Part shown: one piece after another, positions 1-64,000 of the stretch
How the letters are laid out: every line of letters begins with the position of its first letter
Position numbering within the stretch: the first letter of the stretch is position 1
NCBI RefSeq assembly: GCF_021952865.1
Contig: NZ_CP040792.1
Location: forward strand, 2,666,001 to 2,730,000
Reading direction: 5' to 3'
From: Clavibacter californiensis
GTDB lineage: Bacteria > Actinomycetota > Actinomycetes > Actinomycetales > Microbacteriaceae
DNA length: 64,000 bases
Made by a program: the position numbers and the translations under genes
Notes under the pieces: generated by a model
What the model saw: only the letters and a program-made list of their open reading frames with translations
Database searches by the model: none
Told to the model about the DNA's origin: nothing

Positions 1-887
1 GCGAAGAAGCCGAGCAGGAAGAACCAGGTCATGAAGGCGCCGTAGCGCTCCCCCAGCACGTCGGCGAGCTGCACGAGCCCGCCCTCGCCGTCAGCCAGGG
101 CGATGTCGGCCGAGTACAGGAGCTCCGCGCCGACGACGAGCATCGAGAGCACGAAGATCCCGCTCATCACGTAGGCGACGGAGTTGTCGATGCGCATGAC
201 CGTCATCCAGCGGGGCGCGACCCAGCCCTTCTCGCGCAGCCAGTAGCCGTAGGCGGCGAGCGTGATGGTGCCGCCTACGCCGCCCGCGATGCTCAGCGCG
301 ACGACGAGGCCGCCCTCGGGGATCGTCGGGACGAGGCCCGTGAGGAGCGCGGGCAGGTTCGGCACGGTGACGATCGCGGCGCCCACGACGGTCACGAACA
401 TGAGGCCGACGAACACCGCGATGATCTTCTCGAACGCGGAGTAGCGCCCGAACCAGACCACGACGGCGCCCACGAGGCCGCACGCGATGGCGAACACCTT
501 GAGGTCCACGCCCGGGAAGAGGGCCGCGAGCGGGAGCGCCGAGGAGCTCATCGCGGCCGCGCCGTAGACGAGGCCCCAGATGAGGATGTACGGACCGAAG
601 TACCACGTGGTCCAGCGGCCGACGGTGCGCCAGCCCTCGAAGATGGTCCTCCCCGTCGAGAGCGAGTACCGGCCGGCGCCCTCCACCAGGAAGATCTTGA
701 TGATCACGCCGAGGACCGCGGCCCAGAGCAGCGCGTAGCCGAATCGGGATCCGGCCACGAGCGTCGCCACGAGGTCGCCCGCGCCGATGCCCGTGGCGGC
801 CACCACGAGGCCGGGGCCGACGATGCGCCAGCGCTTGGCTGACTCCTGGGGTTCGCGGACGTCGCCGCGGCTGTCGAGGTCGGTCAT
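1..887 (-). CDS. Nramp-related transporter, 3' part missing (cut by window edge)
   Basis: Integral membrane carrier related to the Nramp (SLC11) divalent-metal family. I translated it by hand because no stop lies inside the window. Near residue 28 it has the family start GPGLVVA, then a FGYALLW helix and many further hydrophobic segments. The TM1 metal motif DPGN of classical Nramp reads GAGD here, and the TM6 MPH motif is also not visible (the helix reads GGTITLAAYGYW). A substrate other than Mn2+/Fe2+ is therefore possible. The ATG at 885-887 is followed by a short polar N-terminus typical of the group. The gene runs off the left edge, so length and stop are unknown. Downstream neighbours on the same strand are unrelated. 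Confidence 0.8.
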   Translation of the reverse strand, partial: MTDLDSRGDVREPQESAKRWRIVGPGLVVAATGIGAGDLVATLVAGSRFGYALLWAAVLGVIIKIFLVEGAGRYSLSTGRTIFEGWRTVGRWTTWYFGPYILIWGLVYGAAAMSSSALPLAALFPGVDLKVFAIACGLVGAVVVWFGRYSAFEKIIAVFVGLMFVTVVGAAIVTVPNLPALLTGLVPTIPEGGLVVALSIAGGVGGTITLAAYGYWLREKGWVAPRWMTVMRIDNSVAYVMSGIFVLSMLVVGAELLYSADIALADGEGGLVQLADVLGERYGAFMTWFFLLGFF

Positions 888-983
888 GAGCGGGCTCCCG
901 TGCGTCATCGGATGGGGGTCCCGTCCCACCTTACGCAGGGCTGGGCGCCGCGCGGCCGCCAGCGGTCGCGCGACGTGCGCGGA

Positions 984-2459
984 TCAGACGCCCAGCAGCT
1001 GCTCGATGGGCCCGCGCGCGAAGAAGACCAGGAAGCCCGCGGAGACGACCCACAGCAGCGGCGAGACCTCGCGGATGCGACCCGAGAACGAGCGCACGAG
1101 CACCCAGGAGAGGAAGCCGACGCCGATGCCGTTGGCGATCGAGTACGTGAGCGGCATGACGAGCACCGTGAGGAACACGGGCAGCGCGACCGAGAAGTCG
1201 GTCCAGACGATGTCCTTGATCTGCGACGCCATGAGCGTGCCGACGATCACCAGCGCGGCGGCCGCGACCTCGAGCGGCACGACCTGCGTGAGCGGCGTGA
1301 AGAACATGGCCAGGAGGAACAGCACGCCCGTGACCATCGACGCGAGGCCCGTGCGGGCACCCTCGCCGATGCCGGAGGCCGACTCGATGAAGACCGTGTT
1401 CGACGAGCTCGACGTGGCGCCGCCGGCGACCGCGCCGAAGCCCTCGACGACGAGCGCGCCCTTGAGGCGGGGGAAGTCGCCGCGCTCGTCGGAGAGGTCG
1501 GCCGCCTTGGCGAGGCCCGTCATGGTGCCCATTGCGTCGAAGAAGTTCGTGAAGACGAGCGTGAAGACGAGCATCAGGCTCGAGATGATCCCGATGCGGC
1601 CGAACGCGCCGAAGTCGAAGGCGCCGACGAGGCCGAGGTCCGGCAGCGCGACCGGGGTGCCGGGCAGCACGGGCGCATTGAGGTTCCAGCCGGTGGTGCC
1701 CGAGGTGAACGACGGGCCGATGTGGAAGACCTGCTCCACGACGATGGCGATGAGGGTGGTCGCGACGATGCCGATGAGGAGCGCGCCCGGCACGCGGCGG
1801 GCCATGAGCACGCCCATGATCACGAGGCCGAGGATGAAGACGACGGTCGGCAGCGACGCGATGGACCCGTCGATCCCGAGCGCGAGCGGCGACGCGGGCA
1901 CGCCCGTGCCGCGCACGAAGCCGGAGTCGACGAAGCCGATGAACGCGATGAAGAGGCCGATGCCCACCGTGATGGCGGTCTTGAGCTCGCGCGGGACGGC
2001 CCGGAAGATCAGGGTGCGGAGGCCCGTGGTGGCGAGCAGCACGATGACGAGGCCGTTGATGACCACGAGGCCCATCGCCTCCGGCCAGGTGACCTCGCCG
2101 ACCACGCTGACCGCGAGGAAGGAGTTGATGCCGAGGCCCGCGGCGAACGCGAACGGGAGGCGCGCGACGAGGCCGAACAGGATCGTCATGACGCCCGCGG
2201 TGAGGGCCGTCGCGGCGCCCACCTGCGAGGCGCGCAGCCAGTTGCCCTCGACGTCGAGCGTGGCCGCGTCCGCGCTGAAGCCGCCGAGGATCAGCGGGTT
2301 GAGCACGACGATGTACGCCATCGTCACGAAGGTGAGGACGCCGCCGCGGATCTCGCGCGCGTAGGTGGATCCGCGCTTCGTGATCTCGAAGAACCGGTCG
2401 AGCGCGCCGCGCCCGTCCGTGCTCTCGGGGGCGGGGGACGACGTGCGCGCTTCGGTCAT
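984..2459 (-). CDS. AzgA-type NCS2 purine permease
   Basis: Proton-driven nucleobase importer of the AzgA subgroup (adenine, guanine, hypoxanthine) in the cytoplasmic membrane. The 491-residue protein begins with FFEITKRGST and REIRGGVLTFVTMAYI, the conserved entry to TM1 in this group, and carries about a dozen hydrophobic helices including LPFAFAAGLGINSFLA and the GVGFLSW block near the C-terminus. The ATG at 2457-2459 was preferred over the longer frame because a GGAAGAAG ribosome site sits just before it and the extra 32 residues are low-complexity Arg/Ser/Pro. It stands alone. Which purine it carries cannot be read from the sequence. Confidence 0.9.
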   Translation of the reverse strand: MTEARTSSPAPESTDGRGALDRFFEITKRGSTYAREIRGGVLTFVTMAYIVVLNPLILGGFSADAATLDVEGNWLRASQVGAATALTAGVMTILFGLVARLPFAFAAGLGINSFLAVSVVGEVTWPEAMGLVVINGLVIVLLATTGLRTLIFRAVPRELKTAITVGIGLFIAFIGFVDSGFVRGTGVPASPLALGIDGSIASLPTVVFILGLVIMGVLMARRVPGALLIGIVATTLIAIVVEQVFHIGPSFTSGTTGWNLNAPVLPGTPVALPDLGLVGAFDFGAFGRIGIISSLMLVFTLVFTNFFDAMGTMTGLAKAADLSDERGDFPRLKGALVVEGFGAVAGGATSSSSNTVFIESASGIGEGARTGLASMVTGVLFLLAMFFTPLTQVVPLEVAAAALVIVGTLMASQIKDIVWTDFSVALPVFLTVLVMPLTYSIANGIGVGFLSWVLVRSFSGRIREVSPLLWVVSAGFLVFFARGPIEQLLGV

Positions 2460-2579
2460 GGGCTTCTTCCGCGAGGGGTGGGGCGACGGGAGGGAGAGGA
2501 GCCGACGACCTTGTCGGGACGGGGTCGAGCCTAGGGGCGGGCGCGCGCCGGGCACCAGCCGCGGATCCGCAGGCCGCGG

Positions 2580-2831
2580 TCAGGAGTGCAGGGCGGGGAC
2601 GATGAGGTAGACGCCGTACAGCACGGCGACGCCGCTGAGGGCGAAGCAGACGTAGCCGCCCACGGTCGCGGCCTGCGGGCGGATCCCCGTGACCGAGACC
2701 TTGTCGCCCTCGTCGTCGTACTCGGTGCCCACGGCCAGCAGGCGCACCCCGAGGGAGAAGAGGCAGACCACCGCTACGGCGCCCACGAGGGCCGCCACGG
2801 CGACGACGAGGAACGCGCTCCAGTCGATCAT
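2580..2831 (-). CDS. small two-helix membrane protein coupled to pit
   Basis: An 83-residue protein with a hydrophobic segment at about residues 5-30 and another at about 57-78, separated by an acidic loop (TEYDDEGDK). Its start codon overlaps the stop of the upstream phosphate transporter gene by four bases, so the two are probably translated together. I do not recognise a named domain. Small membrane proteins behind pit are common in this group of actinobacteria, so a role in phosphate transporter assembly or regulation is a reasonable but untested inference. Confidence 0.75.
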   Translation of the reverse strand: MIDWSAFLVVAVAALVGAVAVVCLFSLGVRLLAVGTEYDDEGDKVSVTGIRPQAATVGGYVCFALSGVAVLYGVYLIVPALHS

Positions 2832-4009
2832 GCGGCCTCCCTGGCCTTCCGAGCGGCCTTGGTGGCCTTCCGTCCCCGCACGGCGAACCCGGCGGCGTCC
2901 ACCTCGACGATGGCGTTGCGGGCGTCGACCGCGTTCCGGCGCGAGCGCCAGAAGATCCAGACGATGACGGCCACGCCGACGACCGCGTCGATGACGAAGC
3001 CGACCGTGCCGGTGCTCGCCACGAGCGCCGCGATCGCGCCGACGATGGCGGCCGACGGCAGCGTGAGCAGCCAGCCGAGCGCGATCTTGCCCACCGTGTT
3101 CCAGCGCACGGACGCGCCGCGGCGACCGAGGCCCGAGCCGATGACGGATCCGGACGCGACCTGCGTGGTCGAGAGCGCGAAGCCGAGGTGGCTGGACGCG
3201 AGGATGGTGGCCGCGGTCGACGCCTCGGCGCTGAAGCCCTGCGCGGGCTTGACCTCGGTGAGGCCGGATCCCATCGTGCGGATGATGCGCCAGCCGCCCA
3301 TGTAGGTGCCGAGCGCGATGGCGACGGCGCAGACCGCGATGACCCAGAACTCGGGGCCGGAGCCGGCCGCCTGGAAGCCGCCCGCGATGAGCGTGAGGGT
3401 GATGATGCCCATGGTCTTCTGCGCGTCGTTGGTTCCGTGCGCGAGGGCCACGAGCGACGACGTGAAGATCTGGCCGTAGCGGAAGCCGCCGCGCTCGTTC
3501 GGGCCGCTCGAGCGGCGCGTGATGGAGTAGGCGAGCTTGGTGGTCGCGTACGCGATGAGGCCGGCGATCGCGGGGGCGAGCAGCGCCGGGAGGATCACCT
3601 TCGACAGCACGACGCCGAAGTCGACCGAGCCGAGGCCCGCGCCCACGACGGCCGCGCCGATGAGGCCGCCGAACAGCGCGTGGCTGGAGCTCGACGGGAG
3701 GCCGCGGAGCCAGGTGACGAGGTTCCAGACGATGGCGCCCATGAGGCCCGCGAAGATCATGGTCGGCGTGATCTGCACGCCGCCGTCGCCCTCGCGGATG
3801 ATGCCGCCGGAGACGGTCTTCGCGACCTCTGTGCTGAGGAACGCGCCCACGAGGTTGAGGACCGCGGCGATCGCGACGGCGACCCGCGGCTTCAGCGCAC
3901 CCGTCGCGATGGGGGTGGCCATCGCGTTCGCCGTGTCGTGGAAGCCGTTGGTGAAGTCGAAGAACAGGGCCAGGGCTATGACCAGGACGACGATGAGGGT
4001 GAGATCCAC
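2828..4009 (-). CDS. pit: low-affinity inorganic phosphate transporter (Pit/PHO4 family)
   Basis: Membrane carrier that takes up metal-phosphate with protons. The 393-residue protein shows both halves of the PHO4 repeat: FDFTNGFHDTANAMATPIATGA near residue 15 and LVALAHGTNDAQKTMG in the second half, plus a GLPSSSSHALFGG signature. A GTG at 4007-4009 was chosen as start because it gives the usual short N-terminus (VDLTLIVVL); the longer frame upstream is Arg/Ser-rich and does not look coding. It forms a two-gene unit with the small membrane protein downstream (four-base overlap). No PhoU-like gene is nearby. Confidence 0.93.
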   Translation of the reverse strand: MDLTLIVVLVIALALFFDFTNGFHDTANAMATPIATGALKPRVAVAIAAVLNLVGAFLSTEVAKTVSGGIIREGDGGVQITPTMIFAGLMGAIVWNLVTWLRGLPSSSSHALFGGLIGAAVVGAGLGSVDFGVVLSKVILPALLAPAIAGLIAYATTKLAYSITRRSSGPNERGGFRYGQIFTSSLVALAHGTNDAQKTMGIITLTLIAGGFQAAGSGPEFWVIAVCAVAIALGTYMGGWRIIRTMGSGLTEVKPAQGFSAEASTAATILASSHLGFALSTTQVASGSVIGSGLGRRGASVRWNTVGKIALGWLLTLPSAAIVGAIAALVASTGTVGFVIDAVVGVAVIVWIFWRSRRNAVDARNAIVEVDAAGFAVRGRKATKAARKAREAA

Positions 4010-4127
4010 TATCGGATCCCTCGAGCGGATGTCACAGTCGTCGATCCTAACGGCCTGCATACGCTGGGCTCGAACGGGCGTCCGGCGGATGGAGATCCGG
4101 TGAACATCCTGCGCCGGACGCCGGGCG

Positions 4128-5789
4128 TCAGATGTGCGGCACGAAGTCGCGCCACGCGACGCGGCGCTCGGCGTGCGGGTCGTGCTCGATGCGGTCGACC
4201 ACGTCGAAGACGAGGGTCGCGCGCTCGCCCGACGCGCCTGCGTCGGCCGCACCGGTGCCCGGGGCCTCGTCGGCGACGCCCACGTAGGGCGGCCAGGACT
4301 CGTCGACGGTGCCGTCCTGCGCGAAGCGGAGCCACGCGATGCGCATCCGCTCCCCCGCCGCGACGAACGCGCGCCGGCCGCCGAGGAGGGTCATGCCGCG
4401 GCCGAGCATCGAGTCCATGCGGTCGAACAGCGCGAACAGCTCGAGGCCGTGCGTGGCGTCGAGGCCCATGAGGTGCACGAGGCGCGGCGCGATGTCGAAG
4501 CGGTAGAAGTGCACGGGCGCGTAGCGGGCATGGCGCTCGGCGACCTTGATGGACGGGAACCAGAAGGCGTAGTCGCCGCCGAAGTCGAGCGCGGCCCGGC
4601 GCTTGGGCAGGCCGGGGTAGAGCGCGGCGAGCTCCTCGCGGTGGGCCTCGTCGGTCTTCGCGAACACCGCGTCGATGCGCGGCGGCGTGGTGGCGAGGAT
4701 GTCGAGGCGGCCGGTGAACAGGGATCCCTCGCGCTCGTTGGTGCCGATGATGAGCGGCACCCGGGCCGCGCGGCCGTGCTTGAACGCGTCGAGCGGGCGC
4801 TCCGGCAGCACGTCGCCGTCGATGACGGGGCTGAACGTGATGGTGCCCGGCTCCTCGTCGGGCGTCCGCACCATCAGCTCGTTCGCCGCGGCGGCGAGGG
4901 TGGACGCGCTCGCGGCCGTGAGCAGCCGGACCGCCTCGGCGTCGTCGGGGGCGCGGCCCGCCCGACCGGCGAGGAGGCCCACGAACTCGGCCGCCCATCG
5001 CGCGGTCTGCTCGGCCGGGTAGACGGCGTTCGTCGGCGAGCTCTGCGCGATGGCGCGGGCGAACAGCCCGTGCGCCGACGGCACCGCCATGAGGGTCGTG
5101 ACGGCGTTGCCGCCGGCGGACTCGCCGAAGACCGTGACGTTGTCGGGATCCCCGCCGAACGCGCGGATGTTGTCGCGCACCCACTGGAGCGCCTGCACCT
5201 GGTCGCGCAAGCCCAGGTTCGACTCGATGGGGCGCTCCGGCGTCGAGTACCGGCTGAAGTCGAGGTAGCCGAGCGCCCCGAGGCGGTAGTTGAAGCTCAC
5301 GTAGACTATGCCGCCCTGACGGACGAGGCCCTCGCCCTGCACGGGGTTCTCGCGCGAGGAACCGACGACGTACGCGCCGCCGTGGATGAAGACCATGACG
5401 GGCCGCAGCTGCGACTCACGGTTCACGCGCGCGGCGTCGGGGCTGAGGCCGGAGGGCGCGATGACGTTGACGGTGAGGCAGTCCTCCCCCATCGGCGTGC
5501 CCTGCGGCGCGCCCATGAAGGCTCCCGCGCTGACCTGCGGCGCGACCTTGCCGAAGTGCTGCGCGAACCGCGCGCCCTCCCAGCCGACGACGGGCTGCGG
5601 CGCCCGGAAGCGGAGGTCGCCGCGGGGCGGTGCGGCGAAGGGGATGCCGCGCCACGCCTCGATCCCCCGCTCGCGCACGCCGCGGACGGTGCCGCCGGTG
5701 ACCCGCACGTCGAGCTCCGACGGGTCGTACGCCGGGGTGGGCACGTCGGCGTCTGGGGTCACCCGATCGAGTTTACGGTCCGCCCTCAC
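4128..5789 (-). CDS. type B carboxylesterase
   Basis: Serine hydrolase of the carboxylesterase/cholinesterase family acting on carboxylic esters; natural substrate unknown. About 553 residues. The N-terminal family block WRGIPFAAPPRGDLRF is followed by EDCLTVNV, the oxyanion region VFIHGGAYVVGS, and the nucleophile elbow VFGESAGGN. A catalytic-histidine block THGLELF is near residue 440. No signal peptide is seen. The GTG start overlaps the stop of the upstream CYTH-CHAD gene (GTGA), which suggests coupled expression; a second GTG at 5760-5762 is an alternative start nine codons in. Confidence 0.9.
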   Translation of the reverse strand: MRADRKLDRVTPDADVPTPAYDPSELDVRVTGGTVRGVRERGIEAWRGIPFAAPPRGDLRFRAPQPVVGWEGARFAQHFGKVAPQVSAGAFMGAPQGTPMGEDCLTVNVIAPSGLSPDAARVNRESQLRPVMVFIHGGAYVVGSSRENPVQGEGLVRQGGIVYVSFNYRLGALGYLDFSRYSTPERPIESNLGLRDQVQALQWVRDNIRAFGGDPDNVTVFGESAGGNAVTTLMAVPSAHGLFARAIAQSSPTNAVYPAEQTARWAAEFVGLLAGRAGRAPDDAEAVRLLTAASASTLAAAANELMVRTPDEEPGTITFSPVIDGDVLPERPLDAFKHGRAARVPLIIGTNEREGSLFTGRLDILATTPPRIDAVFAKTDEAHREELAALYPGLPKRRAALDFGGDYAFWFPSIKVAERHARYAPVHFYRFDIAPRLVHLMGLDATHGLELFALFDRMDSMLGRGMTLLGGRRAFVAAGERMRIAWLRFAQDGTVDESWPPYVGVADEAPGTGAADAGASGERATLVFDVVDRIEHDPHAERRVAWRDFVPHI

Positions 5790-7369
5790 GCTCCCGGGAC
5801 GGGGGTCGCGAGCAGGCGCTCCAGCGCGCGCTCCGCCCGCCAGAGCGCGGACTGGGTGCGCAGCCGCTCGGCCTCGTGCAGCACGCCGAGCGCGAAGGCG
5901 TCCTCACCGCGGGCCGCGAGGCGCTTCGCCTCGTCGCGGAGGACCCGCTGCATCGCGATGCCGTCGCGGTGCTCGCCGAGCTCGTCGTGCACCTCCTCGG
6001 CGGCGGTCGCGAGCCGCATCGTCTTCCGGCCGAGGACCTGGACCGTGCGGCCGCTGACCTCCTCGGCGGCGTAGCGGAGGCGCTTGGCGGCCTTGCGGAC
6101 CTCGTGCAGCGCCTCGGTGCGCGCTGCCTCGCCGACCGCCTCCTGCGCGACCGCTGCCCGGCGGCCGACCCGCTCGGCGTCGCGACGGAGCGCCGCGTGC
6201 AGGGCGGGCCCCGCCGGGGCGCTCGCATCGTGCGTGAGGGGCGGATCCGCGACCAGCCGGTCGAGGTCGTCGAGCAGCGCGAGGTAGCGCGCCGACGAGA
6301 GCGCGCGGACCACGCGCTCGTGGGCGCGGCGGTACCGCTCGTCGAGGACGTCGTGCAGGGCGTCGCCGACGTGGTCGGGCACGGTCTCCGTGTCGTGCTC
6401 CACCACCGACCAGACGACGCGGTCGCGCAGCACCTCCATGTCGCGCGCGCCGCCGAGCACGGTCCCGAGCGCGGTGAGCTCGGCGCGGACGGCCGCCGTG
6501 GCCGCCGGGTCGATCACGTCCTGGTGGGTGCGGAGCGCGCTGCGGAGGCGGCGGACGGCGACGCGCATCCTGTGCACGGCGTCGTGCTCGTCGGCGCGCA
6601 CGTGCGGGTCGGCGGCCACGAGGTCGCGGACGCCGCGGGCGAGGATCGCGCGGGCCACCTCGGACGCGGGGCTCTCCTTGGTGAGGGTCGCGGGATCCGG
6701 CAGGGCGGGACCCGCGGGAGCCTCGCGGCCGAGCGCGTCGGCGCCGAGCGCGCGGGCGAGCTTCGAGGCGCTGTCGGAGGGGCGGGCGCCCGCGTCGACC
6801 ACGTGCCGCTCGATCAGGTCGAGGAGCGCCGCGCGCTGCTTCCGCTTCGCGGGCGCGTCCGGCAGCAGCTCGACCTCCCACTCGTGCCAGGCGCGCACGG
6901 TGCCGCCGCGGACGTCGGATCCGGTGACGCGGTCGTCGGCGAACTCGGCGACCGCGCGCCCGTCGGCGTCGAGCAGCGTGACGGTGGTGCGGACGGTCTC
7001 GAGGCGCGCGAGGGGCGTGAGCTCGCGGCCGCGCACGTGCACGGCCACCTGGTCGAGCACGGGGCCGGGGATCGCGCCGTCGTCGCCGTCGCCGTCCTCG
7101 AGCGGCCAGCCGAGCTCGGTGCGGCCCTCGCCGCCGTCGGCCGGGAGCTTCACGTGCCAGCCCGCGTCGTGGCCTCCCTCGCGGCGGCGGAGGATCATGC
7201 GGCGATCGGCGAGCGCGTGGTCCGCGGTGTCGAGGTAGACGGCCACGAGCGTCACGGGATCCGCGGCTCGCGCCTCGGCGATCCCCTCGATGCCGACGAA
7301 GGCCGGGACCGGCACCCCGTCCGCGACGTCGTACTTGCGCTCGATCTCGACGGAGGATGTGTGCACCAT
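5786..7369 (-). CDS. CYTH and CHAD domain protein
   Basis: A 527-residue cytoplasmic protein. Residues about 1-195 form a CYTH (triphosphate tunnel) domain with the VEIERKYDV signature and the RRREGG strand typical of inorganic triphosphatases. Residues about 270-520 form a CHAD domain, an all-helical polyphosphate-binding module, with the expected His/Arg pairs (HRMRVAVRRLRS and HEVRKAAKRLRY). The combination points to polyphosphate or triphosphate metabolism. The ATG at 7367-7369 was chosen because the CYTH signature begins seven residues later and GGGGG lies upstream. It overlaps the esterase gene and is divergent from the YihY gene, 91 bases apart. Confidence 0.88.
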   Translation of the reverse strand: MVHTSSVEIERKYDVADGVPVPAFVGIEGIAEARAADPVTLVAVYLDTADHALADRRMILRRREGGHDAGWHVKLPADGGEGRTELGWPLEDGDGDDGAIPGPVLDQVAVHVRGRELTPLARLETVRTTVTLLDADGRAVAEFADDRVTGSDVRGGTVRAWHEWEVELLPDAPAKRKQRAALLDLIERHVVDAGARPSDSASKLARALGADALGREAPAGPALPDPATLTKESPASEVARAILARGVRDLVAADPHVRADEHDAVHRMRVAVRRLRSALRTHQDVIDPAATAAVRAELTALGTVLGGARDMEVLRDRVVWSVVEHDTETVPDHVGDALHDVLDERYRRAHERVVRALSSARYLALLDDLDRLVADPPLTHDASAPAGPALHAALRRDAERVGRRAAVAQEAVGEAARTEALHEVRKAAKRLRYAAEEVSGRTVQVLGRKTMRLATAAEEVHDELGEHRDGIAMQRVLRDEAKRLAARGEDAFALGVLHEAERLRTQSALWRAERALERLLATPVPGA

Positions 7370-7460
7370 CCCCCTTGTGTAGCGCACCCGGAGTGGCGCG
7401 GCCAGCCGCTGAGCGCCGTCGCGGCCTCCGGGCGCGCGGGCGTGGGTCAGACTTGCGGGC

Positions 7461-8648
7461 ATGCCCATCCGCCCGCGCCGCGCCGCGCCCGACGACGCCT
7501 CGCCGCAGGCCGAGCTCGACGAGCAGGCGCTGCACCGGCGGCAGCGCATCGGCCGCGAACTCGGCTGGTACGCGTGCCGCCGCGCGGTCTACGGATTCAT
7601 GAAGCACCGCGGCATCGACATGGCCGCGAGCCTGACCTTCTACTCCACGCTCTCGCTCGTCCCCGCGGCGGTCGCGGTGCTCAGCCTCATCGGCGTCGTC
7701 GGCGACACGCGCGCCGGCGTCGAGGGCGTGCTCGGCGTGCTCACGGCGGTGCTGGGCGACTCGGCCGTCGACGTGATCCGCGACCCCGTCGAGCAGCTCG
7801 CCGACGGTCCCCGCTCCGGCATCGCCTTCACGGTGAGCTTCCTCGGCGCGCTCTGGACCTCGGCCGCCTACGTCACCGCCTTCGGCCGCGCGATGAACCG
7901 CGTGCAGGAGACGGAGGAGGGCCGGCCGCTGGTGAAGTACCGGGCGCTGATGCTCGGGGTCACGGTCGCGCTGCTCGTCGTCAGCGTCGTGATGGTCGGC
8001 ATGCTGCTGCTCACCGACGACGGCGCCCGCGCGCTCGGGCAGCAGCTCGGCCTCGGCGACACGACGCTCGTGGTGTGGGCGATCGTCAAGTGGCCGCTGC
8101 TCGCGGCGCTGCTGACGGGGATCATCGGCGTGCTGTACGCGGCGACCCCGAACCTCCGCCGTCGCCGGGTTGACCTGCTCACCTGGGGCAGCCTCGTGGC
8201 GATCGTCGCGTGGGGCCTCGGCACCGCCGGCTTCGTCTGGTACGTGACGACCATCGCGACCTACGAGTCGACCTACGGGGTGCTCGGCGCGGTGATCGTG
8301 CTGCTGCTGTGGCTCTACATCGGGAACCTGTCGCTCGTCCTCGGCGGGGAGCTGGATGTGGAGATCATCCGCGCCCGGCAGCTGCAGGCGGGGATCCCGG
8401 CCGAGCACGCGCTGCGGCTGCCCGTGCGCGACACGACCCGCGCCGACCGCCTCGCCAGGCGCCGGGCCCTCCTCGAGGACGAGGGACGGCGCCTGCGCGA
8501 GGCGCGCTCGGGACGGGAGGCGACGGCCGCCGAGGAGCGCCGGGCGGATGCCCCGCCGACGCTCCCCGAGGACGACACGAGGGAGGTGCGGATCAGGCGG
8601 AGGCGCGGGTCCGCACGACCATCTTCCCGACGTTCTCGCCGCGCATGA
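7461..8648 (+). CDS. YihY/BrkB-family membrane protein
   Basis: A 395-residue integral membrane protein of the YihY/UPF0761 family (historically annotated BrkB or ribonuclease BN). The family motif GIDMAASLTFYSTLSLVPA is at about residues 51-70. About six hydrophobic segments follow, with LTWGSLVAIVAWG and VLGAVIVLLLWLYIGNLSLVLGGEL near residues 240-290. The last 90 residues are a charged cytoplasmic tail rich in Arg and Glu. Its 3' end overlaps the convergent oxidoreductase gene by 56 bases. Function of the family is unsettled. Confidence 0.88.
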   Translation: MPIRPRRAAPDDASPQAELDEQALHRRQRIGRELGWYACRRAVYGFMKHRGIDMAASLTFYSTLSLVPAAVAVLSLIGVVGDTRAGVEGVLGVLTAVLGDSAVDVIRDPVEQLADGPRSGIAFTVSFLGALWTSAAYVTAFGRAMNRVQETEEGRPLVKYRALMLGVTVALLVVSVVMVGMLLLTDDGARALGQQLGLGDTTLVVWAIVKWPLLAALLTGIIGVLYAATPNLRRRRVDLLTWGSLVAIVAWGLGTAGFVWYVTTIATYESTYGVLGAVIVLLLWLYIGNLSLVLGGELDVEIIRARQLQAGIPAEHALRLPVRDTTRADRLARRRALLEDEGRRLREARSGREATAAEERRADAPPTLPEDDTREVRIRRRRGSARPSSRRSRRA

Positions 8649-9612
8649 GGCCGGTGAAGGCCTCGAACGCGCGGTCGATGCCGTCGATCACGGTCTCGTC
8701 GGCGGTGATGCGGCCCTCGGACAGCCACGGGCCCATCTTCGACGCGAACTCGGGCGCGAGGTCCTGGTGGTTGCCGAGGGTGAAGCCGCGGAGCGTGAGG
8801 CCGCGCGTGACGATGCGGCCCGTGTTGCGGATCGCGATCTCCTCGCCGGTGGAGTTGTAGGTCGAGATCGACCCGCAGTTGGCGACGCGGCCGAAGTCCC
8901 TCAGGGCGCCGAGCGCGGCGGAGAGGTGGTCGCCGCCGACGTTGTCGAAGTAGAGGTCGATGCCGTCGGGGGCCGCCTCCGCGAGCTTCTGCTCGAGGTC
9001 GCCGCCGTGGTAGTCGAACGCGGCGTCGAAGCCGAGGTGCGACGTGAGGCGCTCGACCTTCTCCGCGGAGCCGGCGCTGCCGACGACGCGCGAGGCGCCG
9101 AGGAGGCGGGCGATCTGGCCGACCATCGAGCCGACCGCGCCGGCCGCGCCGGACACGAAGACGACGTCGCCCTCCTTGATGGAGGCGATGCGGGTCAGGC
9201 CGACGTACGCGGTGAGGCCCGTGAGGCCGAGCACGCCGAGGTGGGCGGACGACGGCACGCCGGGGACCTCGGGGACGGGGCGGAAGCCGCCGGCCTGGCC
9301 CTGCGCGACGTCGCGCCAGCCGAGCATGTGGCTGACGAGCGTGCCGACCGCGAGGTCTTCGGAGCGGGACTCGACGACGCGGCCGACCGCGGATCCGGTC
9401 ATCGCCTCGTCGAGCTGGAACGGCGGCACGTAGGAGGGCACGTCGTTCATGCGGCCGCGCATGTAGGGGTCGACGGAGATGAACTCGTTCTCGACGCGGA
9501 CCTCGCCGTCCTGCAGGTCGGGCAGGTCGACCTCGACGCGGCGGACGTCGTCGGGGGTGGGCTCGCCGGTGGGGCGCTTCGCCAGCTGCCACTGGATGCT
9601 GCGTGCAGACAT
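8593..9612 (-). CDS. NADP-dependent MDR oxidoreductase
   Basis: Zinc-free medium-chain dehydrogenase/reductase of the leukotriene B4 dehydrogenase / curcumin reductase type, which reduces activated C=C bonds with NADPH. 339 residues. The N-terminal catalytic domain has the FISVDPYMRGRM block; the Rossmann motif GAAGAVGS is at about residues 156-163, followed by the GSAGSAEK segment that reads the NADP phosphate, and the YFDNVGGDHL block at about 230. The start ATG is preceded by GAAGGAGACCC. A single gene, convergent with the YihY gene. Confidence 0.9.
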   Translation of the reverse strand: MSARSIQWQLAKRPTGEPTPDDVRRVEVDLPDLQDGEVRVENEFISVDPYMRGRMNDVPSYVPPFQLDEAMTGSAVGRVVESRSEDLAVGTLVSHMLGWRDVAQGQAGGFRPVPEVPGVPSSAHLGVLGLTGLTAYVGLTRIASIKEGDVVFVSGAAGAVGSMVGQIARLLGASRVVGSAGSAEKVERLTSHLGFDAAFDYHGGDLEQKLAEAAPDGIDLYFDNVGGDHLSAALGALRDFGRVANCGSISTYNSTGEEIAIRNTGRIVTRGLTLRGFTLGNHQDLAPEFASKMGPWLSEGRITADETVIDGIDRAFEAFTGLMRGENVGKMVVRTRASA

Positions 9613-9747
9613 GGGTCTCCTTCGTTCTCGGGGGCGGGCGGTCGGACGGCCGACCCGCGGCGCTCGTGGCGCGGCCCCACCCTTCCACCGCCCGCTGGAT
9701 GCGGCACCCAGCGAGCCGTGGCCTCGTGACGAGGGCCGCGCGGCCGG

Positions 9748-10701
9748 CTACGCGGCGGACGCGCTCACGCGCTCGGCGACGTGCGCGGCGAGCACGTCGC
9801 GCACGCTCGTCCAGGTGTGCGCGCCGAACCGCTCGCGGTCCACGTGCCGCAGCTCCGCCTCGCCGCTGTACATGCTCACGAGGTACTGCATCCCCTGCCA
9901 GGCCGGGAAGGTCTCCTGCTCGTCGCGGCCGACGCGGCGCATCGCCTTGGCCGCCGTGGAGAGGACCCCCGTGCTGCCCGCCCACTGCAGCGCGAACGGC
10001 GTGCCCGTGATCTCCGTCATGGTGCGCGCGAGGTCCCGCGCGGTCACCCGGTCCCCCGCCACCTCGACCACGCGCGGCGCGTGGTCGTCGAGCGCGACGA
10101 GCGCCGTCACGCGGGCGGTGTCGTCCTTGGTCGTGAAGTCGAGCACCTGGTCGGCGGACGACCAGTAGAGGACGCGGCGCCGGTCGAACAGGACGATGGG
10201 CGCCTGCCCGGTGAGCATGTCGGCGAAGGCGCCGTTGAGCACCGAGGTGGCCCGGATCGGCGCGGCGTCGAGGTCGGCCGCGAACTCGCGGCGCAGCTCG
10301 AAGTTGCGGTTGCTGCCGGGCGTGACCCGGCGGTAGTCGGAGGAGTAGTCCGAGGGGATGAAGCGCGGCACGCCGGCCGCGACCGCCGCCGTCAGGAGCG
10401 CACGCTGCGCCCCGACGATCACGGCGCGGGCGCCGCTGACCGCGGAGACGACGACGCGCGCGCCGGCGACCCCGCGGATCAGCGCGGCCCGGTCGGTGTA
10501 CGCGGCCTCGACGACCTCGACGCGCGGGTCGTCGCCCCACGCCTCGGCCGCCGCGGTTCTTCCGGGCCGGGTGAGGACGCGGACGCGCGCGCCGGCCGCG
10601 AGCAGCTCGCGCACGATGCGGCGGCCGAGGTCGCCGGTGGCGCCGGCGACGACGACGGGGCCGGATGCGGATGCGGATGCGGATGCGGGCGATGCGGTCA
10701 T
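9748..10701 (-). CDS. NmrA-like NAD(P)-binding protein
   Basis: Atypical short-chain dehydrogenase fold of the NmrA / isoflavone-reductase-like group. 317 residues. The nucleotide-binding motif VVAGATGDLGRRI starts at about residue 17, then VLTRPGR at strand two and a FIPSDYSSD segment typical of aromatic alcohol reductases. The start at 10701 has a GGAGGAGACC site before it. The first 15 codons encode alternating Ser-Ala from a tandem hexanucleotide repeat and are not part of the fold. Substrate unknown. Confidence 0.82.
   Translation of the reverse strand: MTASPASASASASGPVVVAGATGDLGRRIVRELLAAGARVRVLTRPGRTAAAEAWGDDPRVEVVEAAYTDRAALIRGVAGARVVVSAVSGARAVIVGAQRALLTAAVAAGVPRFIPSDYSSDYRRVTPGSNRNFELRREFAADLDAAPIRATSVLNGAFADMLTGQAPIVLFDRRRVLYWSSADQVLDFTTKDDTARVTALVALDDHAPRVVEVAGDRVTARDLARTMTEITGTPFALQWAGSTGVLSTAAKAMRRVGRDEQETFPAWQGMQYLVSMYSGEAELRHVDRERFGAHTWTSVRDVLAAHVAERVSASAA
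10663..10686. repeat. tandem hexanucleotide repeat, GGATGC x4
   Basis: Four perfect copies of GGATGC inside the first codons of the NmrA-like gene, giving a Ser-Ala run. In-frame unit length means copy-number change would only alter the length of the N-terminal tail. Confidence 0.9.
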
Positions 10702-10863
10702 GGGCGGGTCTCCTCCTGGGCGGCGCCGCACGGGGAGGGCGGCGTCGGTCGCGCCCGCGTCGGGCGCCTCCCGACGAGCATGCTCGGGAACCGTGCCCGT
10801 GCGGGCGACGCGCCGGGGCGGGGCCGGGATCCGCGCGCCCTGGATGAGCGACGCCCTCCCGGA

Positions 10864-11556
10864 TCAGCCCCCGAACGGCCGCAGCGACACCGACTCGAGC
10901 GTGCCGTCGCGGGTCTGGTCGACGACGAGGCGCACGGCGCGCGCGACGGACGCGGGCTCCAGGTAGCGGGCCTCGTCGTACTCGCCGCCCTCCTTCGCGC
11001 GGAGCTCGCGCTGCATGTCGGTGGCGACGCGGCCCGGGTGCACGCTCGAGACGCGCACGCCGTGCGAGCGCTCCTCCTCGCGCAGGGCGTCGCCGAGCGC
11101 GCGGAGGGCGAACTTGGATCCCGCGTAGACGCCGCCCGTGGGGTTGGCCGTGAAGCCGGATCCGGAGTTCACGAGCACGACCTGCCCCTGCGCCGCCCGG
11201 AGCGCGGGCAGGAGCACGCGCGTCACCTCGGCGACCGCGAAGACGTTGACCTCGAAGACCCGCCGCCACTCGTCGACGGGCGTCTCCGCCACGGCGTCGC
11301 CGCCGATCACGCCGGCGGAGTGCACGAGCACGTCGAGGCGGTCGAGGCCGGGGACGAGGTCGGCGAGGCCGCCCGCGGCGAGGTCGGCCGCCCAGCCGAC
11401 GGCGTCCGGCAGGGACGCGGCGAGCGCGTCGACGGCGTCGCGGTCGCGGCCGTGCACGATCACGCGGTGGGTGCGGCCGAGGTCCTCCGCGATGGCGCGG
11501 CCGATCCCGCGGGTGGCTCCCGTGACGAGGGCGACGGGGCGGGCGTGGTCGGTCAT
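10864..11556 (-). CDS. short-chain dehydrogenase/reductase
   Basis: Classical SDR, 230 residues. Cofactor motif TGATRGIGR at residues 14-22, then HGRDRD after strand two, which favours NADP. Catalytic Ser in VLVNSGSG and the Tyr-Lys pair in YAGSKFALRAL are present; VHSAG replaces NNAG. The C-terminal part (YDEARYLEPASVARAVRLVVD) is typical of the small SDRs of actinobacteria. Preceded by GGAGGATCC. Substrate unknown. Confidence 0.88.
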   Translation of the reverse strand: MTDHARPVALVTGATRGIGRAIAEDLGRTHRVIVHGRDRDAVDALAASLPDAVGWAADLAAGGLADLVPGLDRLDVLVHSAGVIGGDAVAETPVDEWRRVFEVNVFAVAEVTRVLLPALRAAQGQVVLVNSGSGFTANPTGGVYAGSKFALRALGDALREEERSHGVRVSSVHPGRVATDMQRELRAKEGGEYDEARYLEPASVARAVRLVVDQTRDGTLESVSLRPFGG

Positions 11557-11696
11557 GGATCCTCCTGGGTCGCGGTCCTCCAGGCTACCGACGGCATCCG
11601 ACCACCCCGTCCGCCCAGCGCGCCCCGGGGCATGACGTAGCGTGAAGGGACGGCGGCCGTGAGGCGCGTCGGCCCGCCGCCCGAGAGGATCCGCCC

Positions 11697-12047
11697 GTGC
11701 ACGCCCGCTTCCCCGCCAGCCTCGAGGTGCTGCGGCAGGAAGCCCGCGACGAGCTGGACGCCGTGATCGAGCACCGATGCCGGAACGGCGACGACCCGTG
11801 GGAGATCATCCCCCAGCTGCCCACGGTGGACGAGCACGTGGTCGCGACCCTCCGCCAGGACGCGCTGGAAGCCGACGGGATGGCCGACGAGCTGGCCCGC
11901 GTGCGCCACCCGTCAACGGCGCCTGGCGTCGTCGCGCGCTTCGAGTACCGGCTGTTGCGCGGCATCGCGCTCGAGCACCCGGACCTCTCGCGCGCGGTCT
12001 GGACGCTCATCGGGCGCATGGAGCGCGACCTCCGCCGCCGCTCCTGA
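11697..12047 (+). CDS. small conserved-looking cytoplasmic protein
   Basis: A 116-residue, mainly helical, charged protein starting at a GTG with GAGAGG upstream. No recognisable domain. It begins in HARFPASLEVLRQEARDELD and ends in an Arg-rich helix (RMERDLRRRS). A TAGCGT hexamer at 11638-11643 could be its -10 element. Codon use is like its neighbours. The gene is followed by the heat-shock operators of hsp20. No function assigned. Confidence 0.55.
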   Translation: MHARFPASLEVLRQEARDELDAVIEHRCRNGDDPWEIIPQLPTVDEHVVATLRQDALEADGMADELARVRHPSTAPGVVARFEYRLLRGIALEHPDLSRAVWTLIGRMERDLRRRS

Positions 12048-12085
12048 ACAGGTGATGAGAGCGGCATTCGCCGTAGGCGAACGGC

Positions 12086-12112
12086 TTGGCACTCCCCTGC
12101 GCCGAGTGCTAA
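12086..12112 (+). promoter_or_regulatory. CIRCE operator (HrcA site)
   Basis: TTGGCACTC, nine bases, GAGTGCTAA: the CIRCE consensus with one changed base in the left arm. HrcA represses chaperone genes from this element in actinobacteria. It lies 71 bases upstream of the hsp20 start. Confidence 0.9.
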
Positions 12113-12122
12113 TCTCATCGTG

Positions 12123-12143
12123 GTTGAGCCGAGGAGGCTCAAC
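12123..12143 (+). promoter_or_regulatory. HAIR-like inverted repeat (possible HspR site)
   Basis: GTTGAGC, seven bases, GCTCAAC. It keeps the TTGAG-N9-CTCAA core and spacing of the HspR-associated inverted repeat, with changed outer bases. It sits between the CIRCE element and the hsp20 ribosome site. It could also simply be an RNA hairpin in the leader. Confidence 0.55.
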
Positions 12144-12182
12144 CCCGGAGATCATCACCGCAGATCATCAGAGGAGTCGAGC

Positions 12183-12641
12183 ATGAACATGACCTTCGAT
12201 CCGTTCCGCGAGCTGGACCGCGCCATGGGCGCGCTGGCCGAGACCCGCCAGGCGAACCGTCCGATGCCCATCGACCTGCACCGCGAGGGCGACACCTACG
12301 TGCTGGCCGCCGACCTCCCGGGCATCGACCCGGGCTCGGTCGACATCGACGTGGACGGCCAGCTGCTGACCATCCGCGCCGAGCGCACGCTCGCCGGCGA
12401 CCAGAACGTGCGGTGGCTGACGCGCGAGCGCGTGGCGGGCACGTTCCTCCGCCAGCTCACGCTCGGCCAGGGCATCGACACCGAGCGCATCTCGGCGCAC
12501 TACGCGAACGGCGTGCTGAGCGTCACCATCCCGGTGAGCGAGCGGGCGAAGCCGCGGAAGATCGCGGTCACGTCCGACGAGCCGCAGGGCCAGGAGGGCC
12601 GCACGCTGACGGTGGAGCAGGGCGCGCACGCGGCGAGCTGA
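12183..12641 (+). CDS. Hsp20 / alpha-crystallin small heat-shock protein
   Basis: ATP-independent chaperone that holds unfolding proteins. 152 residues. The alpha-crystallin domain spans about residues 35-130: YVLAADLPGIDPGSVDIDVDG, the LTIRAER strand, and the A-x-x-x-G-V-L-S-V-T-I-P hallmark (ANGVLSVTIPVSERAKPRKI). The ATG at 12183 has GAGGAG upstream; the longer frame would translate the operator region. Regulation by HrcA is expected from the CIRCE element upstream, possibly together with HspR. Confidence 0.93.
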   Translation: MNMTFDPFRELDRAMGALAETRQANRPMPIDLHREGDTYVLAADLPGIDPGSVDIDVDGQLLTIRAERTLAGDQNVRWLTRERVAGTFLRQLTLGQGIDTERISAHYANGVLSVTIPVSERAKPRKIAVTSDEPQGQEGRTLTVEQGAHAAS

Positions 12642-12672
12642 TCCGACCGGGCGGCGCTCCGGCGCCGCACAC

Positions 12673-12691
12673 GACGACGGGAGCCGTCGTC
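12673..12691. terminator. hairpin between convergent genes
   Basis: GACGACGG, three-base loop, CCGTCGTC; eight-base-pair stem between hsp20 and the convergent siderophore pseudogene. No T-run, as usual in GC-rich genomes. Confidence 0.5.
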
Positions 12692-12754
12692 CGCACGAAG
12701 CGGGCGGCGGCTCCTCGCGCGTCCGGTCCGGGACGCGTGTCGGCGCCGTCGACG

Positions 12755-14931
12755 TCAGCTGATGCGCGGCCGCAGCCCCGCGTGGATCGCGAGCGGGTTC
12801 CGCAGCGAGCCGCGGATCTGCATCACCGGCGCCTGCAGGTCGACCATGCGCCGGTTGTCGCGCAGCTGCAGCCGGTTGAGGCAGGAGCGGTCGAAGGACG
12901 GCGCGAAGAGGTCGAACCGGGCGATGCGCTCCGCCAGCTCCGGGTGCGCCCGCTCGTGGTCGGCGAGCGCCTCCGCGGCCACGCGCCACGGGCCGTCGGG
13001 GCCGAGGTCGTCACGGTCCTCGACGAGCGCGGCGGCGAAGCGGAGGAAGCCGTCCATCACGTCGGTGAAGACCGTGAGGGTGCGCTCCTCCTCGGGGACG
13101 TCCATACGGATCCGGCGCACGTCCTCCGGCAGCTCGCGCTCCATGTCGAAGAGGGCGACCTCCTCGGCGATGTCCTTCATCAGCACGCGTACGACGACGT
13201 GGTCGCGGAGCACGAGGATCACGTTCTCGCCGTGCGGCATGAAGGCGAGGTCGTGCGCGATCAGCGCGTGCGCGAGCGGCACGAGGTAGGCGTCGAGCCA
13301 GCGACGGATCCAGGCGGCCGCGCCGATCCCGGACGCGTCGATGAGCGCCTCCAGCACGCTCGCCCCCTGCGCGTCGACGTGCAGCAGGCTCGTCATGCTC
13401 ATCAGCCGCTCGCCCTCCGCGAGGCTCGGCACGGGCGACTCCCGCCAGAGCGCGGACAGCATCTTGCCGTGGGAGTGGCCGGCGGGCAGGGCCGAGTCGA
13501 CGCGGGCGTCGCGCACGCCGACGGACGCGACCTCGCGGAGGATCCCGAAGCCGCGCCGCGCGAACTCCGGGTCGCCCGTGACGAGCGCGTGCACCCAGTC
13601 GTTGATCGCCGGGGTGACCGCCATGTAGGCCGGCGAGAGGCCGCGCGTGAACCCCATGTTGAGGATCGAGAGCGACGTCTTCACGTAGCAGCGCTCCGGG
13701 GTCGTGCGGTTGGCCCAGGTGCGGATCGACTGCTGCGCGCCGTACTCGTCGTCGCCCGTGCCGAGGAGCACGATGTCGCGGGTGGCGACGAGGCCGGCGA
13801 AGGTGACCGTGACGACGTTCTCCCACTGCCACGGGTGCACCGGCACGAGCACGCGCTCGGCCGGGTCGATGCCGAGGTCCGCCATCCGGGCCCGGAACCG
13901 CTCGCGCACGGAGGCGCCGAGCTCGGCGTCGAGGAAGGCCTCGCGGTCGGGGCCGTCGACGGCGGCGAAGCGCGCGAGGCGCTCGTGGACGGCGAGCCAG
14001 AGGATCCGCACGTCCTCCCCCGCCTCGGGCGCGTACCGGTCGTGGTCGTCGAGGTCGAAGCCGATGCGGCCGTTGGTCGCGACGAAGCAGGGGTGGCCCT
14101 CGTCCATCGTCGACTCGACCTCCGCGTACGACGCCGTGAGGAGGCCCTGCGCGTCGGGCACGTCGCGGAGGCGCGAGAAGGCCGCGGCCGAGAGCGTGCT
14201 CTGGATCTCGTCGAGGTAGACGGGCAGCACCTCGTCGGTGATCCCCAGGCGGTCGCGGAGGTCGAGCACGAGGTCGGTCGCGTCGAGCTCGGTGGGCCGG
14301 CCGTCGACCGTGCGGCGGATGCTCGCCTCGTTGACGTCCCAGTGGTCGAGCTCGAGGATCCTGGCCCGGTACGCGTACGCGCTCCGGCCGTCGCCGCTCG
14401 CGACGCGGTAGGCGGCCCAGCGCCTCGGGTCGTGCGGCAGGCGGGGAGCTCCGGATCCACGCGCTCGGGTGCGATGAGCAGCTCGTGCGCGAACTCGGCG
14501 AGCGCCTTGCGCACGAGGTGGCGGGTGGCGGCGGCCCACACGTCGGGACGGAGGTGCGCGGCGCGGTGCACGCGGGGATCCGGCTCGGCGGTCCTCGAGG
14601 CGGCAGCCGGCCGGGCCTCGGGGTGGGTGTCGAGGGGGTGGTCGTGGGTGAGGGTCATGGCATGTCCGTCCATGGGGGTGGCGTGCAGGAGGGCGTCGTT
14701 GCGGGTGGCGACGCTGAGGAGCGCGTGCTTCGCGCCGAGGTCGACGACGCGGAGCGGCCGGAAGCCGACGAGCTCGTTGAGGCGCTGGATCCGGGTGTTG
14801 CGGACGTCCGGCTCGACAACGAGGCGCTCGACGGCCGGGTCCCGGAGGAGGTGCGCGACGACGTGCCGCATGACCGCGCTCGTGAACCCCGGCAGCGGGT
14901 CGCCCGCGGGCGGGCCGACGAGCAGGTGCAT
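12755..14931 (-). pseudogene. GNAT-NIS siderophore synthetase, 5'-truncated and frameshifted
   Basis: Remnant of NRPS-independent siderophore biosynthesis. From 14931 down, the frame encodes the C-terminal half (about 90 residues) of a siderophore acyltransferase: HLLVGPP, GFTSAVMR, VVEPDVRN, RLNELVGF. It reads on without a stop into MTLTHDHPL (ATG at 14658), the start of an IucA/IucC synthetase. Near 14436-14447 the frame breaks after ALAEFAHELLIAPERVDPELPA; the rest (LPHDPRRWAAYRVASG onward, with RTWANRTTPERCYVKTSLSILN and the HPWQWE block) is in another frame and runs intact to 12755. One missing base in a C-rich tract explains this. The acyltransferase N-terminal half is absent; a divergent acidic-protein gene lies there instead. 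Sequencing error remains possible for the frameshift, but not for the truncation. Confidence 0.85.
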
Positions 14932-14973
14932 GCCACGGTCGCCGCAGGGCGGACCGACGCCCGCCCCCGCTCG

Positions 14974-14979
14974 TAGGGT
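14974..14979 (+). promoter_or_regulatory. -10 element TAGGGT, leaderless
   Basis: TAGGGT ends seven bases before the ATG at 14986, placing transcription start at or next to the start codon. No ribosome site is needed. Confidence 0.6.
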
Positions 14980-14985
14980 GGGGGC

Positions 14986-15297
14986 ATGAGCGATCGCGAC
15001 GACCAGGCAGACGGCATACGCACCGGGCGCGGCCCCGGCGATCCCGACGGGCTGGTGACCGTGGACGACGTGGTCGGCGGCGACGACGCCCCCGCGGGTG
15101 TCGGCGACGAGGTGCGCGCGCCCGAGGGCACCGGTTACGGGCACGCCGAGGAGGACACCCTCGAGGTCGAGGACGCGGATCCGGCGAGCGCCGAGTACCC
15201 CGAGGTGCCCGACAACCGCTCCGTCACCGCGGCGGACTCGCACATGAGCGCCCCGGCCGACGACGCGGCCGGCCACGTCGACCCCGAGGGCCGCTGA
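14986..15297 (+). CDS. small acidic protein 1 of a four-gene run
   Basis: A 103-residue protein rich in Asp, Glu, Gly, Pro and Ala, with almost no hydrophobic core and so probably disordered. No domain recognised. It is the first of four consecutive small acidic genes that end at a stress-type SDR. The leaderless-type promoter just upstream and the one-base gap to the next gene support it being real. The segment ADPASAEYPEVPDNRSVTA is the least simple part. Confidence 0.65.
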   Translation: MSDRDDQADGIRTGRGPGDPDGLVTVDDVVGGDDAPAGVGDEVRAPEGTGYGHAEEDTLEVEDADPASAEYPEVPDNRSVTAADSHMSAPADDAAGHVDPEGR

Positions 15298-15298
15298 G

Positions 15299-15448
15299 GT
15301 GACGGATCCCGCCGACGCCCCGCGCCACCCGCTCGCCGAGCCCGCCCGCATCGACGCCGACTCGATCGCGGAGCTCGCCGAGGCCGCGGAGGAGGACGCC
15401 CGCGACGCCGCGGCCGACCCGGTCGGCGAGGGTCCCGACGACATTTGA
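15299..15448 (+). CDS. small acidic protein 2 (49 residues)
   Basis: A GTG one base after the previous stop opens a 49-residue frame with strong acidic bias (IAELAEAAEEDARDAAADP) ending GEGPDDI. Position, coupling and composition match its neighbours. It is probably disordered or a single helix. Function unknown. Confidence 0.5.
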   Translation: MTDPADAPRHPLAEPARIDADSIAELAEAAEEDARDAAADPVGEGPDDI

Positions 15449-15536
15449 TCCGCCCAGGGAGACCCGCCTGCACGCCGCTCGGGACCGCTCCATGGGCGTT
15501 GCCTGAACGCAACCACACAGCTCTCGGGGCCGAGCG

Positions 15537-15542
15537 TAGCGT
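15537..15542 (+). promoter_or_regulatory. -10 element TAGCGT, leaderless
   Basis: TAGCGT ends eight bases before the ATG at 15550, so the transcript of acidic protein 3 probably begins at its start codon. Confidence 0.55.
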
Positions 15543-15549
15543 CGGACGC

Positions 15550-15834
15550 ATGGACACCGACGACCCGCGCCTCCAGCCCGCGGGCACCTCAGACACCCGG
15601 CAGGACAAGGACTTCATCTCGCCCAGCGAGGACGACACGCGCGTCAAGCAGAGCGAGCAGATCGTCGAGAGCGAGGGCGTCTCCGACGACGTCCCCGCCG
15701 CCGCGGACGACGTGCAGGTGCTGCCCGGCTCGGGCGGACCCGACGACGTCGGCGAGATCGACGTGGATCCCGACGAGCTCAACCTCAGCGGCGACTCGAT
15801 CCCCGGCCACCCCAAGCCCGAGGCCGGTGCGTGA
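15550..15834 (+). CDS. small acidic protein 3
   Basis: A 94-residue acidic, probably disordered protein starting MDTDDPRLQPAGTSDTRQ, with SEQIVESEGVSDDVPAA in the middle and GDSIPGHPKPEAGA at the end. The ATG at 15550 is chosen because a -10 element lies just before it; the longer frame reads through that promoter. Its stop overlaps the GTG of the next acidic gene. The mix of acidic repeats and Pro resembles small proteins seen around general-stress SDR genes in Microbacteriaceae (inference). Confidence 0.65.
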   Translation: MDTDDPRLQPAGTSDTRQDKDFISPSEDDTRVKQSEQIVESEGVSDDVPAAADDVQVLPGSGGPDDVGEIDVDPDELNLSGDSIPGHPKPEAGA

Positions 15835-16124
15835 CCGTGACCGACGCCACCGCCACCCCCGCTGACGACTCCACCGGCGACGACACCGCGCTCGACACCG
15901 AGGCCCTCGCGAACGAGACCGCCGTGAACGACGCCGTCGCCGGCGAGACCGTCCTCCCGGACACTGACGAGCCCGTCGAGGAGCCCGATGACGACGCCGT
16001 AATGGGCGCCGACGCGGAGCCCACCGCCGACGTCCTCGGCGTCGACGGCGAGGCCGAGCCCGTGCTCGCCGACAACGAGCTCTCAGGCCAGGACATCGAC
16101 CTGGACGACACCCCGCCCAGCTGA
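15831..16124 (+). CDS. small acidic protein 4
   Basis: A 97-residue protein, about one third Asp and Glu, with hardly any basic residue. The GTG start overlaps the previous stop (GTGA). Ends LSGQDIDLDDTPPS, echoing the ELNLSGDSIPG end of acidic protein 3, so the two may be diverged duplicates. It lies 44 bases before the SDR gene. No known domain. Confidence 0.6.
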   Translation: MTVTDATATPADDSTGDDTALDTEALANETAVNDAVAGETVLPDTDEPVEEPDDDAVMGADAEPTADVLGVDGEAEPVLADNELSGQDIDLDDTPPS

Positions 16125-16168
16125 TCCACCCCGCCTTCCCGCACGCAGATCACCGCACCAGGAGACAC

Positions 16169-17065
16169 ATGAGCACCGACCAGTACACGTTCCAGGACCC
16201 GACGAAGATGTACGCGGACATCCAGCCCAGCGCGCAGCAGCAGGACGGCCCCGGCCTCGACGCCGCGCTCGACGACACGGCGGACCGCGGCGAGAGGACC
16301 TACCGCGGATCGAACCGCCTCGAGGGACGCAAGGCCCTCGTGACCGGCGCCGACTCCGGCATCGGCGCGGCCGTCGCCATCGCCTACGCCCGCGAGGGCG
16401 CGGACGTCGCGCTCTCCTACCTCCCCGAGGAGGAGGAGGACGCGAAGAAGGTCGTCGCCCTCATCGAGGAGGCGGGACGCACGGCCGTCGCCATCCCCGG
16501 CGACATCGCCACGGCGGAGTTCAGCCGCGAGCTCGTCGCGAAGGCGGTCGAGGGCCTCGGCGGCCTCGACATCGTCGTGAACAACGCGGGCAAGCAGCAG
16601 AACTTCGACTCCCTCGAGGACATCTCGGACGAGGAGTTCGACGTCACCTTCAAGACCAACGTCTACGCGATGTTCTGGATCACGAAGGCCGCGCTCCCCC
16701 ACCTCAAGCCCGGCTCGTCGATCATCAACACGTCGTCGATCCAGGCCTACGCGCCGTCGCCGAACCTCGTGCACTACGCCACGACCAAGGCCTCGATCAA
16801 CGCGTTCTCGAAGGGACTCGCGCAGCAGCTCGCCCCCAAGGGCATCCGCGTGAACGTCGTCGCGCCCGGCCCGATCTGGACGCCGCTGCAGACCGCGGGC
16901 GGCCAGCCCGAGGACGCGCTTCCCGAGTTCGGCGAGGACACCCCCCTCGGCCGCGCCGGCCAGCCCGCCGAGCTCGCGCCCGCCTACGTGTTCCTCGCCT
17001 CCAACGAGTCGAGCTACGTGGTCGGCGAGACGCTGAACGTCAACGGCGGGATGCCGACGCCGTAG
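16169..17065 (+). CDS. general-stress type SDR oxidoreductase
   Basis: 298-residue classical SDR with the extended N-terminus (about 45 residues: DQYTFQDPTKMYADIQP) typical of the YdaD/YhdF stress group. Cofactor motif VTGADSGIGAA, NNAG at about residue 136, catalytic Ser in INTSSIQAY and Tyr-Lys in HYATTKASINAF. It ends VVGETLNVNGGMPTP, as in glucose dehydrogenase-like SDRs. Preceded by AGGAGACAC. It closes the run of four acidic genes and is followed at once by a perfect terminator, which supports one transcription unit. Confidence 0.9.
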   Translation: MSTDQYTFQDPTKMYADIQPSAQQQDGPGLDAALDDTADRGERTYRGSNRLEGRKALVTGADSGIGAAVAIAYAREGADVALSYLPEEEEDAKKVVALIEEAGRTAVAIPGDIATAEFSRELVAKAVEGLGGLDIVVNNAGKQQNFDSLEDISDEEFDVTFKTNVYAMFWITKAALPHLKPGSSIINTSSIQAYAPSPNLVHYATTKASINAFSKGLAQQLAPKGIRVNVVAPGPIWTPLQTAGGQPEDALPEFGEDTPLGRAGQPAELAPAYVFLASNESSYVVGETLNVNGGMPTP

Positions 17066-17096
17066 CGGCACGGCGCCTCCGCGCAGCGAATCGTCC

Positions 17097-17132
17097 GACG
17101 CCCGGGCCGACCATCTGGTCGGCCCGGGCGTC
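17097..17132 (+). terminator. strong intrinsic terminator hairpin
   Basis: Perfect 16-base-pair GC-rich stem with a four-base loop (ATCT), directly after the SDR gene. No T-run follows. Confidence 0.85.
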
Positions 17133-17182
17133 GCCGCGTGCCGCTCGACGATCTGGAGCCGGACGCCGGGAGCGCACCGGAA

Positions 17183-17188
17183 TAGGGT
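17183..17188 (+). promoter_or_regulatory. -10 element TAGGGT, leaderless
   Basis: TAGGGT ends seven bases before the ATG at 17195. Confidence 0.6.
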
Positions 17189-17194
17189 CGGGAG

Positions 17195-17926
17195 ATGTCC
17201 GGCACCCCGGCCCGCGTCGGCGGGAACGTCCTCGCGGGGCTGGTCTCCGCCGTCCGCCTCGTCCGCCGGCCGCGACCGCTGCATCCGCACGGCGTCGCGC
17301 TCTCCGGGACGCTGACGCCCGTCGCCGGTCGTGCGGCATCGGGGCTCGCCTGGCTCGACGCGCTCGACGAGACGCTCGCGGTCGACGCCCGGTTCTCGCG
17401 GGGCGGCGGCCTCCCCGCGGCGCTCCCCGACGTGCTCGGGCTCGCGCTGCGGATCCCGGGTGAGGGCGGCACCACGGTCGACGTGCTGCTCGCCACCACC
17501 GGGATCTCGCCCACCGGCCGGTTCCTGCTGGCGCCGCGGCGCGCCCTCTCGGGGGCGCGGCTGACGACGCTGATGCCGTACCGCGGATCCGCCGGGCCCG
17601 TGCTGCTCGGCGTGCTGGTGGACGCAGATCCGCCGCTCCCCGCGGGCGCGGACGACCTCGGTCGCGCGCTCGCGACACGACCCGCGCGCATGCGGCTGGT
17701 GCACGCGACACCACGCGGACTCTGGCACGTCGCCGCGCGCATCGAGCTGACGCACGACGCCGCGGGACCGCTCGACACGGCGGCGCGCGCGGATCCCGTG
17801 CTCGCGGCACCGCCCGGCGACACGACGTACCCCTGGACGCGCCGGCTCCGCTCCCCCGGCTACCGCGTCGCGCGCGCGGGCCGACCGGTCGCGTCCCGGC
17901 ACGCGTCCCTTGATCCGGACGCCTGA
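17195..17926 (+). CDS. conserved hypothetical protein
   Basis: 243 residues, no signal peptide or membrane segment. Blocks that look conserved are RPRPLHPHGVALSG, the RFSRGGGLPAALPDVLGLALRIP stretch near residue 70, DVLLATTG near 100 and TTLMPYRGSAGPVLLG near 130. The pattern of a fixed RFSRG followed by a P-x-LPD-LGLALR strand faintly recalls catalase-related heme-binding folds, but the distal His/Asn and proximal Tyr cannot be placed, so I assign no function. Its own leaderless promoter follows the terminator of the SDR gene. Confidence 0.6.
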   Translation: MSGTPARVGGNVLAGLVSAVRLVRRPRPLHPHGVALSGTLTPVAGRAASGLAWLDALDETLAVDARFSRGGGLPAALPDVLGLALRIPGEGGTTVDVLLATTGISPTGRFLLAPRRALSGARLTTLMPYRGSAGPVLLGVLVDADPPLPAGADDLGRALATRPARMRLVHATPRGLWHVAARIELTHDAAGPLDTAARADPVLAAPPGDTTYPWTRRLRSPGYRVARAGRPVASRHASLDPDA

Positions 17927-18051
17927 CCTGCGTGCCGCCGGTGTGACATCAGCACCCTCGACGTGGGTCGCGCGCCCTTGTCACTGCTCGCGGTCAGGCG
18001 TTGCCTGGAGTCAGAGCGCCGACGGCGGCGCCGGAACCGGCAGGAGACCCC

Positions 18052-18933
18052 ATGAGGGAGTTGAGGCTCGTCGCGGCCATCGCGAGGATCGAGGACGCGG
18101 AGGCGCTGGATCCGATCGTCGACCGGGTGAAGGGCGTCGTCACGGCGCTGCTGAAGCCGCGGGCGCTGGCCGACCTGCTGCACGGCGTGCCGTTCGGGCA
18201 CCCGCTGCACCCGGTGGCCGTGCTGGTCCCCACCGGCGCCTGGCTCTCCTCGACCGTCCTCGATCTCCTGCCCGGCAACGAGAAGGCCAGCCGCGCGCTC
18301 GTCGGCGTCGGCGTGCTGAGCGCGGCGCCCTCCATCGCCTCCGGCTACGCCGACTGGTCGCAGCTGCACGAGCAGCAGATGCGCGTCGGCATCGTGCACT
18401 CCGCCGCGAACGCGCTCGCGACGGGCATCTACGGGCTGTCGTGGATCCAGCGGGCCCGCGGCAAGCACACGAGCGGCAAGGTCCTCGGGCTCGCGGGCCT
18501 CGGACTCGTCTCGGCCGGCGGCTTCCTCGGCGGGCACCTCGCCTACCGCCAGGCGGCGGGCGCGAACCACGCCGAGGACGTGCCGCACCGCTTCCCCGCG
18601 GGCTGGCAGGAGCTCGGCCACCTCGACGAGCTGCCCGACGGCCGCCTCGCGACGCGCGACGTCGCGGGCCTGCCGCTCCTGGTGCGCCGGAACGGCATGA
18701 CCGTGGATGCGCTGAGCGACGTGTGCAGCCACCTCTCCGCGCCGCTCCACGAGGGCGAGCTCGGCACGGACCCGAAGACCGGCGAGGCGTGCGTCACGTG
18801 CCCGTGGCACGACAGCGTGTTCAGCCTGAAGACCGGAGCGGTGATCCACGGCCCCGCGACCGCGCCGCAGCCCCGCTTCGAGACGCGCGTCACGGGCGGT
18901 CTCGTGGAGGTGCGGCTGCCGAACGCGGGCTGA
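18052..18933 (+). CDS. membrane-anchored Rieske [2Fe-2S] protein
   Basis: 293 residues in two parts. Residues about 30-160 form a four-helix membrane domain of the DUF2231 type (HPLHPVAVLVPTGAWLSSTVLDLLPG). Residues about 185-290 form a Rieske domain with both cluster ligand boxes, CSHLSAPL and CPWHDSVF, separated by the usual spacing. It probably carries electrons at the membrane; partner unknown. ATG at 18052 chosen because AGGAG lies eight bases before it. Convergent with the exporter that begins the AT-richer island. Confidence 0.88.
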   Translation: MRELRLVAAIARIEDAEALDPIVDRVKGVVTALLKPRALADLLHGVPFGHPLHPVAVLVPTGAWLSSTVLDLLPGNEKASRALVGVGVLSAAPSIASGYADWSQLHEQQMRVGIVHSAANALATGIYGLSWIQRARGKHTSGKVLGLAGLGLVSAGGFLGGHLAYRQAAGANHAEDVPHRFPAGWQELGHLDELPDGRLATRDVAGLPLLVRRNGMTVDALSDVCSHLSAPLHEGELGTDPKTGEACVTCPWHDSVFSLKTGAVIHGPATAPQPRFETRVTGGLVEVRLPNAG

Positions 18934-18939
18934 CCCCGA

Positions 18940-20148
18940 TCAGGCTGGACTATCGGGCAAGGGGGTGGGGCGCCGTCCGCCGACGAGCAGACCCGTTGCC
19001 GCCATGAGGAGGACGACGCACATGACCGCGAGCAGACCGCGGTAAGGGACCACGGTTATCAGCACAGCACCGGCCGCTATCGCCAGTGTTTGCGGGACGG
19101 TCACGGAGGCGTCGAAGGCGGACGCGATCCGGCCTCGGAGCTCGTCGGGCGACCGCCTCTGAACGAGCGTGGTCGCTCCCACGATTAGCCAGGGCAATCC
19201 GAGCCCAAGTAGCGCCGAGCCGACCGATACGGCGCTATCGGCGGGGACAGCCCAGAGCGCGCTGGCAACAGCCATCGCGAGCGCACCTGATGCGGTCGAC
19301 CGCGCCTCGCCGAGCTGACGGAGGAGACGCGGAGCGGTGAGTCCGCCGACCACCGCACCCACCCCCTGGATGGTCACTAGCACCGCCAAATGCTCAGGCG
19401 GCAGCCCAAGCCCCTCGCCAACCACGACGAACATCACGCTCTCGGAGAGACCTAGCACGAGCCAGACCGCCGCCGAGGCGACGACGACCGCGAGGAGAGG
19501 CCTATCCGCGCGTATGTGCGCGAACCCACCCAGAAGGTCGGATGCCCGCGCCCGCTGCCGCTCGTGCCTTGCAGGCACGCGCTCATCTACCTTGATAATT
19601 AGGAGGCTGCCTGCCCCTAGCAGGAATGTCGCCGCGTCGATGACCGCCACCGTCCCTCCCCCGAAGCGGGCGAGCAAGGTCACGCCGATCAGGGGGCCAG
19701 CAAGTCGCAAACCCTGCCGCACCGTCTGCAGCAGTCCGTTCGCGTCCGCTAGGAGCTCGCTGCCGACGACTGCAGGCAACAAGGCGGTCTGCGCCGAGCT
19801 GATGACAACGGCCCCGAGGCCATATAACACCATGACCACGTATACGATCCCCACGTCCTCCGCGGTGGAGACAAACGTGAGCAGCAGCACGGCGGCCGCC
19901 ATAGCGACGTTCGTCGCCACTAGTAAGGTGCGTCGACGAACCCGGTCGACGAGCAGACCCACTGCTGGCGCCAGCAGAGAGGGAGCGGTGACGCAGAAGA
20001 ACACGGCGGCTGCGGCGGCGTCCGAACCCGTCAGCTGACGAACCCAGACCGCGGCAGCAAGGAACATCACGGTGTCGCCGAAGACCGAGACGACCTGCCC
20101 ACCCAGGTAGAGGCATGTGCGTCGGTTCGTGAGCAAGGGTGTGATCAC
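18940..20148 (-). CDS. MFS exporter, EntS-like, next to RiPP-like genes
   Basis: 402-residue major facilitator of the MFS_3 group (EntS / macrolide exporter type). About twelve hydrophobic helices; the N-terminus LYLGGQVVSVFGDTVMFLAAAVWV and the loop VDRVRRRTLL match the group's TM1 and the loop 2-3 signature. The start is a GTG. Base composition drops in this gene compared with the Rieske gene beside it, though it is still richer in GC than the peptide genes. Transcribed divergently from the precursor-like peptide 425 bases away. Proposed role: export of the peptide product or self-protection (inference from position). Confidence 0.85.
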   Translation of the reverse strand: MITPLLTNRRTCLYLGGQVVSVFGDTVMFLAAAVWVRQLTGSDAAAAAVFFCVTAPSLLAPAVGLLVDRVRRRTLLVATNVAMAAAVLLLTFVSTAEDVGIVYVVMVLYGLGAVVISSAQTALLPAVVGSELLADANGLLQTVRQGLRLAGPLIGVTLLARFGGGTVAVIDAATFLLGAGSLLIIKVDERVPARHERQRARASDLLGGFAHIRADRPLLAVVVASAAVWLVLGLSESVMFVVVGEGLGLPPEHLAVLVTIQGVGAVVGGLTAPRLLRQLGEARSTASGALAMAVASALWAVPADSAVSVGSALLGLGLPWLIVGATTLVQRRSPDELRGRIASAFDASVTVPQTLAIAAGAVLITVVPYRGLLAVMCVVLLMAATGLLVGGRRPTPLPDSPA

Positions 20149-20488
20149 CTTCGGCCGCCCGATGCGAGGCAGGGCGCCAAAGCCTGAAGCGCCTCACCCG
20201 AGGCCGCTTTCGAGACAGGAACGGCAGCGCTTTGCACGTGGTAGTCCCGTCTCTCTACCTCGGCTACTCGTACATGCATGTTCGATGCCCTTCATTCTGG
20301 CTGCGCACTCTTCAGATGACAGCCGCCCAGTTCCAGACGGCCTCTAGCCAGACGGGCCGCAGTTACTGGCCTCGAAAGCTGCCGCCGGCGGCTTATGCCG
20401 GCGTGGCGCCGGCTGAGCGCTCAACGACATGGAACGTACACGACAGCACCTATTCCTCGCCAGCTGAAAACTGACATCGTTCGACCTA
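20149..20488. other. intergenic region between divergent exporter and peptide genes
   Basis: No convincing gene. It holds overlapping GC-rich inverted repeats near 20383-20425 (GCCGCCGGCGGC, then GCCGGC copies flanking GTG) that could be operator or attenuator structures. Composition is mixed. Promoters for the exporter (leftward) and the peptide operon (rightward) must lie here or just beyond. Confidence 0.5.
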
Positions 20489-20520
20489 TTGACACGCCGG
20501 AGAACTTGAGGACACTTAAT
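20489..20520 (+). promoter_or_regulatory. promoter of the precursor peptide operon
   Basis: A perfect -35 hexamer TTGACA at 20489-20494. Candidate -10 elements are weak: GACACT at 20511-20516 (16-base spacing) or CTTAAT at 20515-20520. A leader of about 50 bases would then precede the ribosome site. Confidence 0.5.
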
Positions 20521-20573
20521 CGCGAACGACCGCCCGGCCGTTCAGTCGCAATTACTCGAACGGAGAAATAGCA

Positions 20574-20720
20574 ATGCAGACCTACGCCATTTCTGAACTC
20601 GCTAGCGCCATGGACACCACCTCGGCGGCCCCCGCCATGTCTCCGGACACGGCCATCGCATTCGAGGCTTACCGCAGTGAGTACCTCGCGGAGCAGCGCG
20701 TTCTGAAGAAGGACAACTAA
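20574..20720 (+). CDS. RiPP precursor-like peptide (48 residues)
   Basis: ATG at 20574 with GGAGA eight bases upstream, stop TAA at 20718-20720. The peptide has no Cys and no signal peptide. Residues 1-12 (MQTYAISELASA) look like a helical leader; then a Thr/Ser/Ala/Pro stretch (DTTSAAPAMSPDT) and a charged C-terminus with Ser, three Glu, two Lys, Asp and Asn (AYRSEYLAEQRVLKKDN). Hydroxyl or amino and carboxyl side chains close together are what ATP-grasp cross-linking ligases use, so the C-terminal 17 residues, or the TTS region, may be the core. Position directly before the ligase, operon promoter and good ribosome site support a precursor role. The leader lacks the PFAxR motif of TgmA-type graspetides. 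Confidence 0.75.
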   Translation: MQTYAISELASAMDTTSAAPAMSPDTAIAFEAYRSEYLAEQRVLKKDN

Positions 20721-20732
20721 GCACTGTGAGTA

Positions 20733-20768
20733 CGCCCTGGCGGACGGCGCAAGCCGTCCGCCGGGGCG
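20733..20768 (+). terminator. strong hairpin with GCAA tetraloop after the precursor gene
   Basis: Sixteen-base-pair stem (one G-T wobble) closed by a GCAA tetraloop, starting 12 bases after the peptide stop. No T-run. It is well placed to act as a partial terminator or RNA stabiliser so that far more peptide than enzyme is made. It also argues against the GTG at 20726 as start of the ligase. Confidence 0.7.
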
Positions 20769-20791
20769 TCTCGGCGAAGAGAAGTGAGCAT

Positions 20792-21910
20792 ATGGCGTTC
20801 CAGAATTGGTATCTAGAATCACAAGGCCTCGAAATCCCGCTAGGGAAAGCAAATGGCGACTTTTACTCAACGATGCTGTCCCTCTTTGGTGACAGCCTGA
20901 GCGCCCAGCCGCCCGAGCTAATGATATTGACACGACGAAACGATGCCGAGGCGGATCAGCTGTCAATCGCGCTCGGCCGCCGGGGGCACGCCGTCGCCCG
21001 ATGCAACGTTGAGGACCTGAACAACGCTACAACATTGACCATCGGGGTCGGCGAATATGGTGCATCTCCGAGCCTTCGGCTTGGACACGTCGATCGCCCG
21101 CACTACAATCCCCGGCTCGTGTACATACGCCATTTCGATCTCGATGCGCTGGCGCCGGCCATCACGAAAAGATCGCGGGGATGCGAAATTCTCAACAAGT
21201 ATCATCGGCAGCAATGGACGGCCATGACGAACGCTTTGCTTCATAGCGGAGTAGAAATCATTGGCCTCAATGCCGTGCGCGCCAACGACGACAGAATTCG
21301 TCAAATCACGACGGCGCAACACCTGGGATGGGCGACCCCGTCGACCCTCGTCAGTAATAGTACAAAAGACCTTCGAACATTCGCGCTAGCCAGCCCCTCG
21401 GGCATAATTGTGAAAGCATTGGGCTCGCACTTTGTCGAGGAACCGCCACAATTACTGAATGGATACTTTCCGCGCATACTCAGATCTCGCGATGCGATAC
21501 GAGCTATCTTCGACGAGCAAGATCAGGGATTCGAGCCATCACCTGTCTTATGCCAGTGGTTCATCCCGTCGCATTATGAGGTCAGGGTATATGTAGCTGG
21601 CACCGACACCAGGGCATTCCAGATAAAGAAGGCGAGCCACGACAACCTCTGGATCGATCCGGAAGGGACGGCTGCCGAGTTCATAGATATCGGCGATGAG
21701 ACATCGCGCGCACTCGTCCGGCTGTCCCAAGCCCTGGGTATGGACGTAGCGGCGATCGACCTCTTGTATACCGAGCAAGGCTTCGTATTTCTCGAAGCAA
21801 ACGCGAATGGGGACTGGTGTTGGGTCGAATCAACAACAGGCAGCGCAGACGTGACCGCCATGCACGCCAAGTATCTAGAAGGGAAGATCGGTGAGATATC
21901 ACCTCAGTAG
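20792..21910 (+). CDS. ATP-grasp peptide ligase, graspetide-synthetase type
   Basis: 372 residues from the ATG at 20792. It resembles the MvdD/TgmB ligases that join side-chain carboxylates to hydroxyls or amines in a precursor peptide using ATP. Seen: N-terminal pre-ATP-grasp domain with NPRLVYIRHFDLD; INKYHRQQW-type helix (LNKYHRQQWTAM); ATP-binding lysine in GIIVKALG; the VLCQWFIPSHYEVRVYVAG strand with its Glu/Arg; and the Mg-binding end FLEANANGDWCWVE, a variant of the E-x-NPNGQW motif of this family. The overlapping flavoenzyme gene follows. Codon use is more AT-rich than the flanks. Close relatives were not searched, so the exact linkage formed (ester, amide, or aminoacylation) is open. 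Confidence 0.82.
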   Translation: MAFQNWYLESQGLEIPLGKANGDFYSTMLSLFGDSLSAQPPELMILTRRNDAEADQLSIALGRRGHAVARCNVEDLNNATTLTIGVGEYGASPSLRLGHVDRPHYNPRLVYIRHFDLDALAPAITKRSRGCEILNKYHRQQWTAMTNALLHSGVEIIGLNAVRANDDRIRQITTAQHLGWATPSTLVSNSTKDLRTFALASPSGIIVKALGSHFVEEPPQLLNGYFPRILRSRDAIRAIFDEQDQGFEPSPVLCQWFIPSHYEVRVYVAGTDTRAFQIKKASHDNLWIDPEGTAAEFIDIGDETSRALVRLSQALGMDVAAIDLLYTEQGFVFLEANANGDWCWVESTTGSADVTAMHAKYLEGKIGEISPQ

Positions 21911-23000
21911 GGCGGGCGTGATCTTCGTTGACGGTGACCAAATCATCTGGGACGGCTACCTTTCGCATGAGCAATTTGCTTTGAGAACCGAGGCTCTCAA
22001 AATGCTCCTTCAGGCCCGCACATGGGTGACGTGGAGCGAGTTGGTGGCGGCGGAAAATCGGTCAGAGCAGCACGACAGGGAGACGCTGGCACAGAATCTC
22101 ATCGACGAGGGTCTACTCGTGGAGCAAGACTCTCCGCTGGCAATTGCTGAAGCGAATCTGCTCGGGTGGGATGAATGGGGAACCAGCTCGAAGCACTACC
22201 ACTTCTCCAGTCGAATACTCAAGAAGACCATCTTCACACCGCCGTCGGAGGACGTCAACCGCCTCAAGGCGAAGGCGATGATCATGCAACGACCTCCCCT
22301 GGTGAGTAGAGCAGCTAACGAAATCATGTTAGGCACCGGCGGTGACACCAGCCAAGGCAAGATATCCCTGGCGGAAGCGCTGCGCAAACGGCGAACAGAA
22401 CGTAACTTCGACTCTTCGCCCATCGAGCTTCATGCTCTCTCCGAGCTTTTGGACATGAGCGCACGATACACGTCTGTGTCCGAAACCGCCGACGGAGGCG
22501 TGGTCGCGCAGCGAAGCAGTCCCTCCGCAGGGTGCCTGCAGAGCACAGATATCTACGTCATATGCTCCGACGTGACCGGACTTCCAGCGGGGGCTTACGC
22601 CTATCTGCCTGATCGGCATGCCCTCTCTCCCGTGACCGCTACCCCACCGCCCTTAGCAAAGCTGTTACCCGAGCAGACCTACTACCAGCGCGCGTCTGCC
22701 TTCGTCGTATATGTAGGCAACGTTTCGCGCATGCAATGGAAGTATGACGGACCACGAGCTTACCGGGGTCTTTTACTTGATGTCGGCCATCTCAGTCAAA
22801 CCTTTTATTTGTCTTGCACGGCTCTCAATCTTGCTGTCGGCTTCTCGGGTGCCGTGTGCGATGAGGCGATCGAAGAGTACCTGAACTTGAATCCATACGA
22901 GCATCTTGTGTTCGGGATCACAGTCATCGGAAACGAGTCGCCAGGCGGAGCGATGGCGACTCGTCAATCGCTGATCGGATCACGGAAACCACCGGAATGA
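21891..23000 (+). CDS. SagB-type flavin-dependent dehydrogenase
   Basis: 369 residues, GTG start 20 bases inside the ligase gene. Residues about 1-90 look like a winged-helix, PqqD/RRE-like peptide-binding domain (YHLSRAGVIFVDGDQIIWDG, LIDEGLLVEQDS). Residues about 150-360 form a nitroreductase-fold SagB/ThcOx domain: LAEALRKRRTERNFD, the SPSAGCLQSTDIYVIC FMN-binding block, and YRGLLLDVGHLSQTFYLSCTALNL. Such enzymes oxidise azolines to azoles in thiazole/oxazole RiPPs, but no YcaO cyclodehydratase and no Cys-rich precursor is present here. It may oxidise a residue or backbone position in the peptide linked by the ATP-grasp enzyme. Stop is followed by 250 bases without a gene. Confidence 0.85.
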   Translation: MRYHLSRAGVIFVDGDQIIWDGYLSHEQFALRTEALKMLLQARTWVTWSELVAAENRSEQHDRETLAQNLIDEGLLVEQDSPLAIAEANLLGWDEWGTSSKHYHFSSRILKKTIFTPPSEDVNRLKAKAMIMQRPPLVSRAANEIMLGTGGDTSQGKISLAEALRKRRTERNFDSSPIELHALSELLDMSARYTSVSETADGGVVAQRSSPSAGCLQSTDIYVICSDVTGLPAGAYAYLPDRHALSPVTATPPPLAKLLPEQTYYQRASAFVVYVGNVSRMQWKYDGPRAYRGLLLDVGHLSQTFYLSCTALNLAVGFSGAVCDEAIEEYLNLNPYEHLVFGITVIGNESPGGAMATRQSLIGSRKPPE

Positions 23001-23252
23001 TGTTTTAAGATGGGCCGGGAATCACGCGAGACTTACGACTGCTGACCCTCGGATCACGACGTCGGGTACCGCTAATTAGCGAGGCTCGCCGCAGGCGAAA
23101 TCTGCGTACAGTCAATTTGCGATGTAAAGCGCACCCACCGCCTGGACGCGTTACGTCATGAGCCCGACTGACGGAACTCGCTAAGTCTCCGTGTTCTAAG
23201 AGCCGAGTCCCGAAGAACGCAAAACACAATCTGTCTTTCCGCAACACTCTAT

Positions 23253-24449
23253 TTATTCCCGACGCGTCAAGTGGCGCAGCGCCACCACCGCGAGCACCGC
23301 GCATCCCGCGAACACGATCGCACCCGCGACGGTCGGCAGCGCGATGCCCGAGGTCGCGAGCATGCCGCCCAGCGCGGATCCGGCGGCGAGGCCGAGCAGG
23401 CTGACCACCCGGCCCGCAGCGCCCACGCGCCCCAGGAGGTCCGCCGGGACGAGCCGCTGCCGGAGCGTGGTCGCGCAGATGCTCCAGACCACCGCGTGCA
23501 GGATGTAGAGCGCGAGCAGGATCCCCGCGACGATCGGCTCCCGCGCCACGGCGAGGCCCGCGAGGCTGGCCGCGCCGAGCGCCAGGGCCCCGGTGATGGT
23601 CCACCGGGAGCCGAGGCGGGCCCGCAGCGGCGCGGCGATCGCGGATCCGGCCAGGCCGCCGAGCGCGCTGGCCGCGAGGAGCACGCCGTAGCCGGCGGCG
23701 TCGAGTCCGAGCCGCTCGCCCGCGAAGAGCACGAGGACCGAGAACGGCAGCATGTAGCCGACGCTCGCGAGGCCGCCGATGAGGGCGAGGGATCCGACCA
23801 CGCGGTGCCGGGCGAGCCAGCGCACGCCCTCCGCGGCCTCGCGGAAGACGGAGGGGCGCGGGCTCGAAGCGGAAGACGCCGGATCCACCCGCCGCGGCAG
23901 CGCGAGCGCCACCGCACCCGCCGCCACCCACAGCCCGCCCGTGGCGTACACGGGAACCGCGGCGGCGAGCGCGAACAGGATCCCGCCGAGCGGCGGCCCC
24001 ACGAACTCGTCCGCCACGAGCTGCGTGCCGGTGATGCGCGCGTTCGCCCGGTCGAGCCGGTCACCCGGCACGATCGACGGCAGCACGGCGACCGCGGCCC
24101 CGTCGGCGGCGCTCTCGAGCACGCCCACCACGGCCATCACCGCGTAGAGCACCGCGAGCGACGCGACGCCCGACTGGATCGACACCGCGAGCCCCAGCAC
24201 CGCGACACCCCGCAACAGGTTCGCGACGACGATCAGCGTGCGCCGGTCGAGCCGGTCGACGTACACGCCCACGGGCAGCGCGACCAGCAGCCGCATGAGC
24301 GCGTACGTGGTCGCGAGCCCGGCGACGCCGCGCGGGTCGTCGGTGAGGCCCGCCGCGACGAGCGGCAAGGTGACGAAGACGAGCCCGTCCGCGAGGTTGG
24401 AGAGCGCGCTCGCGACCCACAGCGCCCGGAACGGGCTCGTGGATCTCAC
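23253..24449 (-). CDS. MFS exporter, EntS-like
   Basis: 398-residue major facilitator of the same broad group as the exporter at 18.9-20.1 kb. TM1 reads FRALWVASALSNLADGLVFVTLPLVAAGL; the loop signature is YVDRLDRRTLIV. The GTG at 24449 was preferred because GGGGAG lies before it and the longer frame is Pro/Arg-rich noise. Base composition is that of the core genome, so it marks the right edge of the AT-richer peptide island. Substrate unknown. Ends 49 bases upstream of nothing related; the flotillin gene lies on its 5' side. Confidence 0.88.
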   Translation of the reverse strand: MRSTSPFRALWVASALSNLADGLVFVTLPLVAAGLTDDPRGVAGLATTYALMRLLVALPVGVYVDRLDRRTLIVVANLLRGVAVLGLAVSIQSGVASLAVLYAVMAVVGVLESAADGAAVAVLPSIVPGDRLDRANARITGTQLVADEFVGPPLGGILFALAAAVPVYATGGLWVAAGAVALALPRRVDPASSASSPRPSVFREAAEGVRWLARHRVVGSLALIGGLASVGYMLPFSVLVLFAGERLGLDAAGYGVLLAASALGGLAGSAIAAPLRARLGSRWTITGALALGAASLAGLAVAREPIVAGILLALYILHAVVWSICATTLRQRLVPADLLGRVGAAGRVVSLLGLAAGSALGGMLATSGIALPTVAGAIVFAGCAVLAVVALRHLTRRE

Positions 24450-24498
24450 GCCGTGCTCCCCGGGGCGGCGTGCGCCCCGAGGAGCCGCGGCATCGTGA

Positions 24499-25959
24499 TC
24501 AGATCCCGGCGCCCTCGGACGCGGCCGTCGTGGGGCCGACATCCGTGGAGGTCGCACCGGACGCGGATCCGCCGGCGGATGCGCCCGCCGCCGTCGAACC
24601 CAGGAACGAGCTCAGCGCCGTGGCGACGTCGATGCCCGTGGTGTCCTTGAGCAGCTTCGGCAGCGTCGCCATGTTCTCGGCCACCGAGCGGTTGAGCGCG
24701 TTCGCGCCGTCCGCGGAGATGATCGTCATGTTGTCGACGTTCGCGAGCGGCGCCGCCATCTCGCGCGCGATCTCCGGCATCGACGCGATGATGCGCGCCT
24801 GCAGCGCCTCGCGCGACAGCTTGTTCTGCGCCTCGGCGAGCGCGGCGGCCGCCTCGGCCTCCGCCTGGCCGCGGGCCTGGATCGCGTCGGCGTTCGCCTT
24901 CCCGAGCGCGGTGATGGACGCGGCCTCATTCACGGCAGCGGTCTTCGCCGCCTCGGCGTTCTGCGTGCGCTGGTAGACCTCCACGTCGACCTTCGCCTTC
25001 TCCGCGTCGCGGGCGGCCTGCGCGTCCTGGACGGTCGCGTACTTGCGGGCCTCGGCGGGGAGCTCCACGTCGATGCGCAGGCGCTCCTTCGAGACCTCGG
25101 CCTGCGCGGCGACGGCCGTGCGCTCCTGGTCGGCGACCAGGCGGTCCTGCTCGGCCTTCGCGAGCTCGCCGGCCGCGAGCGCGGTGGCGTTGGCGCGGTC
25201 GGTGTCGGCCTTGATGGCCGCGCGGCGCAGGTCGAGCTCGAGCTGGCGCTCGGCGGTCTGCTGGTCGTTCTCGATGGCGGCGAGCGCGGAGATCCGCTTG
25301 TTCTCGGCCTCAGCGACCTCGGCGATCTGGCGGGCGCGCGCGGCGTTCGAGCGGGCCCGGTCGTCGAGGTACGTGCTGCCCGGCGTCGTGATCTCGCGGA
25401 CGTTGAGCGTCTCGATCTGGAGGCCCAGCTCCGCGAGGTCGTTCTTGGTCTGGTTCACGGCCTCCTGCGCCACGACGGAGAAGCTCTTGACGAGCTCGTC
25501 GACGGGCCGGTCGCCGATGAGGCCGCGGATCGCGCCCTCGAGCGACTGCCGCACGATCTCCGGCAGGGCGTCCTGCTGCAGGAGGTAGCGCTGCACCGCG
25601 CGGCGCACGCCGTCCTCGGTGCCCGTCACCTTGAAGTTGACGGTCGCCACCACGGCGGTGTTGATGAAGTTCGCGTCGCGCGCTTCGGCCGTGACGCTCG
25701 TCTGGTACTGCTCCAGGGAGAGCGTGAAGCCCTCCTGGAAGATCGGCCAGATGAAGGTCCGGCCGCCGATGATGACCTTCTGCGGGCTCGAGAAGCCGGC
25801 GCCGCCCTCGCTCTTCTCGGCGTTGCGGCCGACGATGACGAGCGCCTGGTTCGGCGGGACGCGACGGACGCGGGAGGCGATGAACGCCACCAGCGCCACG
25901 AGTATGACGATGACGACGATGACGGCGATGGCTGTGGTGCCGCCGGAGATCAGGTCCAC
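24499..25959 (-). CDS. flotillin-like SPFH domain protein
   Basis: 486-residue membrane-associated scaffold protein. An N-terminal hydrophobic segment (about 8-30), then an SPFH domain to about residue 200 (VPPNQALVIVGRNAEKSEGG, LSLEQYQTSVTAEARDANFI), then a long Ala/Glu/Lys-rich coiled coil (about 200-400) with the EA repeats of flotillins. The C-terminus is Gly/Ala/Ser-rich. Flotillins organise membrane microdomains and usually pair with NfeD-like proteins, as here: an NfeD-like gene ends 31 bases upstream. Confidence 0.9.
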   Translation of the reverse strand: MDLISGGTTAIAVIVVIVILVALVAFIASRVRRVPPNQALVIVGRNAEKSEGGAGFSSPQKVIIGGRTFIWPIFQEGFTLSLEQYQTSVTAEARDANFINTAVVATVNFKVTGTEDGVRRAVQRYLLQQDALPEIVRQSLEGAIRGLIGDRPVDELVKSFSVVAQEAVNQTKNDLAELGLQIETLNVREITTPGSTYLDDRARSNAARARQIAEVAEAENKRISALAAIENDQQTAERQLELDLRRAAIKADTDRANATALAAGELAKAEQDRLVADQERTAVAAQAEVSKERLRIDVELPAEARKYATVQDAQAARDAEKAKVDVEVYQRTQNAEAAKTAAVNEAASITALGKANADAIQARGQAEAEAAAALAEAQNKLSREALQARIIASMPEIAREMAAPLANVDNMTIISADGANALNRSVAENMATLPKLLKDTTGIDVATALSSFLGSTAAGASAGGSASGATSTDVGPTTAASEGAGI

Positions 25960-25990
25960 GGGATGGTTCCTCTCGTTGGGACGGGTGCTG

Positions 25991-26491
25991 CTAGGTGGTG
26001 GGGTCGGCGTCGGCGTCCGCGTCGGCGTCGGGCTCGACGCGCACGCGGAAGCCGTCCTCCGAGACGACGCGGATGCGCGTGCCGACGGCCAACGGCTCGG
26101 CGCTCATGGCGAGCCGGCGCTCCAGCTCGCGGGTGTGCTCGAGCCGCACCTCGCCGCCGCTCGGAGAGGTGGGCGAGGTGACGACGCCGACCATCCCGAC
26201 GGGCGAGTAGGAGCCGCCGCTCTCCTGCTTCGCGACGAAGCGGACGGTGAGCTGCACGACCACGAGGGCCACGAGCGCGAGGGCGACGGCGATCGCGATG
26301 GCGCCGCCGGATCCGATGCCGGCCTGGTCGGCGAGCACGCCGCCGACGCCGTAGATGGCGAGGGCCGCGCCGAGCGCGACGCCGGAGACGAGGCCGTCAC
26401 CGCCGCCGATCGCGTCGAGGATGTCGCCGAGCACGATGCTGGAGAGGAGGAGGAGCAGGCCGACGGCGCCGACGACCACGAAGACGATCAC
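25991..26491 (-). CDS. NfeD-like membrane protein
   Basis: 166 residues: three to four hydrophobic helices in residues 1-90, then a small beta-barrel (OB-fold) domain at about 100-155 (SPVGMVGVVTSPTSPSGGEVRLEH, PLAVGTRIRVVSEDGFRVRVEP) as in NfeD proteins. It is the usual partner of the flotillin encoded just downstream. GTG start with GGGAG upstream. The C-terminus is an Asp-Ala repeat made by a hexanucleotide repeat. Confidence 0.82.
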   Translation of the reverse strand: MIVFVVVGAVGLLLLLSSIVLGDILDAIGGGDGLVSGVALGAALAIYGVGGVLADQAGIGSGGAIAIAVALALVALVVVQLTVRFVAKQESGGSYSPVGMVGVVTSPTSPSGGEVRLEHTRELERRLAMSAEPLAVGTRIRVVSEDGFRVRVEPDADADADADPTT

Positions 26492-26663
26492 GCGGCGGCT
26501 CCCGGGCAGGCCGCCGCGGCGGAGACGTGCGCGCCGTCGTGGTGCGTGGTCATACGGGGCCGATCTGCCGGATGCGTGTCCTCCGAACGTACCGGGTGAT
26601 CCGCCGAGCGTCGCGTCCTCGTCCGGGGGCCGCCCGACGCCCTATGCTCCGTGCCCCCGCGCG

Positions 26664-26669
26664 TAGCCT
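26664..26669 (+). promoter_or_regulatory. -10 element TAGCCT, leaderless
   Basis: TAGCCT ends seven bases before the GTG at 26676. Confidence 0.45.
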
Positions 26670-26675
26670 CGTGAG

Positions 26676-26936
26676 GTGATCCTCCTGTTCGGCACGCGCG
26701 CCCGCGACGCCCTCATCGTCATCGTGACCTTCGCGTGCCTCCGCTGCGGTGTCACCAGCGCACAGCGCGTGCTCCACAGGACGCTCCGCTTCACCGTCTT
26801 CTTCGTGCCGCTCATCCCGCTGCGCTCGACCTACCGCGTCGCGTGCCCGAACTGCGGCCTCGAGACCCGGCTCTCGAAGGACCAGGCGATGCACGCCCTC
26901 GAGTGGGCCGTGCGGAACCGGGGCGCGCGCCGCTGA
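26676..26936 (+). CDS. zinc-ribbon protein with membrane helix
   Basis: 86 residues. Two CxxC pairs (CLRCG at about 21-25, CPNCG at about 57-61) form a probable zinc ribbon split by a hydrophobic stretch (LRFTVFFVPLIPL). The N-terminus (MILLFGTRARDALIVIVTF) is also typical of small actinobacterial zinc-ribbon proteins. GTG start with a close -10 element and no ribosome site, so leaderless. Function unknown. Confidence 0.75.
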   Translation: MILLFGTRARDALIVIVTFACLRCGVTSAQRVLHRTLRFTVFFVPLIPLRSTYRVACPNCGLETRLSKDQAMHALEWAVRNRGARR

Positions 26937-27055
26937 GCCGGCTCGCGCCGCTCTCCCAGGAATCCCGACCAGGGGTTAGGAATAAGTTTCGTCGCGCGCT
27001 TAGAGTGATCGTGGGCCCTGGCCCATCTGCCATCAACGACGACGGGAGGGATGCG

Positions 27056-28411
27056 ATGACGCATTCGATCAGCAGGAGACAGGCTCTGGGGGTGGGGGCC
27101 GCCGCCGCAGGGACGCTCGCCCTCGCATCGTGCTCGGCGCCGGGCGGGAGGCTGGTCAACTCCGATCCGGTCATCCCCGCCGCAGCGCCCGGCGAGAAGG
27201 TCACGCTCACGTACTGGGCGTGGCTGAAGGACCTGCAGAAGGTCGCGGACGTCTGGAACGCGCAGAACCCCGACATCCAGGTCGAGGCGGTCTGGATCCC
27301 CGGCGGCAACGCGGGCGGCTACCAGAAGATGTACTCCGCCATCACGGCGGGCGGCGGCCCCGACATCGGCCAGGTCGAGCTCCGGCAGCTGCCCGAGTTC
27401 CTCCTCGCGAACGGGCTCGTCGACCTCACCCGCTACGGCGTCGAGGAGTACAGGGACAGCTACGACGAGGCGCTCTGGAAGCAGGTCAGCTTCCAGGACG
27501 GCGTCTTCGGGATCCCGCAGGACTCCGGCCCCATGGCCTTCTACTACCAGCGCGAGCTCCTCGACCAGGTCGGCGGCCAGCCGCCGGCGACCTGGGACGA
27601 CTGGGCGACGCTCGGCGCCGAGGTGCGGAAGACCGGCGCCGGCAACTACCTCGACTGCTTCCCCGTCGCCGACGCCTCGGTCTTCACCTCCTACGCGACG
27701 CAGGCCGGCGCGAACTGGTTCAAGGTCGACGGCGAGCGCTGGGTGGTCGACATGCTCGACGAGCGCACGATGGAGGTCGCCGCGTTCTTCGACAAGGCCA
27801 TCGACGACGACGTGGTCAACACCTCGTACTCGGCCTTCTCCCCGCCGTGGACCGCGGCCGCCGCGGACGGCAAGGTCTTCGGCGTCACGAGCGCCAGCTG
27901 GGGCGACGCCCTCATCCAGTCGGTCTCCGGCGGCGAGGGCAAGTGGAAGGTCGCGCCCATGCAGACCTGGGGCTTCGACGGGGCGTACGGATCCAGCTAC
28001 CTCGGCGGATCCACCGCGGCCGTGCTCGCGAACAGCAAGCACCCGGCCGAGGCGCTCAAGTTCATGACGTGGATGACGACCTCCCCGGAGGGCATCGACG
28101 CGATGATCGAGAACTCCGGCATCGGCTGGTCGCCGTCGCCCGACTACATCGGCGCCGCCCGGCAGCAGCCGAGCGAGTGGTTCAGCGGCCAGAGCTACAA
28201 CGAGGAGGTGTTCGCGCCCGCGGCGAAGGAGCAGAACCTCGACTGGTCCTGGTGCCCGCTCACGCAGTTCACCCTGAACACGCTGCAGGACGAGTTCCGC
28301 CGCAAGCTCACGAGCGGCCAGACCCTCGTCGACTCCCTGCCCCTCGCGCAGGAGGCCGTGATCGAGGCCTTCCGCAACAAGGGCCTCACGGTCGAGGCGG
28401 CCTCCGCATGA
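27056..28411 (+). CDS. sugar ABC transporter substrate-binding lipoprotein
   Basis: 451-residue extracellular solute-binding protein (family 1, CUT1 sugar importers). A twin-arginine motif (SRRQALG) and a lipobox with Cys at about residue 25 (LALASC) indicate Tat export and lipid anchoring. After that KVTLTYWAWLKDLQKVADVWNAQNPDIQVE is the classic start of this family; GGPDIGQVELRQLPEFL and GIPQDSGPMAFYYQRELL follow. The ATG at 27056 has GGGAGGG upstream. Stop and start overlap with the first permease. With LacZ downstream, a galactoside is the likely ligand (inference). Confidence 0.92.
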   Translation: MTHSISRRQALGVGAAAAGTLALASCSAPGGRLVNSDPVIPAAAPGEKVTLTYWAWLKDLQKVADVWNAQNPDIQVEAVWIPGGNAGGYQKMYSAITAGGGPDIGQVELRQLPEFLLANGLVDLTRYGVEEYRDSYDEALWKQVSFQDGVFGIPQDSGPMAFYYQRELLDQVGGQPPATWDDWATLGAEVRKTGAGNYLDCFPVADASVFTSYATQAGANWFKVDGERWVVDMLDERTMEVAAFFDKAIDDDVVNTSYSAFSPPWTAAAADGKVFGVTSASWGDALIQSVSGGEGKWKVAPMQTWGFDGAYGSSYLGGSTAAVLANSKHPAEALKFMTWMTTSPEGIDAMIENSGIGWSPSPDYIGAARQQPSEWFSGQSYNEEVFAPAAKEQNLDWSWCPLTQFTLNTLQDEFRRKLTSGQTLVDSLPLAQEAVIEAFRNKGLTVEAASA

Positions 28412-29420
28412 GCGTCGATACGCGTCCCGCCAGCGGCGAGCGCGCCGCGACCCGCCCCGCCCGCGCCGAGCGCTCGGGCGTCACGAAGGGCCAGCTGAAG
28501 AAGTCGCAGACCATCGCCCCGTGGGTGCTGCTCGCGCCCTTCCTGGCGGTGTTCCTGCTGACCTTCGTCCTCCCGATCATCTACGCGGTGTTCCAGTCGT
28601 TCACGACCGTGCGGCGGGAGGGCCTGTTCGGCGAGCAGGGCGTCACCACCGTGTTCGCCGGGTTCGAGAACTACGCGCTCGCGCTCGCGAACGACGCCTT
28701 CACGGCGTCCATCGGGCGGGTGCTGCTGTTCGGCATCGTGCAGGTGCCGGTGATGATCATCCTCTGCACGATCCTCGCGCTCCTGCTCGAGTCGGCGTCG
28801 GCGAAGTGGCCCCAGTTCTTCCGGGCGGCGTACTTCATGCCGTACGGCGTGCCGGGCGTCATCGCGACGATCCTCTGGGGCTTCCTCTACATCCCCGGCC
28901 TGTCGCCCATCATCGACATCGGCCAGATGTTCGGGCTCCAGCTCGACTTCCTCGGCGCGGGCACCGTGCTCTGGTCCATCGCGAACATCGTGACCTGGAC
29001 CTACACGGGCTACAACATGCTCATCATCATCGCCCAGCTGAAGTCGATCCCCGGGGACGTGTACGAGGCCGCGCGCATCGACGGGGCGGGCGCGTGGCGC
29101 ACGGCGATGTCGATCCAGCTGCCGCTCATCCGGCCGGCGCTCGTGCTCGCGACCGTGTTCTCGATCATCGGGACGCTGCAGCTGTTCGCGGAGCCGCAGG
29201 TGCTCGCCACCTCCGCCCCCGCGATCGACTCGCAGTACACGCCGAACCTGTCGGCGTACACCACGGCGTTCGCGTACAACGACTACGGCGTCGCCGCGGC
29301 CCAGGCGGTCATCATCGCCCTCGCCGCGTTCGTGCTCTCGTTCGTGTTCCTCGCGTTCACGAACAGGAAGCCCAAGGAGGAGCGGGAAGCCGCCGCAGCG
29401 AGGAACAAGGGGGCACGCGC

Positions 29421-29424
<4 letters not shown>
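28408..29424 (+). CDS. sugar ABC transporter permease 1 (MalF-like)
   Basis: 338 residues with six membrane helices; first at about 40-62 (WVLLAPFLAVFLLTFVLPIIYAVF). The ATPase-docking EAA loop is at about residue 220 (VYEAARIDGAGAWRTAMSIQLPLIRPAL). The start ATG overlaps the binding-protein stop by four bases. The N-terminal 35 residues are basic and cytoplasmic. Works with the next permease; the ATPase gene is not in this window, so a shared MsiK-type ATPase elsewhere is expected. Confidence 0.93.
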
Positions 29425-33579
<4,155 letters not shown>

Positions 33580-33591
33580 CGCGGAACGGGA

Positions 33592-33617
33592 CCGGGCCGC
33601 CCATCCGGGCGGCCCGG
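33592..33617 (+). terminator. terminator after lacZ
   Basis: Perfect 11-base-pair stem (CCGGGCCGCCC) with a four-base loop, 12 bases past the lacZ stop. Confidence 0.8.
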
Positions 33618-33689
33618 CGCTCGCCCTTCCCCCGGGATGGCGAGCAAGCTGGAGACGACGGCGTCCGATGGCGGGCGCGAGGAGGACGC

Positions 33690-34976
33690 ATGACCGACAC
33701 CATCGAGCAGGGCACCGCGGGCACCAACTGGGCCGGCAACTACGCGTACAAGGCCGGCGAGGTCCGCACGCCGACGAGCGTCGAGGAGCTGCGGACCATC
33801 GTCCGCGAGGCGACCCGCATCCGGGTGCTCGGCTCCCGGCACTCGTTCAACGACATCGCCGACTCGGAGGTGCTGGTCTCGCTCGCCGAGCTGCCGGCCG
33901 ACCTCGTGATCGACCGCGACGCCAGCACGGCCACCTTCTCCGCGGGCCTCGCCTACGGGAAGCTCGCGGAGCTGCTCGGCGAGGAGGGCCTCGCGATCCA
34001 CAACCTCGCCTCGCTGCCGCACATCTCGGTCGGCGGCGCCATCGCGACGGCGACCCACGGATCCGGCATCGGCAACGGCAACCTCGGAACCGCGGTCGCC
34101 GCCCTCGAGCTGATCACCGCCGACGGCGAGACCGTCACGTACCGCCGAGGGGACGACGACTTCGACGGCGTCGTGGTGGGCCTCGGCGCGCTCGGCGTCG
34201 TCACGCGCGTGACCCTCGACGTCGAGCCCGCCTACCTCGTGCGCCAGCGCGTGTTCGAGGGCCTGTCGTGGGACGCGTTCGACGAGAACCTCGAGGACGT
34301 CTTCGGCGGCGCCTACAGCGTCAGCGTCTTCACGCGCTTCGGCGAGGCCACCGACCAGGTGTGGCTGAAGAGCCGCGTGCCGCTCGACGTCGACGGCCAG
34401 CCCGAGGACGAGGTCGTCGTGGCCGACTACTTCGGGGCGCCCGCCGCGACGGAGGAGCGCCACCCGATCCTCGGCATCGATCCGGTGAACAGCACCTCGC
34501 AGCTCGGGGTCGTCGGGCTCTGGTCCGACCGCCTCTCCCACTTCAAGATGGGCTTCACCCCGAGCGACGGCGAGGAGATCCAGTCGGAGTTCCACGTGCC
34601 GCTCGACCGGGCCGTCGAGGCCGTGCGAGCGCTCCGCGCCATGGGCGACCGGATCCGCCCGATCCTCCTCGTCTGCGAGCTGCGCGCCGTCGCCGAGGAC
34701 CGGCTGTGGCTGAGCCCCCAGTTCGGGCAGACGACCATCGGCCTGCACTTCACGTGGAAGCGCGACCAGGCGGCCGTCGAGGCCGTGCTCGTCGAGCTCG
34801 AGGCGGCCATCCGACCGTTCGGCGCGCGCCCGCACTGGGGCAAGGTCTTCACCGCGCAGGCGGCCGACATCGCCCCGCTGTACCCGCGATCGGGCGACTT
34901 CCTGGCCCTCGCCGAGCGCCTCGACCCGACGGGGAAGTTCCGCAACGCCTGGTTCGAGCGCTCGCTGCTCGGCTGA
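33690..34976 (+). CDS. FAD-dependent alditol (xylitol/sorbitol) oxidase
   Basis: 428 residues, matching AldO/XyO in length and order. It oxidises sugar alcohols to aldoses with oxygen, giving H2O2. Seen: NWAGNYAYKAGEV at the N-terminus; the covalent-FAD histidine in VLGSRHSFNDIA at about residue 50; SVGGAIATATHGSGIGNGNL at about 115; C-terminal RPHWGKVF and LDPTGKFRNAWF, typical of the D-arabinono-lactone oxidase domain. GGAGGACGC before the ATG. Stands alone between two terminators. Exact polyol not readable. Confidence 0.9.
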   Translation: MTDTIEQGTAGTNWAGNYAYKAGEVRTPTSVEELRTIVREATRIRVLGSRHSFNDIADSEVLVSLAELPADLVIDRDASTATFSAGLAYGKLAELLGEEGLAIHNLASLPHISVGGAIATATHGSGIGNGNLGTAVAALELITADGETVTYRRGDDDFDGVVVGLGALGVVTRVTLDVEPAYLVRQRVFEGLSWDAFDENLEDVFGGAYSVSVFTRFGEATDQVWLKSRVPLDVDGQPEDEVVVADYFGAPAATEERHPILGIDPVNSTSQLGVVGLWSDRLSHFKMGFTPSDGEEIQSEFHVPLDRAVEAVRALRAMGDRIRPILLVCELRAVAEDRLWLSPQFGQTTIGLHFTWKRDQAAVEAVLVELEAAIRPFGARPHWGKVFTAQAADIAPLYPRSGDFLALAERLDPTGKFRNAWFERSLLG

Positions 34977-35009
34977 GCCGCATCCGACCCTGACCGGGAC
35001 CGCACCAGA

Positions 35010-35052
35010 GGATCCGCGACGCGCCGAGCACCTCCTCGCGCGCCGCGGATCC
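35010..35052 (+). terminator. possible terminator after the alditol oxidase
   Basis: GGATCCGCG and its complement CGCGGATCC, 25 bases apart, 33 bases after the stop. Loop is long, so support is moderate. Confidence 0.4.
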
Positions 35053-35076
35053 GGGGTCGGCGTCGAGAACGGCGCG

Positions 35077-35082
35077 TAGGGT
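35077..35082 (+). promoter_or_regulatory. -10 element TAGGGT, leaderless
   Basis: TAGGGT ends eight bases before the ATG at 35090. Confidence 0.65.
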
Positions 35083-35089
35083 GAGGACC

Positions 35090-35359
35090 ATGGCGCCCGA
35101 GACCTCCTCCTACGTACCTGCCCCCGGGCGGATCACGATGTTCTCCACCACCTGGTGCGGCTACTGCCGCCGGCTGAAGTCCCAGCTCGACAAGGCCGGC
35201 ATCGGCTACGACGAGGTGGACATCGAGCAGGTGCCGGGCACGGCCGAGCTCGTCGAGGCCATCAACGGCGGCAACCAGACCGTCCCCACGGTCCTCTTCC
35301 CCGACGGCTCGTCCGCCACCAACCCGTCGCTCGCCGACGTGACCGCGAAGGTGGCCTGA
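35090..35359 (+). CDS. mrx1: mycoredoxin (glutaredoxin fold)
   Basis: 89-residue thiol oxidoreductase that removes mycothiol from mixed disulfides. The active site is CGYC (TTWCGYCRRLK) at about residues 24-27. Later blocks YDEVDIEQ, GGNQTVPTVLFPDGSSATNPS match actinobacterial mycoredoxin-1. ATG at 35090 preferred over GTG at 35081, which lies inside the -10 element. It is separated by one base from the maltokinase gene, so the two are probably co-transcribed. Confidence 0.9.
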   Translation: MAPETSSYVPAPGRITMFSTTWCGYCRRLKSQLDKAGIGYDEVDIEQVPGTAELVEAINGGNQTVPTVLFPDGSSATNPSLADVTAKVA

Positions 35360-35360
35360 C

Positions 35361-36779
35361 ATGCAGCACCACGACCTCAGCGAGATCCCCGACTTCCTCG
35401 CGGCCTGGATGCGCGAGCAGCGCTGGTTCGCCTCGAAGGGCACCGACCCGCGCCTCGAGCGCATCGGCGGCTGGAGCTTCAGCGACGAGGGCTGGTTCGC
35501 CCGCATCGAGACGCACCTGATCATCGACCACGGCAGCGCCAAGCCCGTCCTGTACCAGGTGCCGCTCACCTACCGGCAGGCGCCGCTGGAGGAGCTGAAG
35601 CCGTTCCACATCGGCACGATCGTCGAGGACGACGGCGTCGAGCTGCACGTCTACGACGGCCCGCACGACCCGGCGTACGCGTGGGCCCTCATCCGCACGA
35701 TCCTCGACGACCGCGAGGCCGACGTCGACGAGACGTCGCTCGGCGCGACCGCGCGCGGCCAGCGCCAGCCGGGCGTGGAGATCGCGACCGTCGTCGGGTC
35801 CCACGTGCTCTCGGGCGAGCAGTCGAACACGTCGATCATCTACGACATGGTCTCGGCGGACGGCCATGCCGTGAACCCGATGATCGTCAAGGTGTTCCGC
35901 GCGCTGCACCACGGCGAGAACCCCGACGTCGTGCTCCAGTCGGCCATCGCGGGCGCCGGATCCCGGCTCGTGCCGCAGACCATGGGCAGCGTGCTCGCCG
36001 AGTGGAGCGACTCCGGCCGCGAGGAGGGGCGCGCCATCGGGCACGTCGCCTTCGCGCAGGAGTTCCTGCCCGGCGTCACCGACGCCTGGCGCGTCGCGCT
36101 CCGCGCCGCCGAGGCCGACGCCGACTTCCAGGCCGAGGCCCGCGCGCTCGGCGAGGCCACGGCCGACGTGCACGCCACGCTCGCCGCCGCGCTGCCCACC
36201 GTCGAGGCGACTCCCGAGGTCATCGAGGGCATCATGGTCAGCTTCCGCCGCCGCCACGCGACGGCCGAGCGCGAGGTCCCCGAGATCGCCGCCTTCCACG
36301 ACGCCATCGCGAGCGTGTACGACGCCGCCGAGAAGGGCGAGTGGCCGAAGCTGCAGCGCATCCACGGCGACTACCACCTCGGCCAGGTGCTCTCGGTGCC
36401 GAACCGCGGCTGGGTGCTCCTCGACTTCGAGGGCGAGCCGCTCCGGCCGATGCACGAGCGTTCGCTGCCCGACGTCACGCTCCGCGACGTCGCGGGCATG
36501 CTCCGTTCGTTCGACTACGTCGCCGGCTCCTACGCGCTCGCGCATCCCGGCAAGTCCGCCGCCGCGTGGGCCTCCGCGGCCCGCCGCGCGTTCGTCGACG
36601 GCTACATCGCCCGCTCCGGCACCGACCTCCGCGCGAACCGCGCCCTGCTCGACGCGTTCGAGATCGACAAGGCCGTGTACGAGGCGATCTACGAGGTACG
36701 CAACCGCCGGGCTGGCTGTCGATCCCGCTGCAGGCCGTCGCGCGCCTCGCCACCCGTTCGAGCACGCTCGGCGCGGTGA
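35361..36779 (+). CDS. maltokinase-like kinase with frameshifted C-terminus
   Basis: 472 residues as read. It resembles maltose-1-kinase (Mak, aminoglycoside-phosphotransferase fold) of the trehalose/GlgE route: N-terminal cap FLAAWMREQRWFASKG, YQVPLTYR, GEQSNTSIIYD, the kinase lysine MIVKVFR, catalytic loop RIHGDYHLGQVL and metal-binding LLDFEGEPLRP. After YEAIYEVRNR (near 36706) the frame turns into an Arg/Ser-rich tail. One base inserted there would give PGWLSIPLQAVARLATRSS and a stop at 36829 (about 489 residues), the expected end of the family. So there is a single-base deletion in a C/G run, real or technical. The core catalytic parts are intact. Confidence 0.82.
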   Translation: MQHHDLSEIPDFLAAWMREQRWFASKGTDPRLERIGGWSFSDEGWFARIETHLIIDHGSAKPVLYQVPLTYRQAPLEELKPFHIGTIVEDDGVELHVYDGPHDPAYAWALIRTILDDREADVDETSLGATARGQRQPGVEIATVVGSHVLSGEQSNTSIIYDMVSADGHAVNPMIVKVFRALHHGENPDVVLQSAIAGAGSRLVPQTMGSVLAEWSDSGREEGRAIGHVAFAQEFLPGVTDAWRVALRAAEADADFQAEARALGEATADVHATLAAALPTVEATPEVIEGIMVSFRRRHATAEREVPEIAAFHDAIASVYDAAEKGEWPKLQRIHGDYHLGQVLSVPNRGWVLLDFEGEPLRPMHERSLPDVTLRDVAGMLRSFDYVAGSYALAHPGKSAAAWASAARRAFVDGYIARSGTDLRANRALLDAFEIDKAVYEAIYEVRNRRAGCRSRCRPSRASPPVRARSAR

Positions 36780-36842
36780 CCACTCCGGGCGCCACCGGGC
36801 CGCGCGAAGCGGGGCCGCTGGTCCCCTGACCTCGGCCGGCAC

Positions 36843-36864
36843 CCGGAGCCGGGGACGGCTCCGG
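36843..36864 (+). terminator. terminator after the maltokinase gene
   Basis: CCGGAGCC and GGCTCCGG around a six-base loop, just past the frame-corrected stop at 36829. Confidence 0.6.
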
Positions 36865-36947
36865 CCTCGCCGCGCTCGGGCCCGGTAGCATCGGCGCACG
36901 CTCGCGTCCGTGCCCGGCCGTGGCCGTGGCCGACGGAGGGGACGCGG

Positions 36948-37142
36948 ATGCTCGGACAGGCGCTGCTCGCCCTCGTCGGCGTCGCGCTGATCCTCCTCTC
37001 CTGGCCGGTCGGTGCATCCGCCGACGGGTCGGGCTGGTGGGGCGTCGTCGGCGGCGGGCTCATCGTCGTCGGCGCCGCCCTGGCTGCCGTCCGGTCCCGT
37101 CGCCCGGGCCGCGTCCGGCGAGGGTCCCCGCCGCGTCGGTAG
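36948..37142 (+). CDS. small two-helix membrane protein
   Basis: 64 residues with hydrophobic stretches at about 4-24 and 30-50 and a basic C-terminal tail (RSRRPGRVRRGSPPRR), so both ends are probably cytoplasmic. A TAGCAT hexamer at 36885-36890 could be its -10. No known domain. Confidence 0.5.
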   Translation: MLGQALLALVGVALILLSWPVGASADGSGWWGVVGGGLIVVGAALAAVRSRRPGRVRRGSPPRR

Positions 37143-37145
37143 GCT
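37140..37145 (+). promoter_or_regulatory. -10 element TAGGCT, leaderless
   Basis: TAGGCT ends seven bases before the ATG at 37152; it overlaps the stop of the small membrane protein gene. Confidence 0.55.
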
Positions 37146-37151
37146 CGACGG

Positions 37152-39314
37152 ATGACCGACCCCGCCGTCCCGGCCGTCTCCTCCCCCGCATCCGAGCCCT
37201 CCACCACCCCTCCCGTCGCGGACCAGCGTCCGATCGTTCGCACGTTCCACGGGGACACGTTCGTCGACCGGTACGAGTGGCTGCGCGACAAGGACTCGCC
37301 CGACGTCATCGCGCACCTCGAGGCCGAGAACGCGTACACGGAAGGCGCGACCGCGCACCTGGAGCCGCTGCGCGAGCGGATCTTCACGGAGATCAAGGAC
37401 CGCACGCAGGAGACCGACCTCTCGGTGCCCGTCCGCGAGGGCGACTGGTGGTACTACGCCCGCACGGTCGAGGGGTCGCAGTACGCGATCCGCTGCCGCC
37501 GTCCCGTCGCCGGCCCCGACGACTGGACCCCGCCGGCCATCGAGCCCACGGACGGCGGCGCGATCGAGGGTGAGCAGGTCCTCCTCGACTCCAACGTCGA
37601 GGCGGACGGCCACGAGTTCTTCTCCCTCGGCGCGTTCGAGGTGAGCCCCGACGGATCGCTCCTCGCCTACTCGACCGACACCGAGGGCGACGAGCGGTTC
37701 ACGCTCAGGATCCGCGACCTGGCCACGGGCGAGGACCTCGCCGACGAGATCCCCGGCACCAGCCACGGCGCGACCTTCTCGGCGCACGGCGACCACCTCT
37801 TCTACGTCACGGTCGACGACGCCTGGCGCCCCGACACCGTGTGGCGCCACCGCGTCGGCACCCCCGCGTCGCAGGACGTGAAGGTGTTCACCGAGCCCGA
37901 CGAGAGCTACTTCGTGGGCTTCGGCATGACGCGCAGCCGGCAGTACCTCACCATCTACGTCGGCTCGAAGATCACGACCGAGGTGCTGCTGCTCGACGCC
38001 GGGGATCCCACGGGCGAGTTCCGCTCGGTGTGGCCGCGCCGCCACGGGGTGGAGTACGACGTCGACCATGCGGTCATCGACGGATCCGACCGGCTCCTCA
38101 TCCTGCACAACGACGGCGCCACGAACTTCGAGCTCATCGACGTGCCGGCGGACGACCCGACCTCCACGTCCGACCGCCAGGTCGTCATCCCCCACGACGA
38201 CGACGTGCGCCTCGAGGACGCCAGCGCGTTCGCCGACCACCTCGTGATCTCCTACCGCCGCGAGGGCCTGACGCGCGTCGGCGTGATCCCCTTCGACCGC
38301 GTGCTCGACGGCGAGCAGCTGCACGAGATCGCGTTCGACGAGCCGATCTACACGGTCGGCACGGCGGGCAACCCCGAGTTCGCGCAGCCCACCGTCCGCC
38401 TCGGCTACACGAGCCTCGCGACCCCTGCCACGACCTACGACTACGTGCTCGCGACCCGGGAGCTGCGCCTCCTCAAGCAGCAGCCGGTGCGTGGCGGATA
38501 CGACCCCGACGACTACGTGCAGACCCGCGAGTGGGCGACCGCGGAGGACGGCACGGAGATCCCGCTGTCTGTCATCTACAAGCGCGGCCTCGTGCACCCC
38601 GGCACGCCCGCGCCGCTCCTGCTGTACGGCTACGGCTCCTACGAGGCGAGCATCGATCCGTCGTTCTCCATCGCGCGGCTGTCGCTGCTCGACCGGGGCA
38701 TGGCGTTCGTCATCGCGCACGTGCGCGGCGGCGGCGAGATGGGCCGACGCTGGTACGACGAGGGCAAGACGCTCACCAAGAGGAACACGTTCACCGACTT
38801 CGTCGCGGCCGCCGACCACCTCATCGCCCGCGGGTGGACGAGCCCCGAGAAGCTCGTGGCCGAGGGCCGAAGCGCCGGCGGGCTGCTGATGGGCGCGGTC
38901 GCGAACATCGCGCCGGACCGGTTCGCCGGGATCCTCGCGGGCGTGCCGTTCGTCGACGCGCTCACGAGCATCCTCGACCCGTCGCTGCCGCTCACCGTGA
39001 TCGAGTGGGACGAGTGGGGCGACCCGCTGCACGATGCCGAGGTGTACGCGTACATGAAGTCGTACACGCCGTACGAGAACGTGCGCGAGGGCGTGCAGTA
39101 CCCGCGGATCCTCGCGGTCACGAGCCTCAACGACACGCGCGTGCTCTACGTCGAGCCCGCGAAGTGGACGGCCCGCCTCCGCGAGGTCGGCGCGCCCGTG
39201 CTGCTGCGCACCGAGATGCAGGCCGGCCACGGCGGCAAGTCGGGCCGCTACGACGCGTGGCGCGAGCGCGCCTCCGACTACGCGTGGGTGCTCGACGTGG
39301 CGGGGCTCGCCTAG
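37152..39314 (+). CDS. ptrB: oligopeptidase B (S9 family)
   Basis: 720-residue cytoplasmic serine oligopeptidase that cuts short peptides after Arg or Lys. The N-terminal seven-bladed propeller (about 80-420) is followed by the alpha/beta hydrolase domain. Triad: Ser about 574 (AEGRSAGGLLMG), Asp about 661 (SLNDTRV), His about 693 (QAGHGGKSG). LYGYGSYEAS and RGGGEMGRRWYDEGK are the oligopeptidase B signatures. The first 25 residues are Pro/Ser-rich and not part of the fold. A perfect palindrome follows the gene. Confidence 0.93.
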   Translation: MTDPAVPAVSSPASEPSTTPPVADQRPIVRTFHGDTFVDRYEWLRDKDSPDVIAHLEAENAYTEGATAHLEPLRERIFTEIKDRTQETDLSVPVREGDWWYYARTVEGSQYAIRCRRPVAGPDDWTPPAIEPTDGGAIEGEQVLLDSNVEADGHEFFSLGAFEVSPDGSLLAYSTDTEGDERFTLRIRDLATGEDLADEIPGTSHGATFSAHGDHLFYVTVDDAWRPDTVWRHRVGTPASQDVKVFTEPDESYFVGFGMTRSRQYLTIYVGSKITTEVLLLDAGDPTGEFRSVWPRRHGVEYDVDHAVIDGSDRLLILHNDGATNFELIDVPADDPTSTSDRQVVIPHDDDVRLEDASAFADHLVISYRREGLTRVGVIPFDRVLDGEQLHEIAFDEPIYTVGTAGNPEFAQPTVRLGYTSLATPATTYDYVLATRELRLLKQQPVRGGYDPDDYVQTREWATAEDGTEIPLSVIYKRGLVHPGTPAPLLLYGYGSYEASIDPSFSIARLSLLDRGMAFVIAHVRGGGEMGRRWYDEGKTLTKRNTFTDFVAAADHLIARGWTSPEKLVAEGRSAGGLLMGAVANIAPDRFAGILAGVPFVDALTSILDPSLPLTVIEWDEWGDPLHDAEVYAYMKSYTPYENVREGVQYPRILAVTSLNDTRVLYVEPAKWTARLREVGAPVLLRTEMQAGHGGKSGRYDAWRERASDYAWVLDVAGLA

Positions 39315-39330
39315 CGCGCGGCAGGCCTCC

Positions 39331-39350
39331 GCCGCCGGTCGACCGGCGGC
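39331..39350 (+). terminator. perfect palindrome, probable terminator
   Basis: GCCGCCGG TCGA CCGGCGGC: 20-base perfect palindrome 17 bases after the oligopeptidase stop. Confidence 0.65.
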
Positions 39351-39366
39351 TGCGACGCGTCTCCCC

Positions 39367-39372
39367 TAGGGT
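39367..39372 (+). promoter_or_regulatory. -10 element TAGGGT of the thiamine operon
   Basis: TAGGGT ends eight bases before the riboswitch begins, so the transcript would start close to the riboswitch 5' end. Confidence 0.6.
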
Positions 39373-39380
39373 GGATCCCT

Positions 39381-39450
39381 GACACGGGGTGCCCACGAGG
39401 GCTGAGATGAGACCCGTCGCACCTGATCCGGTTCGCACCGGCGGAGGGAT
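39381..39450 (+). promoter_or_regulatory. TPP riboswitch (THI element)
   Basis: Contains the conserved core ACGGGGTGCC, GGGCTGAGATGAGACCC, then ACCTGATCCGG and CCGGCGGAGGGA, in correct order and spacing. The GGAGGGA at the 3' end is also the ribosome site of thiM, so binding of thiamine diphosphate should hide it and block translation. Confidence 0.95.
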
Positions 39451-39456
39451 GTCATC

Positions 39457-40284
39457 ATGAGCGCTGCGCGCCCATCGGCCCACGAGATCACGGGGACGGG
39501 GACCGCCTCGGCGGCTCTCCTCCAGCAGCTGCGGGAGCGCGTGCCGCTCGTGCAGTGCATCACGAACGCGGTCGTCACCGGCTTCACCGCGAACGTCCTG
39601 CTCGCGCTGGGCGCCGCGCCCGCGATGACGGACGTGCCGACCGAGGCGGGGCCGTTCGCGCGCATCGCGTCGGGACTGCTCGTCAACCTCGGCACGCCGC
39701 ACGCGGAGCAGCGGGAGGCCTCCGTCGAGGCCGCTCACGCGGCGCGCGAGGCGGGCACGCCGTGGGTGCTGGATCCCGTCGCCGTCGGCGCCCTGCCGGT
39801 GCGGACGCGGCTCGCGCACGAGCTCGTGGCGCTGTCGCCGACGATCGTGCGCGGCAACGCCTCGGAGGTCATCGCGCTCGCGACCGGCGGCGCGGGCGGC
39901 CGCGGGGTCGACGCCACCGACGAGGTGGAGGCGGCGCTCGACGCCGCGACGCTGCTCGCGCGCACCTTCGGCACGGTGGTCGCGATCTCGGGGCCGGTCG
40001 ACCACATCACGGACGGCCACCGGGTCGTCCGGGTGCACACGGGCGACGCGCTGCTCACCAAGGTCACGGGCGGCGGGTGCGCGCTCGGCGCCGTGATGGC
40101 GGCCTTCGCGTCGCTGGACCCGGATCCGCTGCGGACCGTCGTCACCGCGACGAGCGTCTACACGATCGCCGCGAAGGTCGCCGCCGAGAGATCGAGCGGG
40201 CCGGGATCCTTCGCGGTCGCGCTGCTCGACGCGCTCGACGCCGTCACGCCCGAGCTCGTCGCCCAGCGCGAGCGCCTCTCGTGA
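39457..40284 (+). CDS. thiM: hydroxyethylthiazole kinase
   Basis: 275-residue kinase that phosphorylates the thiazole alcohol in thiamine salvage. [31 protein letters not shown] at about residues 30-60 is the family start; [26 protein letters not shown] and [15 protein letters not shown] (anion hole and catalytic Cys) follow. Under TPP riboswitch control. Its stop overlaps the start of the ThiE-ThiD-TenA fusion (GTGA). Confidence 0.95.
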
Positions 40285-42551
40285 GCGCGCTCGACCTCTC
40301 CGTCTACCTCGTCACCGATCCGGCCCTGTGCGGCGCGCGCGGCGTGACCGCGGTCGTCGCCGCGGCGGTGGCGGGCGGGGCGACGGCGGTGCAGATCCGC
40401 GACAAGCACGCGAGCGGCGCCGAGCTGCTGGAGACGGTGGTCGCGGCCGCGGAGGCCATCGACGCCCATGCGGCCGCGCATCCATCCGCTCGGCGCCCGC
40501 TGCTGCTCGTCGACGACCGCGTCGACGTCGTCCTCGCGGCGCTGGCCCGCGGTGCGCGGGTGGACGGCGTGCACGTGGGCCAGTCCGACGTGCCCGCCGA
40601 CCTGGTACGGCGGATGCTCGACGCCGCCAGCCCGGATCGACGTCTCGTGCTGGGCCTCACCGCGAACACGCCCGCCCACGTCGAGGCGGTGCGGGCGATG
40701 CCGGCGGGCACGGTCGACTACCTCGGCGTCGGGGTGATCCGGCCCACGACCACCAAACCCGACCACCCGGCACCGCTCGGGCACGACGGGTTCGGGATCA
40801 TCGCGGGGCTCTCGCCCGTCCCGTGCGTCGCGATCGGCGGGGTCGACGTGCGCGACGTCGAGGCGATCGCGGCGGCCGGCGGCGCGGGGACGGCGGTCGT
40901 GTCGGCGATCTGCGCAGCGGAGGATCCCGAGGCCGCGGCGCGCGAGCTCACGGACGCGTGGGCGCAGGTGCGCGCGGGCGGGTCCGCGGAGGCGACGGGA
41001 TCGGACGCGCCCACCGCGGATGCGACCGCGACGGCGAGCGCCGCGCCAGCCACGCCACCCGACTCCGCCCGCGTCCCCCGCGTCCTCAGCATCGCGGGCA
41101 CGGATCCCACGGGCGGCGCGGGCATCCACGCCGACCTCAAGTCGATCGCGGCGAACGGCGGCTACGGCATGGCCGTCGTCACGGCGCTCGTCGCGCAGAA
41201 CACGACGGGCGTGCGGGAGATCCACGTGCCGCCCGTCGCGTTCCTGCGCGCGCAGCTCGACGCGGTGTCCGACGACGTCGTGATCGACGCCGTGAAGATC
41301 GGCATGCTCGGATCCGCCGCCGTGGTCGACGAGGTCGCCGACTGGCTGCGTGCGGTGCGCCCGCCGGTCGTGGTGCTGGATCCGGTGATGGTCGCCCAGT
41401 CCGGCGACGCCCTCCTCGACGCCGACGCGACCGAGGCGCTCCGCCGCCTGCTGCCGCTCGCCGACGTCGTCACGCCGAACCTGCCCGAGCTCGCCGCGCT
41501 CCTCGGCGAGAGCGAGGCCGACGGCTGGGATCAGGCGCTCGCGCAGGGCCGGGCCCTGGCGGCGCGGCACGGCGTCCGCGTGATCGTCAAGGGCGGGCAC
41601 CTGCGCGTCGACGACTGCCCGGACGCGCTCGTCACCCCGGGCCAGGCCGGTGCGGAGGCCGCGGCGCACGTCGTCGACGGCCCGCGCATCGCCACGACCA
41701 GCACCCACGGCACCGGCTGCTCCCTCTCCAGCGCGCTCGCGACCCTGCACCCCCGGCGCGGCGACTGGCTGACCGCGCTGACGGAGGCGAAGGCCTGGCT
41801 CACCGGATCGCTCGCGCACGCCGAGGACCTCGAGGTCGGATCCGGTGCCGGCCCGCTCGACCACCTGCGTGCGCTGTGGGACGCTGCGGGCACCCACGCC
41901 GGGCGGATCTCCGCGGAGATGTGGGCCGGATCCGCCGACCTCCGCCGCGAGATCGACGAGCTCCCCTTCGTCCGCCGCCTCGGCGACGGCACCCTGCCCG
42001 AGGCGTGGTTCTCGCACTACCTCGCGCAGGACGCGATCTACCTGCGGGCCTACTCGCGGGTGCTCGCGCGGGCGAGCCAGCTCGCGCCGACGCCGGACGC
42101 GCAGGTGGCATGGGCGCGTTCCGCGGCGGACGCGATCGCCGCGGAGTCGGCGCTGCACGAGGAGTGGCTGGCCCGGCATCCGGCCCCCGCGGTCGCCGGA
42201 CCGGTGACGCGCGCCTACGTCGACCACCTGCTCGCGCACGCCGCGACGAGCGACTACGCGGTGCTCGTCGCGGCGCTGCTGCCCTGCTTCACGATCTACG
42301 CGGACGTGGGGACCAGGCTCCGGGCGGCGGGATCCGCGGCAGCCGCGGCCGGCGAGGCCCACCCGTACGCGGCATGGCTGGCGACGTACGCGGATCCGGG
42401 GTTCGCGGCAGCCACGCGGCGCACGTGCGAGCTGGTGGACGAGGCGGCGGTGATCGCGGGTCCGAGCCGGCGGGCCGCGATGCTCGAGGCGTCCCGCCTG
42501 TCGTCCGCGTACGAGCGCGACTTCTTCCGTGCCCCGGAGGCTCTCGGCTGA
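40281..42551 (+). CDS. ThiE-ThiD-TenA trifunctional thiamine protein
   Basis: 756-residue fusion of three thiamine enzymes. Residues about 1-215: ThiE, thiamine phosphate synthase ([57 protein letters not shown]). About 220-255: Ala/Thr/Pro linker. About 256-515: ThiD, HMP(-P) kinase ([65 protein letters not shown]). About 530-756: TenA thiaminase II ([62 protein letters not shown]). GTG start overlaps thiM. The three activities would rescue the pyrimidine, phosphorylate it and join it to the ThiM product. No thiC or thiG is in the window. Confidence 0.93.
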
Positions 42552-42573
42552 CCCGGGGCGGCGGATCCGGGAT

Positions 42574-42599
42574 GCGGCTCCCGGGGGCGGCTCCCGGGG
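42574..42599. repeat. two tandem 13-base repeats downstream of the thiamine operon
   Basis: GCGGCTCCCGGGG twice in tandem, followed by a partial third copy (GCGGATCCCG). It can fold on itself and may also serve in termination. Confidence 0.6.
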
Positions 42600-42743
42600 G
42601 CGGATCCCGCCCGCGCCTGGGGACGCCCCGGCCCGCTCCCCGCGGCACCCGCGGGAGGATGCCCGTGCCCCGACGCGACCACCGCGCCGGGGCTCCCCGT
42701 TCCACGACCCGGGCACCCGCGTGCCCGACAGAGAGGACACCGC

Positions 42744-43634
42744 ATGCGCGTCCAGGCCGAGACCCCCGCCATCACGATGCCCGACCACCAGTTCACGGGC
42801 GATGCCCGCCTCCGCTGGCTCTCCACCCCGCAGACCCCCGAGCAGCGCGCCGTCGTCGCGGCCGTCGCCTTCGCGGCCGGCGCCCGCACCGTGTGGCACT
42901 CCCACGTCCTCGGGCAGACGCTGCACGTGACCTCGGGCATCGCCCGCGTGGGCACGCGCAGCGGCGAGGTGGTCGAGGTCGGGCCCGGCGGATCCGTCTA
43001 CATCGCGGCGGGCGAGGAGCACTGGCACGGTGCCACGGCCCACGCGCCGATGGAGCACATCGCGGTGCTCGAGGACGGCGACGACCCCGTCGACGCCACC
43101 ACCTGGGGCGCGCCCGTGACCGACGAGGAGTTCCTGCGGCCGGCCGCCCCCGCATCCGTCGCCGCGCCGACCGCCACCCCCGCGGCCGCGCTGCCGGTGC
43201 CGCTCGGCCGCCCCGTGCTCGTGCACGCGCTCCGCTACACGGCCATGTTCGGCGAGAAGCCGTTCGACGAGGCGCTGCTGGTGTACCTCGACAACGGCTC
43301 GTACAAGATCCTCTCGCCCGGTGAGGAGCACTACGGCAGCTACGTGTCGTCGTCGGAGACGGGCGTCGCGCCGCGTCACGTCGCGTTCCTGTCGTGGCCG
43401 TCGGACGACTGGCACCGCAACGTCGCCAGCCACACGCTCACCTTCTCGGAGGACACGGGCGCCTTCATCCAGTCGCTCGTGCTGCCCGGTGACGCGGTGC
43501 CGCGCGCGCAGCACGGCTTCGCGGAGGTGGTCGCGGATCCCGCGCAGGTCGACATGACGGCGTCGTGGGACGCGCTGCGGGTCACGCACGCGGCGGCGTT
43601 CGAGCGCCTGGCCGAGCGGGTCCGCCAGCTCTGA
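42744..43634 (+). CDS. cupin-domain protein with unknown C-terminal domain
   Basis: 296 residues. Residues about 30-110 form a small cupin barrel with the metal-ligand pattern WHSHVLGQTLHVTSG and GEEHWHGA, as in the single cupins related to carboxymuconolactone decarboxylases. An Ala/Pro linker (about 135-150) leads to a second domain (RPVLVHALRYTAMFGEKPFDEALLVYLDNGSYKILSPGEEHYG) that I do not recognise. GAGAGGACACC precedes the ATG. Stands alone. Confidence 0.78.
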   Translation: MRVQAETPAITMPDHQFTGDARLRWLSTPQTPEQRAVVAAVAFAAGARTVWHSHVLGQTLHVTSGIARVGTRSGEVVEVGPGGSVYIAAGEEHWHGATAHAPMEHIAVLEDGDDPVDATTWGAPVTDEEFLRPAAPASVAAPTATPAAALPVPLGRPVLVHALRYTAMFGEKPFDEALLVYLDNGSYKILSPGEEHYGSYVSSSETGVAPRHVAFLSWPSDDWHRNVASHTLTFSEDTGAFIQSLVLPGDAVPRAQHGFAEVVADPAQVDMTASWDALRVTHAAAFERLAERVRQL

Positions 43635-43746
43635 CGTCACAGGGCGGGCCTCCGCCCGCCCCGGCGCTACGCTCGTCCCACCGCGAGCGCCTGCTCACCC
43701 CGCGAGGCGCGCGACCCACCCGAGCGCCATCCCGGAAGCCAGGACC

Positions 43747-45120
43747 ATGACCACGACAACCTCTCCGCGCACGCGCGCCCAGCGCCTCGACGCCCTCCCC
43801 TGGACCCGTGCGCACTCCCGCATCCTCGGCGGCAGCGGCGTCGGCTGGGCGCTCGACGCGATGGACGTCGGCCTCATCTCGTTCGTCATCGCGCAGCTCG
43901 CGGTCATATGGGAGGCGGACGCGGGTCAGCTCGGGTTCGTCGCGTCCGCCGGGTTCCTCGGCATGGCGATCGGCGCGAGCGTCGGCGGGCTGGTCGCCGA
44001 CCGCATCGGCCGCCGCCAGGTGTTCGCGCTGACGCTGCTCGTCTACGGGGTGGCCACGGGCGTCTCGGCGCTCGCGATGTCGGTGGGCGCGCTCATCGCG
44101 CTGCGCTTCGTCGTGGGGCTCGGGCTCGGCGCCGAGCTGCCCGTCGCGTCGACGCTCGTGAGCGAGTTCTCGCCCGCGCGGATCCGCGGCCGCGTCATCG
44201 TGATCCTCGAGTCGTCGTGGGCGGTCGGCTGGACCGCCGCGGCGCTCATCGGCTACCTCGTGATCCCCGGGAGCGACGACGGCTGGCGGTGGGCGCTCGC
44301 GCTCGGCGCGGTGCCCGCGGTGTGGGCGATCGTCGTGCGGCTGCGCCTGCCGGAGTCGGTGCGGTTCCTCGAGGCGAAGGGCCGGCACCTGGAGGCCGAG
44401 CACGTGGTGCGCGACCTCGAGCGGGCGGCGGGGGCGGATCCCGCGACCTTCGTCGCCGACGACACGACCGCCGAGGCCCGGGCAGCGGACGCCGCTCACC
44501 CCGCCGATGCGCCCGACACCGACGCCGCACCCCGCGAGCGCCTCTTCGGCGCCCGACTCCGCCGCCGCACGCTCTCCCTCTGGATCGTGTGGTTCTGCGT
44601 CAACTTCGCCTACTACGGCGCCTTCATCTGGCTGCCGACGCTGCTCGTCGCGCAGGGCTTCTCGCTCGTGCGCTCGTTCGAGTACACGCTGCTCATCACG
44701 CTCGCGCAGCTGCCCGGGTACGCGGTGTCGGCCTGGCTCGTGGAGCGCTGGGGCCGGCGGGTGACGCTCGCGGTCTTCCTCGCGGGATCCGCGGTGTCGG
44801 CCGGACTCTTCGGCACCGCCGACTCCGTCACGGCGATCCTCGTGTTCGGCGCCCTCATGTCGTTCTCGAACCTCGGCGCGTGGGGGGCGCTCTACGCCGT
44901 GACGCCGGAGCTGTACCCGACCCGGGTGCGCGCGACGGGCGCGGGCAGCGCCGCGGGCTTCGGGCGCCTCGCCTCGATCATCGCGCCCCTGTGCGTGCCG
45001 CCGCTCCTCGCGCTCGGCGGCGTCGCGCTGCCGTTCGGCGTCTTCGCGGCGGTGTTCGCGCTGGCCGCCGTCGCCGCGCTGACCCTCCCGGACCTCCGCG
45101 GCGCGGCCCTCGAGGACTGA
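43747..45120 (+). CDS. MFS transporter, metabolite:H+ symporter type
   Basis: 457 residues with about twelve helices. WALDAMDVGLISFVIAQLAVIW is TM1; the loop 2-3 signature reads GGLVADRIGRRQVF; PVASTLVSEFSPARIRGRVIV is the loop 4-5 pattern shared with aromatic-acid and sugar porters; a second DRxGRR-like loop is VERWGRRVTL. A charged central loop (about 215-270) is long. A TACGCT hexamer 75 bases upstream may be the -10. Substrate not readable. Confidence 0.88.
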   Translation: MTTTTSPRTRAQRLDALPWTRAHSRILGGSGVGWALDAMDVGLISFVIAQLAVIWEADAGQLGFVASAGFLGMAIGASVGGLVADRIGRRQVFALTLLVYGVATGVSALAMSVGALIALRFVVGLGLGAELPVASTLVSEFSPARIRGRVIVILESSWAVGWTAAALIGYLVIPGSDDGWRWALALGAVPAVWAIVVRLRLPESVRFLEAKGRHLEAEHVVRDLERAAGADPATFVADDTTAEARAADAAHPADAPDTDAAPRERLFGARLRRRTLSLWIVWFCVNFAYYGAFIWLPTLLVAQGFSLVRSFEYTLLITLAQLPGYAVSAWLVERWGRRVTLAVFLAGSAVSAGLFGTADSVTAILVFGALMSFSNLGAWGALYAVTPELYPTRVRATGAGSAAGFGRLASIIAPLCVPPLLALGGVALPFGVFAAVFALAAVAALTLPDLRGAALED

Positions 45121-45170
45121 GCGCGGGGATCCGGTCGGTACGCTCGGGAGCACCGAGCCGAGGAGACACC

Positions 45171-45347
45171 GTGATCCTGTCTATCGTGATGCCCGCCGTG
45201 ATGGTGGTCGTGGTGATCCTCCTCGCCTTCGCCGTCATCGGCACCACGCGCTCGAACCCGACGCAGGACGCGCAGGACGCCGTCGCCCGCGAGCGCCGCG
45301 CGGCCCGCACGGCGGAGCGGGCGCGCAAGAAGGCCGAGCGCGGCTGA
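45171..45347 (+). CDS. small single-helix membrane protein
   Basis: 58 residues from a GTG with GAGGAG upstream. A hydrophobic helix at about 3-24 (LSIVMPAVMVVVVILLAFAVIG) and a basic, helical C-terminus (ARERRAARTAERARKKAERG). Possibly a small membrane regulator; no family recognised. Confidence 0.6.
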   Translation: MILSIVMPAVMVVVVILLAFAVIGTTRSNPTQDAQDAVARERRAARTAERARKKAERG

Positions 45348-45401
45348 TCCACGCTGGGGAGCGTACGCTCGCCGCCGGCCTCCGACGCGCATCCTGATCG
45401 G

Positions 45402-45623
45402 ATGAGCCCGGACGAGCTGCGACGGCGACGCATCCGCGCCGCACGCGACGCCGCCATCCTCCCCGCCTTCTACCTGGTGTCCCAGCTGGTGATCGTGCCG
45501 CTGGTAGCCGGGCGTCCCGCCGCCGACCAGGCGGCCCCGGCCGCCGTCTGGGCCGTCCTCCTGTTCGCCTTCGCCTACTCGATCACCATGGCGCGGTACC
45601 GGCGCGGCCAGGACCGCGACTAG
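45402..45623 (+). CDS. small two-helix membrane protein
   Basis: 73 residues; Arg-rich N-terminus, hydrophobic stretches at about 18-36 and 46-64, basic end. Starts MSPDELRRRRIRAARDAA. No clear ribosome site. Ends just before a strong bidirectional terminator. Confidence 0.6.
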   Translation: MSPDELRRRRIRAARDAAILPAFYLVSQLVIVPLVAGRPAADQAAPAAVWAVLLFAFAYSITMARYRRGQDRD

Positions 45624-45638
45624 TCCGCCGCGCGCACG

Positions 45639-45676
45639 ACGACGCCCCCGCGACCAGCTGGTCGCGGGGGCGTCGT
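45639..45676. terminator. bidirectional terminator
   Basis: Perfect 17-base-pair stem around an AGCT loop, between the convergent small membrane protein gene and the helicase gene. Confidence 0.85.
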
Positions 45677-45698
45677 CACGTGCTGCGTGTCGCGACAG

Positions 45699-47831
45699 CT
45701 ACGCGGCCAGCGCCTCCTCGAGGAGGTGCGAGAGCGCGTCGAGCTGCACGGACGTGGATCCGGCCTCGTCGAAGTCCTCGCCGTCGAGCGCGCGCGCCGC
45801 GAGGCCCGCCTTGCTGTCGATGAGCTCCGCGATCTTCGCGTCGATCGTCTGCGCCGCGATGATCCGCCACGCGGTGACGGGCTCCTCCTGGCCGATGCGG
45901 TGCACGCGGTCGATGGCCTGCGTCTGCTCCGCGCTGGTCCAGCTGAGCTCGGCGAGCACCACGTTCGACGCCGCCTGCAGGTTGAGGCCGACGCCCGCCG
46001 CGGTGAGCGAGCACACCACGACCTTGACCTCGGGGTCGTTCTGGAAGGAGTCGATCGCGTTCTGGCGCGCCGCCGGCGACTGGTCGCCGCGGATCGAGAC
46101 GCTCTTCAGCTCCCGCTTCGCGAACGTGGCCTCGGCCTGGTCCATCACGTCGACGTGCTTCGCGAAGAACACGACCTTGCCCACCGAGCGCGCGAGCTGC
46201 GCGGCGTAGTCCGCCGCGAGCACGGCCTTGGCCTGGCCGATGCGGCGGACCATGGTGAACACGTTCTCGCCGGTCTTCTGCGCCTTGGCCTCGTCGAGCT
46301 CGGACTGCGCCACGAGCCGCACGAGGCTCGCGCGCTCGGATGCCGGTCCGTCCATGACGTCGGCGACGGTCGTGCCGCGTGCGCCGACGAGCGCCGTGAA
46401 GCGCCTGACGAGGCGCGCCGCGAGCTCGCGCTCGGCCTGGCGGATGGAGCGGCCCAGGTCGTCGTCGAGCTCGACCGGGAGGTCCGCGATGCGCTTGGAG
46501 GGCAGGTCGGTCGCCACGTCGATCTTGCGGCGCCGCACGATGCCGAGGTCGATGACCGCGCGCCGCGCCTCGGCGAAGAAGCCGGGGTCGGCGGGCGTGA
46601 GGCCCGCCTCCTCCAGCTCGCCCATGAGGCGCGACGTGGGCTTGTCGCCGTCGATCCAGCCGAGGAACTGCCAGATGGCGCGGAAGTCGTCGATGTCGTT
46701 GATGAGCGGCGTGCCCGTGAGCGCCATGAGCAGCGGGTTCGACTGGCGCTGGCGGATGCTCTCGGCGAGCGTGAGCACGAACTTCGACCGCTGCGACTGC
46801 AGGTTCTTGATGAAGTGCGCCTCGTCGACGACCATGCCGCGGAAGCCGAGCGTGCGGAGCCAGCCGATGTGGCGATCCAGGACCTCGTAGTTGACGATGA
46901 CGACGTCGGCGAAGGCGTCGAGCCCCGCGCCGTCGCCGTGGATCACGGTGGCGCGGCGGTGCGGCGTCCACCGCTCGACCTCGCGCTTCCAGTTCATCTT
47001 GACGACGTTCGGGACCACGACGAGCAGCGGGTAGGCGTCGGCGACGGACGCCGCGAGCAGCGCCTGCGCGGTCTTGCCGAGGCCGGGCTCGTCGGCGAGC
47101 AGGAACTCGCGGTGGCCGAGGCGCACGCTCTCGAGGAAGCGCGCCTGGTGGCGCATGAGCTCGAGGTTCTGCGGCGAGAGGCGGTCGATGCGGGGGCTCT
47201 CGGGCAGGTCCATGCTCGCGATGCCGCCGCCGGCGCCGTACTCGAACGACTTGAACAGCGGGCCGAGCAGCTCCCAGTTCGCCAGCAGGCGTGTGGGCGG
47301 CGCGGCGGGCGCGGGCCGGTCGAGGTCCGGCTCGAGGAACGGGTTCGCGAGGACGCGGGCCTTGACCGACGGCGGGACGACCTGGCGCTCGTGCAGCTTG
47401 GCGAGGGCGGGATCCTCGGGCTCGGGCTCCGGCTCCTCCTCCACGACCATCTCCACGCCGCCGTCGAACAGCATGTGCTTGCGCATGGCGCGGGCGGTCT
47501 CGGAGAGCTTGGCGTCGGGATCCAGCAGCGGCAGCACCGAGGTGTCGCGCGCGGCCGTGCGGGCCAGGATGCTCGCGATGCCGTCGAGGCGCTTCAGCGT
47601 CTCGGCGCGCTCGGGGTCGCTGAGCGGGGTGGCCGGGTCCTTGGCGTGCGTGCGCTCCTCGCGCATCAGCACGGCGATGACCTGGAACTTCGTGCGGTTG
47701 ACGGGCTTGAGCTTGCCGCGCTGGGCGGCCTGCTCGATCTCCCGCACGGCGCGCGCCAGCACGGGGATGAGCCCCTCGTTGTCGATCGTGCGCGTGCGGG
47801 CGGAGGACCGCCGCTGGCCGGTGCGAGCCAT
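45699..47831 (-). CDS. SNF2-family DEAD/DEAH helicase
   Basis: 710-residue ATP-dependent DNA translocase, SMARCAL1-like. After a 200-residue N-terminal region, the helicase core starts at LMRHQARFL, with Walker A DEPGLGKT at about 255, motif II VVDEAHFI (DEAH) and the motif III region ALTGTPLIND. The C-terminal lobe has VVFFAKHVD, SLTAAGVGLNLQAAS and the motif VI block QAIDRVHRIGQ. ATG has AAGGAGTTG upstream. Probable role in DNA repair or remodelling; partner unknown. Confidence 0.93.
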   Translation of the reverse strand: MARTGQRRSSARTRTIDNEGLIPVLARAVREIEQAAQRGKLKPVNRTKFQVIAVLMREERTHAKDPATPLSDPERAETLKRLDGIASILARTAARDTSVLPLLDPDAKLSETARAMRKHMLFDGGVEMVVEEEPEPEPEDPALAKLHERQVVPPSVKARVLANPFLEPDLDRPAPAAPPTRLLANWELLGPLFKSFEYGAGGGIASMDLPESPRIDRLSPQNLELMRHQARFLESVRLGHREFLLADEPGLGKTAQALLAASVADAYPLLVVVPNVVKMNWKREVERWTPHRRATVIHGDGAGLDAFADVVIVNYEVLDRHIGWLRTLGFRGMVVDEAHFIKNLQSQRSKFVLTLAESIRQRQSNPLLMALTGTPLINDIDDFRAIWQFLGWIDGDKPTSRLMGELEEAGLTPADPGFFAEARRAVIDLGIVRRRKIDVATDLPSKRIADLPVELDDDLGRSIRQAERELAARLVRRFTALVGARGTTVADVMDGPASERASLVRLVAQSELDEAKAQKTGENVFTMVRRIGQAKAVLAADYAAQLARSVGKVVFFAKHVDVMDQAEATFAKRELKSVSIRGDQSPAARQNAIDSFQNDPEVKVVVCSLTAAGVGLNLQAASNVVLAELSWTSAEQTQAIDRVHRIGQEEPVTAWRIIAAQTIDAKIAELIDSKAGLAARALDGEDFDEAGSTSVQLDALSHLLEEALAA

Positions 47832-48062
47832 TCAACTCCTTGTTCACTGCCGGAGCCAGGCGCTGCCTGCGCTCCCGGATCGGAAGGACGTGCGTCCGTC
47901 GCGCACGGTGACGCGTGCGGTCGGACGGTGGCGAGGGGACCTGCCTCGAGCAACCGGGGTTCCGGGTCGGGGGTGGGACGTGGGTCCGCCGCCTGCGCCC
48001 GGCCGCCTCGGGGAGGACGGGCACACGGAGAGTTTAGGGCACGCGCGAGGCGGTGCGCGCCG

Positions 48063-48317
48063 GTGTGCGCGGGGTGGCCCGGCCACGAGGACGACGGTGA
48101 GCACCGGTTCACCGAGGACGGGACACCTCGAAGGACGGAGCCCTTCGAGTGGTCGCCAGCGCCCGAACCGACGGTCCCTGCCCCGCGCGTGGTGGACGCG
48201 CCAGGCCGCCGCAATCAACCTCTTCCGCTCCGGTACCAGATCCCCGAGACCGAAGAGCATGCGATCCCCGAGAAGTACCGGACGCACCAGGTCGTTAAAG
48301 ACCTCTTGGCGCGGTGA
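48063..48317 (+). CDS. possible small protein, perhaps a gene fragment
   Basis: An 84-codon GTG-started frame. The last 45 codons read like protein (RNQPLPLRYQIPETEEHAIPEKYRTHQVVKDLLAR) while the first part is low-complexity. It could be the 3' remnant of a lost gene. Its stop overlaps a GTG that opens another short frame. No clear ribosome site. Confidence 0.35.
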   Translation: MCAGWPGHEDDGEHRFTEDGTPRRTEPFEWSPAPEPTVPAPRVVDAPGRRNQPLPLRYQIPETEEHAIPEKYRTHQVVKDLLAR

Positions 48318-48466
48318 CACGGCTCCACGAGTCCGACGAGCTCCGCAGGCACGCCGCCGAGCGACGGGACCGCGAGCTCGAGGAGAGCGGCCGGCAGTCA
48401 CGGAGCGGGAGCAGGAGATGGGCACGCACGAGCGCCGCGGCCCCCACCTCTAAGTGGGCCTCTTGA
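48314..48466 (+). CDS. possible short ORF coupled to the previous one
   Basis: 50 codons, GTGA overlap with the preceding frame. First half is a charged helix (LHESDELRRHAAERRDRELEES); beyond that an alternative frame gives a better continuation (VTEREQEMGTHERRGPHL), so a further one-base shift is possible. Weak support. Confidence 0.25.
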   Translation: MTRLHESDELRRHAAERRDRELEESGRQSRSGSRRWARTSAAAPTSKWAS

Positions 48467-48634
48467 CTCGGCTGCTCGACAACTCCACGCGTGTCGTCAG
48501 ACAGATGTCCCCGTTCGAGGGGATGCGGTCGCATTTCTGACGTGAGACTCTGTTGCACAGAGGTATGCCCGTCATGGCTTCGAATTCATGCGCCATTCTG
48601 ATCGCGATCAGCAGATTCGCCAACATGGAGCCAG
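48467..48634. other. gene-free junction before the AT-richer protease patch
   Basis: No gene. Composition drops from very GC-rich to mixed here. The motif CTCTGTTGCACAGAGG near 48548-48563 is a short inverted repeat that recalls the ends of some insertion sequences, but no transposase or second end was seen. The GC-poor protease gene starts right after. Confidence 0.4.
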
Positions 48635-49924
48635 ATGAAAACCCTAACCCTCATCGCCACAGCGACTACCGCAATGCTTATGGCCGCTTCCCTTGCGGCA
48701 AGCGGTTCTGCAAGCCCAGCGCCCGAAGACCCCAGGGTACAACCTCAAGTCGATTCCCTTAGCCTCAATGTGATGACGCCAGAGTCGCCTCATACGCCTG
48801 TTCCCGCGAATGATGAGTCGTACCAAATCGAACGGGATAATGCTTGGCAGGTCGACAAGAATGCAGTTCTCGCGGATCTGCGAATGCAGTATCCGAACGA
48901 CTATGCTGGCTCATGGAGGCAGGATCGGGCCGTCACTGTAGCGTTCTCTGGATTGGCACCAGAGGGCGCGGTGGCGTTTCTTGAGGCGAGTCCGTTCGAC
49001 TTCACTTACCAGGAAAACGTTGGTGTAAGTGAAGAAGATTTGGCTGCCTTGACGCAGGAACTGCACGACGATGCGGTAGGGATAGCCGGATCAGGGGTCA
49101 CGGTGACCACAGTGCCTTCACTCAAGCAGCGCAGCATTGAGGTTTTACTTGGGGGTGAGGTTGCCGACTCAAGTGCGGGGACGGGCAGCAACGCGGGCAC
49201 CGCGATTGCCGCCTCCGCTACAGCCGAAGTCAGTGCGGATGAGGTGCGAGACAAGCTAATCGAGTCGGTCGGCGAGAAGCGGCTTGGTGTTCTGGATCTG
49301 AAGGTGGAGGTAAGCCCCTTGGCTGGAATCAAGGACGCTGGGTGGGGGGAAGCCGGCGGAGAGCGACTCACAGCACTGAACGGTAACCTCGTTTGCACGT
49401 CGGCGTTTGTCGTAAGTTCTCGTGTAAATGCCGATATCGGCGTACTCACCGCCGGTCACTGCGAGGGCACCTTGTTGCAAAACAACCGATATATATTCGA
49501 CTTTCGAGCTGAGCATCAAGGCAACTACGGCGATATTGAAGTCAGGCGAAGTCCCCGGATGATGGACGCTTCGTTTCACTATGACTATGGCCGCGGATGG
49601 CCCGTGCGCGGAAAAGATATTGCATCCTCGGGAGACAGCGTGTGCCGCTTCGGCCACACGACCGGGCGCGAGTGCGGCACAGTGCGCGAGACCGGCGTAA
49701 CGGCAACACCGGCTTCTGGGATCACAAGTCGTAACTTGACGGCCTACAGCGGTGTCCTCGGAGACCTTGGCGATAGCGGGGGGCCTGTTTACTCGTCCTA
49801 TACTGCTTATGGCATGACCAAGGGCTTCATGCCCGATAAGCGCTGGAATCTATATTCGCCTATCGAACCCGCTCTGCAGTTGTTTAAGCTTGATCTTTGC
49901 ACTGATCCGATAGGATGCAGATGA
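48635..49924 (+). CDS. secreted trypsin-like serine protease with propeptide
   Basis: 429 residues: signal peptide (about 1-27, MKTLTLIATATTAMLMAASLAASGSA), a pro-region to about 235 (GVTVTTVPSLKQRSIEVLLGG resembles the pro-domain of alpha-lytic protease and streptogrisins), then a chymotrypsin-fold protease. Triad: His about 275 (VLTAGHC), Asp about 311 (MMDASFHY), Ser about 381 (GDLGDSGGPVY). Two likely disulfides (C254-C276; C in VCRFGHTTGREC). Third codon positions are much richer in A/T than in the flanks, a sign of transfer. In plant-associated Clavibacter, secreted proteases of this fold (Pat-1/Chp) act in disease, but those are shorter and I do not claim this is one. Confidence 0.9.
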   Translation: MKTLTLIATATTAMLMAASLAASGSASPAPEDPRVQPQVDSLSLNVMTPESPHTPVPANDESYQIERDNAWQVDKNAVLADLRMQYPNDYAGSWRQDRAVTVAFSGLAPEGAVAFLEASPFDFTYQENVGVSEEDLAALTQELHDDAVGIAGSGVTVTTVPSLKQRSIEVLLGGEVADSSAGTGSNAGTAIAASATAEVSADEVRDKLIESVGEKRLGVLDLKVEVSPLAGIKDAGWGEAGGERLTALNGNLVCTSAFVVSSRVNADIGVLTAGHCEGTLLQNNRYIFDFRAEHQGNYGDIEVRRSPRMMDASFHYDYGRGWPVRGKDIASSGDSVCRFGHTTGRECGTVRETGVTATPASGITSRNLTAYSGVLGDLGDSGGPVYSSYTAYGMTKGFMPDKRWNLYSPIEPALQLFKLDLCTDPIGCR

Positions 49925-50292
49925 TGAAAGTTGTTCACTTCACTTTGATTGCCGCGGCGTGCGTAATGTGCGTTTCTTGCTCGTCTGATACCACCGAGAA
50001 CGGTGGTCCTGTGCTATCTGACATTGAATCTAATTCACAGCTTCTTTCCTCTAAAGAGGGAGTGATAGCCATGCAAAATGGATGCCTGGTGCTCGAAGAT
50101 GGAACCATCCCCGTGTTTCCCAGGGCTTCTACAACTTGGGACGGAACTCAATTGACTTGGCAGGGTGAGACGTACCAAGTCGGAGATAGCATTCGACTCG
50201 GCGGGGGCGAGGCTCCGGACGGATCTCCGGCGCAGCAACTCGTCCCCTCGATGTGTGGTGATGGACCAGTGTTCGCCGTAAATGCTCCTTAA
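49921..50292 (+). CDS. small lipoprotein downstream of the protease
   Basis: 123 residues from the ATG at 49921; ATGs at 49915 and 49924 are alternatives. It overlaps the protease stop, so the two are coupled. N-terminal hydrophobic stretch with a lipobox-like end (VMCVSC) and Ser/Thr/Asn-rich linker. The rest is a small beta-rich domain with two Cys (GCLVLEDGTIPVFP, PSMCGDGPVF) of unknown family. Shares the low GC of the protease. It may anchor or inhibit the protease (inference from coupling). Confidence 0.72.
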   Translation: MMKVVHFTLIAAACVMCVSCSSDTTENGGPVLSDIESNSQLLSSKEGVIAMQNGCLVLEDGTIPVFPRASTTWDGTQLTWQGETYQVGDSIRLGGGEAPDGSPAQQLVPSMCGDGPVFAVNAP

Positions 50293-51309
50293 CGTGATTT
50301 GATCACTAGATGAGGGCGATGCGTAGGTGGCGTTGATGGTACTGCTCGCTAAAGACGAAGGCCGCCTCAAGTGCTTTCTCATATGGCCATGAACGTAGAA
50401 GTCAAAATGACGTCGTACAACCAGCTGCGGCGCTCGATTGAGGGGAGAGATGTCATATGTTCGGGGCAGCAGGTCAGTGGAGCCGGTTTCCGGCCCGGCG
50501 ACGCTCCGTGAGGCCGAGGTAGATGAACCCGACGATGCCGAGCGGGATCGCGACCGACACGAGCACGACGAACATCACGGCCTTCCCGGCGAAGAATGCC
50601 CCCAGGACGGGAAGCTGGACGATCAGGACCGACATGGACGACCGCAGCGGCCACGCCAGCCGGAAGTAGACCCCCGCGCGAACGGATAACAGCAGCGCCT
50701 CGAGAGCGACCGCTACAAGGTCGCTGGCCGCTGCGCTCCCCGGTTGTGAGCTGGCGTGGATGATCGCCGCGGCGAAGTGGGCCTCTCCGACGAGCGCCGC
50801 CAGCACGCATGAGGGAACTGGCGGCGTACAGCGCCGATTCAGGTACGCACGCCCGATGCAGTTCGCTCGGGTCCCTCCGCTGAGGTCGCCACAGCTGCGG
50901 ACGGCGCGATGGCGGCAGCCGGCGAACCGCTCGTTGCGCTGGCACCGGCCATCGTGTCGGCGCCGCCCGACTCGCTGGCGTCGACGCGAGCGGTGACATC
51001 CACCGCGTCATCGTCGGTCGAGAAGGCGTATGTGTAGGTGACCACCACGGTTGCGGACAATGCCAAGCGCCTTGATCCGGTCCAGGGTCGGTCACACGCC
51101 GCGCTCGTGCCCCTCGATCAGCGCCATTGACGGGACGCGCTGGTGCGGTGAGTAGACGCTGAGGTACCCGACATACAGGGCGGTCATCAGCCCCACTGAC
51201 ACGGGGTTGGTGAAGCACCGCGGCGGCAGCACGAATACGTTCTCCTCGGCGGGTCACTGCTCGAGTCGGCCTGGACGCGGTCGGCCCGACCGCCGTGGGC
51301 GGCCCGGCC
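50293..51309. other. degenerate accessory stretch
   Basis: About 1 kb with no intact recognised gene apart from one candidate membrane frame. On the minus strand there are protein-like pieces in different frames: about 31 codons at 51092-51187 (TALYVGYLSVYSPHQRVPSM) and a piece at 50839-51066 (ATVVVTYTYAFSTDDDAVDVTARVD). They look like remains of one decayed gene. Composition returns to GC-rich along the stretch. Confidence 0.45.
50474..50806 (-). CDS. possible membrane protein, maybe a fragment
   Basis: 110 codons from a GTG. Hydrophobic stretches at about 25-45 and 58-98 (SVLIVQLPVLGAFFAGKAVMFVVLVSVAIPLGIVGFIYLG) and a basic end (TERRRAGNRLH). The frame looks coding in amino-acid pattern but lacks a ribosome site and sits among degenerate pieces on the same strand, so it may be the intact end of a broken gene. 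Confidence 0.45.
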   Translation of the reverse strand: MLAALVGEAHFAAAIIHASSQPGSAAASDLVAVALEALLLSVRAGVYFRLAWPLRSSMSVLIVQLPVLGAFFAGKAVMFVVLVSVAIPLGIVGFIYLGLTERRRAGNRLH

Positions 51310-51315
51310 TAGGGT
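51310..51315 (+). promoter_or_regulatory. -10 element TAGGGT, leaderless
   Basis: TAGGGT ends seven bases before the ATG at 51322. Confidence 0.65.
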
Positions 51316-51321
51316 GGATGC

Positions 51322-52470
51322 ATGACGGATCAGGCGACACCCGCAGGCAGCAACGAGGCGGGCGCTCCCGGCCGCTACGTGGAGGAGGGTGAGTTCACCC
51401 GCGACACGAACTACATCGAGGACCGGATCCTCCGGGACGGCTCGCAGGGCTGGCCCGTCGAGGCCGGCCGCTACCGCCTCGTCGCGGCGCGCGCGTGCCC
51501 GTGGGCGAACCGCTCGGTGATCGTGCGCCGCCTGCTCGGCCTCGAGGACGCCATCTCGCTCGGCCTCCCCGGCCCCACGCACGACGCCCGCAGCTGGACC
51601 TTCGACCTCGACCCCGAGGGGCGTGACCCGGTGCTCGGCACCGAGCGCCTGCAGGAGTCGTTCTTCGCGCGCTTCCCCGACTACCCGCGCGGCATCACGG
51701 TGCCGGCGCTCGTCGACATCCCCTCGGGCCAGGTCGTGACGAACGACTACCCCCAGATCACGCTCGACCTCTCCACCGAGTGGACCGAGCACCACCGCGA
51801 GGGCGCGCCGGACCTCTACCCCGTCGCGCTGCGGGCCGAGATCGACGAGGTCGCGGACCTCGTCTTCCGCGACGTGAACAACGGCGTCTACCGCTGCGGA
51901 TTCGCGGGATCCCAGGAGGCGTACGAGAAGGCATACGACCGGCTCTTCGGCCGCCTCGACTGGCTGAGCGACCGCCTGTCCACGCAGCGCTACCTCGTGG
52001 GCGACACGATCACCGAGGCGGACGTGCGCCTCTTCACGACGCTCGCGCGCTTCGACGCCGTCTACCACGGGCACTTCAAGTGCAACCGGCAGAAGCTCGA
52101 CGAGATGCCCGTGCTCTGGGCCTACGCGCGGGATCTCTTCCAGACGCCCGGCTTCGGCGACACCATCGACTTCGTGCAGATCAAGCAGCACTACTACCTG
52201 ACGCACACCGACATCAACCCGACCCGCGTCGTGCCCACGGGCCCCGAGACCTGGGGCTGGCTCGAGCCGCACGGGCGCGAGGAGCTCGGCGGCCGACCGT
52301 TCGGCGAGGGCACGCCCCCCGGCCCCGTCCGAGAGGGCGAGCGCGTGCCCGAGGGCCACGGCGCGGTGCCGCGCGGCGGACGCGAGACGCGCCCCTCCGA
52401 GGCTCGCGCGTCCGTCTCGGGGACGCCCGTGCCCGGATCGGCGGGCGCCGGATCCGCGGGCCGCTCCTGA
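51322..52470 (+). CDS. glutathionyl-hydroquinone reductase-like GST (YqjG/ECM4 family)
   Basis: 382 residues. An N-terminal thioredoxin-like part with the catalytic Cys in ARACPWANRS (about 60) and a C-terminal helical GST domain (about 170-305: DVNNGVYRCGFAGSQEAYEKAYDRLFGRLDWL, RYLVGDTITEADVRLFTTLARFD). These enzymes reduce S-conjugated hydroquinones; as actinobacteria use mycothiol, the thiol partner may differ. The last 65 residues are a Gly/Pro/Arg tail outside the fold. Leaderless promoter upstream. Confidence 0.9.
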   Translation: MTDQATPAGSNEAGAPGRYVEEGEFTRDTNYIEDRILRDGSQGWPVEAGRYRLVAARACPWANRSVIVRRLLGLEDAISLGLPGPTHDARSWTFDLDPEGRDPVLGTERLQESFFARFPDYPRGITVPALVDIPSGQVVTNDYPQITLDLSTEWTEHHREGAPDLYPVALRAEIDEVADLVFRDVNNGVYRCGFAGSQEAYEKAYDRLFGRLDWLSDRLSTQRYLVGDTITEADVRLFTTLARFDAVYHGHFKCNRQKLDEMPVLWAYARDLFQTPGFGDTIDFVQIKQHYYLTHTDINPTRVVPTGPETWGWLEPHGREELGGRPFGEGTPPGPVREGERVPEGHGAVPRGGRETRPSEARASVSGTPVPGSAGAGSAGRS

Positions 52471-53264
52471 TGGCGGCGCGCACCGCTCCCGGCACGCTCA
52501 CCCGGCGTCGCCGGCTCCTCGGCCTCGCGATCCGGCACGTCCCGGCGATCGCCCGCTCGATGCGGGGTACGCCCGCCGCGGGCACGCGCATCGTGCGCTT
52601 CCCCGCAGGCGGCCAGCAGGGCGTCCCCCTCGACGTGGCCGTGTGGACGCCGCCCGGGCACGACCGCTCGGCGACCGGATCCCCGGTGCTGGTCGTCCTC
52701 GCGCGTCACGACGGCGACTGGCTGCCGTCCACGCTCGCGAAGGACCTGCGCGCGGTGGTCGTGACCATGGCGCCCGAGGACGACGCGCAGGCGCTCGCGG
52801 GCCTCTCCTGGATCGCGTCGCATGCGGCCGGGTGGAACGGCACGCCGGAGCGGCTCGGGATCCTCGGCGACGGTCCCGGTGCCGACCGGGCACTGCGCAT
52901 CACCGCGCTCGCCCGCGACGCCGGCGGACCCGCCGTGCTGCGGCTCGTGCTCGTGAGCCCGTCCGGCGACGTGCCGAGCGCCGGATCCGCCGACCGCCAG
53001 GGGCACGGCCGCGACCGGCTGCCCGACATGCTCGTGCACGTGGGCGCCGCGGATCCGCGCATCGACCGCGTCGCGGAGGGCGTGACGGCGCTGAAGGCGG
53101 CCGGTGCGAAGACCCGGCTCATCCGGATCCCCCGCGCGGACCAGGGCTGGCTCGCCTACCCGGCGGCCGACCCGGCGCTCGCCCGCCGCTCGCTCGACGA
53201 GATCGTCGCCTACCTGCGACGCGGACTCACCGAGGAGCGCGCGTTCGGGGTCGGCCCGGCGTAG
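52470..53264 (+). CDS. alpha/beta-hydrolase-fold protein lacking the nucleophile
   Basis: 264 residues; ATG overlaps the previous stop (TGATG). The pattern VPLDVAVWTPPGHD, SPVLVVLARHDGDW, then GLSWIASHAAGWNGTPERLGILGDGPGADRAL matches the esterase/dienelactone hydrolase fold, but the nucleophile elbow G-x-S-x-G reads GDGPG, so there is no catalytic Ser. The Asp strand (MLVHVGAADPRID) and the C-terminal basic/His region (no His visible: RIPRADQGWLAYP) are also altered. Probably not a hydrolase; maybe a structural or binding relative of the upstream GST-like protein. Confidence 0.7.
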   Translation: MAARTAPGTLTRRRRLLGLAIRHVPAIARSMRGTPAAGTRIVRFPAGGQQGVPLDVAVWTPPGHDRSATGSPVLVVLARHDGDWLPSTLAKDLRAVVVTMAPEDDAQALAGLSWIASHAAGWNGTPERLGILGDGPGADRALRITALARDAGGPAVLRLVLVSPSGDVPSAGSADRQGHGRDRLPDMLVHVGAADPRIDRVAEGVTALKAAGAKTRLIRIPRADQGWLAYPAADPALARRSLDEIVAYLRRGLTEERAFGVGPA

Positions 53265-53601
53265 GGCTCCCCTCCACGGGCACCTTCACGAGGATGCCGG
53301 CCGCGATGAACACGATCGCGGCGACGTACTGCAGGGACTGCCACGTGACGGCCTCGATGGGGATCACGGCGACGGGGTTCCACATGACCGCGACCGCCGC
53401 GAGCAGCGCGGCGCTCCACCAGCTGCGGGCGCGCACCGAGAACACGATCATGATGAGCGCGAGGATCGCGACCGCGAACCGCACGACGGTGAAGAGGTCG
53501 CCGTCGATGACCGCGAACCCGGCCAGCAGCACGATGGCGCCGAGCAGCCCGGGCGCGAGCGACGGACGGGTGAACGCGGGGGCGGCGGGTGTGCGGGTCA
53601 C
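53227..53601 (-). CDS. four-helix membrane protein (DUF6804-like)
   Basis: 124 residues from a GTG. Hydrophobic stretches at about 16-35, 37-55, 60-80 and 88-112, with conserved-looking NPVAVIPIEAVTWQSLQ between the last two. Short polar ends. It overlaps the convergent hydrolase-fold gene by 38 bases. No known function. Confidence 0.7.
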   Translation of the reverse strand: MTRTPAAPAFTRPSLAPGLLGAIVLLAGFAVIDGDLFTVVRFAVAILALIMIVFSVRARSWWSAALLAAVAVMWNPVAVIPIEAVTWQSLQYVAAIVFIAAGILVKVPVEGSPTPGRPRTRAPR

Positions 53602-53736
53602 CCCGTCAGTCTGCCAGCGCGCGCCGGGAGGACGCCGCGCAGGCAGTCGGCCGGCTCCGCCCCATATCGGCGGGAGCGGGCCGGCGCTCGGATACCGTGG
53701 ACGAGCCCGTCCCCGCCCCGACCCCGAGGAGCCCCC

Positions 53737-54777
53737 ATGCGCGCCGTCGTCTACGAGAGGTTCGGCGAGACGCCCGTCGTCCGCGAGCTGCCGGATCCCG
53801 TCCCGTCCGCCGCCGGCGTGGTCGTGCGCGTCGAGGCCACGGGCGTCTGCCGCAGCGACGCTCACGGGTGGCTCGGCCACGACGACGGCATCGAGCTCCC
53901 GCAGGTGCCGGGCCATGAGCTGGTCGGGCGGATCCACCAGGTCGGCCCCGAGGTCACGCGCTTCCACGTCGGCGACCGCGTGACCGTCCCGTTCGTGTGC
54001 GCCTGCGGCCGCTGCGCCGAGTGCCGCGCGGGCAACGGCCAGGTGTGCCGCGACCAGACGCAGCCGGGCTTCACGCACTGGGGATCCTTCGCCGAGCTGG
54101 TCGCCCTGCACGACGCCGACGTCAATCTGATCCCCGTGCCCGACGACCTCGACGCGGGCGCCGCCGCTCTCCTCGGCTGCCGCTTCGCCACGGCCTTCCG
54201 CGGGCTCGTGCACCGGGCCCGGATCCAGCGCGGCGAGCGCCTCCTCGTCATCGGCTGCGGCGGCGTGGGCCTCAGCGCGGTGATGATCGGCGTGGCGGTG
54301 GGCGCGGAGGTGATCGCGGTCGACGTCGACCCGGCCGCCCTCGCGCGCGCGTCGGAGCTCGGGGCCGAGTACACGATCGACTCGTCCGACCTCTCGGAGC
54401 TCGACGTCCTCGACGCGATCCACGCGGTCTCCCCCGACGGCGTCCAGGTGTCGGTGGAGGCGCTCGGCCGCGAGTCCACGCTCCGGATCAGCCTGCTCGC
54501 GCTCGCGCCGACCGGCCGCCAGGTGCAGATCGGCCTCTTCGCGAGCGAGCCGACGGTGCCCGTGCCGTTCGTCATCAGCCACGAGCTGAGCCTGCACGGC
54601 AGCCACGGCATGCCCGCGCACGACTACGCGGAGCTGATGGCGCTGGTCGCCTCGGGCGCGCTCCGCCCGGAGCTCCTCATCGAGCACCGCATCACCCTCG
54701 ACGAGGCCCCGGCCGCGCTCGAGGCGCTCGCGTCGGGCGACCGCTCGAAGGGGATCACGCTGGTCGAGGTCGGCTGA
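53737..54777 (+). CDS. zinc-dependent alcohol dehydrogenase
   Basis: 346-residue MDR. Catalytic zinc ligands: Cys in ATGVCRSDAHGW (about 37), Glu-His in VPGHELVG (about 60) and Cys about 148 (LLGCRFATA). Structural zinc cysteines CACGRCAECRAGNGQVC (about 89-105). Rossmann motif GCGGVGLSA. GAGGAGCCC upstream of the ATG. Alcohol substrate unknown. Confidence 0.92.
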   Translation: MRAVVYERFGETPVVRELPDPVPSAAGVVVRVEATGVCRSDAHGWLGHDDGIELPQVPGHELVGRIHQVGPEVTRFHVGDRVTVPFVCACGRCAECRAGNGQVCRDQTQPGFTHWGSFAELVALHDADVNLIPVPDDLDAGAAALLGCRFATAFRGLVHRARIQRGERLLVIGCGGVGLSAVMIGVAVGAEVIAVDVDPAALARASELGAEYTIDSSDLSELDVLDAIHAVSPDGVQVSVEALGRESTLRISLLALAPTGRQVQIGLFASEPTVPVPFVISHELSLHGSHGMPAHDYAELMALVASGALRPELLIEHRITLDEAPAALEALASGDRSKGITLVEVG

Positions 54778-54791
54778 GCCGACGCGGTCGC

Positions 54792-55109
54792 CTAGAGTGC
54801 GCCCTGCAGCTCCGAGCCCGCCGGGATCGGCACCAGCCGCGTGACGACGGCGGGCCCCGTGATGAGGCCTGCCAGCGACGTGCCCATCCGGGCGACGGCC
54901 TCGCCCGCGCCGTGCGCCTCGAGGTCCTCGACGGACGACCACTTCTCGAGCATCACGATGGTGCCGTCGGGCGCGTCGTGGATCGCGTAGACCTCGCAGC
55001 CCTCCTCCTCGTGCACCTCGGCGATGCCGAAGGACAGGGCGGCGACCGCCTCGTCGTGCTTGCCCTCGACGGGCGTGAAGACGGCGGTGACGACGACGGG
55101 CTGGGACAT
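54792..55109 (-). CDS. antibiotic-biosynthesis-monooxygenase (ABM) domain protein
   Basis: 105-residue dimeric alpha/beta barrel of the ABM/YgiN kind (VVVTAVFTPVEGKHDEAVAAL, EEEGCEVYAIHDAPDGTIVMLEKWSS, EAHGAGEAV). Many members are quinone or heme monooxygenases. GGAGAACCC precedes the ATG. It follows the poxB gene on the same strand, 47 bases away, so they may be co-transcribed; a role at quinones would fit. Confidence 0.82.
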   Translation of the reverse strand: MSQPVVVTAVFTPVEGKHDEAVAALSFGIAEVHEEEGCEVYAIHDAPDGTIVMLEKWSSVEDLEAHGAGEAVARMGTSLAGLITGPAVVTRLVPIPAGSELQGAL

Positions 55110-55156
55110 GGGTTCTCCTCGAGGTGGGACGGGCGATGGGACGTCAGCGGAACCGC

Positions 55157-56911
55157 TCACGGCCGCGGGATGTTCCGCAGGTTCGAGCGGGCGAGCTTCA
55201 CGGCCTCGCCGACGCCGCCGTTCATCACGATCTTCGACATCGACAGCGCGAAGCCCTTCACCTGCGCGGCCGTGATCTCCGGCGGGATCGAGAGCGCCAT
55301 CGGGTCGGTCACGAGGTCGACGAGCGCGGGCCCGTCGTGCGCGAAGGCGGCCTCCAACGCGCCGCGGATGTCCGCCGGGTCCTCGACCCGCTGGGCGTGG
55401 ATCCCGAGTGCCGCGGCGACGGCCGCGTAGTCGACCATCGGCACGTCCACGCCGAAGTCGGGGATCCCGTCGACGAGCATCTCCACCTTCACGAGCCCGA
55501 GCGTCGAGTTGTTGAACACGACGACCTTCACCGGCAGCTGGTACGCCGCGACCGTGACGAGCTCGCCCATGAGCATGGACAGGCCGCCGTCGCCCGAGAC
55601 CGACACGACCTGCCGCTCCGGGTGCGCGACCTGCGCGCCGATCGCCATCGGCAGCGCGTTGGCCATGGACCCGTGCACGAGCGACCCGAGCATCCGCCGC
55701 CGTCCGTTCGGGGTGATGTACCGCGCGGTCCACACGTTGCACATACCCGTGTCGCTGAGGAAGACGGCGTCGTCGGCCGCGACCTCGTCGAGGATGCTGG
55801 CCGCGTACTCCGGGTGGATCGGCTTCAGCTTCTCCGCCTTGGTCGTGTACGCGCCGACCACCTGCTCGACCTTCTTCTCCTGCTCCTTCAGCAGCTTCTC
55901 CAGGAACCTGCGGTCCGTCTTCCGCTCCACGAGCGGCAGCACCGCGCGGATGGTGGAGAGCGCGTCGCCGTGGATCGCGATGTCGACGTCGGTGCGGCGG
56001 CCGAGGCGCTCGGGCGCGATGTCGATCTGCGCGGTCCGCACCTCCTTGCCGGGCAGGAACTGGTCGTAGGGGAAGTCGGTGCCGATGAGGATCAGCAGGT
56101 CGGCGCCCGAGATGCCTGCGGCGGCGGCGCCGTAGCCGATGAGGCCCGTCATGCCGACGTCGAACGGGTTGTCCTGCTGGATCACGTCCTTGCCGCGCAG
56201 CGAGTGGCCGACGGGAGCGGCGATCTTGTCGGCCAGCTCCATGAGCTCGGCGTGCGCGGATCCCGCCCCGCGGCCCGCGAAGATCGCGACGCTCCTCGCC
56301 TCGTCGATGGCGGCGGCGAGCGCGCGCACGTCCTCCTCGGCGGGCACGATGGCGGGGCGGCGCGGCAGCGAGAACGCGGGCGCCTCGCCCTCCGCCTCGA
56401 ACTCGGCGACGTCGCCGGGGAGCGTGATGACGCTGACGCCGCCGAGCGCGAGCGAGTGCCGCATCGCCTGGTCGACGACGCGCGGCGCCTGGACGGCGGT
56501 CGAGATCATCTCCGTGTAGTGCGAGCACTCCACGAAGAGGCGGTCGGGGTGCGTCTCCTGGAAGTAGCCGGAGCCGATCTGGTTCGTGGTGATGTGGCTC
56601 GCGATCGCGAGGACCGGGGCGCCCGAGCGGTGCGCGTCGTAGAGGCCGTTGATGAGGTGCAGGTGGCCCGGCCCGCAGGATCCGGCGCACACGGCGAGCT
56701 TCCCGGTCAGCTGCGCCTCGGCGGATGCCGCGAACGCCCCCGCCTCCTCGTGCCGCACGTGGATCCAGTCGATGCCGCCCTTGCGGCTCCCGCCCGTGCG
56801 CCGCACCGCGTCGACGACGGGATTGAGGCTGTCGCCGACGACCCCGTAGATCCGGCTCACCCCCGCCTCGATGAGCTGGGCGATGAGCTGGTCGGCGACC
56901 GTGCGAGCCAT
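55157..56911 (-). CDS. poxB: thiamine-diphosphate pyruvate dehydrogenase (quinone)
   Basis: 584-residue enzyme that decarboxylates pyruvate to acetate and CO2 and passes electrons to membrane quinone. The activating Glu is at about residue 50 (HVRHEEAGAFAASAEAQLTG), GSCGPGHLHLINGLYDAH follows; a central FAD-binding domain (about 190-330) and the diphosphate/Mg motif VSGDGGLSMLMGELVTVAAYQLPVKVVVFNN at about 430. The C-terminal tail (KGFALSMSKIVMNGGVGEAVKLARSNL) resembles the membrane-binding end of PoxB. Thiamine supply comes from the thi operon 13 kb away. Confidence 0.93.
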   Translation of the reverse strand: MARTVADQLIAQLIEAGVSRIYGVVGDSLNPVVDAVRRTGGSRKGGIDWIHVRHEEAGAFAASAEAQLTGKLAVCAGSCGPGHLHLINGLYDAHRSGAPVLAIASHITTNQIGSGYFQETHPDRLFVECSHYTEMISTAVQAPRVVDQAMRHSLALGGVSVITLPGDVAEFEAEGEAPAFSLPRRPAIVPAEEDVRALAAAIDEARSVAIFAGRGAGSAHAELMELADKIAAPVGHSLRGKDVIQQDNPFDVGMTGLIGYGAAAAGISGADLLILIGTDFPYDQFLPGKEVRTAQIDIAPERLGRRTDVDIAIHGDALSTIRAVLPLVERKTDRRFLEKLLKEQEKKVEQVVGAYTTKAEKLKPIHPEYAASILDEVAADDAVFLSDTGMCNVWTARYITPNGRRRMLGSLVHGSMANALPMAIGAQVAHPERQVVSVSGDGGLSMLMGELVTVAAYQLPVKVVVFNNSTLGLVKVEMLVDGIPDFGVDVPMVDYAAVAAALGIHAQRVEDPADIRGALEAAFAHDGPALVDLVTDPMALSIPPEITAAQVKGFALSMSKIVMNGGVGEAVKLARSNLRNIPRP

Positions 56912-57018
56912 GTTGCGTCCTTCCGTCGGTGCATCCAGTCAATACCCGTCGCCTCCGCGCGGGCTCCGCGCGCCGCGCGCTCCGGGAATGCGCCCGCGCC
57001 AGGCGCGTTGACCCTCAC

Positions 57019-57750
57019 GTGACCGACACGACGACCGATCCCGCCCGCTCCGCCGCCGCCGACCCCGACGCCCTCGCCGCATACGACTCCTGGCACCGCG
57101 CCCGCCTCGCCGCCGTGACGAGCCCGTTCGGCAGCCTCGCGCTCATCCAGACGACCTGGCTCGAGCCCGGCCGGGAGGTCAGCGACCTGGAGGCGCTCGA
57201 GGGCCAGCCCGACACCGTGCAGCTCACGCGCATCGAGCGCACCTCGCTCGACACCGGCGAGCCCGAGCACGGCTACCGGCTGTGGGACGCGGCGAGCCCG
57301 AGGAACCGCGCGTTCGAGGACATCGAGGTCTACCCGTACGCGCCCGAGTGGATCCTCGAGGGCCGCTTCGAGCGCGTCGACGACGACCGCGTGATCCCCT
57401 TCGAGCACATCGCCGACGCCGGCCGCACGCGCGAGCTGCCCGTCCCCGGCGACATCGTGGTCGAGATCGAGGGGCGCGAGGTGCGCCTCAGCGCCTTCGC
57501 CGACGGCGACCGCCTCCAGCTCGTCTTCGCCGACGCCACCACCGGCCGCGAGAGCTACGCGCCCAGCCGCTTCCTCTTCATCCCCCGCCCCGACGGCGAC
57601 GGACCCGTGACCCTCGACTTCACGCGCGCCGTCGTCCCGCCCTGCGGCTTCTCCGACTGGATGAACTGCCCGCTCCCGCCCGCCGGCAACCGCCTGACCG
57701 CGGCCGTGCGCGCGGGCGAGCGCCGGGTCATCTACCGCGACGAGGCCTGA
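57019..57750 (+). CDS. DUF1684 family protein
   Basis: 243 residues. DUF1684 blocks: WHRARLAAVTSPFGSLALIQTTWLEPG near 20-45, YRLWDAASPRN near 95, and the very conserved C-terminal GRESYAPSRFLFIPRPDGDGPVTLDFTRAVVPPCGFSDWMNCPLPPAGNRL. GTG start chosen because the frame before it is unconserved. Function unknown. Its end overlaps nagA (convergent, 19 bases). Confidence 0.88.
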   Translation: MTDTTTDPARSAAADPDALAAYDSWHRARLAAVTSPFGSLALIQTTWLEPGREVSDLEALEGQPDTVQLTRIERTSLDTGEPEHGYRLWDAASPRNRAFEDIEVYPYAPEWILEGRFERVDDDRVIPFEHIADAGRTRELPVPGDIVVEIEGREVRLSAFADGDRLQLVFADATTGRESYAPSRFLFIPRPDGDGPVTLDFTRAVVPPCGFSDWMNCPLPPAGNRLTAAVRAGERRVIYRDEA

Positions 57751-58940
57751 GGCGCGGCCGGTGGGGCCGGCGCGGCCGGCGCGTCGGGCACCCCGACGCC
57801 CGCCGCCCAGACGCGCGCGACCTCGAGGCCGGGCGTGAGCGCCACGACGTCCGCGGCGGATCCGGCGCGCAGCAGGCCGAGCCGCTCGTCGAGGCCGAGC
57901 GCGCGGGCCGGGACGACGGTGAGCGCCGCGACCGCGTCGGGGAGGGCGAGGCCCACCTCGTCCACCGCGATCCGCAGCGCGCGGTCCTGCGTGAGCGTCG
58001 AGCCCGCGATCGTCTCGGTGCCCGCGAGCCGCGCGATGCCGTCGCGCACGTCGGCGTCGAGCGAGCCCAGGCGGTAGCGGCCGTCGGCCGATCCGGTCGC
58101 CGCCATGGCGTCCGTGACGAGCGCGACGCGGCCCGGGGCCTCGCGGAACAGCAGGGCCGCGACCGAGGGCGCCACGTGCACGCCGTCGAGGATCAGCTCG
58201 AGCGTCACGCGCTCGTCGGCGAGCGCGGCCATGATCGGGCCGGGCTCCCGGTGGTGGATCCCCGGCATCGCGTTGAAGGCGTGCGTCAGCACGGTCGCGC
58301 CCGCGTCGAAGGCGGCCCGCGCCACCTCGCCCGAGCACGTGGTGTGCCCGACGGCCGCGACCACGCCCGCGGCGACGAGCCGGCGGATCGCATCGAGCGC
58401 GCCGTCGAGCTCCGGCGCGATCGTCACCTGCCGGAGCACGCCCTCCCCCGCCGCGAGCAGGGCCTCGATGCGCGCGGGCGTCGGATCCACCAGGTGCTCG
58501 TGCGCGTGCGCCCCCGCCGCGTGCGGCGAGAGGAACGGGCCTTCCAGGTGCGCGCCGAGGACGGTCGGGTCCCCTTCCATCGCCTCGCGGATCGCGCCGA
58601 GCGACCGCATGAGGTCGGGCACCGGGTTCGCGACGAGGCTCAGGACGGACCGCGTCGTCCCGTGCCGCCGGTGCAGGGCGACGGCCGTCCGGATCCCCTC
58701 GTCCCCGTCCTCGTGGGATGCGCCCGCGCCGCCGTGCACGTGCAGGTCGACGGAGCCGGGCACGAGCGTCGCGTCGCCGAGGTCCAGCGTCCGGTCGGCC
58801 TCCGGCGCGGTGCGTCCCGCGCCCACTGCGCGGATCCCGTCGGCCTCGATCAGGACCCACGCGTCGGCGGTCGTGCCGCGGGCGTCGACGGCCCAGGCGG
58901 CGCGGAGGAGCGTGGTACCGGGGGCAGGGCGCGCGGGCAT
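57732..58940 (-). CDS. nagA: N-acetylglucosamine-6-phosphate deacetylase
   Basis: 402-residue amidohydrolase that deacetylates GlcNAc-6-P, first step of amino-sugar use. Metal motif DLHVHGGAG; Glu in HLEGPFLSPHAAGAHA; His pairs in AVGHTTCSG and THAFNAMPGIHHREPG; catalytic Asp in LVTDAMAATG. Two ATGs (58940, 58958) fit; the first residue block LLRAAWAVDARG favours the shorter. nagB is not in the window. Confidence 0.92.
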   Translation of the reverse strand: MPARPAPGTTLLRAAWAVDARGTTADAWVLIEADGIRAVGAGRTAPEADRTLDLGDATLVPGSVDLHVHGGAGASHEDGDEGIRTAVALHRRHGTTRSVLSLVANPVPDLMRSLGAIREAMEGDPTVLGAHLEGPFLSPHAAGAHAHEHLVDPTPARIEALLAAGEGVLRQVTIAPELDGALDAIRRLVAAGVVAAVGHTTCSGEVARAAFDAGATVLTHAFNAMPGIHHREPGPIMAALADERVTLELILDGVHVAPSVAALLFREAPGRVALVTDAMAATGSADGRYRLGSLDADVRDGIARLAGTETIAGSTLTQDRALRIAVDEVGLALPDAVAALTVVPARALGLDERLGLLRAGSAADVVALTPGLEVARVWAAGVGVPDAPAAPAPPAAPQASSR

Positions 58941-58989
58941 CCGGTCATCATCCCGCATGCCCGCGCCGCCCGGCCTGCGAACCGCGGTG

Positions 58990-61134
58990 CTAGCCGAGCA
59001 CCTCGGGCCGCTTCCACTCCGCACCGTGCACGTGCTGGTCGAGGAAGGCGAGCACCGTCCGGTACCAGACCACCGACTGCTGGGGCTTGAGGACCCAGTG
59101 GTTCTCGTCCGGGAAGACCAGGAACCGGTGCGGAGTGGTGCCGTCGTCGGCCGCGTGGTGCTCCGCGAGCTCCGACCAGAGCCGCAGGCTCTCGCCGATG
59201 GGCACGCGGTAGTCCCGGTCGCCGTGGATCACGAGCATGGGCGTCACGATGTCGCGCACCGAGTGGTGCGGGGAGTTCCGGTCGAGCCCCTCGGCCGAGA
59301 AGATGCTCTGCCAGTACTGCGACGAGTCGGTGGTGGGCCCGAACTGGTCGAGCGACCACAGGCTCGCGTGGCTGACGATCGCGCGGAAGCGGTCGGTGTG
59401 CCCGGCGACCCAGTTGGCCATGTAGCCGCCGAACGAGCCGCCCATCGCGGCCGTGCGCGTCTGGTCGATGTCGTCGCGCGCCTCGACGGCGTCGGTGATG
59501 GACATGAGGTCGGTGTAGGGCGCCTCGCCCCACGCGTCCCAGCCGCGCGCGATGAAGTCGAGGCCGTAGCCGGTGCTGAGCGCGGGATCCGGGAGCAGCA
59601 CCGCGTAGCCGCGCGCCACCAGCACCTGCGGCGTCCAGCGCCAGCTCCACGCGTTCCAGCTGTTGAGCGGGCCGCCGTGGATCCACAGCAGCAGTGGCGC
59701 GGGCGTCTCGGCCGACGCGCCATCCGGCAGCATCAGCCAGGCGCGCACGCGCGCGCCGTCGGCGGCCGTCGTCTCGACCTCGGTCATGGTCCCGGTCGTG
59801 GCGGGGACGGGCGCGGGCGTCGCGAGCCCGGTGACGGATCCGTCGGCGGCCGACACGCGCACGGGGTGCGCGGGCGCCATCCACGAGGAGCGGAGCGCGA
59901 GCACGTCGCCGGTCTCGCCGTCGACCTGCACGTCCGTGTAGGTGTGGTCGTCGGTCGTGAGCTGCGTCACCGAGTCGTCGAGGCCGATCCGGAACACGGG
60001 TCCGCGTCCGTCCTGGTCGGCCGTGACGACGAGCGCCTGCGAGTCCGCGTCGAACCGCAGCGACGAGGGCCAGCGATCCCAGCCCGCGGCGACGCGGCGC
60101 GCGTCGGACCCGTCGAGCGCCGACACCCAGAGCTCCTGCTGCGTGGGCGCGGCGGGCGTGGCGCGGTCGGTGCGCACGTAGGCGAGCAGCGCGCCGTCGG
60201 GGCTGATGGCGGGCATCTCGAGGTCGACGCCGGGCACGTCGAGGAGGGTGGTGCGCTCCCCGGTCGCGACGTCGATCGACAGGAGGGCCTGCCGGTAGCC
60301 GCGGCGCTCCTTCACGCCGAGGGCGACGACGAGCGTGCGGCCGTCCGGGCTGATCGCCGCGGTGGCGTGCTCGAGCGTGCGGCCGGGCTCCGGCGTGAGG
60401 TCGCGCGGCCGCGGCAGCGAGGTCGGGTACGGCTGCGCGCCGGCGGCCGGGGCCGTGGCCGCGGATCCGCCGTCCTCGGTCGCGGCCTCTGCGGCGAGCG
60501 CGGCCGCCGCATCCGCGGTCGTGGGCTGTGCGGGCTCCTCCACGAGCGCGTCGGCGAGGTCGAGCGCGAACAGGTGCGGCTCGTCCGGGCCGAGGTCGTG
60601 GTCCCAGTAGCGCACGGGGTAGCTCTCGTGCAGGATCGCGTTCACCTTCAGGTCGGCGCGCGTCTTCCGCGCCATGGCGTCGGCCTCGAGCGAGCCGGAT
60701 CCGGGCAGCAGCCGCGCCTGCAGGACCACCGTGGCCGCGTCGCGCGCGACGGCCGCGATGCCGTCCACCCCGCCGGCGAGGCGGGTCAGCGCGCGGGCCT
60801 CGCCGCCGGCCGCCGGGAGGATCCACAGCTGGGCGGCCTCGTTCCCGTCGGCGTCGTCGGCGTCGGGCCGGGAGGAGACGAAGAGGAGGTCGCCTGACGC
60901 GGTGAACGCCGCGCCGCCCTCGCTCTTCGCCGAGCGGGTGAGGCGCCGCGGCACGCCGCCGCCTGCCGCGGGCACGACCCAGAGGGCGTGGCGGTAGCCG
61001 GTCCTCGCGGCGTCGAGGGTCGTGACGGTGAGCACAGCGCGGCGTCCGTCGGGTGAGAGCACGAGGCCGCCGAGGCGCGGGATGGCGATGAACTCGTCGA
61101 GCTCGGTGAAGGGGGTGGTGGTGGTGTCGGGCAT
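58990..61134 (-). CDS. S9 family acylaminoacyl-peptidase-like
   Basis: 714-residue serine peptidase with N-terminal beta-propeller (about 10-430) and C-terminal alpha/beta hydrolase domain. Nucleophile in AAMGGSFGGYMANWV, Asp in VIHGDRDYRVPIGES, His in FPDENHWVLKP. LLLWIHGGPLNSWN is the oxyanion region. An Ala-rich insert (about 185-225) is unusual. Not secreted. Substrate: short or N-blocked peptides (family knowledge). Confidence 0.92.
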   Translation of the reverse strand: MPDTTTTPFTELDEFIAIPRLGGLVLSPDGRRAVLTVTTLDAARTGYRHALWVVPAAGGGVPRRLTRSAKSEGGAAFTASGDLLFVSSRPDADDADGNEAAQLWILPAAGGEARALTRLAGGVDGIAAVARDAATVVLQARLLPGSGSLEADAMARKTRADLKVNAILHESYPVRYWDHDLGPDEPHLFALDLADALVEEPAQPTTADAAAALAAEAATEDGGSAATAPAAGAQPYPTSLPRPRDLTPEPGRTLEHATAAISPDGRTLVVALGVKERRGYRQALLSIDVATGERTTLLDVPGVDLEMPAISPDGALLAYVRTDRATPAAPTQQELWVSALDGSDARRVAAGWDRWPSSLRFDADSQALVVTADQDGRGPVFRIGLDDSVTQLTTDDHTYTDVQVDGETGDVLALRSSWMAPAHPVRVSAADGSVTGLATPAPVPATTGTMTEVETTAADGARVRAWLMLPDGASAETPAPLLLWIHGGPLNSWNAWSWRWTPQVLVARGYAVLLPDPALSTGYGLDFIARGWDAWGEAPYTDLMSITDAVEARDDIDQTRTAAMGGSFGGYMANWVAGHTDRFRAIVSHASLWSLDQFGPTTDSSQYWQSIFSAEGLDRNSPHHSVRDIVTPMLVIHGDRDYRVPIGESLRLWSELAEHHAADDGTTPHRFLVFPDENHWVLKPQQSVVWYRTVLAFLDQHVHGAEWKRPEVLG

Positions 61135-61257
61135 GCTCCCACGCTAGCCGCGGCGACTCCCGGCGCCGGCCGACGGAGCCGCGGCGGCCGGCCCTCCCGC
61201 CACCGAGCTCGACGCGGGACGGGATCCTTCGCCCCCGAACCGCTGGCGCCGTCACGG

Positions 61258-61263
61258 TAGGAT
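61258..61263 (+). promoter_or_regulatory. -10 element TAGGAT, leaderless
   Basis: TAGGAT ends eight bases before the ATG at 61271. Confidence 0.6.
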
Positions 61264-61270
61264 CGGGCGC

Positions 61271-62164
61271 ATGGAGCGGCGAGCCGGTCGGGTCGGGAGG
61301 CCCGCGCGCGTCTCGCGGAGGCTCATCGCGGAGGCGGCCCTCGAGGTCGGCCTCAGCACCCTCACCCTCACCTCGCTCGCGCAACGCCTGGGCGTCGACC
61401 ACTCGACGCTGTACCGGCACGTCGCCAGCCGCGACGACATCGTCCTCCTCGCGTGCGACACGGCCGTCGCGCGCATGGACTGGCCGACGGTCCCCGACCT
61501 CCCGGCCGCCCAGCTCGTGGCGCCGGACGACACCTCGTGGCGCGCCTACCTCGAGCAGGCCGTCGCGCGCATCTGGGACATGTACGACCGGCACCCGGGC
61601 CTCGCGAGCGCGATCCACCACCTCGACACCGCCCCCGACCAGGTCGTCCTGCGCTTCACCGGGGCGATCCGCGACCTGACCCGCATGGGCTTCGCGGAGG
61701 CGGAGGCCGTGCTGGTCCTCGACACCGTGCTCGACATCGGGGTGGAGTCCTACGTCGGGTGGGAGCGCGTGCTGGCGGCGGGCGGCGGTGCGGCCGACCG
61801 GCCCGCGTCGTCGTCCCCCATGGTGGACGCCACGCTGCCGGCCGCCGTGGGGCGCGGGCTGCTCGCCCTGGCCGCCGACGGGGTCGCGGCTGAGCACGCC
61901 GCCGACGCCGCCGGGACCCTCCACGCGTCCCGGCGCGGAGGCCCCGCACACTCGGCGGGCGCCCCGGACGCGCTGCACGCGCGCGAGGAGGCGGCGCAGC
62001 GCGACGCGCTCGGCACCATGGACCGCGTCACCGCCAGGTTCTCCGGCGAGGTGTCGACGGGATCCGCCGCGACGCCGCGCGACTGGTGGCTGCGCAAGCT
62101 CGGCGTGGTCCTCGTGGGCGTGGGCGCGCTGCGCTCCCCCGAGCCGGACGCGACCGACCCCTAG
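61271..62164 (+). CDS. TetR-family transcriptional regulator
   Basis: 297 residues. N-terminal helix-turn-helix: RLIAEAALEVGLSTLTLTSLAQRLGVDHSTLYRHVASRDDIV at about 17-58, and a TetR C-terminal ligand domain (WRAYLEQAVARIWDMYDRHPGLASAIHH). The C-terminal 70 residues are unusually long and Ala/Asp-rich. Leaderless promoter. It is divergent from the acylaminoacyl-peptidase gene (137 bases apart), a likely target region. The last bases overlap the convergent SGNH hydrolase stop. Confidence 0.88.
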   Translation: MERRAGRVGRPARVSRRLIAEAALEVGLSTLTLTSLAQRLGVDHSTLYRHVASRDDIVLLACDTAVARMDWPTVPDLPAAQLVAPDDTSWRAYLEQAVARIWDMYDRHPGLASAIHHLDTAPDQVVLRFTGAIRDLTRMGFAEAEAVLVLDTVLDIGVESYVGWERVLAAGGGAADRPASSSPMVDATLPAAVGRGLLALAADGVAAEHAADAAGTLHASRRGGPAHSAGAPDALHAREEAAQRDALGTMDRVTARFSGEVSTGSAATPRDWWLRKLGVVLVGVGALRSPEPDATDP

Positions 62165-62769
62165 GAGCGGGCCGGATCTACGGCCTCGGCCGTCGCGTCG
62201 TCCGCCGACCCGTCCTCGCCGTCCCCGGCCGCGAGGACGGGCGCGAGCACCGCGCGGACCGCCTCGGCCCCGTCGTCGGTGAGGTGCAGCCGGTCGTCCG
62301 TGAGCGTGGGGGCGAGCTCGCCGTCGCCGAAGCCGAGGGCGGGCCAGAGGTCCACGTGCTCGGCGCGGACCGCCGGCGCGTACTGGCGGATGTGCACGTT
62401 GACGACGCGGATCCGCTCGGCGTGCTCGCGCCCGCGCGGCGGCACCGACAGGACGACGATGCGCGCCGCCGGGAGGTCGCGACGGAGGTGCGCGAGGATC
62501 GTCTCCAGCGCGCGGACGGTCGCCTCCGGCCCGCGGCGCGCGGCGCCCAGGTCGTGCGTGCCGCAGGACACCACGACGATCGAGGGGTCGGCGGCCACCG
62601 CGTCCGGCAGGAGCGCGAGCACGTCGTCGGTGGTCTGGCCGGCGCGCCCCAGGTCGACGACCCGCGTCTCCGCGTCCTCGCCGTCGGGACCGGGGACGAT
62701 GCCGCCCCAGCCGCCGTCCCCCGTCAGGCTGTCGCCCAGGAGGACTGTCGTGCGCGTGCGCCGTGCCAT
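62161..62769 (-). CDS. SGNH/GDSL hydrolase
   Basis: 202-residue esterase-fold hydrolase. Block I GDSLTGDGGW (Ser about 13), block III-like SCGTHDLGAARRG, and block V DDRLHLTDDGAEA (Asp-x-x-His). ATG at 62767-62769; GAGAGGCGG upstream. No signal peptide. Substrate unknown. Confidence 0.85.
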   Translation of the reverse strand: MARRTRTTVLLGDSLTGDGGWGGIVPGPDGEDAETRVVDLGRAGQTTDDVLALLPDAVAADPSIVVVSCGTHDLGAARRGPEATVRALETILAHLRRDLPAARIVVLSVPPRGREHAERIRVVNVHIRQYAPAVRAEHVDLWPALGFGDGELAPTLTDDRLHLTDDGAEAVRAVLAPVLAAGDGEDGSADDATAEAVDPARS

Positions 62770-62835
62770 GGATCCGCCTCTCGTCGTGCCCATCATGGCC
62801 CTGCGCCCGGGGAAGTCACCGGATCGGCGCCGGCC

Positions 62836-63285
62836 TCAGCCGTGCTGCCGGCGCGCCACCCGGCGCCACCAGAGACGTCGGCGCGGCGACAGCACGAGGA
62901 CCGCGACGGCGATGAGGAGGGGGAGCGACAGGATCGCGGCGACGAGCGCGCCCGCCTGCCCGGGGTTCAGGGGGATGCCGAGCACGTCGATGGTGACGCG
63001 CGACGCGGCGCCGTCGGTGAGGTCGGTGATGTTGCGGTCGCCGGCCGCGTCCACGGGGACGGGCTTCCACGACTCGGAGGCCGCCGGGTCGGGCGTGCTC
63101 CCCGCCGGCGGCGTGCGCGCCGCGGCCGGTCCGTCACCCGAGATGATCGAGAGGTCGGCCCGCGCCTGCACGGGCGCGGACACGCTCATCGTCACCGCGG
63201 TCGCGAGGCCGGCCGACGCGAGGGCGATGCCCACCAGGGTCAGGAGGATCAGGCCGATGCGCGGGGCGCCGATCCGCCGGCTCAC
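62836..63285 (-). CDS. two-helix membrane protein with extracellular middle
   Basis: 149 residues, GTG overlapping the previous stop (GTGA). Helices at about 10-32 (IGLILLTLVGIALASAGLATAVT) and 112-132 (AGALVAAILSLPLLIAVAVLVLS) enclose an outside domain of about 80 residues (DLSIISGDGP, ITDLTDGAASRVTIDVLG). Basic C-terminus. Unknown function; likely works with the DUF2867-type protein before it. Confidence 0.72.
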   Translation of the reverse strand: MSRRIGAPRIGLILLTLVGIALASAGLATAVTMSVSAPVQARADLSIISGDGPAAARTPPAGSTPDPAASESWKPVPVDAAGDRNITDLTDGAASRVTIDVLGIPLNPGQAGALVAAILSLPLLIAVAVLVLSPRRRLWWRRVARRQHG

Positions 63286-64000
63286 CGCGCGGCCCCCTCG
63301 AGGGGACGCCCGGCCTCGCGGGACCGCGTCGCGGCGAGCGCCTTCGCGGTGATGCGGGTGGCCATCGACGTGAAGATGACGCCGTGGAACGGCAGGATCG
63401 AGAACCAGTAGAGCCGGCCGGCGAGGCCGGAGGGGAAGAAGATCGCGCGCTGCCGGTAGTCGCTGCCGCCGCCCTCGCGGGGCGTGGAGCTCAGCTCGAG
63501 CCAGGCCTCGCCGGGCAGCTTCATCTCGGCGCGCAGCCGCAGCGAGGATCCGCGCTCGATGTGCTCGACGCGCCAGAAGTCGAGCGCGTCGCCGGTCTGC
63601 AGCGTGGTCGCGCTGCGGCGTCCGCGGCGGAGGCCCACGCCGCCGACGAGCTTGTCCATCCAGCCGCGAGCGGCCCAGGCGACGGGCAGCGAGTACCAGC
63701 CGTTCTCTCCGCCGATCGACTCGATCACGGCCCACAGGTCCTCGGGCGCCGCGTCGGTCGAGCGCTCCTTGAGGTCGAGGTACACCGTGTGCCCCGACCA
63801 GTCGGGGTCGCTCGGCAGCAGGTCGCTGGGCGCGCCGACGACGGCGGAGTCCTTCCAGCTGGTCTCGACCACGCCGTCGCGCATCCGTCCGAGGGCGAGG
63901 CGCACGGAGCGCCGGTAGCCGGTGAGGCCGCCCTCGGGGTCGGGGATGTAGCTCGAGATGTCGTGCTCGCCCATGACGCAGTCGTACTGCAGCGACTCGA
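63282..64000 (-). CDS. DUF2867-type protein, 5' part missing (cut by window edge)
   Basis: C-terminal about 239 residues of a longer protein; the frame runs open to the right edge. It matches the DUF2867 region found behind an SDR-type nucleotide-binding domain: DLKERSTDAAPEDLWAVIESIGGENGWYSLPVAWAARGWMDKLVGGVGLRRGRR, DALDFWRVEHIERG, EMKLPGEAWLE and the FFPSGLAGRLYWFSILPFHGVIF helix. The Met at 63974 is internal. The N-terminal SDR domain is expected beyond the window. Confidence 0.82.
   Translation of the reverse strand, partial: ESLQYDCVMGEHDISSYIPDPEGGLTGYRRSVRLALGRMRDGVVETSWKDSAVVGAPSDLLPSDPDWSGHTVYLDLKERSTDAAPEDLWAVIESIGGENGWYSLPVAWAARGWMDKLVGGVGLRRGRRSATTLQTGDALDFWRVEHIERGSSLRLRAEMKLPGEAWLELSSTPREGGGSDYRQRAIFFPSGLAGRLYWFSILPFHGVIFTSMATRITAKALAATRSREAGRPLEGAAR

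What the first reader, a model, noticed from the sequence alone, without database searches (positions are those of the whole stretch)
18940..23000. RiPP-like cluster pairing a graspetide-type ATP-grasp ligase with a SagB-type dehydrogenase
Seen: a short peptide gene, an ATP-grasp ligase with the E-x-N-x-NG-x-W signature, and a SagB/ThcOx flavoenzyme with an RRE-like N-terminus, the last two overlapping, with a divergent MFS exporter. Known: SagB enzymes normally act after a YcaO cyclodehydratase on Cys/Ser/Thr, and graspetide ligases usually act alone or with methyl- or acetyltransferases. Here YcaO is absent and the peptide has no Cys. Inference: the product may be a cross-linked peptide that is then oxidised, a combination I do not recognise.
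Basis: partly seen in the sequence, partly recalled or inferred. Interest (0 to 1): 0.9.

Follow-up and report, generated by a model that had tools for sequence, protein, structure and literature searches.

The report
Peptide cluster: ATP-grasp plus SagB oxidase
A bacterium has picked up a small gene cluster that probably makes a short peptide, links side chains in its tail with one enzyme and oxidises it with another; this enzyme pairing has been noted in print before, but its chemistry is unknown.

Summary
Window 20574-23000 encodes a 48-aa peptide, an ATP-grasp ligase and a SagB-family dehydrogenase, with a divergent MFS gene. It is a low-GC island: 10 of 16 congeneric relatives have an empty site. 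The pair, preceded by a short ORF, recurs in four other lineages: three Actinomycetota genomes and a Ligilactobacillus salivarius plasmid. Leave-one-out profiles put the window, G223 and G314 peptides at rank 1 among 5047 small ORFs; the other two are supported only weakly. Four of five peptides end KKD[N/S/A]. A hairpin separates peptide from ligase in six loci. The ligases fall in a supported group (100/99) with R[H/Y]F and DW where most others have RR and [Q/E]W/Y/F. No YcaO was found in the cluster; the genome's single YcaO lies elsewhere with its own SagB. The pairing is not new: a 2022 graspetide survey reported it. I found no chemical characterisation. Most likely the ligase joins the conserved tail lysine to a carboxylate and SagB then oxidises the core; the oxidised bond is unknown. 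The claimed RRE was not confirmed. New variant of a known kind.

The parts
20574..20720 (+). precursor peptide gene, 48 aa, MQTYAISELASAMDTTSAAPAMSPDTAIAFEAYRSEYLAEQRVLKKDN
   Evidence: ORF with SD-like GGAGA at 20562-20566; rank 1 among 5047 small ORFs with a profile of the other candidate precursors, E 8.8e-8
20732..20769 (+). RNA hairpin between precursor and ligase genes (17-bp stem, 4-nt loop), probably an attenuator that keeps precursor above enzyme
   Evidence: fold of 20721-20791: -46.7 kcal/mol, z -6.5, 0 of 200 shuffles as good; stable folds in the same place in the five other loci folded, the weakest L. salivarius (z -2.3, 5 of 200 shuffles as good); attenuator role inferred
20792..21910 (+). 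ATP-grasp peptide ligase, 372 aa from the likely ATG (394 aa from the GTG at 20726)
   Evidence: TIGR04187 E 3.8e-28, 98.6 bits, below its cut-off of 350; profile A4 of four paired ligases matches CdnC E 3.5e-44 and AMdnB E 6.6e-40; in a 12-row group with support 100/99; start by alignment
21891..23000 (+). SagB-family flavin dehydrogenase, 369 aa, with an N-terminal domain of about 95 aa; conserved W-K-Y
   Evidence: TIGR03605 over cut-off, TIGR04511 E 6e-42 below cut-off; WKY aligned with CyaGox
18940..20148 (-). divergent MFS transporter, possible exporter or self-protection
   Evidence: PF07690 E 1.7e-28, TIGR00900 E 5.6e-41 below cut-off; an MFS-type gene also follows the pair in L044
18932..23273 (.). 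horizontally acquired island between conserved flanks
   Evidence: 10 of 16 same-genus relatives with the full left flank join 18931 to 23274-23288 with 28-48 bp between; GC 0.55-0.67 in its genes against 0.70-0.76 in three flanking genes

Best explanation
A compact RiPP operon. The 48-aa peptide is made in excess, with a hairpin limiting read-through into the enzyme genes. Its middle part (F[E/D]x[Y/F]xxEY in the window, G223 and G314) serves as leader and recognition motif, and roughly the last eleven residues (LAEQRVLKKDN) are the core. The ATP-grasp enzyme phosphorylates an Asp or Glu carboxylate of the core and the epsilon-amine of the conserved tail Lys attacks it, closing a macrolactam (-18 Da). 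The SagB flavoenzyme then removes two hydrogens (-2 Da) from the constrained core, not from an azoline. The leader is cut off by an unlinked protease and the MFS protein exports the product or protects the producer. Shown: genes, homology, recurrence of pair and short ORF, hairpin, acquisition as an island. Inferred: cross-link, order of steps, site of oxidation, attenuator role, export, biological role (perhaps antagonism).
For: The ATP-grasp profile matches solved graspetide ligases (CdnC 3.5e-44, AMdnB 6.6e-40) and the paired ligases keep D345, E357, N359 and the E-x-R motif. A Lys near the C-terminus is present in all five paired precursors and KKD[N/S/A] ends four of them. The window, G223 and G314 precursors are each recovered at rank 1. 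Ligase and SagB genes overlap in the window (20 bp), L. salivarius (8 bp) and G223 (4 bp). SagB keeps WKY (WRY in G848; the stretch is lost in the truncated G314). Stable fold between peptide and ligase in all six loci folded, five of them paired. MFS gene beside the pair in the window and G223.
Against: The acidic partner is not at a constant distance from the Lys (by eye 4 to 8 residues before it). The ligase group differs from most other ligases compared at two positions, so its chemistry may differ. Only 5 of the 12 ligases of that group have SagB beside them; G544 and six f105 ligases do not, so SagB is not part of the group's common chemistry. One paired precursor (G848) ends CKGCHGG, with Cys and no KKD, and its SagB has R for the conserved K. 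In leave-one-out tests G848 ranks 6 at E 16, L. salivarius 226, and G544 is not found. No leader peptidase seen in the cluster. The same SagB subfamily occurs without ATP-grasp. An MFS homologue occupies the same site in three relatives without ligase or SagB, so the MFS gene may not belong to the pathway.
Confidence: 0.48

Rival explanations
1. The ATP-grasp enzyme does not cross-link; it joins an amino acid or another peptide end to the precursor (as PGM1 does in pheganomycin, or as LysX-type ligases do on LysW; the latter recalled), and SagB oxidises the added unit on the carrier peptide.
For: In the same ligase group G544 sits beside genes that I read as a PGM1-like ligase and an amidinotransferase (names by eye, no family scan), much as PMC8939145 describes for branch 6 in Streptomyces viridosporus. 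The group has R[H/Y]F and DW. A nearly constant short C-terminus is what a carrier tail would look like.
Against: Profile scores are far better for graspetide ligases than for RimK/LysX enzymes (3.5e-44 against 5e-7 to 2e-4). I saw no gene supplying an unusual amino acid in the window cluster.
Confidence: 0.2
2. The ligase activates the Asp of KKD[N/S/A] and the next backbone NH closes an aspartimide; SagB then desaturates the succinimide to a maleimide-type ring.
For: Asp followed by a small residue (N, S or A) in four of five paired precursors, a sequence prone to succinimide formation (established peptide chemistry). RiPPs with aspartimides exist, made with methyltransferases (abstract of PMC13001092, seen in the listing).
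Against: G848 has no Asp in its last residues. I recall no ATP-grasp enzyme that makes an aspartimide directly.
Confidence: 0.1
3. Ligase and SagB act on different parts of the peptide independently: SagB is a peptide desaturase (dehydro-amino acid), and the ATP-grasp enzyme adds a separate lactam or ester.
For: SagBs of this subfamily occur without ATP-grasp beside other partners, e.g. a repeat peptide ORF in L102 and radical SAM plus methyltransferase in L033; ligases of the group occur without SagB. The SagB tree does not unite the paired SagBs.
Against: Overlapping ligase and SagB genes in three paired loci suggest coupled action.
Confidence: 0.15
4. The YcaO of the separate azole cluster acts in trans and SagB is an ordinary azoline dehydrogenase.
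For: One YcaO exists in the genome. PMC8939145 reports branch 6 ATP-grasps associated with YcaO and TfuA in other, more complex loci.
Against: That YcaO lies beside its own leader-binding protein, SagB and ABC ATPase, about 2.5 Mb away along the contig (about 0.7 Mb if the 3.17-Mb contig is a circle); the last 12 residues of the window peptide have no Cys, Ser or Thr.
Confidence: 0.02
5. The cluster is a non-functional remnant.
For: A decayed copy exists in G282, precursor start fused to the SagB C-half; an L. salivarius plasmid has a truncated SagB next to an integrase.
Against: The window ORFs are intact and keep their motifs.
Confidence: 0.05

Closest known systems
Graspetide branch 6 with SagB-like nitroreductase (precursor clusters 367 and 1115; PMC8939145, Biol Direct 2022)
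   Same: ATP-grasp ligase, short precursor without GG or Phhx(1,2)h motif, SagB-like dehydrogenase
   Different: Precursor letters and tree are in figures not held, so identity with this cluster is not proved; hairpin, KKD tail, island and ligase signatures are not in the parts I read (section 6 parts 1 and 2, and passages)
Microviridin-type graspetides (MdnB/MdnC, CdnC)
   Same: Homologous ATP-grasp enzyme over nearly full length, small precursor just upstream
   Different: RHF and NGDW in place of the RR and NxxGEW-type stretches of the solved enzymes; no PFFARFL-like leader seen (motif recalled); SagB present
Corallotide and rosaritide (PMC13097080, 2026)
   Same: Graspetides with an extra protein; in corallotide a Lys isopeptide is formed and then oxidised
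   Different: Oxidation there is delta-hydroxylation by a 2OG-Fe(II) enzyme; SagB and nitroreductase do not occur in the main text, which mentions dehydrogenases and oxidoreductases only in passing
Linear azole peptides (streptolysin S, microcin B17)
   Same: SagB-family dehydrogenase
   Different: No YcaO in the cluster; the last 12 residues of the precursor lack Cys, Ser and Thr
Pheganomycin-type clusters
   Same: G544, in the same ligase group, has genes read by eye as PGM1-like and amidinotransferase-like
   Different: Neither was seen in the window cluster

Membership tests
Graspetide (omega-ester/amide peptide) | ATP-grasp ligase homologous to MdnB/MdnC | tested here: met
   profile A4 vs CdnC E 3.5e-44, AMdnB E 6.6e-40
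Graspetide (omega-ester/amide peptide) | precursor gene next to the ligase, conserved across loci | tested here: met
   short ORF upstream in 5 of 5 paired loci; in leave-one-out the window, G223 and G314 rank 1, G848 rank 6 (E 16), L. salivarius 226; the unpaired G544 is not found
Graspetide (omega-ester/amide peptide) | ligase stretches RR and G[Q/E] usual in the other ligases compared | tested here: not met
   R[H/Y]F and DW in 12 of 12 rows of the group; RR in 26 of 32 other rows and D at that place in 0 of 32; that these define the family is my reading
Graspetide (omega-ester/amide peptide) | leader motif Phhx(1,2)h or GG cleavage site | tested here: not met
   none seen by inspection of the window peptide; branch 6 precursors also lack them
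Graspetide (omega-ester/amide peptide) | side-chain ester or amide cross-link in the product | not testable with these tools
   needs mass spectrometry
Linear azol(in)e peptide | YcaO cyclodehydratase in the cluster | tested here: not met
   only YcaO match in the genome at C1:198836-199813, window cluster at about C1:2.687 Mb
Linear azol(in)e peptide | SagB-family dehydrogenase | tested here: met
   TIGR03605 118.8 bits against cut-off 78.4
Linear azol(in)e peptide | core rich in Cys/Ser/Thr | tested here: not met
   no Cys; last Ser is S35, none in the last 12 residues
TIGR04511 SagB_rel_DH_2 | score over curated cut-off 240 bits | tested here: not met
   144 bits, E 6e-42
RRE-containing enzyme | PqqD-like N-terminal domain | tested here: inconclusive
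   no PqqD hit, no PDB hit, one weak ThcOx hit in 1 of 10; fold prediction unavailable
Branch 6 of PMC8939145 | ATP-grasp with SagB-like enzyme and precursor lacking GG and Phh motifs | tested here: met
   features met
Branch 6 of PMC8939145 | place in that paper's ATP-grasp tree | not testable with these tools
   its sequences and tree are not held

The most novel reading that the evidence does not exclude
The R[H/Y]F/DW ligase group, where paired with SagB, makes a new RiPP linkage: the ligase activates a carboxylate next to the conserved tail Lys in a way unlike known graspetides, and SagB oxidises that new ring (a dehydrogenated Lys-Asp/Glu lactam or a maleimide). It would be a SagB chemistry independent of YcaO and azolines, spread by horizontal transfer among Actinomycetota and Bacillota.
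Probability: 0.3. Interest if true: 0.82.

Novelty: new variant of a known kind. Interest (0 to 1): 0.62.

Why it matters
SagB enzymes are known as azoline oxidases working after YcaO (recalled, and as PMC8939145 puts it). A recurring three-gene operon in which SagB serves an ATP-grasp-made product would extend both families and give a minimal system (one peptide, two enzymes) for new peptide chemistry. The aligned precursors and the ligase signatures make it directly testable.

Tried and rejected
Close relatives by back-translated patterns in genome contigs: nothing for SagB or the two-ligase alignment. Viral contigs gave one ATP-grasp locus, no SagB; phage records two ATP-grasp matches, one of them fetched, no SagB. 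Six of the 61 plasmid records with a SagB match and five of the 26 with an ATP-grasp match were opened: of these 11 only L. salivarius had the pair; a further SagB record opened later had only a truncated SagB. Seven actinobacterial SagB loci widened to 12 kb (one to the contig end) had no ATP-grasp at E 1e-5. In the class of G223 (39 genomes) the only ligase match besides G223 and G314 was a weak one in G420 (E 1.4e-16), outside the group in the tree. The SagB tree is too weakly resolved to test co-evolution (root fork 44/74, L. salivarius on a long branch) and does not unite the paired SagBs. RRE not confirmed. YcaO in trans judged unlikely. A pattern search for the precursor motif in eight loci of the ligase group found none, but it looked only at ORFs of up to 140 aa and so also missed the G544 candidate, which lies inside a longer ORF. 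A paper search for the McbC Lys-Tyr pair found none, so its catalytic role is recalled.
Full report
What is there. Window 20574-20720 encodes a 48-residue peptide, 20726-21910 (probably from 20792) an ATP-grasp enzyme, 21891-23000 a SagB-family dehydrogenase, and 18940-20148 on the other strand an MFS transporter. The ligase's best curated model is TIGR04187 (E 3.8e-28, 98.6 bits against a cut-off of 350); the dehydrogenase passes TIGR03605 and matches TIGR04511 below its cut-off. An alignment of four paired ligases finds the solved graspetide ligases CdnC (3.5e-44) and AMdnB (6.6e-40) and only weakly RimK/LysX enzymes (5e-7 to 2e-4). The dehydrogenase profile finds best a putative nitroreductase (3eo7, 3.5e-45), then CyaGox (about 2e-29), and further down McbC (1e-11) and BmdC (3e-11).

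Acquired island. The genes have GC 0.55-0.67 against 0.70-0.76 in three flanking genes. The left flank was found full-length in 16 of 17 same-genus relatives. In 10 of these 16, window position 18931 is joined to 23274-23288 with 28-48 bp between. Three (G004, G003, G017) carry there an MFS homologue 55-57% identical to the window's, and G004 also an ArsR-like regulator (by eye), with no ligase or SagB match. Two have other insertions (G015 about 1.0 kb; G016 about 2.6 kb), and in G012 the match resumes only at 24488. So the site exchanges genes, and the MFS gene may not be tied to the pathway. A search with the ligase found no match in the 17 same-genus relatives. The first 20 kb of the genome's second contig match plasmids of which 26 of 44 are from Clavibacter, so the genus is probably Clavibacter; the species is not known.

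Recurrence. The pair ligase-SagB, preceded by a short ORF, was found in five lineages: the window; G223 (L044) and G314 (L045, SagB cut by the contig end) from another class of the same phylum; G848 (L082); and Ligilactobacillus salivarius pLS_3 (L028; ligase and SagB identical in three plasmid records). Of 396 phylum genomes searched with the window SagB at E 1e-20, five besides the own one matched: two have the pair, one (G282) a decayed copy, two no ATP-grasp in the stretch taken. Of 394 class genomes searched with the SagB alignment at E 1e-30, 14 besides the own one matched, and only G848 has the ligase within the fetched locus (about 1.5 kb each side); seven of the other 13 were widened and still had none. 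The ligase alignment matched 80 of the same 394 genomes at E 1e-18, the own one included; of the 29 non-own loci handed out, only G848's holds SagB. Of 61 plasmid records with a SagB match six were opened, one with the pair. The pair is rare and scattered in what I searched; Bacillota chromosomes could not be scanned.

The precursor. The peptides end: window FEAYRSEYLAEQRVLKKDN; G223 FEEYIDEYESADYVLKKDN; G314 FDDYVSEYHAREYVINKKDS; L. salivarius FEEEYKERTHNFINKKDA; G848 FEAFASAYAGDQVYYCKGCHGG. They were picked by position and tail before testing. In a leave-one-out test on 5047 small ORFs (duplicates among overlapping loci included) the window, G223 and G314 peptides each rank first (E 8.8e-8, 2.7e-10, 8.3e-11); G848 ranks 6 (E 16), L. 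salivarius 226, and the candidate from G544 (no SagB) is not found. The first three thus form a family by statistics; the others rest on position and on the motif seen by eye. The stretch between peptide and ligase folds stably in all six loci given to (five paired, plus G544): z -6.5 (window), -2.3 (L. salivarius), -2.9 (G223), -4.1 (G314), -3.0 (G848, only the first 110 nt of its longer gap), -4.2 (G544). Shuffles folding as well: 0, 5, 1, 0, 2 and 0 of 200. This is as expected if the precursor is made in excess.

The enzymes. In a tree of 44 ligases the five paired ones, G544 and six from family f105 are split from the other 32 with support 100/99 (the root is drawn at the midpoint). The seven others of this group have no SagB in their loci, so pairing with SagB is a trait of some of its members. 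All 12 read R[H/Y]F where 26 of the 32 others read RR, and all 12 have D where the others have mostly Q or E (0 of 32 have D). This suggests a changed substrate site, but no structure could be predicted. SagB keeps W-K-Y in the window, L. salivarius and G223 (WRY in G848; stretch missing in the truncated G314), aligned with CyaGox. That the Lys-Tyr pair matters for azoline oxidation is recalled from McbC work. SagBs of this subfamily also occur without ATP-grasp, beside YcaO- and TfuA-like genes (L032, by eye), annotated radical SAM and methyltransferase (L033), or a repeat peptide ORF (L102), so the subfamily is not tied to azolines.

YcaO. The genome has one match to the YcaO family. Around it lie a leader-binding protein (TIGR03882, over cut-off), the SagD-type YcaO (TIGR03604, 186.9 bits, below its cut-off of 219), a SagB (TIGR03605, over cut-off) and an ABC ATPase. 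I did not look for its precursor. It is about 2.5 Mb from the window cluster along the contig, about 0.7 Mb the other way if the contig is a circle; I found nothing linking the two. Against this, PMC8939145 reports YcaO and TfuA with other, more complex branch 6 loci.

Mechanism. I favour cross-linking by the ligase through the conserved tail Lys, then oxidation by SagB (0.48). Rivals are ligation of another unit, aspartimide formation with desaturation, independent action, YcaO in trans, and a dead cluster. By eye Lys is the one tail residue common to all five paired precursors; the acidic partner varies in distance. Corallotide (PMC13097080) sets the nearest precedent: a Lys isopeptide that is later oxidised, though by another enzyme family. 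Re-checking the calls changed several wordings and counts but none of the odds.

Prior knowledge. PMC8939145 (passages; section 6 parts 1-2 of 3) states that most loci with precursor clusters 367 and 1115 in ATP-grasp branch 6 also code for a nitroreductase most similar to SagB. PMC13097080 (outline and abstract, passages, section 7) surveys more than 20,000 predicted graspetides; its main text names neither SagB nor nitroreductase, but mentions dehydrogenases among rarer neighbours, shown in a supplement that I could not see. Searches of the held library listed no chemical study of the pair; most subscription papers are not in it. Other papers were seen only as passages: PMC12710340, PMC9484694, PMC10880893, PMC11521342, PMC12291112. 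Hence: known as a gene pairing, unknown as chemistry as far as I could search; new variant of a known kind.

Noticed in passing
L004:6735-10878 (own genome C1, about 0.197-0.201 Mb): Azole-peptide type enzyme set (leader-binding protein, SagD-type YcaO, SagB, ABC ATPase) in the same genome, far from the window; its precursor was not looked for.
   Followed up: partly
L102:3846-4169 with SagB at 5234-6349: Three-repeat peptide ORF (repeats beginning VFEVHQDDY or VFETHEDAY) upstream of a SagB of the same subfamily; no ATP-grasp by profile and no YcaO by one YcaO query in the 12 kb: possibly another azoline-independent SagB system.
   Followed up: partly
L083 (G544), 6020-10669: Ligase of the same group beside genes read by eye as PGM1-like and amidinotransferase-like, and a 25-aa stretch with a similar FEDFMRQY motif inside a longer ORF: pheganomycin-like cluster without SagB.
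   Followed up: partly
L046:6053-6733: Decayed copy in G282: start of the precursor fused in frame to the SagB C-terminal half; genes read by eye as sigma factor, ArsR-like regulator and MFS are kept.
   Followed up: partly
L145:4001-4910 (L. salivarius pCTN1046): SagB truncated next to a tyrosine integrase; a leaderless bacteriocin gene is annotated about 0.6 kb downstream of it.
   Followed up: no
window 48001-50000: Second low-GC stretch (0.60) with a probable secreted serine protease ORF at 48635-49924 (by eye).
   Followed up: no
window 12755-14539 (-): ORF resembling an IucA/IucC-type siderophore synthetase by eye.
   Followed up: no
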